Assembly (NCBI GenBank): GCA_020720325.1
Contig: DYOW01000002.1
Span: forward strand, 1 to 34,097
Length of the DNA stretch: 34,097 nucleotides
From: Desulfobulbus propionicus
Lineage (GTDB): Bacteria > Desulfobacterota > Dissulfuribacteria > Dissulfuribacterales > DYOW01
Direction of reading: 5' to 3'
The translations under genes and the position numbers were made by a program. The notes below the pieces were generated by a model, which was given only the letters and a program-made list of their open reading frames with translations, made no database searches and was not told where the DNA came from. Shown piece after piece: positions 1 through 34,097 of this stretch (position 1 is its first letter; every line of letters begins with the position of its first letter).

Positions 1-427
1 TTTTTAAGTCTATTAGTTCACTTCGTCTTAAACCAGCCGAATAGATTAATAATAATATACAACGATGCTTAATGTTGTCACATGAATTCAATAACTGTTT
101 AACTTCATTTTTACTGAGAACCTTAGGCAACTTTTTTTCCTGATTTGGACGATAAATATCATAATATTGTTTGTTTTTTCCAAGGATTTTTTCATAAAAG
201 AATTTTATAGCATTAATTCTTTGATTTTGTTGGCTGCTTGAAATATTTTTGGCTTTAATTAATTCCAGGATGTAGGCGTTTATTTGTTTTGTGGTAATGT
301 TTTCTAAATTTTCGCTTTTAAAATATAAGACAAAATCTTTGAAATAATTACAATAGATTTTTTGCGTATTTAGGCTGTATCTCTTTTGAATAAGTAATTC
401 ATTATGTTTTTTCAGAATATTATCCAT
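1..427 (-). CDS. Tyrosine recombinase (phage integrase family), 5' part only, cut by window edge
   Basis: Reading the minus strand from an ATG at 427-425 gives an open frame of 142 residues that runs off the left edge. The first ~85 residues form a SAM-like core-binding domain (beginning MDNILKKHNELLIQKRYSLN, with a typical SLNTQKIYCNYFKDF segment). After a PKVLSKNEV linker the catalytic domain begins, with the segment LLLIYSAGLRRSELIDLK. The Arg after AGL is the first catalytic arginine of the family. The rest of the catalytic domain, including HxxR and the Tyr, is outside the window. Such proteins cut and rejoin DNA site-specifically. The sequence style is that of short Xer/IntI-like integrases of mobile elements rather than housekeeping XerC/XerD, but this cannot be settled from half a gene. 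No strong ribosome binding site precedes the ATG. Confidence 0.85.
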   Translation of the reverse strand, partial: MDNILKKHNELLIQKRYSLNTQKIYCNYFKDFVLYFKSENLENITTKQINAYILELIKAKNISSSQQNQRINAIKFFYEKILGKNKQYYDIYRPNQEKKLPKVLSKNEVKQLLNSCDNIKHRCILLLIYSAGLRRSELIDLK

Positions 428-887
428 AAAACCACACTTTTATGTTTGATATTTACAGTCAATTGAATTAATTTAAAATATCATAAAGAATAGAAAATTT
501 CAATAATTAAATTTTTTTTTAATAAATTACATATTATTAATGCCTTCATGAGTAAAGACATTAATTTTTGCCTTAATCACAGTTGATCTGATTTTAATTT
601 TTGAAATTAAAAAATAAACTTAATTAAATAAGCAAATTAGCACGACTCCTACAATTTACATTTTATATCATTCATATGGAGCGAAGGGAGTGAAAAATTT
701 TCCCGTTCAGTGTCTTATATATAAGATTCCTCGTAGCCTGCACTCCTCGAAATGACAATATGTCGGGGTAGTATTAGTTCTTTTCTTTCCGTGTCATCCA
801 TGAGTTAGACAAAAAAATATGAGATAAAGGGAATTATTTTTGAAAATAATAGCTTGTGCCTCACTTTTGTATGTATTAATAACTATC
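428..887. other. AT-rich intergenic gap between recombinase and glycosyltransferase
   Basis: No coding frame of convincing quality is present. The stretch holds a degenerate palindromic repeat (667-757, listed separately) and an 18-base perfect AT palindrome at 833-850 (ATTATTTT-TG-AAAATAAT). The palindrome lies just beyond the glycosyltransferase stop codon and could fold at the 3' end of the division operon transcript. It is not a GC-rich terminator and lacks an immediate T-run. No tRNA, attachment site or integron attI could be recognised. Confidence 0.6.
667..757. repeat. Degenerate palindromic intergenic repeat (TGTCATT..GAGGAGCGAAG type)
   Basis: Left arm at about 667-701 and right arm at 723-757 are imperfect inverted copies. 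Each reads roughly as TCATT, a GGAGyG(A/C)AGG stretch, then GA(G/A)(G/A)AATYTT. A perfect CTTATATATAAG palindrome sits in the centre at 714-725. The minus strand of the right half reads TGTCATTTCGAGGAGTGCAG and onward. This looks like the TGTCATTCCGAGCGAAGCGAGGAATCT-style intergenic palindromes scattered in many bacterial genomes. The family assignment is from memory. The copy is degenerate, and a second copy cannot be confirmed in this window. Confidence 0.5.
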
Positions 888-2012
888 TTATTTTATTTTT
901 GAAGCGCTAACACCTAAAAAAACCTCTTCCGTATCCCTTGCCATCTTTTCAATGCTGAAATTTCTGATTATATATGCCCTTGCCCTTCTTCCCAGTTCCA
1001 AACGAGATTCATCAGACTGCCTTAACAGCTCAAGACAGGCTTTGGAAAGCAAATCCGGCTGCCCTGGCTCAACTACCACCCCCAAATTCCCCACAATAAC
1101 CCTTGAGTCCCCAACATCAGTAGTCACGCATGAAGTTTCGCATGACATGGATTCTGCCAACACATTGGGAAAACCCTCGCCAAACCGAGAGGATGACACT
1201 GTAATATCGCAGGCGCTGTAAATATCAGGAAGGTCTTCCCTGTTTTCAAGCAAATATAATTTATCCCCAATTCCGTTTTTATCAGCCAGATTCTTTAATT
1301 CATCATTATTACAACCTGAGCCAGCAATCAAAAAATTTACATTGGGATTATTTTTACTAATCCCTGCGCAGGCTTCAATAAAAACAGGATAGTCCTTCAT
1401 TGTGTCATATCTACCGATTCTTCCAATTAAAAAACAACCACCAGGTAGAGTTAACTCTTTTCTTATCTTAGACCCCTTTTCAGGATTTTTTTTGAAATAA
1501 TCAGTGTCAATGCCGTTAGGTATCACAACCATCTTTTCTGATGAATAACTGTTTTTTTTATTATATTCAAACCCTGTGTATGAATTAACAATTATAGCAT
1601 CTGTAAAGCCGGACAATAAGGCATTAATTTTATAAATCAACCTTGAAAAAAATGAATATTTATCAAAATCAACATTGCTTGCCCTTAATCCCCAGATAAT
1701 ACGCAATTTTCTTGTCTTTTGAAGAAGGGAAAAGACGCAGGAGTCACCGTAAAGTCCATAAATAATATGAGGATTTGTTTGTTGTGCTATTTTTTTTAAT
1801 CTTAAAAATATTCCCGCGATATCAAAACGATTCTTTAATTTCAGGCAGTAAAGATTCTCCTTAATTCTTCCATCCCATTTCCCTGAATAATAAGTCACAA
1901 CTATTGGAAAAAATTTTTCTTTATCAATATTGTCCAGAAGATTTAAAAACTGCCTTTCAGCGCCGCCGGGATTTAATGAATTTAAAAGGAATAAAATCCT
2001 TATTTTTTCCAT
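888..2012 (-). CDS. GT4-family glycosyltransferase
   Basis: A 374-residue GT-B glycosyltransferase. The N-terminal domain opens with ILFLLNSLNPGGAERQFLNL, the usual start of GT4 enzymes acting in polysaccharide or lipopolysaccharide assembly. The C-terminal nucleotide-sugar domain has the E-x7-E motif at Glu279 and Glu287 within EGFPNVLAESMSC. No signal peptide or membrane segment is evident, so it should act on the cytoplasmic face of the membrane. The start codon overlaps the end of asnB by 13 bases and has only a weak ribosome binding site, so translation is probably coupled to asnB. It is the last gene of the long minus-strand operon. Donor and acceptor sugars cannot be read from the sequence. 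Confidence 0.85.
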   Translation of the reverse strand: MEKIRILFLLNSLNPGGAERQFLNLLDNIDKEKFFPIVVTYYSGKWDGRIKENLYCLKLKNRFDIAGIFLRLKKIAQQTNPHIIYGLYGDSCVFSLLQKTRKLRIIWGLRASNVDFDKYSFFSRLIYKINALLSGFTDAIIVNSYTGFEYNKKNSYSSEKMVVIPNGIDTDYFKKNPEKGSKIRKELTLPGGCFLIGRIGRYDTMKDYPVFIEACAGISKNNPNVNFLIAGSGCNNDELKNLADKNGIGDKLYLLENREDLPDIYSACDITVSSSRFGEGFPNVLAESMSCETSCVTTDVGDSRVIVGNLGVVVEPGQPDLLSKACLELLRQSDESRLELGRRARAYIIRNFSIEKMARDTEEVFLGVSASKIK

Positions 2013-3943
2013 TTATCATACCATGCAAGGTAAACAAGGATATTCCATAGAACATACTGGTGATTTGCGCATCCGCTCTTATGTTCAGACCATATTTTAA
2101 GAATTTTATCCCAATGCAAATATTCCTTAATATCATTGTCTGCCCCCTGTATAAGCGATTCAGCCCAATTCAAAAGGTCAGAGCGCAGCCATTTTCCAAT
2201 AGGTATGCCAAATCCCATCTTGGGTCTTTCTATCAAATCCCTTGGGATGTATCTGTATAAAACTTGCCTTAATATCCATTTACTCTGATTATCTCTGATT
2301 TTAAAAGTTTCTGGCAGGCTCAAGGCAAATTGAACTATACGGTGGTCAAGGATTGGAACTCTTGCCTCAAGGGCATTTGCCATGCTTGCCCTGTCAACCT
2401 TTGTGAGTATGTCGTCAGGAAGGTATGTCATTAAATCGCAAAGACACATAATATCAATAAATCCTGATTTTTTTCCTGAAATTTCCTTAAATAGCGGAGC
2501 TATATTATCCTTTCCCCTCACTAATTCACCAAAAGGAAGAAAATGGGAATAAAGCATGCCGTAAAACTCTGTAAAATCCTTTAAATTTGAAATTTCGGAA
2601 AGTCGCTTTATCATTGAGCTGAAACATATCCTTCTTCCGAATTTACCCGCAAAAAAACCAAGAAAATTCAGGTAATTTCCTGAAAAATTTTTCATTATTA
2701 ATGAGGCGGGTTTTCTTACAAAAAAAGGAAATAAAGAGATTTTTTTCCATAAATCCGGGGCTATCGCATACCTGCTGTAACCGCCAAAAAGTTCATCCCC
2801 GCCGTCACCCGACAACGATACTGTCACATGCTGTCTTGTTAACTGTGATAATAAAAAAGTGGGTATCTGCGATGAATCAGCAAAAGGTTCGTCCCAAATC
2901 CGTGGTATTTCAGGGATAATATCCATTGACTCTTTAGGGGTGACATAAAGCTCAGTGTGGTCTGTTCCGAGTTTTTTGGCAATGGTGGCTGCATGATGCG
3001 CCTCGTTATATTCGGTGTCATAAAAACCTATGCTGAAGGTCTTAACAGAGCTTGTATTGATGCGTTGCATTATTGCGACAACAACGGATGAATCAATGCC
3101 GCCTGAAAGAAAAGCGCCCACAGGAACATCCGATATAAGCCGAAGCCTTACGGAATCAGTCAATAAGTCATCAAGGATATTGACAGCTTCCTCTCCCGAA
3201 CCCTTAAAGTTTTTATCCTGACCCTCCTGCCATATCTGCCTTGTTGACCAGAATGTTTTGATTTCAGCGTTTTTTTTACTAAAACCCTTTTTGTCCAAAA
3301 CCAAAAAAGTTCCGGGCAAAAGCTTAAAGGCATCCTTAAATATGGTAAAAGGCGCTGGTATGTAGTTATGACGAAAATAAAGGGAAAGTGAATCAAGATT
3401 TATATTTCTTTCAAATCCGGGATATGCCATTAAAGATTTAAGCTCAGAGCCAAAGATAAACGCCCCGTCCCCTGCCCATCCATAATACAGAGGCTTAATG
3501 CCCATCCTGTCCCTTGCAAGGTATAAAAGCCTTTCTTTTATATCAAACACAGCAAAGGCAAACATGCCGATAAAGCTTTTTATTGCCTTTTCAATGCCAA
3601 AACTTTCTATTGCGGCAAGCATAACCTCAGTGTCAGAGCCACCCTTAAATTTATAGCCTTCACCCTCAAGTTCTTTTTTTATTTCTAAAAAATTATAGAT
3701 TTCCCCGTTAAAAACTATAACATAGCGGTTATTATGGGAAAACATGGGTTGATGTCCAAAAGGAGAGAGGTCAAGGATGGATAAACGGGTATGACCCATT
3801 GCGATTTTTGATGCCTCATCAATCCATACTCCCTGATCATCCGGGCCCCGATGACATAGGGTATTTGTCATAATCCTGATGCTATGTTCTATTTCACCAA
3901 AACCATGACTATCTGGGGCAAAAAAACCCGTTAATCCGCACAC
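2000..3943 (-). CDS. asnB: Glutamine-dependent asparagine synthase-like amidotransferase
   Basis: This 647-residue protein has a class II glutamine amidotransferase domain at the N-terminus. The nucleophile is Cys2 (MCGLTGFF), and the CHRGPDDQG loop follows at about 30-38. The C-terminal asparagine synthase domain has the ATP pyrophosphatase loop SGGIDSS at 280-286. Such enzymes activate a carboxylate with ATP and amidate it with ammonia from glutamine. The start is GTG, fixed by the need for Cys2. It lies 14 bases past the ftsZ stop with no Shine-Dalgarno sequence, only a run of A. Substrate is uncertain. Long AsnB proteins make asparagine, decorate surface polysaccharides, or amidate meso-DAP in peptidoglycan (LtsA of Corynebacterium, AsnB of Bacillus and Lactobacillus). 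The position after the division operon and before a glycosyltransferase favours an envelope role, by inference. Confidence 0.88.
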   Translation of the reverse strand: MCGLTGFFAPDSHGFGEIEHSIRIMTNTLCHRGPDDQGVWIDEASKIAMGHTRLSILDLSPFGHQPMFSHNNRYVIVFNGEIYNFLEIKKELEGEGYKFKGGSDTEVMLAAIESFGIEKAIKSFIGMFAFAVFDIKERLLYLARDRMGIKPLYYGWAGDGAFIFGSELKSLMAYPGFERNINLDSLSLYFRHNYIPAPFTIFKDAFKLLPGTFLVLDKKGFSKKNAEIKTFWSTRQIWQEGQDKNFKGSGEEAVNILDDLLTDSVRLRLISDVPVGAFLSGGIDSSVVVAIMQRINTSSVKTFSIGFYDTEYNEAHHAATIAKKLGTDHTELYVTPKESMDIIPEIPRIWDEPFADSSQIPTFLLSQLTRQHVTVSLSGDGGDELFGGYSRYAIAPDLWKKISLFPFFVRKPASLIMKNFSGNYLNFLGFFAGKFGRRICFSSMIKRLSEISNLKDFTEFYGMLYSHFLPFGELVRGKDNIAPLFKEISGKKSGFIDIMCLCDLMTYLPDDILTKVDRASMANALEARVPILDHRIVQFALSLPETFKIRDNQSKWILRQVLYRYIPRDLIERPKMGFGIPIGKWLRSDLLNWAESLIQGADNDIKEYLHWDKILKIWSEHKSGCANHQYVLWNILVYLAWYDKWKK

Positions 3944-3957
3944 AATCTAATTTTTTT

Positions 3958-5121
3958 TTAATCTGCCTTATTCCTTATGAAAGTTGGTATATCGTACTTG
4001 CTCCAGTCATAATCACCTGTGTCCGGATTTATATGGATATTTGTCTTGCAGCTTTCCCCACAGGTTTTGGTTGAACGTGAATTTTTAAATCTTTCAAGAG
4101 AAGTTACTTTATCCCCTTCATGTCCAAGAGCTTCTTTATGGGATAATTCACTGACAAGTGACTCGGCTTTTCCTATACCGGTTGCAATTACAGTCACTCT
4201 TAAATCGTCCCCAAGATTTTCATCATAAGTTGCGCCAAAAATAATATTTGCATCGTCATCTGCCTGTTCATTAATTGCCTGTGTAATCTCCATGATTTCA
4301 TCTGCCGTAAATGAATTTGGATTTCCTGCAATATTTAAGAGTATGCCCCTTGCGCCGTGGATGGATGTATCGCTTAATATAGGATTTTCAATTGCCATTA
4401 AAAGGGCTTCTTTTGCCCTTCTTTCTCCCTGCGCAATGCCTGTTCCCATAATTGCGATTCCCATCTGTTCCATAACTGTCTTAACATCGGCAAAGTCAAC
4501 ATTTATATAGCCCCTAACCATGATTATATCAGTTATGCCTTTTACAGCATAATAAAGCACTTCATCCACCTTTTGAAAAGCTTTGCCGATTGGCACTTTT
4601 GAAAAGACAGAAAGTATCTTGTCATTTGGTATGGTGATAATGGTGTCAACCTTTTTCTTAAGGTTATCAAGGCCTTCGGTCGCGTTTTTCATCCTTGTTT
4701 TACCCTCAAAGGAAAAAGGATTTGTCACAACTCCAACAGTTAATGCCCCAAGGTTTTTGCTTATCTCCGCGATAACCGGGGCAGCCCCTGTGCCTGTTCC
4801 GCCTCCCATGCCAGCTGTGATAAATACCATGTCACTACCCGAAAGCGCCTCGATTATATCCTTCTCACTTTCTTCAGCAGCCTCCCTTCCTATGACAGGC
4901 TTGCTTCCAGCGCCAAGCCCCCTTGTGCTCTTCGCGCCAAGCTGTATCTTGATATTTGCCTTTGATGCGTCAAGCGCCTGCTTGTCTGTGTTTGCAGCAA
5001 TAAATTCAACACCCTTTAACTGCGATTCAATCATGTTGTTTATTGCATTTCCACCGCCGCCGCCAATTCCTACAACCTTAATCTTTGTTGCAGAACATAA
5101 TTCTGAAAATTCAAAATCCAT
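3958..5121 (-). CDS. ftsZ: Cell division protein FtsZ
   Basis: Tubulin-like GTPase that forms the Z ring, 387 residues. The GTP-binding signature GGGTGTG is at 106-112. The catalytic synergy loop reads NVDFADVKTVM, with Asn207, Asp209 and Asp212 in the same positions as in E. coli. The globular part ends near residue 320. A short ~50-residue linker follows, and the conserved C-terminal peptide DIPTFIR at 377-383 should bind FtsA. The linker carries two cysteines (Cys354 and Cys358, CGESC), which is unusual. A strong ribosome binding site (AAGGAGGG at 5128-5135) lies six bases before the ATG, the best in the operon. This fits the need for more FtsZ than FtsA, whose stop is 23 bases upstream. 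Confidence 0.98.
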   Translation of the reverse strand: MDFEFSELCSATKIKVVGIGGGGGNAINNMIESQLKGVEFIAANTDKQALDASKANIKIQLGAKSTRGLGAGSKPVIGREAAEESEKDIIEALSGSDMVFITAGMGGGTGTGAAPVIAEISKNLGALTVGVVTNPFSFEGKTRMKNATEGLDNLKKKVDTIITIPNDKILSVFSKVPIGKAFQKVDEVLYYAVKGITDIIMVRGYINVDFADVKTVMEQMGIAIMGTGIAQGERRAKEALLMAIENPILSDTSIHGARGILLNIAGNPNSFTADEIMEITQAINEQADDDANIIFGATYDENLGDDLRVTVIATGIGKAESLVSELSHKEALGHEGDKVTSLERFKNSRSTKTCGESCKTNIHINPDTGDYDWSKYDIPTFIRNKAD

Positions 5122-5144
5122 AAAAATCCCTCCTTAATATATTT

Positions 5145-6362
5145 TTAAAAATTAAAAATTTTTCTTACCTTATCCATAAATTTTTCACTCATAGAATCCA
5201 CTGATCTTACATCCCCTGTCTGCCTTGCTCCGTAGATTATCAAACCAAGAACTGTCGCAAAAGAAGGATCTTCCACAAGGTCGGTTAATCCTGTAAAACC
5301 CTTTGGCGATGCAATCCTTGTTGGAAGCTGAAAGACCTGATCTGACATCTCTGCGAGTCCATTAATAAGGGAAGAGCCACCAGTTATCACTATGCCAGAG
5401 GCAAGTTTATCCTTATAGCCTGATTTAATAAGCTCAAGATCAATGATATTAAGCATTTCTTCAACCCTTGCCTCAAGAATTTCAGACAGGATGTGTCTGG
5501 GTAATTTTCTTGGTTTCCTGTCCCCAACTGATGGCACGTCAATTGTATCTTCCTTATTGACAAGATAGCTGAAACAGCAGCCATGCTCTATTTTTAATCT
5601 TTCCGCATCAGACATAGGTGTCTTAAGCCCAAGGGCAATATCGTTCGTAAGGTTATTGCCGCCTATACCCACAATTGAGGTGTGTTTTAATGTGCCTTCA
5701 ACATAAATGGCAAGGTCAGTTGTGCCGCCTCCAAAATCCACAAGAGCCACCCCAAGTTCCTTTTCTTCAGCAGTAAGAACTGACTCTGATGAGGCAATGG
5801 GCTGCAATACAATGTCTGTCACATTAATTCCCGCGCGTGTCGCGCATTTTATAAGATTTTGCAGATGTGATTTGGATGAAGTCACAATATGGACATTTAC
5901 CTGTAGTCTCATTCCCACCATTCCAACAGGGTCGAGTATGCCGTTTTGATCATCAACAATAAATTCCTGAGGGAGCACATGGATTACTTCCCTGTCTGAG
6001 GGAATGTTTATTGCCTGAGCAGCTTCAATTACTCTTGTAACATCTTCCTGTGTGATTTCCTTATTTTTTACTGTTATAAGCCCATTGCTGTTTATACCTT
6101 TTATATGGCTTCCTGCAATGCCAAGATAAGCAGATTTAATCTGATAACCAGACATTAATTCAGCTTCATTTAACGCATTTCTTATAGATGTGACTGTGCT
6201 TTCAACATTTGTTATAATGCCTTTTTTTAAGCCGCCAAGTGAAGGTTGTTTGCCAACTCCCAAAATTTTTATGTCATCATTGGATAATTCTGCTATTACA
6301 ACATAAATTTTTGTTGTTCCTATATCCAATCCAACTACCACAGGATTATTCTTTGCCGTCAT
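5145..6362 (-). CDS. ftsA: Cell division protein FtsA
   Basis: Actin-like protein that tethers FtsZ to the membrane, 405 residues. Phosphate-1 motif GLDIGTTKI is at 11-19, and the phosphate-2 segment LVDFGGGTTDLAIY follows the inserted 1C domain that is typical of FtsA. The extreme C-terminus, SEKFMDKVRKIFNF, is a plausible amphipathic membrane-targeting helix with Phe on one face and Lys/Arg on the other. The ATG lies two bases after the ftsQ stop, with GGGGA inside the ftsQ end serving as ribosome binding site. Order ftsQ-ftsA-ftsZ is the standard dcw arrangement. Confidence 0.97.
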   Translation of the reverse strand: MTAKNNPVVVGLDIGTTKIYVVIAELSNDDIKILGVGKQPSLGGLKKGIITNVESTVTSIRNALNEAELMSGYQIKSAYLGIAGSHIKGINSNGLITVKNKEITQEDVTRVIEAAQAINIPSDREVIHVLPQEFIVDDQNGILDPVGMVGMRLQVNVHIVTSSKSHLQNLIKCATRAGINVTDIVLQPIASSESVLTAEEKELGVALVDFGGGTTDLAIYVEGTLKHTSIVGIGGNNLTNDIALGLKTPMSDAERLKIEHGCCFSYLVNKEDTIDVPSVGDRKPRKLPRHILSEILEARVEEMLNIIDLELIKSGYKDKLASGIVITGGSSLINGLAEMSDQVFQLPTRIASPKGFTGLTDLVEDPSFATVLGLIIYGARQTGDVRSVDSMSEKFMDKVRKIFNF

Positions 6363-6364
6363 AT

Positions 6365-7189
6365 TTATTCCCCAAAACTCGCATAATAAAGTTTTTTATC
6401 TGTATTTATTACAATTTTTTTTGTTTTTTCATATAAGCCTGAACGGTATAAATGATTCAGCACTGATTCCAGTCTTGAAAAATCGTTTTTTAAGTTTGTT
6501 ATCTTCATCTGTATAGGAATACCATTATCATTTGTATAAATTGTAAAATATTTATTATCTTTACAATTTATCTCACTTATATTATTCATACCCAGTATGC
6601 GTATTCCTTTTGAGGAGTATTTAAGAAAATCTATAGCAGTAATGGCATATTCAGGTAGTGTGTTTGATAATATTTCTTCTTTTTTTATACCTGTAAGAAT
6701 TGGCAGATTAATGTTATCATCAGCATTAAATTTACTATAAATTCTGCCTTTTTCATTTATATAATATAGCGCATCAAGATTTATAAGGGCAACAGGTTTA
6801 TTTTCCTGAATATGAATAATTATTTTATCAGGATATTTTTTTAAGATATTAGCATCATATACGAGATTATTTTTTTTAATATTAGTTATAATAGTATCTT
6901 TATTGGTAAAAATACTTGTTTTACTAAGTATGATCCCTGAATTTTTTATTATTTCCTCATAACTTAAAATCTCATTGCCTTTTACTTCAATGCTTGATAT
7001 ATTAAATAATTTGATATTGCTTGTATGTTTTGTTATATATGGATAAATAAAAAAACCACCCATAACAAGAGTTATGATGAGAAAAGACATTAATATATAT
7101 TTATATAAAAATGAAAAATCTTGTCTTTCCTTTCTTGACCTTGCCTGGTCTTTATATTTTTTATTATACATATATGTGCTTTTATACAT
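6365..7189 (-). CDS. ftsQ: Cell division protein FtsQ (POTRA domain)
   Basis: A bitopic division protein of 274 residues. It has a short basic cytoplasmic tail, one membrane segment at about 30-51, then a periplasmic POTRA domain (about 62-130, beginning LFNISSIEVKGNEILSYEEI) and the FtsQ beta domain. FtsQ links FtsL/FtsB to the rest of the divisome. Composition is rich in Ile, Asn and Lys, more AT-driven than the neighbouring mur genes. No good ribosome binding site precedes the ATG, which follows the murB stop by three bases. A second in-frame ATG six codons later would also leave the membrane segment intact, so the exact start is open. No ddl gene is present next to it, unlike in many dcw clusters. 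Confidence 0.9.
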   Translation of the reverse strand: MYKSTYMYNKKYKDQARSRKERQDFSFLYKYILMSFLIITLVMGGFFIYPYITKHTSNIKLFNISSIEVKGNEILSYEEIIKNSGIILSKTSIFTNKDTIITNIKKNNLVYDANILKKYPDKIIIHIQENKPVALINLDALYYINEKGRIYSKFNADDNINLPILTGIKKEEILSNTLPEYAITAIDFLKYSSKGIRILGMNNISEINCKDNKYFTIYTNDNGIPIQMKITNLKNDFSRLESVLNHLYRSGLYEKTKKIVINTDKKLYYASFGE

Positions 7190-7192
7190 AAA

Positions 7193-8098
7193 TTAATACC
7201 ATATTTTTACTTCATTCTGTAAGACATAACCAGTCTTTTTATAAACGCTTTCCTTAACATGATCTATTAATCCAACCACATCATTAAAACTGGCCTTGCC
7301 CTTATTTATAATAAAATTGGCATGTTTAATTGAAACCATTGCATTTCCAATTGTTTTTCCCTTAAGTCCGCAAATTTCTATGAGTTTTCCAGCGGCAGCG
7401 TCAACAGGATTTTTGAATATGCATCCTGCGCTTGCCTTTGATATGGGCTGGGTTCTATTCCTCATTTGGATTTTATACATTATTTTATTAAGTATTTCTT
7501 TCTTTTCCTTTTTGGTAAATATAAATCTTCCGGCAATAATTATGCAGCCATCAGGAAGGCCGCTACTCCTGTACGAAAAATTTATTTTATCCCTTTCCAC
7601 CCAGTTAATTGTATCATCCTGAAGAATTAACACACCGGTTAGATTATCAGCTATTGAAAACTCCTTTACACCGGCATTCATTTTTATAGCCCCGCCAATA
7701 CTTCCCGGAATGCCTGTTAAATCCTCAAAACCTGAAAAACCCCTTTGTAACAGCCAGGATAATGTTTTTTTAAGGGATAAGCCCGCATAAAACGTGGCAA
7801 GAAGCTCGCCGTTGTCTTTGGTCTGGACATCCGCAATATAATTTAACGCTTTAAGAGAGATAACAATATCAAAATCCCTGTCATTTACAAGGAGATTGCT
7901 TCCGCCGCCAAGGATATGGTATTGTTTCCCATAACTATTTAAAAATGAGACAACACATCTTAAACCTTCATGGCTCTTTGGCAGGATAAAAAGCCCCGCC
8001 CTCCCGCCTATGCGAAACGTGGTAAAATCCCTTAAAGGGATATCCCTTTTTACCTCAATATCTTTTATCTGTTCTAATTCTTTATGAAACGTATGCAT
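7193..8098 (-). CDS. murB: UDP-N-acetylenolpyruvoylglucosamine reductase MurB
   Basis: Flavoenzyme that reduces UDP-GlcNAc-enolpyruvate to UDP-MurNAc with NADPH, 301 residues. FAD-binding segments include TTFRIGG (26-32) and HILGGGSNLLV (61-71), with LTGIPGSIGGA at about 127-137. The substrate-binding Arg177 is in FSYRSSG, and the C-terminal catalytic glutamate is Glu296 in LQNEVKIW. The residue that is the proton-donating Ser in E. coli (AGSVFKNP-like motif) is Cys226 here, in SAGCIFKNP. The ATG overlaps the murC end by 17 bases with GGTGA upstream. The compact C-terminal region suggests a type II enzyme without the extra loop of the E. coli type. Confidence 0.95.
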   Translation of the reverse strand: MHTFHKELEQIKDIEVKRDIPLRDFTTFRIGGRAGLFILPKSHEGLRCVVSFLNSYGKQYHILGGGSNLLVNDRDFDIVISLKALNYIADVQTKDNGELLATFYAGLSLKKTLSWLLQRGFSGFEDLTGIPGSIGGAIKMNAGVKEFSIADNLTGVLILQDDTINWVERDKINFSYRSSGLPDGCIIIAGRFIFTKKEKKEILNKIMYKIQMRNRTQPISKASAGCIFKNPVDAAAGKLIEICGLKGKTIGNAMVSIKHANFIINKGKASFNDVVGLIDHVKESVYKKTGYVLQNEVKIWY

Positions 8099-9476
8099 TT
8101 TTATTCACCGATAAAAGTTGTAAAAGTTTTGGTCCTATAGTGTTTATAGCGCCGGCGCCAAGGGTAATGACAACATCCCCGTCCGCTAACCAGGCGCAGA
8201 CAGCCTCAGGCATATCATTAATATTTTTTATATAAAAGACATTTTCATGTCCTTTTTCCCTTATGCCTCTTACAAGCCTCTCACCTGTAATTCCAAGAAT
8301 AGGCTTTTCGCTTGCGGCATAAATATCGCTTATCCACAAAAGATCAGCATCATTAAAACATCCTGTAAATTCGTCCATTAATGCATGGGTTCTGGAATAA
8401 CGGTGGGGTTCGAAAAGTACTATTATGCGGGAATTAGGAAAGGTTCTTTTTGCGGTGTCAAGGGTAGCGCGGATTTCAGTGGGATGATGTCCGTAGTCAT
8501 CAATAACAATAATTCCCTTTTCATTTCCTATTACCTCAAATCTCCTTCCAACACCGTCAAATATCTCTATGCCTTTTTTAATCTTATCAAAGGGTATTTC
8601 AAGCTCAAGAGCCACGCCAATCGCCGCAAGGGAATTTCTGACATTATGTATTCCGGGAACCTTTAATTTTATTTCCCCTAATTCCAGATCATTATGGGAT
8701 ACCACATAACTTGATGAAAAACCGTCAAGCTTTATATTTGTTGCTATAATGTCATTTTCAGGGGATAATCCGTAAAATATGCTTGGTCCCATAAGCTCTT
8801 TTCTGATCTTAACAAGAAGTGGGTCATCACCGCATAACACTGACATGCCGTAAAAGGGAACCCTGTTCAAAAATTCAAGAAAACTATCGTAAATAGCATC
8901 TATATCAGGAAAATAGTCCATATGTTCCATATCTATATTTGTGACAACTGCAATTGCCGGGGAAAGCCTTAAAAAACTTCCGTCACTTTCATCTGCCTCA
9001 GCGACAAGAAAATCTCCTTCTCCCCAGACTGCATTACTTTTAAAGGATTTCACAACACCGCCGATAATTACGGTAGGATCAGTCCCTGCCTCCCTTAGAA
9101 TTGATGAAACCATTGAAGTGGTGGTTGTTTTTCCGTGTGATCCTGCCACTGCAATACCAAATTTTTTAAGTCTCATTAGACTTGCAAGCATCTCTGCCCT
9201 GGGAATAACAGGAATCAGCGCCGCCCTTGCGGCTATTAATTCAGGATTTTCCTCTTTTATGGCGGATGAGACAACAACAACATCTGCGCCAAGGACATGC
9301 TGAGGTTCATGACCTTTGTAAATTACCCCTCCAAACTGGCGTAGATTTCTGGTTATTTCGCTGTCTTTTAGATCTGAGCCGCTCACAAGAAAACCGAGAT
9401 TTAATAAAATTCTTGCGATACCGCTCATTCCAATGCCGCCAATCCCGATAAAATGTATGTGTTGTCTTTTATACAT
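8082..9476 (-). CDS. murC: UDP-N-acetylmuramate--L-alanine ligase MurC
   Basis: ATP-dependent ligase that adds L-Ala to UDP-MurNAc in the cytoplasm, 464 residues. The N-terminal UDP-binding Rossmann domain starts with HFIGIGGIGMSGIA. The P-loop GSHGKTTTT is at 112-120, and the ligase-specific DDYGHHPTEI segment is in the central-to-C-terminal part. Length is normal for the family. AAAGGA just before the ATG is a good ribosome binding site. The gene starts 20 bases after murG and overlaps murB at its end. Confidence 0.97.
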   Translation of the reverse strand: MYKRQHIHFIGIGGIGMSGIARILLNLGFLVSGSDLKDSEITRNLRQFGGVIYKGHEPQHVLGADVVVVSSAIKEENPELIAARAALIPVIPRAEMLASLMRLKKFGIAVAGSHGKTTTTSMVSSILREAGTDPTVIIGGVVKSFKSNAVWGEGDFLVAEADESDGSFLRLSPAIAVVTNIDMEHMDYFPDIDAIYDSFLEFLNRVPFYGMSVLCGDDPLLVKIRKELMGPSIFYGLSPENDIIATNIKLDGFSSSYVVSHNDLELGEIKLKVPGIHNVRNSLAAIGVALELEIPFDKIKKGIEIFDGVGRRFEVIGNEKGIIVIDDYGHHPTEIRATLDTAKRTFPNSRIIVLFEPHRYSRTHALMDEFTGCFNDADLLWISDIYAASEKPILGITGERLVRGIREKGHENVFYIKNINDMPEAVCAWLADGDVVITLGAGAINTIGPKLLQLLSVNKNAYVS

Positions 9477-9496
9477 ATATCCTTTATCCCCTGATA

Positions 9497-10651
9497 TTAA
9501 ATTAATTGCCCTGTAAAATTTCCTGGTTTTATTGTTTCACTTTTATTGACAAGGTTTAAGTTTGCTATTTTTATAATATTTTCCGCTATATCCTGAGCTG
9601 CGTTTGTTTTCCCCAATTCTCTTGCCCTTAAAGACATATTTTTTAATCTCTCAGGCTGATTTATTAGGGATTCTATCTCTGATGCAAGCTTAACTGCGCC
9701 GGTCTCATCCTGTCTGAAAAAGAGGGCTGCCCCTGCATCCTGTATTTTTTTGGCATTTTCATCCTGATGACCACTGGTTGAATGGGGAAACGGGATAAAA
9801 ATCGCGGGTTTTCCCACTGCCGCAATCTCAGATATTGTGGTTGCGCCTGCCCTGCATATCACAAGGTCGGCGCAGTTATAAGCGCTTCCCATATCAGTTA
9901 TAAAATCATGCGCTCTGGCATTTATATTATTTTTTATATAAAATTCCTCAAGTTCCTTTTGGTCATTTTTTCCGCTCTGGTGAATAACCTCAATCTTTAT
10001 AGCGGAATTGCTCAAAATCTGCATTGCAGAGCTTGCAAGCCTGTTAAGTCCTGTAGCTCCCTGGCTGCCGCCAATAACCAAAATCTTAAAAAAATCCGAA
10101 CCTGACCCGAAAAACTTGGTATTGTTACAGGCAAGTATTTCTTTTCTGATTGGATTACCCGTTAATATAACATTTTTATCAGGAAAAAAATCCTTTGTTT
10201 CATTAAAACTTGTAAAAATTATATCTGAAAATCTGGCAGAAAGTCTGTTGGATAAACCTGGTTTCAGATTTTGTTCGTGTATGGCGGTGGTCTTACCCAA
10301 TATCTTTGCGGCAAGAATTACAGGACCCGCCACATATCCGCCTACCCCCACAACAATATGGGGATTAAATCTCATTATCTCCCTGGCAGATGATAAAATA
10401 TTAAAGGGAAGATTAAAAAGTGATATAATAGTCCCTGAAATGCCCATGCCCATTATTGGCTTTACGTTTAATATCCTGTGGCCCCATCCTGTATTTTCCA
10501 ATGCCATCATTTCAATTGGTCTTCCTGTTCCTATCCACAAAACCTCAGTGTCGCAAATATCCTCAAGGGCTTTAATAATTGCGACACCAGGAAAAATATG
10601 CCCTCCTGTGCCGCCTCCTGTTATAATAACCCTTATGCTACCTGCCTTCAT
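9497..10651 (-). CDS. murG: Lipid II synthase MurG (undecaprenyl-PP-MurNAc-pentapeptide GlcNAc transferase)
   Basis: GT28 glycosyltransferase that turns lipid I into lipid II on the inner face of the membrane, 384 residues. The first glycine-rich loop GGTGGHIFPG is at 13-22, a second motif GGSQGATGLN opens the C-terminal domain, and ICRAGATTISEI is the nucleotide-binding helix. The ATG overlaps the end of murD by 14 bases and is preceded by AAGGA. In most dcw clusters ftsW lies between murD and murG. Here the overlap leaves no room for it. Confidence 0.97.
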   Translation of the reverse strand: MKAGSIRVIITGGGTGGHIFPGVAIIKALEDICDTEVLWIGTGRPIEMMALENTGWGHRILNVKPIMGMGISGTIISLFNLPFNILSSAREIMRFNPHIVVGVGGYVAGPVILAAKILGKTTAIHEQNLKPGLSNRLSARFSDIIFTSFNETKDFFPDKNVILTGNPIRKEILACNNTKFFGSGSDFFKILVIGGSQGATGLNRLASSAMQILSNSAIKIEVIHQSGKNDQKELEEFYIKNNINARAHDFITDMGSAYNCADLVICRAGATTISEIAAVGKPAIFIPFPHSTSGHQDENAKKIQDAGAALFFRQDETGAVKLASEIESLINQPERLKNMSLRARELGKTNAAQDIAENIIKIANLNLVNKSETIKPGNFTGQLI

Positions 10652-12056
10652 ATTTTTCCTTAATATCTGCCACAGCCTTCATAAAGGCATCGCCCCTTTC
10701 TTCGTAATTTTTAAACATATCAAAGCTTGCGCATGCAGGTGAAAGCAAAACCGCATCATTAGGAGCAGCCATTTCTTTTGCAAGGGAAACAGCCTCATAA
10801 ATCGCCTCAAAACCATTTTTTTTGCTATTTATCATTATTACAGGGATAATATCTTCAAAAACATTTCTGAGAGATTCAGCCTCTTCACCAATTAGTATTG
10901 CTGCTTTCAGCCTTTTGGAAAGGGCATAACTCTTAAGCGGCAAATAACTCTCACCTTTTCCCCTGCCTCCGGCAATAAGCGCCACTGGATTTGAAATAGC
11001 GTCAAGGGCCTTCATAACCGATGCCACATTGGTTGCTTTTGAGTCATTATAATACTCTACATTATTAATTTTTTCCACAAATTGTATCCTGTGCGCAGGG
11101 GCTTTAAAATTATTTATTGTCCCTTGAATTGCCTCTCCTTCCACATTATTAATAAGTCCGAGAATTGCGGCGCAGGCAAGGTTTTCAAGATTGTGCGAGC
11201 CTTTTAACCGCCATTTTGATATGTTAAATCTCTGGGATTTACCGGGAATTTCTGTAATAAGGGTATTATTATCTATCTTCGCAAAATAATTGCCCTTCGG
11301 ATTATCGCCAAATAATATCATATTATTTGTTTTTTCCTTAAATCTATCTTCAAACTCCAAAAGATTTGAGTTTAACACAAGATATCCGTCTTTTTTAAGA
11401 AAATCACATACCTTAAACTTTGAATTAATATAATTTTCAAAACTTTTGTATCTGTCAAGGTGATCTGGCGTTATGTTGGTAATTGCGACCGATGTGAAAA
11501 CCGGCGACCCAAAATCATTAAGCTCTGAGAAACAATCAATTTGAAAACTGCTTATCTCAAGAACAGCAACCCTTCTGGTATTTCCATCCGCCACATATCC
11601 AATCAGTGGTTTTCCTATATTTCCCGCTACCGCCACAGGAATATCCGCATTCTTGAAGATACAGCCAGTAAGACTTGTGGTTGTGGTCTTGCCGTTTGTG
11701 CCTGTAATGCCGATAACAGGGCCGTCCCATAGCCTTATAGCAAGGTCAATCTCTCCCATAATTGGGATCTGTCTTTTTTTAATCTCTTTGATAATATCCA
11801 AATCAGGTGATATGCCAGGACTTGCCACAACAAGACTGGCATCTTTTATTGAATCAATAGTATGTCCGCCGGTTTCAAGATAAACATTATTAAGCCTGCA
11901 AAAATCAATAAAATCTCCTGATAAAGAAGAAAGTGGTTTATTATCGCTCAATAATACCTTTTTACCCTGAGATATAGCCCACCTTACAACCTCCCGGCCT
12001 GATATGCCTGCCCCAAGGACAGTTATGTTATTAATCTTTTCGAGTTTTTCTTTCAT
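10638..12056 (-). CDS. murD: UDP-N-acetylmuramoylalanine--D-glutamate ligase MurD
   Basis: ATP-dependent ligase that adds D-Glu, 472 residues. N-terminal dinucleotide-like fold [13 protein letters not shown]-loop [12 protein letters not shown] at 116-127, central [11 protein letters not shown] and ITPDHLDRY, and C-terminal YNDSKATN are all classic MurD signatures. The start overlaps the mraY stop in an ATGA arrangement and has only a poor ribosome binding site, so translation is probably coupled to mraY. Confidence 0.97.
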
Positions 12057-13132
12057 CTTAGTTTTAGTGTGCTTATTGCGATAAGTCCAAGAATAAGTGA
12101 AATAATCCAGAACCTCACTATAACCTTGGGTTCTTTCCAGCCAGAAAGTTCAAAATGATGATGAATTGGAGCCATCTTAAATATGCGTTCACCGCCGCTT
12201 AACTTAAAGTAACCCACCTGCATCATAACAGACAGCGCCTCCATAACAAAGACACCGCCAACTATTACAAGCAAAATCTCCTGTTTAACAAGTATTGCCA
12301 CAGCTCCAAGGGCGCCTCCCAGTGAAAGCGAACCCACATCGCCCATGAAAATACTCGCAGGATATGTGTTATACCACAGAAAACCAATGCCAGCCCCAAC
12401 CATTGCGGCGCAAAAAATTGTAAGTTCCCCCACCCCTGTCACAAATGGTATCTGCAGGTATTCGGCAATCCTAACGTTTCCGGCAAAATAGCTAAAAAGC
12501 ACATAAACAGCAGAGGCGACTATAAAAGGGCCAATTGCAAGGCCGTCAAGACCGTCAGTAAGGTTTACTGCATTTGAACATCCAACCACAACAAACGGCG
12601 CAAAAATCATATAGGCATAACCTATATCAGGTCTGATATTTTTAAAAAATGGAAGGCTTAGTTTTGTATCCCAGTTATTAAAATACATAAGCGCAAGGGA
12701 TGCAACAATCACAAATGATATTTGCAGCGCCATTTTGCCCCTTGCAGACAGTCCTTTTGTATTTTTTCTGCTTATTTTCCTGTAGTCGTCAATAAAACCT
12801 ATTCCTGCAAAAGCCACAAGTATAAATAAAACAAGCCATGTATAATGATTTGTAAGGTCAGACCACAGAAGGGCGCTAACACTTATTGAGAAAACAATAA
12901 GAATTCCACCCATACTTGGTGTTCCAGCCTTGGCAAGGTGTGATTTTGGCCCGTCATCCCTTATTATCTGACCCATTTGCAATTTTTGCATTTTTTTAAT
13001 AAACCATGGTCCCAAAAACAACATAAGGAAAAGCGATGTTAAAGCAGCATAAATGCTCCGAAATGTTATGTACTTAAATACATTAAATATTATATATATA
13101 TCTGATAATGGGTAAAATAAATGAAAAAGCAT
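12053..13132 (-). CDS. mraY: Phospho-N-acetylmuramoyl-pentapeptide transferase MraY
   Basis: Polytopic membrane enzyme that transfers phospho-MurNAc-pentapeptide to undecaprenyl phosphate, giving lipid I. It has 359 residues and about ten membrane segments. Signatures are [18 protein letters not shown] near the start, the FIDDYRK aspartate pair, [10 protein letters not shown] and the late [13 protein letters not shown] histidine cluster. All expected catalytic residues are present. Its ATG shares one base with the murE-murF stop (TAATG), and AAAAGGA in that gene's end serves as ribosome binding site. Confidence 0.98.
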
Positions 13133-16131
13133 TAATCCTTTTCCTTAAACTTATCAATAATAAAATCCGCTGCTTTTCTAAGTCCAATTGAATTTGATGC
13201 CTTGAGCAAAACAGCGCTGTCTGCAAACATCGCCTTAAGGTCACATTTTGAAAGCCAATCAATCAAAAGTTCAACATTATTAAAGTGTGTGATGTTAACC
13301 CTTTTAAGGTATGGGCTTTCATTAAAATACATAAAATTTTCACCCACATAAATAACTTCGTCAATGCCTGTGCCAAAAACAGAAGCGCCAAGTTCTTTAT
13401 GATATATGTGTGTGTTTTCACCAAGCTCAAGCATATCTCCGATTATTGCAATCTTTTTGGTATTTTTTCTTACTGCAATAAGGTTTTCCATTGCCTCTTT
13501 CATAGACGCAGGGCTTGCATTGTATGAATCATCAATAAGAAGAAAATTATTTGAAAGTGTGACAGGATTTAGCCTTCCCCTTACAGGCGCCACTTCTTCA
13601 AGGGCGTCTTTTATATCCCCTGTGGAGATTCCAAGGATATGACCTATGGCTATTGCGGATAAGGCATTTTGAACAGATGCCCTTCCCATAGTCTTAAGAT
13701 TTATTTCAATTTCCACACCCATGAGGTCTATAACAGCGCTGGTTTCTCCTTTTTCAGTTATGCGCCAGTTTTTGCAGCAAACAATCTGTTCAATATTATT
13801 TGAATCTTCCCCGCGCCTTTCAAAGGAAAATCCCAACTGCTGGCAGGAAAAATCCCCTGATAATTCCATAAGTATTGGGTCATCCATATTGATTAGGGCA
13901 ATATCTGTTTCAAGAAGGCTTTCAAAGAGGGCTTTCTTTTCATTTATAACCCCGTTAATTCCTCCAAGATACTCAAGATGCGCCGGCTGAATTGTGGTGA
14001 TAAGTCCTATCTGGGGACGGGCAATCTCACAAAGCCTTGAAATTTCGCCTTTTTGATTCATACCCATCTCAAGCGCCGCCCATTCGTGAAAAGGGGTTGC
14101 GCCAAGAAGAGTTAATGGAAGTCCTATAAGGTTATTAAAATTACCCTTTGTCTTAAGTGTATCAAATTTTTTAGCGACAACAGCCGCGATAAATTCCTTT
14201 GAAGATGTCTTGCCGCAGCTTCCTGTTATGCCTATAGTCTTTAATCCAAGTCTTTCCCTGTGCCATTTTGCAAGGTCTCCAAGGGCATGTAAAGTATCCT
14301 CAACACCGATTATTGTAACATTGCTGTTTCTGTATTTTGATGCAAGGTCATATCTTTTTCTGTCAATAACAAGGGCAGACACGCCTTTTTTAACGGCTTC
14401 GTCAAGATAATCATGGGCGTCAAATCTTTCGCCTTTTAATGCCACAAAAAGATTTGCGAATTTAAGGTTTCTTGTGTCAGTGGAAATACCCATAAAAATA
14501 TTATCAGAGTCACCAGCAAGCATTGTTCCTTCAATTTGGGACATTATCTGGTCAACCTTTGCGGAAAGTTTATAGCCTGACGATATTTCAGATAAAATCT
14601 CAACGGAATTAATATTTGAGCAGGCGGCTTTTATTTCTTCATGGTCAAGAAATCTCTCTTTTTTATCCCCGATAATCTGGTAATCCTCATGTCCCTTTCC
14701 GGCAATAAGGATGCAATCTCCCTGTTTTGCGAGCATTGCCGCGGCTTTTATGGCAGGCCTTCTGTCAGGAATCACCATAAATTTATCTTTATTTATAATG
14801 TTATATCCTGAAAGAGCGTCAGTTCCCTTTAATATATCAAAAATTATGCTGTCAGGGTCTTCGGAGCGCGGATTATCAGAGGTTATAATCACATGGTCAG
14901 CATAAACACCGGCAATTTCAGCCATTACAGACCTTTTATCCCTGTCCCTGTCGCCTCCACAGCCAAAAACTACAATAAGCTTCTCATTAACAATCTCTCT
15001 TAATACGGAAAGCACATTTTTAAGCGCATCCGGCGTATGGGCATAGTCAACAAATGCAGATATATTTTTTTCAATGGAAACAGGCTCAAGCCTTCCAGGG
15101 ACAAACGTTATATTTTCAATGCCAGCCTTTATGTCTTCAATATTTATATCAAGGCTTATTCCCGCAGAAATTGCAGTTAATATATTTAAAAGATTATGTC
15201 TTCCGATAAGCCTGCTTTTTATATCAATTTCGCCCCTGGGGGTGATACATCTTGTTATAATGCCGTTAATGCCTGAATAAAACGCCCTTGGTCTGACCAT
15301 TGCGTCAGGACTGAAACCATAGCTTATCCTGTTTTTATCACCAGAAAGCGACTCCCAAAGCCTTATTCCATAATCATCGTCAATATTTACAACAGCAGTC
15401 TCATAATCATATTCGTTAAAAAGTCTTGATTTTGCAACAAAATAGTTTTCCATATTGATATGATAATCAAGATGATCGTGCGTAAGATTTGTAAAGATAA
15501 CAGTCTTAAACCTTAATCCAAGGACTCTTTTCTGGTCAAGGGCATGGGATGACACCTCCATTGCCACTGTCTTAACATCTTCAGTAAGCATATCATCAAG
15601 AATGCTGTTTATATCAATCTGATTTGGAGTGGTCAGATTTGATTGTACTAATTTATTATTATATCTCTGATTTATTGTGCCAATAACACCTGAATTTATT
15701 TTTGCCTGTTTCAGAATTGATTCAATTATATAAGTTGTGGTTGTCTTTCCGTTTGTTCCTGTTATGCCTATCAAATCAAGCTTTGTTGAAGGATTATCAT
15801 AATACATACTAGATACATAGCCCAAATAAGTATATGTGTCATCCACTGCAAAAACGGTTATATCATCTGTAACAACGTCTTTTATCTTAAAAAAATCATT
15901 TTTATTGACACAAATATATTTGGCTCCGTTCTTAATTGCAGCAGGAACAAATTCAATTCCATCTGATTTTGTCCCTTTTATTGCCACAAAAAGATTCCCT
16001 GGCTTAACTTTTCTGGAATCACAGGCAATTCCTGAGATAATATCCTTAAGACCGGATGATATTTCATTTAAAAGAATTTCTTCTTCAGATGTATTTTCAA
16101 AAAAATCATTAAAAAAGCGAAGATATTGCAT
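13132..16131 (-). CDS. murE-murF: MurE-MurF fusion ligase
   Basis: A single uninterrupted 999-residue frame carries two complete Mur ligases. Residues 1 to about 505 are Mur[17 protein letters not shown]-loop [12 protein letters not shown] (122-133), [13 protein letters not shown] and the DNPR motif at 419-422. DNPR marks meso-diaminopimelate as the added amino acid. Residues from about 515 to 999 are Mur[18 protein letters not shown]-loop [11 protein letters not shown] (634-644) and [11 protein letters not shown]. Together they add meso-DAP and then D-Ala-D-Ala to the UDP-MurNAc-dipeptide. The joint is a short region with no obvious long linker. AAGGAG nine bases before the ATG is a good ribosome binding site. 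MurE-MurF fusions are known elsewhere (for example Bordetella) but are uncommon. Confidence 0.96.
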
Positions 16132-16144
16132 AAGTCTTTACTCC

Positions 16145-17836
16145 TTATTTAAATTTTAGCTGACATAGGGTTTTATGATTAATAGTGGTTCCGGGCGACG
16201 GGTATTGGGAAATCACAATTCCTGATCCTTCAAAAGACATGCCACATGAGCCATGAAGGGTTTTAAGGGCTTTTCTCATGGACATTCCGGACATATCAGG
16301 CATATTTTTTAAAACAGTTATATCTTCTTTTTGCGTGAATAACTCATTTTTATTCTGTGTATTTTCTTGCATTGTCAGCAGTTTAATTTTACTTGCATTT
16401 TGCGCCATTTCAAGAAATCTTTTTACATAATTATTTATTTCCTGCTGGTTAAAATCCATGCCGTTTGCTGAAATTATATATGATACCACAGGGTTATTAA
16501 CAGGATAATGCCCTATGATAATCATCTGTCTGTTCTCTTCACCGGAAAGATTAGGATTAATGTCATATGTGACAATGGGTTTTCCGTTGCTCAGGCTAAG
16601 AATTTTCCTTAAAAAAGCGCTGTATTTTTTTAATTCAAGCCTTTCAGCTTCAACCTCTTTTATGCTGTCTTTATTAAAGGCGTTAAAGCTAAAAAAAGGT
16701 TTCACCAGTTTGCCATCATTTATCAGGGCTGAGTATGCCCTTAATATCTGCAAAGGAGTTCCGTAAACATCCAACAGGTTTCTCTGTCCTGAATTAACAG
16801 CATCCTTAATTAATCCTCCTGTTTCATCAGGCAGGTCAATTTCTGTGTTTTGTCCGAATCCAAGAGAGACAAACAGGGAATGAAAATTTCCTTCATCTGT
16901 TATTGCCTTTAACATATTTTCATCAAAATGGCTCAAAATTTTGATATTTTCATTGATATTTGAGGGAATATTTTCCTTTACATTAGCAGAAGTCAACTCA
17001 AAAGAAGGATTATTTTTTTTATATGTTATCCAGTTTGAAAGGAGTATTACGGGTATTGGTCTGAAATTCTGGGTTATTGAGTTATTATTTATTTTTTTAT
17101 TATCTTTTATAAATAAATCATGATCTATAAGGGGATAATTGGCCATAGCAAGTATTTCGCCGGTGTCTATACCCATAAATATTGCAGAACCGGTTCCCCT
17201 AACATTTGACAATAGCTTTCCAAGCTCTGTTTCAGCATTTTTCTGGAGATTTTTTTCCATTGTTATATGAAAGGAAGGATTAATTTCATAATTTTCAAAA
17301 ATCTGATTTCTTAAGCTATTTTCATAAAAATATTCTAATCCGTCAATGGCGCGGTTATCTTTATCCAAAAAACCAAGGATATTTAATGCAAGTTTATTAT
17401 GAGGATAAGCCCTTTTTTCCTTTCTGATTATCTCAGCGCCCTTAATCTCAAGTTTTTTTATCATTTCAACCTGCTGAAGGGTTAAATCATCGGCAATCAT
17501 GGTTATAATCCTTGCGTTTGAAACCTTGTTTATAAGCTCTTTTTCATCAACATACACAATAGCCGCAATGGATTTAATCCACGAAGAATTCTCTGATGTA
17601 TGGGAAGGAGAGATATATAATGAATAGGAAGCGTTATTACTGACAATTACTTCTCCGCTTCTGTCTATAATTACTGATCTTCTTATATTATTCGAATTAT
17701 GAAAGTTATAGGTGATAGATGACTGGGAATTTTCATTAAATATAAAGAGTTTAATGACAACAATGGATAAAAAAACAAAAAAGCTGATTTTTATAACATG
17801 AATGAAATATGTAGTCTTTTTTCGTTCTTTGCTCAT
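16145..17836 (-). CDS. ftsI: FtsI/PBP3-like division protein with degenerate transpeptidase motifs and C-terminal PASTA domain
   Basis: 563 residues in the ftsI position between ftsL and murE. One membrane segment (about 10-33) is followed by the PBP dimerisation/pedestal domain (RRSVIIDRSGEVIVS at 52-66, AYPHNKLALNILGFL at 143-157) and a transpeptidase-like domain. Family landmarks remain: GEILAMANYP (226-235), GFGQNTEIDLPDETGG (326-341) and TPLQILRAYSALINDG (360-375). The catalytic motifs do not. The place of EPGSTFK reads RPIPVIL (259-265), so the serine is Pro262 and the lysine Leu265. SxN is LSH (301-303) and KTG is KPI (419-421). A PASTA domain fills about 505-563. The frame is intact and collinear, so this is a pseudo-enzyme rather than a frameshifted gene. 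A structural or regulatory divisome role is inferred. Confidence 0.88.
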   Translation of the reverse strand: MSKERKKTTYFIHVIKISFFVFLSIVVIKLFIFNENSQSSITYNFHNSNNIRRSVIIDRSGEVIVSNNASYSLYISPSHTSENSSWIKSIAAIVYVDEKELINKVSNARIITMIADDLTLQQVEMIKKLEIKGAEIIRKEKRAYPHNKLALNILGFLDKDNRAIDGLEYFYENSLRNQIFENYEINPSFHITMEKNLQKNAETELGKLLSNVRGTGSAIFMGIDTGEILAMANYPLIDHDLFIKDNKKINNNSITQNFRPIPVILLSNWITYKKNNPSFELTSANVKENIPSNINENIKILSHFDENMLKAITDEGNFHSLFVSLGFGQNTEIDLPDETGGLIKDAVNSGQRNLLDVYGTPLQILRAYSALINDGKLVKPFFSFNAFNKDSIKEVEAERLELKKYSAFLRKILSLSNGKPIVTYDINPNLSGEENRQMIIIGHYPVNNPVVSYIISANGMDFNQQEINNYVKRFLEMAQNASKIKLLTMQENTQNKNELFTQKEDITVLKNMPDMSGMSMRKALKTLHGSCGMSFEGSGIVISQYPSPGTTINHKTLCQLKFK

Positions 17837-17840
17837 AGAT

Positions 17841-18188
17841 TTAATCCCTGAGCCTTATTGTTTGATTTTCTTTTGGCGGATGCAAGCCCAGTTTTTTACT
17901 GTATTCATTATGGAGTTTTTGGGAAAAAAAATTGTTTTTTTCATCTGTAAGCGCTTTATACTGATTTATTAACGTATTCTGCTGTTCTTTCTGAGCATAT
18001 ATTTCCTGAAGATTTTTATTATAAAGATTGTTTAATGTTATTGTTGTCAGGATAAAAAGAAGAAAAATAATAGAAATAACTGCAATTTTGATTATTAACA
18101 AATCAATATCGCCGGAGCTCACACCTGCGCTATAGCTTTTGGCGCTATAATGCCTTGTGTAACTGTAACTTGCCGCTCTATAAGACAT
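17841..18188 (-). CDS. ftsL: FtsL-like division protein
   Basis: A small bitopic protein of 115 residues. A ~28-residue cytoplasmic tail is followed by one membrane segment (about 29-52) and a periplasmic coiled-coil-like stretch rich in Gln, Lys and Leu. It ends in LGLHPPKENQTIRL, which resembles the conserved FtsL end (LGMxxPxxxQxxxL). Identification rests on this layout plus position between rsmH and ftsI. FtsL/FtsB/FtsQ normally regulate FtsW-FtsI. The start overlaps rsmH by 11 bases, with GGAGG nine bases upstream. Confidence 0.85.
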   Translation of the reverse strand: MSYRAASYSYTRHYSAKSYSAGVSSGDIDLLIIKIAVISIIFLLFILTTITLNNLYNKNLQEIYAQKEQQNTLINQYKALTDEKNNFFSQKLHNEYSKKLGLHPPKENQTIRLRD

Positions 18189-19125
18189 TTAAATATTCCT
18201 CCTTTTTTTCAGCAACCCTGAGTTTTGCGCTTCTTGCCCTGGGATTTATCTGTATTTCTTCCTGAGAAGGCGTCAGAGGCTTTTTAGTAATAATTTTAAG
18301 CCGGTCATCACTTCTGAAACGGTCTTTTACTATTCTGTCTTCAAGGGAATGAAAGCTTATAACACAAATCCTTGCATTATCATTTAAATAATCAGGATAT
18401 ATTGCCAGGGCGTGGTTTATATTATCAAGCTCGGAGTTAACTGCGATTCTAAGCGCCTGAAATGTCTTTGTGGCGGGGTGGATGTGCTGGGAATGGAATT
18501 TTCTGGGAATAATCTTAAATATCAGGTCTGCAAGTTCTTTTGAGGTTTGTATCTTGTGTTCCCGTCTTTTTTCAACTATGACCTTTGCTATTTTTTTTGA
18601 CCATGATTCTTCGCCGTAAAGCCTTATTATTTCTTCAAGCTTATCTTCATTTAGAAAATTCACTATATCATAAGCATTATTTCTTCCGGATGAATTTATT
18701 CTCATATCAAGAGGCTCATCTCTTTTAAAGCTAAATCCCCTGCCGCTTTCTTCAAAATGATATGATGAAATGCCAAGATCCAATATAATGCCATCCACCT
18801 TATTAATTCCTTCCTGTTCAAGAAAAACAGGCAACTCAGTGAAATTGCCGTTATATAAATGTATTTTTTCTGAAAACGGATGGATAAATTCCTTTGCGCG
18901 CAAAATACTGGACTCATCCCAATCAATTGCAATCACACGCCTGATATCAGGATATGCCTTAAGAAGCGCAAGGGTATGTCCTCCCATGCCAAAGGTTGCA
19001 TCAACATAGATTCCATCCCTGACTGGCTTTAAATAGTCAAGGATTTCTCCGGGCATCACAGGCTCATGGGGACTGTTTGTGTGTTGAAGCGCTGAGTTCT
19101 GATATGATACGGCTGTAGTTATCAA
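18178..19125 (-). CDS. rsmH: 16S rRNA (cytosine(1402)-N(4))-methyltransferase RsmH (MraW)
   Basis: SAM-dependent methyltransferase for C1402 of 16S rRNA, 315 residues. Signatures are HEPVMPGEIL near the start, SAM loop DATFGMGGHT at 42-51, LDLGISSYHFEESGRGFSF and the late CVISFHSLEDRIVK. The start is a TTG at 19125-19123, 62 bases inside mraZ. It is supported by GAGGG six bases upstream, and no in-frame ATG exists before the conserved HEPVM. The C-terminus overlaps ftsL. Confidence 0.95.
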   Translation of the reverse strand: MITTAVSYQNSALQHTNSPHEPVMPGEILDYLKPVRDGIYVDATFGMGGHTLALLKAYPDIRRVIAIDWDESSILRAKEFIHPFSEKIHLYNGNFTELPVFLEQEGINKVDGIILDLGISSYHFEESGRGFSFKRDEPLDMRINSSGRNNAYDIVNFLNEDKLEEIIRLYGEESWSKKIAKVIVEKRREHKIQTSKELADLIFKIIPRKFHSQHIHPATKTFQALRIAVNSELDNINHALAIYPDYLNDNARICVISFHSLEDRIVKDRFRSDDRLKIITKKPLTPSQEEIQINPRARSAKLRVAEKKEEYLNVL

Positions 19126-19525
19126 AATTTTCCCTCGTCTTTGAAAGCTCTTCCTGAAGTTGTGTCTTATTCCAGATTTCGAAATGATTTAACATCCCTA
19201 CAAGGATGACCTCCCTGTCAATCCCCGCCTCTTCCCGAAGGTTTTGAGGAATAAGAATCCTATTCTGACTGTCTAAGTTGCATTCCATACCCCCTGCGAG
19301 AAAATATCTCTGGTATGCAACTATTTCTGGTGGCGGCATCTTGAAGCTCCCTATTGCATCCTCTAAACGCCGCCATTCTTCAAGTGGATATGCCTCAAGG
19401 TGTGATGGAGCTGAAGTTATGATGAGTTTTTCGTCATACCTCCCCCGTAGGAGGTCCCTGAACCGTGCAGGAATGCTTAACCTACCCTTTTCGTCCAAGT
19501 TATGCGGAAATCTTCCTCTAAACAT
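19064..19525 (-). CDS. mraZ: Transcriptional regulator MraZ
   Basis: DNA-binding regulator of the division operon, with two SpoVT/AbrB-type half-domains: MFRGRFPHNLDEKGRLSIPA at the start and GGMECNLDSQNRILIPQNLR in the second half. The frame is open back to 19555, but the family starts at MFRG. The predicted transcription start (about 19547) also lies inside the longer version, so the ATG at 19525 is chosen, giving 153 residues. GGAG lies only three bases before it. It is the first gene of the operon and probably binds its own promoter through the AAAGTGG repeats listed separately. The end overlaps rsmH by 62 bases. Confidence 0.95.
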   Translation of the reverse strand: MFRGRFPHNLDEKGRLSIPARFRDLLRGRYDEKLIITSAPSHLEAYPLEEWRRLEDAIGSFKMPPPEIVAYQRYFLAGGMECNLDSQNRILIPQNLREEAGIDREVILVGMLNHFEIWNKTQLQEELSKTRENFDNYSRIISELSASTHKQSP

Positions 19526-19530
19526 AAACT

Positions 19531-19581
19531 CCACTTTATTCCACTTTACAACCACTATAAAACCATTTTATGCCCTGTCAA
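19531..19581 (-). promoter_or_regulatory. mraZ operon promoter with overlapping MraZ operator
   Basis: On the minus strand TTGACA (19581-19576) and TATAGT (19559-19554) are separated by 16 bases, a near-consensus sigma-70 promoter. Three boxes, ATAGTGG (19558-19552), AAAGTGG (19547-19541) and AAAGTGG (19537-19531), repeat every 10-11 bases across the -10 element and the expected start site. MraZ is known to bind such GTGG-type direct repeats, so autorepression by promoter occlusion is the natural reading. Confidence 0.8.
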
Positions 19582-19716
19582 GTATTTTTTCGGTATTAAA
19601 ATGGGATAAATAAATGCTAATTTAATATTTTTTTATTTCCATTAGTTTTGCCATACTATATTTAGTCAATCTAATTAGATTTAATACTATAAATTGCGAT
19701 TGTTAAATTTTATTTC

Positions 19717-19732
19717 TGGTGGGATAAAGTGG
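19717..19732 (+). promoter_or_regulatory. Possible second MraZ-type box pair facing the cbi side
   Basis: TGGTGGG (19717-19723) and AAAGTGG (19726-19732) have their GTGG cores exactly ten bases apart on the plus strand, the same geometry as the operator at mraZ. A related TGGGATAAA string occurs at 19602-19610 and again at 19720-19728. Whether MraZ binds here is inference. Confidence 0.35.
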
Positions 19733-19821
19733 AAAAAACATAAAACCTTAATATCGTCGAAAAGTATAAGTAAAATTTTCATTAAATGAAAAAAATTTAC
19801 TTCTTTTTTGGTTAAAAAATA

Positions 19822-19849
19822 TTGACTTTGTTAATTAAAAATATATTAT
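19822..19849 (+). promoter_or_regulatory. Putative sigma-70 promoter for the cbi operon
   Basis: TTGACT (19822-19827) and TATTAT (19844-19849) are spaced 16 bases apart on the plus strand in the region divergent from mraZ. Predicted start is near 19856. In such AT-rich DNA a chance match is possible, but the -35 is five of six to consensus. Confidence 0.55.
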
Positions 19850-20039
19850 CTTAAAACTAATTATTAGTTTTTATTATTATTATTTTTTACGATCTATAAA
19901 AAAATATATTTTAAATAAATAAGATTTAGCAAAGATTGTCCGGTATATGAAGCATTTAAGTTTGTTTATGAAGAATTTAGTTATGCTTGAATGTAATAAT
20001 GATATTTTAAGTTTTTTTAATTTTTTTAAATAAAATAAC

Positions 20040-20089
20040 AAAAAAAAGAGTTTTGAGCATTTTGAAAATCAAATTTTTCAAAAAAACTC
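20040..20089 (-). terminator. Hairpin with T-run on the minus strand (terminator-like)
   Basis: Outer arms GAGTTTT (20048-20054) and AAAACTC (20083-20089) enclose inner arms TTTTGAAAA (20060-20068) and TTTTCAAAA (20075-20083). Read on the minus strand the stem is followed by eight Ts (20047-20040). It would stop leftward transcription, although no minus-strand gene lies to its right before trmL. The stem is AT-rich with only a few GC pairs, so it may instead be a fold in the cbiL leader. Confidence 0.4.
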
Positions 20090-20163
20090 AAAAAAAATCA
20101 CAAAATTGTTGTATTAAAAAAAACAACTGATTCAGGAAACAGAGCAGGAAAAAACAAAAATTA

Positions 20164-20889
20164 ATGAAAAATAATCAATCATCCCCAAAAGGCGCTGTTT
20201 ACGGCATAGGAATGGGGCCGGGCGACCCTGAGCTTATCACAGTAAAGGCATGTAAAATCCTTGAAAATACACCTCATATATTCACGGCATCATGTTCTGA
20301 AAATGAATACAGCAGGGCGCTTGACATATTAAAGCCTTACTTAAAAGATAAGCCTGTAACCAAGTTGAAATTTCTCATGAAACGGGATAAGGCGGTTCAG
20401 GATGAGATATGGAAGGAAAATGCCCTTCGCATTTTGTCTGAGACAGAAAAAGGGGATGACGCTGCCTTTATAACAATGGGAAATCCCCTTACATATTCCA
20501 CATGGGGATATATCCTTAAAAACATAAAAAAAATATCGCCTGAGACTCAAACTTTTACAATACCCGGCATTACCTCCTATAATGGTGTGTCAGCAGCGTT
20601 AAATATTATTTTAACTGAATCTGACGAGTCATTTTACCTTATTTCAGGGCTTGACAAAGATAAGATTGAAAATGCCCTTAAAATAGCGGATACCATCGCA
20701 ATATTAAAGGTGCATAAGTATTTTGACGCTATTTATGAAATACTTGAAAGACACGGGCTTCTTGATTCCTCAATCCTTGCGGTTCAGTATGCAATGGAGG
20801 GTGAGATTATCCATAATTCTTTAAGACATTGCAGGGGGATGAAACTGCCTTATTTTTCGCTTATTATTGTAAAAAAGAAACAGGATTAA
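20164..20889 (+). CDS. cbiL: Precorrin-2/cobalt-factor II C20-methyltransferase
   Basis: SAM-dependent tetrapyrrole methylase of 241 residues with the opening GAVYGIGMGPGDPELITVKA (the GxGxGxGDPxL motif) and AAFITMGNPLTYSTWGYIL in the middle. It also has the family TIPGITSYNGVSAALN segment. It methylates C20 of the corrin precursor. The presence of cbiD and cbiET next to it argues for the anaerobic (early cobalt insertion) route, hence CbiL rather than CobI. The ribosome binding site is poor: the nearest AGG is about 17 bases before the ATG. First gene of a three-gene cobalamin run. Confidence 0.9.
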   Translation: MKNNQSSPKGAVYGIGMGPGDPELITVKACKILENTPHIFTASCSENEYSRALDILKPYLKDKPVTKLKFLMKRDKAVQDEIWKENALRILSETEKGDDAAFITMGNPLTYSTWGYILKNIKKISPETQTFTIPGITSYNGVSAALNIILTESDESFYLISGLDKDKIENALKIADTIAILKVHKYFDAIYEILERHGLLDSSILAVQYAMEGEIIHNSLRHCRGMKLPYFSLIIVKKKQD

Positions 20890-20913
20890 AGTAATTAATA
20901 AGTACAGGATTTT

Positions 20914-21999
20914 ATGGATAAATCAGCGTTAAGGACAGGTTTTACTACAGGAACAGCGTCATCTGCCGCTGTAAAGGCCGCGATAATGGCTTATTTTGGT
21001 GAAAATCCTGAAGATGTTGATATCTTGCTGCCAATTCATAAAAATATCAAAATTCCCGTGTTTAAGATAGACAGATATTGTAATTATACAGAGGCAAGAA
21101 TTATTAAAGATGGCGGGGATGACCCTGACGCCACCCATGAGGCGGAAATCGGGGCAAAAATTATCATGATGAAAAAGCCGCAATTTTCTGGAAATACTGA
21201 GGTTTTTATAAAAGGCGGAAAAGGTGTGGGTATGGTCACAAAAAAGGGGCTGGCAATTTCACCCGGAAATCCCGCTATTAACCCTGTTCCCCTTAAGATG
21301 ATAACAAACGTTTCCCATGATGCCTTAAATTTATTAAAAATCACAGATTCTTACGAGATTTTTGCTGAAATATTTGTTGAGAAAGGCGAAGAAATAGCCA
21401 AAGAGACCCTTAATGCAAGGCTTGGAATTATATGCGGAATTTCTATACTTGGAACTACCGGGATTGTCAGGCCTTTTTCAAATTCAGCATACATGGCAAC
21501 AATTCAGCTTGCTTTAAAGATAGCCAAAAATGCAGGTGTCACAGAGATAATTCTTACAACAGGTTCAACAAGCGAACGCGCCGCAATGGAATTATTTCCG
21601 GATTTTCCAGAAGAAGCCTTTGTTATGACAGGAGATTACATAAAATTTTCTATGGAGCAATGCCAGAGAAATAATTTTGAGGACGTGACATTTTTCCTGT
21701 TTTTCGGAAAGGCAGTAAAGATTGCGTCAGGACTTCCCAATACACATGCGTCAAAGGGTGATGTTGACCTTGCAATATTTAAAATTTTCAAAAAGAACAA
21801 CGATGAAATCATAGAAAACATAGTTAATTCCAACACGGCAAGAGAGGCTTACGAAAAAATAATGGCTCATAACCTTTTCTCAATTATAGAAGGCATTGGA
21901 AACATGGTTGTTAAAAAGCTCAGGCAGTATGCCCCTGAAATTTTAAATATACAATGTTATCTTCTTGATTATGAAAACAGGGTGATATGGCAGGGATAG
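20914..21999 (+). CDS. cbiD: Cobalt-precorrin-5B C1-methyltransferase CbiD
   Basis: 361 residues with the diagnostic N-terminus LRTGFTTGTASSAAVKAA and internal GGDDPDATHEAEI, KGGKGVGMVTKKGL and TTGIVRPFSNSAY segments, all typical of CbiD. It methylates C1 during anaerobic ring contraction. The start lies 24 bases after cbiL with AGGA five bases upstream. Length is normal. Confidence 0.96.
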   Translation: MDKSALRTGFTTGTASSAAVKAAIMAYFGENPEDVDILLPIHKNIKIPVFKIDRYCNYTEARIIKDGGDDPDATHEAEIGAKIIMMKKPQFSGNTEVFIKGGKGVGMVTKKGLAISPGNPAINPVPLKMITNVSHDALNLLKITDSYEIFAEIFVEKGEEIAKETLNARLGIICGISILGTTGIVRPFSNSAYMATIQLALKIAKNAGVTEIILTTGSTSERAAMELFPDFPEEAFVMTGDYIKFSMEQCQRNNFEDVTFFLFFGKAVKIASGLPNTHASKGDVDLAIFKIFKKNNDEIIENIVNSNTAREAYEKIMAHNLFSIIEGIGNMVVKKLRQYAPEILNIQCYLLDYENRVIWQG

Positions 22000-23246
22000 A
22001 AACCCAAAAAGATAATAGAGCCAGAATTTATGTAATAGGCGCAGGGATTTCTCCTGAAAATATTCCTGCGTCATATCTTGAAATCATTCAAAGGGCAGGG
22101 GTTCTTGTGGGAGGGAAAAGGCTGCTTACATTTTTCTCTGAACACCAGGGGCTTAAGATTGAGATACATGGGGATATAGATGAGGTTTTTAATAAGGTTC
22201 GGGAATATAGTGACAATAAAGGGGATGTTGTGATTCTTGCATCAGGGGATCCGCTTTTTTTTGGCATAGCAGCGCGGGTATTAAACGAATTTGACAGGGA
22301 AATTATTGAGATTTTGCCAAATATATCATCAATTCAGCAGGTTTTTGCAAAGATAAAAGAACCCTGGCAGAATGTCCCGACTATTACACTACACGGGAAA
22401 AAACAAAGATTGCGTTATTTTGAAATAATCCGCCATTTTAAAAATAAAAATAGCGCCATTTTAATACTTACTGACAGATTTAATTCTCCAAATGAAATCG
22501 CAGGTTTTCTCATAGAAAATGGTCTTGGCAGCATAAAAATGATTGTTGCGGAGGAACTTGGCTCTGAAAGGGAGCGCCTTACCCATTGCCTGCCCTCTGA
22601 GATATTGCAAACACAATTTTCCAATCTCAATGTGGTTATCCTGAAAAACGAACATCCTGAAGCCATTAATTTTTTATCAGGAACCGGGCTTGATGATAGT
22701 TTATATAAACATGAGAAAGGCCTTATTACAAAGAGTGAAATACGGGCAGTCATTCTATCAAGGCTTAATCTGCAAAAATCACATATTTTCTGGGATATTG
22801 GGGCTGGCTCAGGGGCAATAAGCATAGAGGCTGCGAATTTTATAAATCCTGAAAATATATATGCCATTGAAAAAGACCCTTTGCGATGCGAAGATATAAA
22901 AGAAAACATGCATAGATTTTATTTAAATAATATTAATCTCATAAATGCTGCCGCCCCTGAATGTTTAAGGGATTTGCCATGCCCTGACAGGGTTTTTATA
23001 GGGGGAAGTAATGGAAAAATAGATAAAATTCTTGATATTATCATAGAAAAAATAAATAAAAACGGTAAAATAATTATATCCGCCGTGCTTTTGGATACAA
23101 TAAAGAGCTTATTAAATTACCTTGATGCGTCCCATGATATAGGCTTTGAAGTATTGCAAATATCTCTCCATAAATCTGAAAACCTTGGTAAATCCTTATT
23201 CCTTAAGCCTTATAATCCCTGCTGGCTTTTTTTATTAGATTTTTAA
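21987..23246 (+). CDS. cbiET: CbiE-CbiT fusion (precorrin-6B C5,15-methyltransferase/C12-decarboxylase)
   Basis: A 419-residue two-domain protein, the same arrangement as CobL. CbiE occupies about 13-205 (IYVIGAGISPENIP, VILASGDPLFFGIAARVL). CbiT occupies about 240-419, with LITKSEIRAVILSRL and SAM loop DIGAGSGAIS at 270-279, then PDRVFIGGSNGKID. It methylates C5 and C15 and decarboxylates the acetate at C12. The ATG overlaps cbiD by 13 bases with CAGGGTGAT as ribosome binding site, so the two are translationally coupled. Confidence 0.95.
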   Translation: MAGIETQKDNRARIYVIGAGISPENIPASYLEIIQRAGVLVGGKRLLTFFSEHQGLKIEIHGDIDEVFNKVREYSDNKGDVVILASGDPLFFGIAARVLNEFDREIIEILPNISSIQQVFAKIKEPWQNVPTITLHGKKQRLRYFEIIRHFKNKNSAILILTDRFNSPNEIAGFLIENGLGSIKMIVAEELGSERERLTHCLPSEILQTQFSNLNVVILKNEHPEAINFLSGTGLDDSLYKHEKGLITKSEIRAVILSRLNLQKSHIFWDIGAGSGAISIEAANFINPENIYAIEKDPLRCEDIKENMHRFYLNNINLINAAAPECLRDLPCPDRVFIGGSNGKIDKILDIIIEKINKNGKIIISAVLLDTIKSLLNYLDASHDIGFEVLQISLHKSENLGKSLFLKPYNPCWLFLLDF

Positions 23247-23265
23247 TTAATTTAAGTTATTATGC

Positions 23266-23293
23266 TTGACTTTTTTATTTTTTTGGTTATTAT
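23266..23293 (+). promoter_or_regulatory. Putative promoter of the fur-like gene
   Basis: TTGACT (23266-23271) and TATTAT (23288-23293) are 16 bases apart. They would start transcription near 23300, giving a ~17-base leader that includes the GAGGG ribosome binding site at 23308-23312. Confidence 0.6.
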
Positions 23294-23316
23294 GATTTTG
23301 AGCAAATGAGGGAATT

Positions 23317-23760
23317 ATGGCAATAGAACCAGCAATAGAAATTTTTAGAAAATATGTAAAAAAAACAGGTCAGAGATATACTCCTGAAAAGGAATCCATT
23401 ATTTCTGAAATTTTTTCAAATCACAATCATTTTGATGTTGAAAGTCTTTTTTTGCAGATGCATAACAAAGGCTACAATATTTCAAAGGCATCAATTTACA
23501 GGATTATCCCCCATCTCATTTCTACAAAGCTTATAAGAGAAGTTGCATTTGATTCAGGTCATATGAAATATGAACATATTCTTGGACATGACCAGCATGG
23601 GCATATTATATGCAAAAATTGTAAAAATATCCTTGAATTTACCAATGATAAAATTCAGGAAATTGCTCATTCAGTTGAAAACAACGAAAATTTTCATATA
23701 GAAGAGATTAATATCAAAATTACAGGACTTTGCGCAAATTGTAACAATAAAAAAATGTGA
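23317..23760 (+). CDS. Fur-family metal-dependent transcriptional regulator
   Basis: 147 residues: an N-terminal winged helix (RYTPEKESIISEIFSNHNHF; recognition region SKASIYRIIPHLI) followed by a dimerisation and metal-binding domain with YEHILGHDQHGHIICKNC. Two CxxC pairs (CKNC and CANC) form the structural zinc site seen in most Fur proteins. Whether the sensed signal is iron, zinc or peroxide cannot be told from the sequence. It has its own promoter. The stop overlaps the trmL start, so the two form an operon. No clear inverted-repeat Fur box could be recognised in the AT-rich upstream DNA. Confidence 0.93.
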   Translation: MAIEPAIEIFRKYVKKTGQRYTPEKESIISEIFSNHNHFDVESLFLQMHNKGYNISKASIYRIIPHLISTKLIREVAFDSGHMKYEHILGHDQHGHIICKNCKNILEFTNDKIQEIAHSVENNENFHIEEINIKITGLCANCNNKKM

Positions 23761-24224
23761 AAAATGCCCCTGTCGTCAATATTGTTCTTGTTGAGCCTGA
23801 AATACCCCAAAATACAGGTAATATTGCAAGGCTTTGCGCAGCGACAAATTCTGTGCTGCATCTTGTGCATCCTCTTGGTTTTAATGTTGATGACAAACAT
23901 CTTAAGCGCGCTGGGCTTGACTACTGGGCTTTTGTAAAAATTACACACCATGTTGATTTTAATACTTTTCTAAAGTCTGTAAATTCCAAAGGATTGTTTT
24001 TTTCTGCAAAGGGAAAAAATCCATATCACAAAGCTCCTTATAAAGACGGATGCTATCTTATTTTTGGCAAGGAAACCATTGGTCTTCCAAGGGAAATACT
24101 TGAAGCAAACATTGAAAATACATATAAAATACCTATTTGGGGCAAGGTGAGGAGCATTAACCTTTCAACATGTGTGGGCATTGCAGCCTACGAGGCATAC
24201 AGGCAGATAGGCGGCGTATTTTAG
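23757..24224 (+). CDS. trmL: tRNA (cytidine(34)-2'-O)-methyltransferase TrmL
   Basis: SPOUT methyltransferase of 155 residues for the wobble ribose of tRNA-Leu. Its motifs are VEPEIPQNTGNIARLCAA, FGKETIGLP and the knot segment INLSTCVGIAAYEAYRQ. The start is GTG, overlapping the fur-like stop in GTGA. Length matches the family. It converges with the DUF6178-like gene 22 bases away. Confidence 0.93.
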   Translation: MKNAPVVNIVLVEPEIPQNTGNIARLCAATNSVLHLVHPLGFNVDDKHLKRAGLDYWAFVKITHHVDFNTFLKSVNSKGLFFSAKGKNPYHKAPYKDGCYLIFGKETIGLPREILEANIENTYKIPIWGKVRSINLSTCVGIAAYEAYRQIGGVF

Positions 24225-24246
24225 ACAACAAAAAGACAGCTCAAAA

Positions 24247-26043
24247 CTACGTATCGTTGTCGTTTTCACCTTCCATTTCTTCATCATCCTTTATTTCGGA
24301 CAATTTTACCAGTATGGACGAGGTGAATCTTCCGTCTATGAGGTGGCTGTGTTTCGGGATATTTTCCCATTCAAATCTTAATTCCTCAAGACATTCATAA
24401 ATAATTCTTTTTACCCGCTCTTCGGGGAGGTTGTGTTTTGTAATGATATGTTCAAGTATATGAAGACACATATTAATTGTTTTTTCAGGAACAGAATCAG
24501 TTTCAGGAAACCACATTTCTTTCAGAGGAACAAGCTCAAACTCAGGAACAGGAATAATCTTGAACACGCCATAAAGAGAGACATTTGCAAATGCTGTCAA
24601 AAGTCCTTTATGCCACAAAAATTCATTGGGGTTAAGAAGGTTTGTATTCCTGAAATCAAGTTCAAAGTCCCATTTAGACCAGTTTGGATTAACTTCAGAC
24701 ATTATCACGCCCCAGACGTAGATATCAGAAATAAAATCTTCATATTCCTCAATCTGGCTAATATCTGAAAAAAATATCTCTTCTTTATTGTCAAGATACA
24801 TTGGGATGGTATTATTTAACGGATTTATGATGTTTTGCCATGTTTCAGGGAGATAAGCAAGACCATGCGGCAAAAGCCCCTGGCTTATCAGGGCATTGAC
24901 TTTTTTCCTTATTTCGAGAAGCCCTGAAATTGCAATCCTCACAAGGTCTTCAAGGACAGAAACCTCAAGTATCTCGGTAAAAGAATTTTTTGTTTCTATT
25001 TTACCCTGAATGGAAATGCCAAGATTTAATAATGAACCCACACCAATAAGAGTTTTTTCCATCATTTTAGGGTCATTAAAATCTTCGAGGTTTGAAATCA
25101 TAAGCTTATTTGCCACGCCAATCCACTCATTAATTATCCTCTCCATTGTATTTCTTCCGTAAAGAGGCGCCAAGGCCTGATTAAGGATAGGAAAGTCACC
25201 TTGATAAAGTGTTGGGATAAAAGGAGGAAAAAAATCCTCATTTATCCCGGATTGCAGGTAGATATGAGGGTCAATTTTTCTGACTTTTCCAAAAGGGAGA
25301 GGGGTAAGTATTTCAATCGCTTCATAATATTGTGGTATGCCATAATCCGCTAGTCTTCCGTTTCTTAAACGGAAGGCATTTTCAAGGGACTCAGTTTTTG
25401 TTTCCCATAAAATGCTGTCCATTATTCCAAAATAGTATTCAGGGGAGAAGTCAAAGATAGTTCTTAAAAATCTGTCAATAAGGGGAGCGAGCTTGTCAGA
25501 TCTGAAGTCTATAAAAAATATATTGTCAATGGTATATCCGTAAAGCACATCTTTTGCTTCCATAATATCCATGTCATCCGGTTTTTTCTGAACCATTATA
25601 AATTGTCGCAGAATAAGTGGGATAAGGGCTTCATCTTCTTTTGAAATCCAGTTAAGCCATGCTGACAATGACATTTCATCTGTTTCAAAGAACAAAAAAA
25701 GCCATGATGCAATGCTGTCTGTCCTTAAATCCTGTTTATGCCACCATTCAAGATCAAAAAAGAATTGAACTTGTTCTGCTTTGACATGGGGCAAAATTAA
25801 AAGGGCATCTTCAGGGCTTACTGATTTAATTGTCCAGAAAAGTTCTTCAGCAGGGAAATTTTGTATTATTTCAGATATATCTTTTGATAATAGCAAAAGA
25901 TCAATTCTTTTTTCCCATGGCGCTAAAAGGCAAACCTGTATTTGTTCCAGCGCTGACAAATTATTAAAGGATTCCTCTGCTATTTTGCCGGGAAGTGATA
26001 AAAATGTTGCAGGATTTAATCCGGATGTATTATAATAAGTCAT
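24247..26043 (-). CDS. DUF6178-like protein of unknown function
   Basis: A 598-residue, acidic, apparently soluble protein with no signal peptide or membrane segment. The N-terminal ~120 residues show a helical pattern (LLLSKDISEIIQNFPAEEL, VSPEDALLILPHVKAEQV, FFFDLEWW) recalling MgtE-N/FliG-like superhelical repeats. The middle has FRLRNGRLADYGIPQYYEA, which I associate with the DUF6178 family of Desulfobacterota. No enzyme motif is seen. The last ~15 residues are almost all Asp/Glu. A minus-strand promoter TTGGCT-18-TATAAT (26119-26090) is possible. The gene is divergent from a DHp-type histidine-kinase-like gene, with only 107 bases between the starts, which suggests common control. Family assignment is from memory. 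Confidence 0.6.
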   Translation of the reverse strand: MTYYNTSGLNPATFLSLPGKIAEESFNNLSALEQIQVCLLAPWEKRIDLLLLSKDISEIIQNFPAEELFWTIKSVSPEDALLILPHVKAEQVQFFFDLEWWHKQDLRTDSIASWLFLFFETDEMSLSAWLNWISKEDEALIPLILRQFIMVQKKPDDMDIMEAKDVLYGYTIDNIFFIDFRSDKLAPLIDRFLRTIFDFSPEYYFGIMDSILWETKTESLENAFRLRNGRLADYGIPQYYEAIEILTPLPFGKVRKIDPHIYLQSGINEDFFPPFIPTLYQGDFPILNQALAPLYGRNTMERIINEWIGVANKLMISNLEDFNDPKMMEKTLIGVGSLLNLGISIQGKIETKNSFTEILEVSVLEDLVRIAISGLLEIRKKVNALISQGLLPHGLAYLPETWQNIINPLNNTIPMYLDNKEEIFFSDISQIEEYEDFISDIYVWGVIMSEVNPNWSKWDFELDFRNTNLLNPNEFLWHKGLLTAFANVSLYGVFKIIPVPEFELVPLKEMWFPETDSVPEKTINMCLHILEHIITKHNLPEERVKRIIYECLEELRFEWENIPKHSHLIDGRFTSSILVKLSEIKDDEEMEGENDNDT

Positions 26044-26150
26044 CTATATTAATTTTCCGAAATGTATTATTTTTGTTTTTCATTTTGATATTATAACTTA
26101 ATTATAACCAGAAAGCCAACCTTACAATCTAAAATTTTCAGGAGGGTAAA

Positions 26151-26861
26151 ATGGACACTAAGAACCTTGAATATTTTTTTACTGAAAACTATTCAGCAAT
26201 CATCATAGGAAATCTTATGCATGGGGCGCTCCATAACCTGAACGGCCCTTTGCAGACACTTACCATGCAATCTGATTTAAATAGGCTTGATTATGAAAGA
26301 TTTATTAGGGATTCAGTTGCGTTAACCGATGAATTCAGAGAAAAATACCAAAAAAAATGTGGTAATTTTGAAAAAGAATTAAATAAGTTAAAGGAAATAA
26401 CAGGGAATATTGCTCAGAAAATGGGTGATAAAGATAAAAAACCAGTTATTCTTGCTTATCTTATAAAAAATGCCATAGATTTCTGGAAGGCGGATTTATT
26501 TTTTAAGCATCAGATAAAAGTCAATCTAAATCTCCCTGCAAAAGATTTATATGTTCTGGTTTATGAATACATGCTCACAGAACTTATTGACGCCTTTTTT
26601 TTCCTTAATATTGAGACGCTTAAAAAGGCAAAGGAAAAAGGAAATCATGAGCTAATCATTAATATTGAACTTGCTCTTGACAAGGACAATCCTGAGATGA
26701 AAATTTTAACTATTTCAAATAATTGTGAAAATATAGAAATCGAGGAATTTCCGGCTGTCATAAACCTTAACAGTATTTCAGGCTTTATTATTAATAATTT
26801 TGCAGAAAAATTGAATATGAAGCTGGAAATTTTTGAAAAATCTTTGAAAATTACAATGTGA
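26151..26861 (+). CDS. Small histidine-kinase-like protein (DHp H-box, degenerate ATPase domain)
   Basis: 236 residues, soluble. The start has a very strong ribosome binding site (AGGAGGG, four bases before ATG). Residues 24-35 read HGALHNLNGPLQ, in which His28 heads an H-x-L-x-x-P-L H-box like that of HisKA domains. A helical hairpin (about 40-100) could complete a four-helix phosphotransfer bundle. The C-terminal ~130 residues lie where a HATPase would be, but the N-box (ELIDAFFFLN in place of NLLxNA) and the DxGxG boxes are missing. ATP hydrolysis is therefore unlikely. The layout recalls phosphotransferases such as Spo0B or ChpT. No input or membrane domain is present. Function is inference. 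Confidence 0.6.
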   Translation: MDTKNLEYFFTENYSAIIIGNLMHGALHNLNGPLQTLTMQSDLNRLDYERFIRDSVALTDEFREKYQKKCGNFEKELNKLKEITGNIAQKMGDKDKKPVILAYLIKNAIDFWKADLFFKHQIKVNLNLPAKDLYVLVYEYMLTELIDAFFFLNIETLKKAKEKGNHELIINIELALDKDNPEMKILTISNNCENIEIEEFPAVINLNSISGFIINNFAEKLNMKLEIFEKSLKITM

Positions 26862-26870
26862 TAAAAAATT

Positions 26871-29800
26871 TTAAGCTTTTTCCAATGTTTTTATTATTGC
26901 AAGCAGTTTGTCAATTTTTACAGGTTTTGAGAGAAAATCATCCATTCCTGCCTGTTTGCACCGGTCAATATTATCTGATATCACATCAGCGGTAAGGGCA
27001 ACAATAACCGGTTGATTAGCGGCGCTTATTTCTTTTCTGATTTTTTTTGTTGCTTCTATGCCGTCCATATCAGGCATCTGTATATCCATAATCACCAGAT
27101 TATAGTTTTTCTCCCTGATCATATTAAATGCCTCAATGCCGTTTTGGGCAAGGTCAGCGCTGTATCCGGATTTCTCAAGGAGAATCATCATTAATTTCTG
27201 GTTGATGATATTGTCTTCAACAATAAGAATATTGATTTGTTTATTTTTTTGTTGATAATCCAATTTTGTTTCTTCCTGTTTTTCAGGAGAATATATAGAA
27301 AGAATATTAAATAACCTTTTGACTGAAACTGGTCTGACAATTATTTTGTGTGGTTTTATGGTTTCTTCTGCTTTTTTATATAAATGAAGGGGTATTATCA
27401 AAATAATTGAGGCATTTGAGAATTTCCTTTTAATTTCTGATGTGTAAAATATTTTTTCACGGTTGATTTCAGAAAAAGAAAAGATAAAAAAGTCAATGTG
27501 TTCATTAAGCTCTGCATCTTTTAACGTGTCATATTGACTGGATTTTAAACCCCATAAATCAAAATATGGTTTCAGGCAATCATAGAGCATTGTATCTTTT
27601 GATATAAAAACACAATTCTTGTCCTTAAGGGCAGGGTTTTCATTTAAATAAGGTAAAGAATTCCTTAAATTTTTCTTTAACTCAATATTAAAAAAGAATT
27701 TTGTCCCTTTTCCCTCAATGCTTTCAAAAAAAATGTTCCCTTTCATCAATGTGATTAATTTTTTGGTTATAACAAGCCCCATGCCGGTTCCGCCGAATCT
27801 TCTTGTGATTGACTGGTCTCCCTGACTAAAAGGTTTGAATAGATTGTTTATATTTTCTCTGGAGATGCCTATGCCGGTGTCTTCAATAATAAATTTGATA
27901 TGGATGGTGTCTCCTTCACTTAACATTGGCTCAAGTCTTATTGCAATATAGCCTTTTAATGTAAATTTTATTGCATTTCCTATTAAATTAATTAATATTT
28001 GCTTTAATTTGGCCTCATCCCCTATTACATAACCTGAAATTATTGGGTCTATAAAATGATAAAATTCAATATTTTTTTCCATTGCAACAGAAGAAAAGGA
28101 TGCCAGGACTTCTTCCACAGTATTTCTTATATCAAAGGATTTTTCCTCAAGTTTTGTCTTATATGCTTCAATTTTGGTAAAATCAAGGATATCATTAATT
28201 ATTGAAAGGAGATTTTCTCCGCTTATTTTTATGTTTTTTAGATATTCATTTTGTTCGCTGGTTAGAGAGGTGTCATTTAAGAGGTTGGAAAAACCAATTA
28301 TAGAATTTAAGGGGGTTCTTATTTCATGGCTCATCATGGCAAGGAAATCACTTTTCGCCCGGTTTGCCCTTTCAGCCTCTACTTTTGCCTTTAATATCCT
28401 TTGATTGTCCTTAAAGGTGGAAAAATAAGAACCAAGATTTGTCGCCAGATTATTAAAGAGATTTCTTACCTTGTCATCCCAGAAGAGCATGTCATTTTTT
28501 TCAAGGCACAAAAGCGCCCATAGTTTTCCATAGACATTAACAGGAAGTATAAGACACGAGCTTTTTGTTATATCATAAAGCAAACACGCGTCCCCATGAT
28601 GGAAAAACAAGGGATTTACGATTAATTCTTTATTCTGATATATAAAGTTATATCTTGATTTTAACAGGACTGTAGAAAGATTTTCCGGGAAAAAATTTTC
28701 TGTCTTTTGCGCATTATTATACCAGTAATACGAAAGCTTAAAGGATTCCACATCATTAATATTGATGTTTTCATACAAAGCCATGCGTGAAAATTCGATG
28801 GTCTCGCCAAGAATATTAAAAATTTTCTCAATGGTTACATCCACGTTTGAGTGAGACAATAAAAATTGCAAAACGCTTGACACAACATTGCTTATCTGAA
28901 GATATGATTGTTCCGAAGATATATCCTGGATGATTAACCATATCTCTTCATTATCGCCGGATTTTTTTAATATGCCTGAATAAGAAATATATTTTACGCT
29001 ATTTTTCAGGGCTATTTTAAGGTTAAAAGGGCCAAAAGAATTAATATTTTTTTTAGGATTTATAATATTAAAAATAAAAGAACAATCTATAAGCTCATTC
29101 AAAAAAATTTGTTTGTTTTGGATATCGCCGTAATTTAGACTAAATAAATCAATAAATTGCTTGTTTCCATCAACCAGCATATTATTCCTGAAATAACCCA
29201 TGCCAAGGGGAAGAAGCATAAAAAGAGTTTTAAGCTTATTTTCGCTTTCCTCCAATTGTCTCTGGAAATTTTTTCTCTGGGTGACATCCTCAAATATTCC
29301 AAGAAATTTTATAAGGTTATTATTGGAATCATAAATTGGAGACACGGAGACATCTATCCATATCTCCTTATTATTGTCAAATCTTGAAAATTCTCCTTTC
29401 CATGCCCTTTTTTCCCTGACTTCTTTCCATATTTTTGAGGTAAAATTTTTGGTGTTCTGATGAAAAACGGATAAAGGCTGACCTATTAATTGCTCCAGAG
29501 GAACATTTAATAATTTTTCCGCAACCAGATTGGCATATGACACTACGCTATGCTCATCAAAAAGAATAATGCCGTGCTGATTTTGATTTAACGCATAGTT
29601 AAGCTCGCTTATTTTGAATTCTTGTTCTTTAAGGGAGGTGATATCAGTAATAATGCCTACTATGCCTGAAATTTCATTATTTTTATCCCTTAATAAGGAT
29701 TTGTTAAGCATTATAAAATTAGATTTATCAGCTTTTTTTACTTCAGTAACGTATTCCTGAACGTCGAGGCTTTCTAATAAATCCCTGTCCTGCTGTTCAT

Positions 29801-30134
29801 AGAATTTTGCAGTATCATGGGAGAAAATCTCATAAAGTGAACTTCCTACTATTTTTTCATTTGGTAATTCCAGAAATTTTTCAAAAGCAGAGTTACAGTA
29901 GGTGTATATTAACTCCTTGTTTTTGATGTAAACAGGATTTTTAATCACATCGAATAATTGGAGGAGACAATGTAGGGTTTCTTCAATTGTGCCGCAGGTA
30001 TTATTTATTTCATCTATAAAGCTTAGAATATTTTTGCCGGAGACATCTGTATTATTCTGGCATTTTTTTATAAGGTTTTCTCTTAGTGAAGATAGTCCTG
30101 CCAATATATTTCTTATTTTTTTAATATTTTCCAT
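26871..30134 (-). CDS. Hybrid sensor histidine kinase (PAS-PAS-PAS-GAF-HisKA-HATPase-pseudoREC-REC)
   Basis: 1087 residues without a membrane segment, so a cytoplasmic sensor. In order: three PAS domains (about 58-170, 175-290, 300-410), a GAF domain (415-571), and HisKA with [10 protein letters not shown] and phospho-acceptor His603. An intact HATPase follows (700-815: N-box [25 protein letters not shown]). A domain shaped like a receiver but lacking its acidic residues lies at about 838-945, and a true receiver at 966-1087 has Asp1017 in [10 protein letters not shown]. It follows dtd by 29 bases on the same strand, with no ribosome binding site of note. No separate response regulator is adjacent, so the output must lie elsewhere. 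A diffusible or redox cue for PAS/GAF is likely but unproven. Confidence 0.92.
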
Positions 30135-30163
30135 AAGTTAGAGCCAAAAAATTAGATTTAATC

Positions 30164-30613
30164 TTAAAATTTTTTCCTGCTGTCAATAAGAATGGTCACA
30201 GGCCCGTCATTAATAAGGCTAACCTTCATATCAGCCTGAAAAATGCCGGTCTTAACTGAAATTCCTTTTAAGGATATGCCTTTTATCACATCTTCATAAA
30301 GTTTTTTTCCAAGCGCAGGGTCAGCGGCGGAAATAAACGAAGGTCGTCTTCCTTTTCTGCTGTCAGCGCAAAGCGTAAACTGTGACACAACAAGAAGCTC
30401 ACCTTTAATATCTTCCACTGAAAGATTCATTTTGCCTTCATTATCCTCAAAAATACGAAGGTTCACACACTTATCAATGATATAATTTACATCGTCAATT
30501 TTGTCGCCTTTCTCAACCCCAAGAAAGATTAAGCCGCCCTTTTTTATTGATGATATAATTTCATCATTTACTTTTATTGAAGCCTCGGATACCCTCTGGA
30601 AAACTGCTCTCAT
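30164..30613 (-). CDS. dtd: D-aminoacyl-tRNA deacylase
   Basis: Proofreading enzyme that removes D-amino acids (and Gly from tRNA-Ala) from mischarged tRNAs. It has 149 residues starting MRAVFQRVSEASI, the universal DTD start. Motifs are SQFTLCADSRKGRRPSF and the Gly-cisPro loop GPVTILIDS. The frame is open to 30649, but that extension would place the start upstream of the conserved N-terminus and of the predicted promoter, so the ATG at 30613 is chosen. The transcript appears nearly leaderless. Confidence 0.95.
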   Translation of the reverse strand: MRAVFQRVSEASIKVNDEIISSIKKGGLIFLGVEKGDKIDDVNYIIDKCVNLRIFEDNEGKMNLSVEDIKGELLVVSQFTLCADSRKGRRPSFISAADPALGKKLYEDVIKGISLKGISVKTGIFQADMKVSLINDGPVTILIDSRKKF

Positions 30614-30620
30614 AATAGTG

Positions 30621-30649
30621 TATAATATATCAAAATGGATAATTTGCAA
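30621..30649. promoter_or_regulatory. Bidirectional promoter for dtd and trmN with overlapping -10 elements
   Basis: Plus strand TATAAT (30621-30626) and minus strand TATTAT (30627-30622) overlap almost fully. The minus-strand -35 is TTGCAA (30649-30644), 16 bases away. The plus-strand -35 is weak (CTGGAA near 30596-30601, 19 bases away). Starts predicted seven bases downstream fall at about 30615 and 30633, two bases before each ATG, so both mRNAs would be nearly leaderless. Confidence 0.6.
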
Positions 30650-31312
30650 TTAACAAGAATAAAAACAATTGATGCAAGTATTTATCAGCCAATAAAAGGA
30701 TATAAATTCTCGCTGGATTCCCTTATACTTACAGATTTTGTAAGATTAAGGCGCGGTGATGTTGTGGTGGATATGGGAGCGGGATGCGGGGTGATTTCCG
30801 TTATCCTTGCCAAACGACACTCTGAGATTAATGTCTATGCCATTGAAATACAGGAGGAAATGGCTGAAATAGCCAGAAAAAATATAGAATTAACCGGGCT
30901 TTCTGAAAACATAAAAATTATATGCTGTGATTTCAGGTGCAGAATCAAGGATCTTCCAGCCGGCTCTGTTGACCATATTGTTAGTAATCCGCCCTACAGA
31001 AATGCAAAAAAAGGTCTTTTATGCCATGATGATATGGAGCTTATTGCAAGACACGAGGTATGCATGGAGCTTGAGGAGCTTATTAGCGCCGCAAAAACCC
31101 TTTTAAGATCTGGAGGAAGGCTTAGCATTGTTTATCCGTCTGATTTGGCTGCCAGATTGATATATCTTATGAAAAACGCCAGAATTGAGCCGAAAAGAAT
31201 GCAGCTTGTGCATCCGAGAAAGGACTCAAAGGCAAGAATAGTGATGATTGAGGGTTGCAAAGACGCAGGCGAGGAGCTTATTATTCTGCCGCCTATTTTT
31301 GCAAATGAGTAA
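30635..31312 (+). CDS. trmN: tRNA1(Val) (adenine(37)-N6)-methyltransferase-like
   Basis: 225-residue SAM-dependent methyltransferase. The start YQPIKGYKFSLDSLILTDF matches the TrmN6/YfiC pattern QxxxGYRFSxDxxLL. SAM loop VVDMGAGCGVISVIL follows, and the N6-adenine methylation motif SNPPYR has Asn118 to Tyr121. It is divergent from dtd with only 21 bases between start codons, and no Shine-Dalgarno sequence is present, in line with a leaderless mRNA. The exact tRNA target is by family only. Confidence 0.88.
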   Translation: MDNLQLTRIKTIDASIYQPIKGYKFSLDSLILTDFVRLRRGDVVVDMGAGCGVISVILAKRHSEINVYAIEIQEEMAEIARKNIELTGLSENIKIICCDFRCRIKDLPAGSVDHIVSNPPYRNAKKGLLCHDDMELIARHEVCMELEELISAAKTLLRSGGRLSIVYPSDLAARLIYLMKNARIEPKRMQLVHPRKDSKARIVMIEGCKDAGEELIILPPIFANE

Positions 31313-31342
31313 TTTTTTTAATAGTCGCAAAATAAAAAAATT
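31311..31342. terminator. AT-only hairpin between convergent trmN and kup
   Basis: Perfect ten-base arms AATTTTTTTA (31311-31320) and TAAAAAAATT (31333-31342) flank a 12-base loop in the 35-base gap between two convergent stop codons. The arms give a T-run on either strand, so a weak bidirectional terminator is possible, but the stem has no GC pair. Confidence 0.35.
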
Positions 31343-31347
31343 TCGTA

Positions 31348-33198
31348 TCACATCTCCACTCTTGTCACCACGCCATGCAGCTTGCCCGGGGGAAGTTTAT
31401 AAAATTGCACAAAATTAGGAGTTGTCTTTTTAATAAGTGAAAAAATACTCCATATAATATTTTTAGTGACAATATCTTCAACTCCGTAAAAGATTATCTT
31501 TTCCCTTATGTGGTTTTCCATTAATATCTTTTCTATGTCAACCAGCTCCATGTATCCAAGTTTCACTTCAAGGGCGTCAAGACCGGGGCCAAGACCTGTT
31601 TTCATCTGACTTTCAAGACCTGTGGGGTCATCTGTCACATTAATTGACACAAAAATATTTCTTTCATAAACAATATGGCTTGCAAGCATGGTATGCACAA
31701 CATATGGAGGAATAACCTTGCTGTCCCTGGTAAAGAATAGGGCTGTTCCGGGAATTAATTTGCCTTTATTATAAAGCTGAATATAGCCATATAAAAACTC
31801 TGAAAATTTTAGGGGTCTTAACGCCTGATATATCCTTTTGTGTCCGCCTTTCCAGATAAGTATTATTAAAAACGGAAATGCCGCAAGCGCCAGTGACCAG
31901 TAGCCGCCATGGGGAATCTTTGTCATACAGGCAAAGAAAAATGTCAAATTTATCAAAAATATGATAAAAGCAACTGGCGTTAATTTCCATCTTGCAGTTC
32001 TTGGAAATATATTTATCAACATAAAACCCGTGACAGACATTGTTCCTGTCACCGCAAGACCATAAGCTGCGGCAAGGTTTTCAGATTTCTGGAAAAAAAT
32101 CATGACCAAAATTACCGCACAAAATAAAAACCAGTTCACAAAACCAATGTATATCTGGGATTTAAGGTGGGTTGAAGTGTAGTCAACCTTCATAAGAGGC
32201 ATTATTCTGGTGGTTATTGCCTGATAAAAAATGGAAAAAACACCGCTTATCATTGCCTGTGACGCAATAATTGTTGTCATAACTGTAATAATCAAAAAAG
32301 GAATAAATCCAAACTTTGTAAAGGAATGCACCATACTGAAAAGATAATTTTCAGCGTCAGGATTTCTCAGGGCAAATGCGCCCTGACCAAGATAATTAAG
32401 GCTTAATGCCACAAGGGCAAAATACCATGCCCTGACAATGGGTTTCCTGCCTATATGCCCCATATCTGCGTATAATGCCTCGACTCCCGTAATAGAAAGA
32501 ACAACCTCAGAAAGCACAATAAAGCCTGAAAGACCATTTTCATGTAAAAATTTCATGGCATAATAAGGATTAAGCGCATTTAATACCACAGGAGTTAAAA
32601 AAATTGAAATTAATCCTGATATAGCAAGGCAAATAAACCAGACTGCCACTACAGGACCAAAAAATCCCGCAACCTTTTCAGTGCCCCTGGACTGGAAAAA
32701 GAAAAGAAAAAAAGCTATTATTATAGCCCCAATAATAATATGACTCTGCTGGAAACCCTCCATGCCAGGAATAACCCTTATGCCTTCAAGGGCGGAAAGA
32801 ATGCTGATGGCTGGAGTTATAACGCCATCACCCAACATAAGGGATATGCCAAGATAGGAAGCAAAAACCACAACTGTGGCAAGTCTTCCTTTTTGCAAAA
32901 GACTCACAAGGATTTCTTTTAATACAATTGTCCCGCCCTCGCCTTTTCTGGTAAGGCTCATTACAAGCATGGTATAGCCAATGGTTACAACAATTATTAA
33001 TGACCAGAAAACAAGGGAAAGAATTCCTATGACATTTTCAACTGTGGGTTTGGTGATTGCAAAACAGATTGTAAGGGTATAGATAGGGCTTGTTCCAATG
33101 TCGCCAAAAACAAGACCCATCGCCTTTATTACAGCTTTCCATGAATCCGCGGGGTTTTTAGGCTGCTCAATTTCAGGAGAGTTGTTATCTGTTGACAT
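31348..33198 (-). CDS. kup: KUP-family low-affinity potassium transporter
   Basis: 616 residues with about twelve membrane segments, then a cytoplasmic C-terminal domain. Signatures are LVFGDIGTSPIYTL near the start, RKGEGGTIVLKEI, LGDGVITPAISILSALEG and AYGLAVTGTMSVTGFML. It imports K+ with protons. Length is close to E. coli Kup. The start is 13 bases after the dciA-like stop and shows no Shine-Dalgarno match, which suggests weak or coupled translation. Confidence 0.96.
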   Translation of the reverse strand: MSTDNNSPEIEQPKNPADSWKAVIKAMGLVFGDIGTSPIYTLTICFAITKPTVENVIGILSLVFWSLIIVVTIGYTMLVMSLTRKGEGGTIVLKEILVSLLQKGRLATVVVFASYLGISLMLGDGVITPAISILSALEGIRVIPGMEGFQQSHIIIGAIIIAFFLFFFQSRGTEKVAGFFGPVVAVWFICLAISGLISIFLTPVVLNALNPYYAMKFLHENGLSGFIVLSEVVLSITGVEALYADMGHIGRKPIVRAWYFALVALSLNYLGQGAFALRNPDAENYLFSMVHSFTKFGFIPFLIITVMTTIIASQAMISGVFSIFYQAITTRIMPLMKVDYTSTHLKSQIYIGFVNWFLFCAVILVMIFFQKSENLAAAYGLAVTGTMSVTGFMLINIFPRTARWKLTPVAFIIFLINLTFFFACMTKIPHGGYWSLALAAFPFLIILIWKGGHKRIYQALRPLKFSEFLYGYIQLYNKGKLIPGTALFFTRDSKVIPPYVVHTMLASHIVYERNIFVSINVTDDPTGLESQMKTGLGPGLDALEVKLGYMELVDIEKILMENHIREKIIFYGVEDIVTKNIIWSIFSLIKKTTPNFVQFYKLPPGKLHGVVTRVEM

Positions 33199-33211
33199 GA
33201 AAAAATTATTA

Positions 33212-33652
33212 TTAATTAATTCTTTTAATTGATATTTTGTAAAAAGACAAAAAAGCCTCTCTTATTCCGGATTCCTGTATTTCAGTTATCATCTTAATAA
33301 TTTCCGGATTTAATGGAGGAGTTGTGGAATCGTCATTAATATTTTCTTTTGTCGTTTGTTTGATAATTCCAAGCTGAAATCTTATATCCTTTATCTTGCT
33401 TTTTTCTGATAGAAATCTGTTTATCTTATCAATCAGATGAAGTTTTTGGAAGGAAAGCTCCTGCATCCAGATATTGTCTTCAACCAAAAGAAAAAGAATA
33501 TCATTATCAGATATCCTGGCAGGCTGGACATTATTTGACAATGGTTCAGGGAATATTTCATTCCATTTCTGCCATATTTTTGTTCTTTCCCATTTTTTAC
33601 TCCAACCGTTTTCCTCCGCTACATGAGAAAGGATTTCAGTTAAATTTTCCAT
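33212..33652 (-). CDS. DciA-like (DUF721) protein
   Basis: 146 residues. The N-terminal half fits the DUF721/DciA pattern: WQKWNEIFPEPLSNNVQPAR, then LFLLVEDNIWMQELSFQK with the conserved Trp, and IKDIRFQLG. DciA proteins help load the replicative helicase DnaB in bacteria lacking DnaC. The C-terminal ~50 residues are not conserved in my memory of the family. It is first in a two-gene unit with kup and may be read from a leaderless mRNA (promoter listed separately). Confidence 0.75.
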   Translation of the reverse strand: MENLTEILSHVAEENGWSKKWERTKIWQKWNEIFPEPLSNNVQPARISDNDILFLLVEDNIWMQELSFQKLHLIDKINRFLSEKSKIKDIRFQLGIIKQTTKENINDDSTTPPLNPEIIKMITEIQESGIREAFLSFYKISIKRIN

Positions 33653-33658
33653 TATTTG

Positions 33659-33686
33659 AATATAACAAATTCAAATAAAAAAACAA
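33659..33686 (-). promoter_or_regulatory. Putative promoter for the dciA-like gene, leaderless
   Basis: Minus strand TTGTTT (33686-33681) and TATATT (33664-33659) are 16 bases apart. Seven bases downstream of the -10 is the A of the ATG (33652). No ribosome binding site lies upstream of this start, which fits a leaderless transcript. Confidence 0.5.
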
Positions 33687-33837
33687 GATAAACTAACACG
33701 CAGGGGTTTTTATAAATCAGATAGAAAAATATGATTTTAGACTATGGTTTTATAAAAAAATTGTCTTAAAATATAAATAAATTGCTTTGCGCTTTCGGTG
33801 ATTAGGTCTTTAAGTTTCAAAAAAGGAGATAATTTTT

Positions 33838-34097
33838 ATGCTTTCACATTTTTCAAGAATATGCCCTTTTTGCAAGGAGAGAATAAAACAAGAGGCTATT
33901 TTATGCAGATTTTGCGGGCAAAAGTCAGAGCCTGGTTCCAAAAAAAATATTAATTATCCAATATGGATAATGGCAGGACTAATGGGAGTTTTTGCAGGCT
34001 CTATGTTTGCCCTGTTTCTCGGATACTATCAGGAAAGACTAAGATGGCTGGAAAATCAAAGAAACACAGATTATTTTATCCCAAATGAAGAAGAAAA
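33838..34097 (+). CDS. Zinc-ribbon protein with one membrane segment, 3' end outside window
   Basis: An ATG at 33838, with AAAAGGAG upstream as a good ribosome binding site, opens a frame of 86 codons that continues past the window edge. Residues 9-26 contain two CxxC knuckles (CPFCK and CRFCG), a short zinc ribbon at the N-terminus. Residues about 40-65 (PIWIMAGLMGVFAGSMFALF) form one membrane segment, followed by a charged stretch. The layout is seen in many small membrane-associated zinc-ribbon proteins of unknown role. It is divergent from the dciA-like gene, with 185 bases between. Confidence 0.75.
   Translation, partial: MLSHFSRICPFCKERIKQEAILCRFCGQKSEPGSKKNINYPIWIMAGLMGVFAGSMFALFLGYYQERLRWLENQRNTDYFIPNEEE

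Follow-up and report, generated by a model that had tools for sequence, protein, structure and literature searches.

A division-operon FtsI without its active site, and the coupled loss of FtsW, in a group of sulfur bacteria

The septal wall synthase FtsW-FtsI is regarded as near-universal, and its FtsI subunit as a prime beta-lactam target. The window analysed here is a stretch of 34,097 nucleotides (contig DYOW01000002.1) from an assembly of Desulfobulbus propionicus that GTDB places in the order Dissulfuribacterales. For the ftsI gene in its dcw operon, the initial annotation, made from the letters alone, claimed that all three penicillin-binding motifs had been lost. The locus raises the question of what this protein is, and how the division wall is built in a bacterium that carries it.

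The FtsI gene and the dcw operon

The gene and its parts are located in the window as follows.

16145..17836, minus strand: pseudo-FtsI (563 aa), with N-terminal membrane helix, pedestal (PBP_dimer), transpeptidase fold lacking its catalytic motifs, and PASTA tail
17354..17680, minus strand: pedestal / PBP_dimer domain (aa 53-161), kept (Pfam)
17042..17062, minus strand: RPIPVIL where EPGSTFK is expected (codons 259-265); SxxK is lost
16928..16936, minus strand: LSH where SSN is expected (codons 301-303)
16574..16582, minus strand: KPI (codons 419-421), taken for the KTG equivalent in the initial annotation; no KTG here or in the next strand
16178..16303, minus strand: PASTA domain (aa 512-553), kept (Pfam)

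The reading frame was open over its 563 codons, and Pfam recognized the pedestal and the PASTA tail, both as first described. The Pfam Transpeptidase match was confined to a best stretch at residues 315-398. Alignment with intact FtsI proteins of the same phylum confirmed that all three motifs are gone, with R259-P-I-P262-V-I-L265 opposite EPGSTFK and L301-S-H303 opposite SSN, as had been proposed. The pairing of KPI with KTG was found to be doubtful, as the profile alignment placed residues 421-430 (IVTYDINPNL) opposite VAGKTGTAQ; KTG is absent under either alignment. In a profile-profile comparison with 22 intact FtsI proteins the match had a probability of 100 and an E-value of 1.9e-80. The AlphaFold2 model (pLDDT 79.6, pTM 0.72) had Pseudomonas aeruginosa PBP3 as its top PDB match in Foldseek (E 2e-26, probability 1.0), and the helix that normally bears SxxK was still present at residues 261-275. 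Based on these profile and structure matches, the protein derives from FtsI and keeps the FtsI fold. It has no active site and is not an enzyme of that kind. It shares with FtsI/PBP3 a dcw position flanked by ftsL and murE, the N-terminal membrane helix, the pedestal and the transpeptidase fold, and its PASTA tail is as in SpoVD/PBP2x-type relatives. Unlike FtsI/PBP3, it lacks SxxK, SxN and KTG, and its genome lacks the cognate SEDS partner FtsW.

The order of the operon is mraZ-rsmH-ftsL-like-ftsI-murE.murF (fused)-mraY-murD-murG-murC-murB-ftsQ-ftsA-ftsZ, and the features bearing on division are these.

17841..18188, minus strand: FtsL-like small membrane protein, kept (weak DivIC/FtsL matches and position)
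13132..16131, minus strand: MurE-MurF fusion, 999 aa
10638..10651, minus strand: 14-bp overlap of the murD end and the murG start, the ftsW place in relatives having ftsW
6365..7189, minus strand: FtsQ, kept
5145..6362, minus strand: FtsA, kept
3958..5121, minus strand: FtsZ, kept

No ftsW was present in the dcw cluster of the window, where murD and murG directly overlap; the initial annotation had overlooked this absence. The MurE-MurF fusion of about 1000 aa was also seen in most FtsW-less families of the order and in families f25 and f103 (further clusters with it are L035, L036, L037, L212-L215, L227-L231, L200 and L202). The two genes are not fused in f4, f5, f28, f39 and f72.

Coupled loss of FtsW and of the FtsI active site

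Within the same order, a single SEDS gene was found in 44 of 45 sampled genomes and none was detected in the remaining one (89% complete). SxxK, SxN and KTG were absent from all of the 28 FtsI homologues of the order that were aligned, and two sequences from outside the order in the same alignment had EPGSTFK, SSN and KTGT. The motif loss is thus not a matter of chance.

Next to the order, the phylum was surveyed with one dcw cluster per genome from about 100 genomes, of which 91 clusters were counted. Where a SEDS gene occupied the ftsW place, FtsI had PGSxxK in every case (59/59 clusters, 51 families) and KTG[TS] in 58/59. Among the clusters without ftsW, not one FtsI had SxxK (0/32, 16 families). 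The lone KTGT in these clusters (L202) is at residue 537 of 636, near the PASTA region and outside the transpeptidase domain. The count leaves aside f12, f47, f70 and f77 (no recognisable dcw layout), f11 (FtsI off the contig), two f39 clusters (no FtsI match) and L288, which ends before the ftsW place. The contig of L216 ends after murD, and FtsW absence was scored there from the genome-wide count, with one SEDS gene beside MrdA. In f29 (L203), f89 (L206) and f108 (L205) the single SEDS gene is the FtsW of the dcw cluster and FtsI is intact; RodA appears to be the SEDS protein lost in these families. Because they keep an intact FtsI, the loss of the FtsI active site is tied to FtsW and not to the number of SEDS genes.

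Closed genomes were also found in the FtsW-less set. One of these, with 2,322,224 bp, we take to be Thermodesulfatator indicus. The others have the published chromosome lengths of Dissulfurimicrobium hydrothermale (2,025,450 bp; PMC8780430), Desulfurivibrio alkaliphilus AHT2 (3,097,763 bp; PMC5016858) and Thermodesulfobacterium geofontis OPF15 (1,634,377 bp; PMC3624685). The Dissulfurimicrobium chromosome has a single SEDS gene and an FtsI without the three motifs. A dead FtsI together with a lost FtsW therefore occurs in many related sulfur bacteria besides the species of the window.

Part of this was known. Absence of ftsW has been noted in four Desulfobulbaceae including cable bacteria, where FtsI was taken as the active septal enzyme (PMC7873302), and for Thermodesulfobacteria (PMC8871954); the passages searched of these two papers hold no mention of a lost FtsI active site. 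In the open-access literature we found no report of a dead FtsI or of its coupling to FtsW loss.

In f35 and f63 the ftsW place is occupied by a polytopic gene of 262 aa, with the following copies.

L208: 15351-16133, plus strand: 262-aa gene
L207: 3695-4483, minus strand: 262-aa gene
L204: 4088-4879, minus strand: 262-aa gene
L240: 3388-4170, minus strand: 262-aa gene
L270: 3344-4126, minus strand: 262-aa gene
L271: 10305-11090, plus strand: 262-aa gene

This gene had no Pfam match and did not match a mixed RodA/FtsW profile. With an FtsW-only profile the match was weak and collinear with the TM2-TM3 part, reaching an hhalign E-value of 0.005 in one comparison (controls: 0.2-0.7 for shuffled sequences, 0.08 for MraY). 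A low-confidence model (pLDDT 56) had two RodA structures as its top Foldseek matches (probability 0.99 and 0.96; E 0.25), and the probability of the other PDB matches listed was at most 0.28. The catalytic loop between TM7 and TM8 is seemingly deleted. It is probable that the gene encodes a pseudo-FtsW without the catalytic loop, and this one lineage likely keeps remnants of both partners, a trimmed FtsI and a pseudo-FtsW.

Enzymes left for septal wall synthesis

As the FtsI active site and FtsW are both lost, the division wall must be built in another way. We searched the genome of the window (a 2.44-Mb draft of 204 contigs, 97.5% completeness) by protein family, and a canonical FtsW-FtsI pair was not found. 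Its only SEDS gene is a RodA equivalog (408 bits against a cut-off of 336.7) that scored below the FtsW cut-off and adjoins an MrdA (PBP2) equivalog of 695 bits; for this pair (C144), TIGR02210 and TIGR03423 were both above cut-off. Three genes have PF00905: MrdA, PBP1A and the pseudo-FtsI. The motifs of MrdA and PBP1A are intact (GSTFK, SCD and KTG in PBP2), and MrdA is the one intact class B PBP. The initial annotation had assigned crosslinking to another PBP or to L,D-transpeptidases. The former could be narrowed to one PBP2 and one PBP1A. This genome also encodes one L,D-transpeptidase, but when the search was made across group members three affected genomes had none, so that L,D-crosslinking is ruled out as the general replacement.

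An extra transpeptidase-domain protein of 420-470 aa was seen in f2 and f10 (L128: 1126-2448, plus strand; L141: 1402-2811, minus strand), with intact-looking motifs ASxFK, SxN and GKTG/GKSG. It was not found in the genome of the window.

We consider it probable (roughly three in four) that FtsI is now a non-catalytic part of the divisome and that PBP1A, RodA-PBP2 or both have taken over the making of the septal wall. Septal synthesis must come from these enzymes, as the genome search turned up no further glycosyltransferase-transpeptidase of their families. The septal synthase pair has lost its chemistry: ftsW was deleted, and FtsI, still in the dcw operon, turned into a pseudo-enzyme. The non-catalytic share of the FtsI job would be divisome assembly and regulation via FtsL/FtsQ, and in a scaffolding or regulatory role the pseudo-FtsI would connect the enzymes now doing the work with FtsL/FtsQ and the Z-ring. 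Septal glycan and crosslinks would come from the remaining synthases, most likely from the single class A PBP1A, possibly helped by PBP2.

By analogy we favour PBP1A over RodA-PBP2, since Clostridioides difficile, whose division relies on a class A PBP in place of FtsW/FtsI (PMC10693644), uses such an enzyme in that situation. In both cases a functional FtsW-FtsI pair is lacking, and what is left is one RodA-PBP2 pair together with a class A PBP. However, the dcw-encoded pair of C. difficile, SpoVE-SpoVD, serves sporulation, whereas the bacteria described here have a dead FtsI and no ftsW, are Gram-negative and keep FtsA. A structural role separate from catalysis has a parallel in Bacillus subtilis, where a catalytically dead PBP2B supports division and another PBP does the crosslinking (PMC5656894). 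That PBP2B (S309A) was made in the laboratory and owes its rescue to a second class B PBP (PBP3), whereas the dead FtsI described here is natural, old and accompanied by FtsW loss.

The pedestal domain is the part that contacts and activates the SEDS partner, as in RodA-PBP2 structures. The main rival to this reading starts from here: RodA may have moved into the place of FtsW, with the pseudo-FtsI as the activating subunit of a septal RodA, crosslinks made by PBP2 or PBP1A, and one SEDS enzyme serving both elongation and division. Only one SEDS enzyme is left, and the pedestal is kept in most of the pseudo-FtsI proteins; among the 32 FtsI of FtsW-less clusters PBP_dimer was found in 21, the transpeptidase domain in 19 and PASTA in 21, and no domain was kept in all lineages. 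However, the FtsI of f35 and f63 has been shortened to 248-345 aa and has lost the pedestal. In f2 and f10, moreover, the membrane anchor resembles a lipoprotein signal and ends with a lipobox-like Cys followed by F or L (VISGCFGE, SFVGCFW, LLPGCLG); such N-termini were seen in L006-L011, L014, L017, L020-L023, L026, L028-L031, L033, L036 and L037. Judged from this signal, the pseudo-FtsI of these two families may be lipidated and possibly directed to the outer membrane, and with such an anchor the helix contacting the SEDS protein would be gone. We hold a pairing of RodA with the pseudo-FtsI to be rather unlikely.

Evolutionary history, selection and meaning

A tree of six dcw proteins from 96 genomes needed three changes of FtsW state. 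The same number was obtained with IQ-TREE on a set of 36 genomes, where a single FtsW-less clade was rejected (AU p = 0.001). FtsW was lost at least twice and probably three times; because amino-acid composition varies, the claim is limited to these numbers.

The frame of the dead ftsI was open in every copy sampled, and the gene has stayed in place across family- and order-level distances. No stop codons or frameshifts were seen in the relatives. In 31 pairs of close relatives from f2 and f10 the dN/dS was 0.20-0.40; the frame is under purifying selection. New residues are conserved across the order at the former SxN, with W, P and W as the majority at the columns of L301, H303 and F304 (0.68 each), forming a W-x-P-W motif in most of the order, and G326, G328, E338 and G341 are invariant. 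The protein is nevertheless the least conserved one of the operon, with 22-28% identity between families compared to 36-69% for the others. Shortened forms occur in f39 (320-333 aa), f5 (410 aa) and f72 (about 455 aa) as well as in f35 and f63, and most of the transpeptidase domain is lost in f35, f39 and f63. As the protein evolves fast and no domain is kept universally, the retained function either differs between lineages or needs little sequence.

The short forms and the low identity would fit a plain decay of ftsI after the loss of ftsW. Against this stand the intact frames, the dN/dS values, the order-specific conserved residues and the persistence of the gene in distant lineages after at least two separate losses, which make decay improbable and support the original view of a pseudo-enzyme rather than a decaying gene. 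It is still less probable that the pseudo-FtsI crosslinks or binds peptidoglycan via a non-standard active site. The transpeptidase fold is largely kept and W-x-P-W is conserved, but within the order the SxxK position holds no conserved nucleophile, and f35, f39 and f63 are without most of the domain. That a canonical FtsW-FtsI pair was missed elsewhere in the 204-contig, incomplete draft is scarcely credible, as the single SEDS gene recurs in 44 of 45 relatives, the closed Dissulfurimicrobium chromosome (G005) among them, and the closed D. alkaliphilus and T. geofontis genomes show the same state.

Taken over the phylum, we lean towards a second kind of divisome with about three origins, in which loss of FtsW chemistry always goes together with loss of the FtsI active site, one or both remnants are kept structurally, and elongation or class A enzymes build the septum; in some families the dead FtsI would perhaps be a lipoprotein. 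Annotation likely labels many such genes as active FtsI, as was done for the Desulfobulbaceae (PMC7873302, in the passages searched), which leads to misleading pathway reconstruction. A large natural group, including cultured rod-shaped members, divides without FtsW/FtsI activity and keeps the FtsI protein. This system separates the structural role of FtsI from catalysis, and it allows asking which enzyme builds the septum in a cell that has only a single SEDS-bPBP pair and a single class A PBP.

Follow-up and report, generated by a model that had tools for sequence, protein, structure and literature searches.

Phosphotransferases that descend from histidine kinases have been described in several bacteria. 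ChpT from Caulobacter consists of an H-box hairpin followed by a C-terminal Bergerat-like domain that does not bind ATP; it has no sensor and passes its phosphate to receivers, including CtrA (as set out in the accessible text of PMC3433190). PhyT and PhyP from Sphingomonas carry a conserved His together with a degenerate ATPase domain and are encoded at the locus of their own response regulator, PhyT being the middle member of the SdrG-PhyT-PhyR relay, and Spo0B, ChpT and PhyT are all regarded as kinases that lost ATP binding (both from the accessible text of PMC5898713). The same step from kinase to phosphotransferase seems to have been repeated in Desulfobacterota. Here, relatives that keep their ATP boxes still stand in the same operon, and because of this the change is open to homologue comparison.

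The locus lies in a stretch of 34,097 nucleotides from Desulfobulbus propionicus (assembly GCA_020720325.1, contig DYOW01000002.1), which was analysed at its full length and is called the window below. Among the members of its lineage are Seep-SRB2 bacteria, which partner methane-oxidising archaea and are placed in the order Dissulfuribacterales in the accessible text of PMC10553843. The features are collected in Table 1. The initial annotation had described a DUF6178-like protein encoded head to head with a Spo0B/ChpT-like candidate, here called the DHp protein, and its coordinates, the orientation and the 107-base gap between the two starts are all reproduced. The hybrid kinase gene does converge on the pair as described, yet it ends 9 bases from the DHp stop and not ten. 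Within the gap, a ribosome-binding-like AGGAGGG is found 4 bases 5' of the DHp ATG, while a promoter scan gave a single sigma-70-like match, which lies on the minus strand and is not above chance (shuffles, mean 1.6).

Table 1. Positions of the features discussed, numbered from the first letter of the window.
Feature	Position	Strand	Basis or remark
DUF6178 protein, 598 aa, divergent partner	24247..26043	minus	PF19676 profile match; AF2 model
DUF6178 N-terminal ~215 residues, superhelix, weak MgtE-N / FliG-M likeness	25399..26043	minus	VIA-align, Pfam; a lead, not an assignment
Divergent intergenic region, 107 bp	26044..26150	no strand	sequence
DHp protein, 236 aa, kinase-dead, derived from a soluble histidine kinase; candidate phosphotransferase	26151..26861	plus	
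DHp-like helical hairpin of the DHp protein, residues 3-89 (helices 3-54, 60-89)	26157..26417	plus	AF2 model
H-box GALHNLNGPLQTLTMQSD of the DHp protein, residues 25-42	26223..26276	plus	His28 codon 26232-26234
Degenerate catalytic (HATPase-like) domain of the DHp protein, residues 94-236	26430..26858	plus	N and G boxes absent
Hybrid kinase, 1087 aa, convergent; neighbour, membership in the system not supported	26871..30134	minus	Pfam

Like ChpT, the DHp protein has an H-box hairpin, a predicted dead Bergerat-like domain and no sensor. It differs from ChpT in matching no Pfam family at E<=1, in its pairing with DUF6178, and in having arisen within a Desulfobacterota kinase family that has living, ATP-competent relatives. 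Spo0B from Bacillus is also a kinase-derived phosphotransferase and dimerises via helical hairpins, but the DHp protein, with no Pfam match at this threshold, differs from it in lineage, H-box and genomic setting. The Spo0B/ChpT-like label consequently fits the anatomy, i.e. the H-box, the predicted DHp hairpin and the dead catalytic-like domain, but does not extend to a profile match with either family. The conserved His and the degenerate ATPase domain are common to PhyT and the DHp protein, whereas PhyT has a membrane anchor, a periplasmic domain and the motif HRxxN, and the DHp protein is soluble and reads HNxN. By analogy, a conserved His, a dead ATP site and two operon receivers would give the anatomy of the SdrG-PhyT-PhyR relay. 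The phylum relatives with intact boxes (such as L173, L202 and L069) have the same H-box, the FFKH segment and REC-SHOCT and/or REC-GAF-HD-GYP neighbours, but their ATP boxes are intact and DUF6178 does not adjoin.

His28, correctly assigned to an H-box in the initial annotation, sits in the segment GALHNLNGPLQ and is invariant in 39/39 sequences of a first alignment (38 members of the order and one outside sequence) and in 48/48 of a second one, so that the conservation check proposed for it came out positive. The second alignment holds the window protein and 47 of 55 candidates, leaving out five with non-Met starts, a near copy, a truncated row and L137; a third holds the window protein and 25 of 27, leaving out one non-Met start and one near copy. 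In the first alignment G25, H28, N29, N31, Q35 and M39 of the H-box are all invariant, and mean column identity in the DHp alignments with invariant His28, N29, N31 and Q35 is 30-35%. The residue that follows His28 is Asn, as it is in 90% of the outside relatives with intact ATP boxes. HisKA, Spo0B and ChpT have an acidic residue after the phosphorylatable His, which is Asp in ChpT. Searched alone, the DHp protein matched nothing in Pfam at E<=1 that passed HMMER's filters. The absence of a membrane domain, already noted, agrees with a highest 19-residue Kyte-Doolittle mean of 1.32.

An AF2 monomer model of the DHp protein, computed with a 48-row alignment, reached pLDDT 93.0 and pTM 0.87. It consists of two helices, His28 lying in the first, and an alpha/beta domain behind them, which still has the predicted fold of a catalytic domain. 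Histidine kinases head the PDB list in a profile search with the DHp family, and the best Foldseek match of the model is the Leptospira hybrid LvrB (E 1.9e-9). With VIA-align the model superimposes on WalK at Z 16.1 (182 residues, 3.0 A); DivL (15.4), CckA (14.6), RetS (14.1-14.2) and HK853 (about 14 to 15) are also among the matches listed. ChpT and Spo0B are not among the best 50 listed, which is uninformative either way. The C-terminal domain of the model matches the catalytic domain of ThkA at Z 15.8 (129 residues, 2.4 A).

The predicted fold is preserved, but the ATP-binding motifs are not. None of 30 DHp sequences of the order carries the G1 or G2 box (DxGxG, GLGL), while outside the order 28 of the 29 rows labelled intact have both and one has GLGL only; these labels had been assigned with a looser version of the motifs, so that the stricter count tightens the split and is no independent test of it. 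One member of the order, L037, is counted under the loose G2 pattern and not under the stricter one, and we take its match as GIGI inside a strand; one outside row, probably L180 with its cut N-terminus, dropped from the H-box slice of the stricter count. In a second, named set, whose genomes overlap the first, 36/36 rows of the order type have neither G box, and of the 28 others 26 have the first and 27 the second (hand count). The N box is absent by eye in the aligned rows of the order. Pfam, the alignment and the motif counts agree that the 236-aa protein has no intact HATPase_c domain. The initial annotation was thus right that the ATP-binding motifs are missing, but it did not mention the catalytic-domain-like fold that remains. 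Taken together, these comparisons show, at the level of sequence and predicted fold, a protein descended from a histidine kinase that has lost its ATP motifs.

In the DHp tree the order falls into a single clade (98/94, seen in 99% of the bootstrap trees). The window protein has the longest branch of this tree (2.17) and is at most 29% identical to any other member, and for these reasons it may be drifting. Seven DHp rows from outside the order also carry neither G box. These relatives (L186, L187, L198, L189, L203, L204 and L207, from families f72, f39 and f97) are shorter, at 197-242 aa, and those of f72 and f97 keep adjoining REC-SHOCT and HD-GYP genes. In the DUF6178 tree f72 and f39 cluster with the window's order (100/99). 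The DHp tree, which leaves out L045, L195, L196, L206, L208 and L209 as short or doubtful, is unrooted and compatible with one box loss as well as with separate losses in the order and in f72, f39 and f97.

Elsewhere in the phylum, the DHp gene comes after two response-regulator genes, which Pfam resolves as REC-SHOCT and REC-GAF-HD-GYP. Other families of the order have the same layout, REC-SHOCT (about 225 aa) and REC-GAF-HD-GYP (about 530 aa) followed by DHp, and DUF6178 faces this operon, so that the two regulator genes separate it from DHp. One or both regulators are present in the fetched stretch of 29/41 DHp loci outside the order and 20/30 inside. All four receiver motifs were matched in 20/23 REC-SHOCT rows. 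Of the HD-GYP rows, 20/21 have both the HD and the GYP motif, and the one that does not is half of a split gene; for many HD-GYP rows the receiver patterns are too narrow and stay blank, so that they do not establish receiver integrity there. In one genome, G004, the HD-GYP gene appears split into two overlapping frames (L060:281-1844, minus strand), and its DHp gene breaks off where the contig ends.

Both regulator genes are missing from the window's genome, which was searched as a whole (a draft, 97.55% complete, which can hide genes). The likely ancestral partners of the DHp protein have hence been lost and are invisible in the window. Both are likewise missing in 10/11 genomes of family f2 that were searched, only G030 keeping them, and two of these ten have a partial HD match near 1e-51 to larger proteins. 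G019 of family f5 has neither, while its relatives G004 and G012 keep both; its DHp and DUF6178 genes stand 157 bp apart (L088). Placed on the DUF6178 tree, the genomes without regulators require three changes, and the well-supported branches by themselves already demand three. The regulators, as judged from this tree, are lost independently three times, in the window's lineage and in two others, and each time the DUF6178/DHp pair is kept. Partial losses also occur, of HD-GYP in G006 and G014 and of REC-SHOCT in G027. Candidate orthologues in the window's genome were rejected. The best REC-SHOCT match, on contig C104 (41% over 128 aa; L071:1291-1887, minus strand), has a REC domain and a C-terminus rich in cysteine and adjoins its own histidine-kinase fragment, and the HD-GYP matches cover only parts of the protein.

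For six regulator-less f2 genomes, 15 pairs per gene were compared by Nei-Gojobori (dS exceeding 1 in some), and dN/dS came to 0.18-0.30 in DHp and 0.19-0.30 in DUF6178. This indicates that both genes are still under purifying selection after the regulator loss and that neither is decaying. In 10/10 genomes without the regulators the H-box is intact, and Gln at H+7 and Met at H+11, which we take to be regulator-contact positions of DHp helix 1, are unchanged.

The convergent hybrid kinase contains PAS, PAS, HisKA, HATPase_c and REC domains by Pfam, with a weak GAF match below cut-off. It had been proposed as the phosphate donor, a role that lost its support here: the fetched loci hold no close homologue beside DHp. 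A phmmer search against the fetched ORF sets gave six matches at E<=1e-20 (best 1.2e-26), of which L086 is the only one from the order (E 3.4e-25, kinase 1.4 kb from DHp), and we rejected the hybrid kinase as a conserved partner.

DHp homologues were found in 47/60 genomes searched, the window's included, and DUF6178 in 48/60. Both genes lie on one contig in 34/46 genomes of the order (G000-G045), always divergently, as counted by hand from the search tables, and G004, with its split DHp gene at the contig end, shows the same arrangement. The conserved neighbourhood that the initial annotation expected across Desulfobacterota is therefore a property of the order, since DUF6178 stands beside DHp in 0/41 tabulated loci outside it. 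Six genomes of the order have the pair on different contigs. In G038, G039, G041 and G044 the contig ends about 2.2 kb or less from the DHp gene, and linkage may just be cut there. In G006 and G027 the two genes are really apart, because the contigs run well past both. DHp had no match in G002, G007 and G024, whose DUF6178 genes are near a contig end, and DUF6178 had none in G026 and G045. Since the DHp gene of G026 (L086) is flanked on each side by nearly 6 kb without DUF6178, it can stand without this neighbour, unless a DUF6178 gene is missing from an assembly that is 87% complete.

The 598-aa partner is indeed the large acidic DUF6178 protein that had been suggested: it has a pI of 4.56 and matches PF19676 at E 1.7e-104 (350.7 bits against a gathering cut-off of 25.5) over positions 1-560 of 561. 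Among the phylum genomes sampled 192/395 have this family, against 0/14 control genomes, DUF6178 is named nowhere in the literature searched, and a query with the protein against genome contigs gave no relative. A link to the DHp protein would hence be a first functional handle on it. The AF2 model (pLDDT 86.6, pTM 0.73) is mainly helical, Foldseek found nothing at E<=0.001, and model and searches suggest no enzyme fold. VIA-align gave scores of Z 9.8, 8.4 and 8.3 with MgtE cytoplasmic domains and 7.5 with FliG, mainly over the first ~215 residues, values that according to the tool helical models can reach by chance, and Pfam MgtE_N scored E 0.071, below cut-off. The modelled N-terminus may be a protein-binding superhelix, which we treat as a lead and no more. 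In other orders, ten DUF6178 neighbours that were scanned have no shared theme, and unrelated metabolic genes adjoin.

We consider the DHp protein to be most likely a dimeric His phosphotransferase which evolved independently from a soluble histidine kinase, losing ATP binding and keeping its DHp part; the probability that we give to this reading is about 0.48. In this reading the phosphate would pass from a receiver aspartate to His28 and from there to another receiver. In most of the order the two receivers would probably be REC-SHOCT and REC-GAF-HD-GYP of the same operon, and because of this the relay would set c-di-GMP breakdown through HD-GYP. In the window's genome both operon receivers are gone, so donor and acceptor would have to be receivers encoded elsewhere, or DUF6178 would itself be a partner. 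The helical, scaffold-like DUF6178 protein, which selection may mostly have kept beside DHp, perhaps steers or gates the relay. That DUF6178 is a direct non-receiver partner or output, with a kinase-dead phosphotransferase outliving its operon receivers and signalling via an alpha-solenoid protein, we regard as a long shot. A phosphorelay step of this kind is not described in the literature searched, and a DUF6178 partnership, to which gene order alone points, would be new. Searches for histidine phosphotransferases in Desulfobacterota found no literature, those for SHOCT with response regulators (titles and abstract openings) nothing on this system, and those for degenerate histidine kinases, phosphotransferases and HD-GYP nothing on it among the matches listed. 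The best-supported part of our reading is the apparent independent change from a kinase to a phosphotransferase-like protein. Against the reading as a whole count the Asn after His28, the long branch of the window protein and the fact that its genome yielded no receiver as partner candidate, as well as the unlinked pair outside the order and the exceptions G006, G026 and G027 inside it.

Several other roles for the DHp protein have to be weighed. RetS and DivL act as non-catalytic binding scaffolds, and both are among the best structural matches listed. The DHp protein could in the same way leave His28 unphosphorylated and merely bind a receiver, a kinase or DUF6178, and the atypical Asn at H+1 and the long branch would suit such a role. 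We nevertheless find it rather unlikely, as His28, N29, N31 and Q35 have stayed invariant in relatives whose columns average 30-35% identity. Somewhat less probable still is a dedicated response-regulator phosphatase or sink, which drains receivers and never passes the phosphate on. With its ATP boxes missing, the DHp protein is expected to have no kinase activity, which agrees with a sink, and one receiver would suffice, which bears on a window that lost both operon receivers; but H+4, where we assume Thr or Asn to be the HisKA phosphatase residue, is Gly in 9/10 regulator-less genomes, the window's included. PhyT, with its degenerate ATPase domain, moreover transferred phosphate and had no phosphatase activity, according to the accessible text of PMC5898713. 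If the protein were still a kinase, working through an unconventional nucleotide site, this would explain why the catalytic-like fold is kept at high model confidence, yet with G1 and G2 gone in 30/30 members of the order and the N box gone by eye such activity is highly improbable.

A separate question, compatible with any of these roles, is whether DUF6178 and DHp have a joint function at all or are historical neighbours which were never broken apart. The lack of linkage outside the order, where DUF6178 adjoins unrelated metabolic genes, speaks for mere neighbourhood, as do the ordinary dN/dS of both genes and the genomes G026, G006 and G027, with the genes apart or one alone. What speaks against it is that the pair outlasts three independent deletions of the genes between, and that the next commonest neighbour cluster, a TP-methylase (c2), reaches 11 of the 41 sources clustered. 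In addition, all 7 box-less outside DHp rows come from DUF6178-bearing genomes, as against 16/29 intact ones, in a hand count of rows that are not phylogenetically independent. We therefore judge an absence of joint function unlikely, while giving it more weight than any of the alternative roles above. The phosphotransferase reading stays our preferred one for the DHp protein itself.

The remainder of the window contains a division and cell-wall cluster (888-19125, minus strand) with ftsZ, ftsA, murC, murG, murD, a fused murE-murF, a penicillin-binding protein and rsmH. The MurE-MurF fusion (13132-16131, minus strand) is 999 aa long, and its 908 bits with the bifunctional model fall short of the cut-off of 1023. 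The same cluster also encodes an asparagine-synthase-like amidotransferase and a glycosyltransferase, both of which match XrtA/PEP-CTERM system models below cut-off. On the plus strand, 20164-23246 holds the cobalamin genes cbiL and cbiD (NCBIfam) and a TP-methylase/methyltransferase fusion, which are followed by a Fur-family regulator. Several other loci of the order have a TP-methylase from this BLAST cluster (c2, 11 sources) close to DUF6178.
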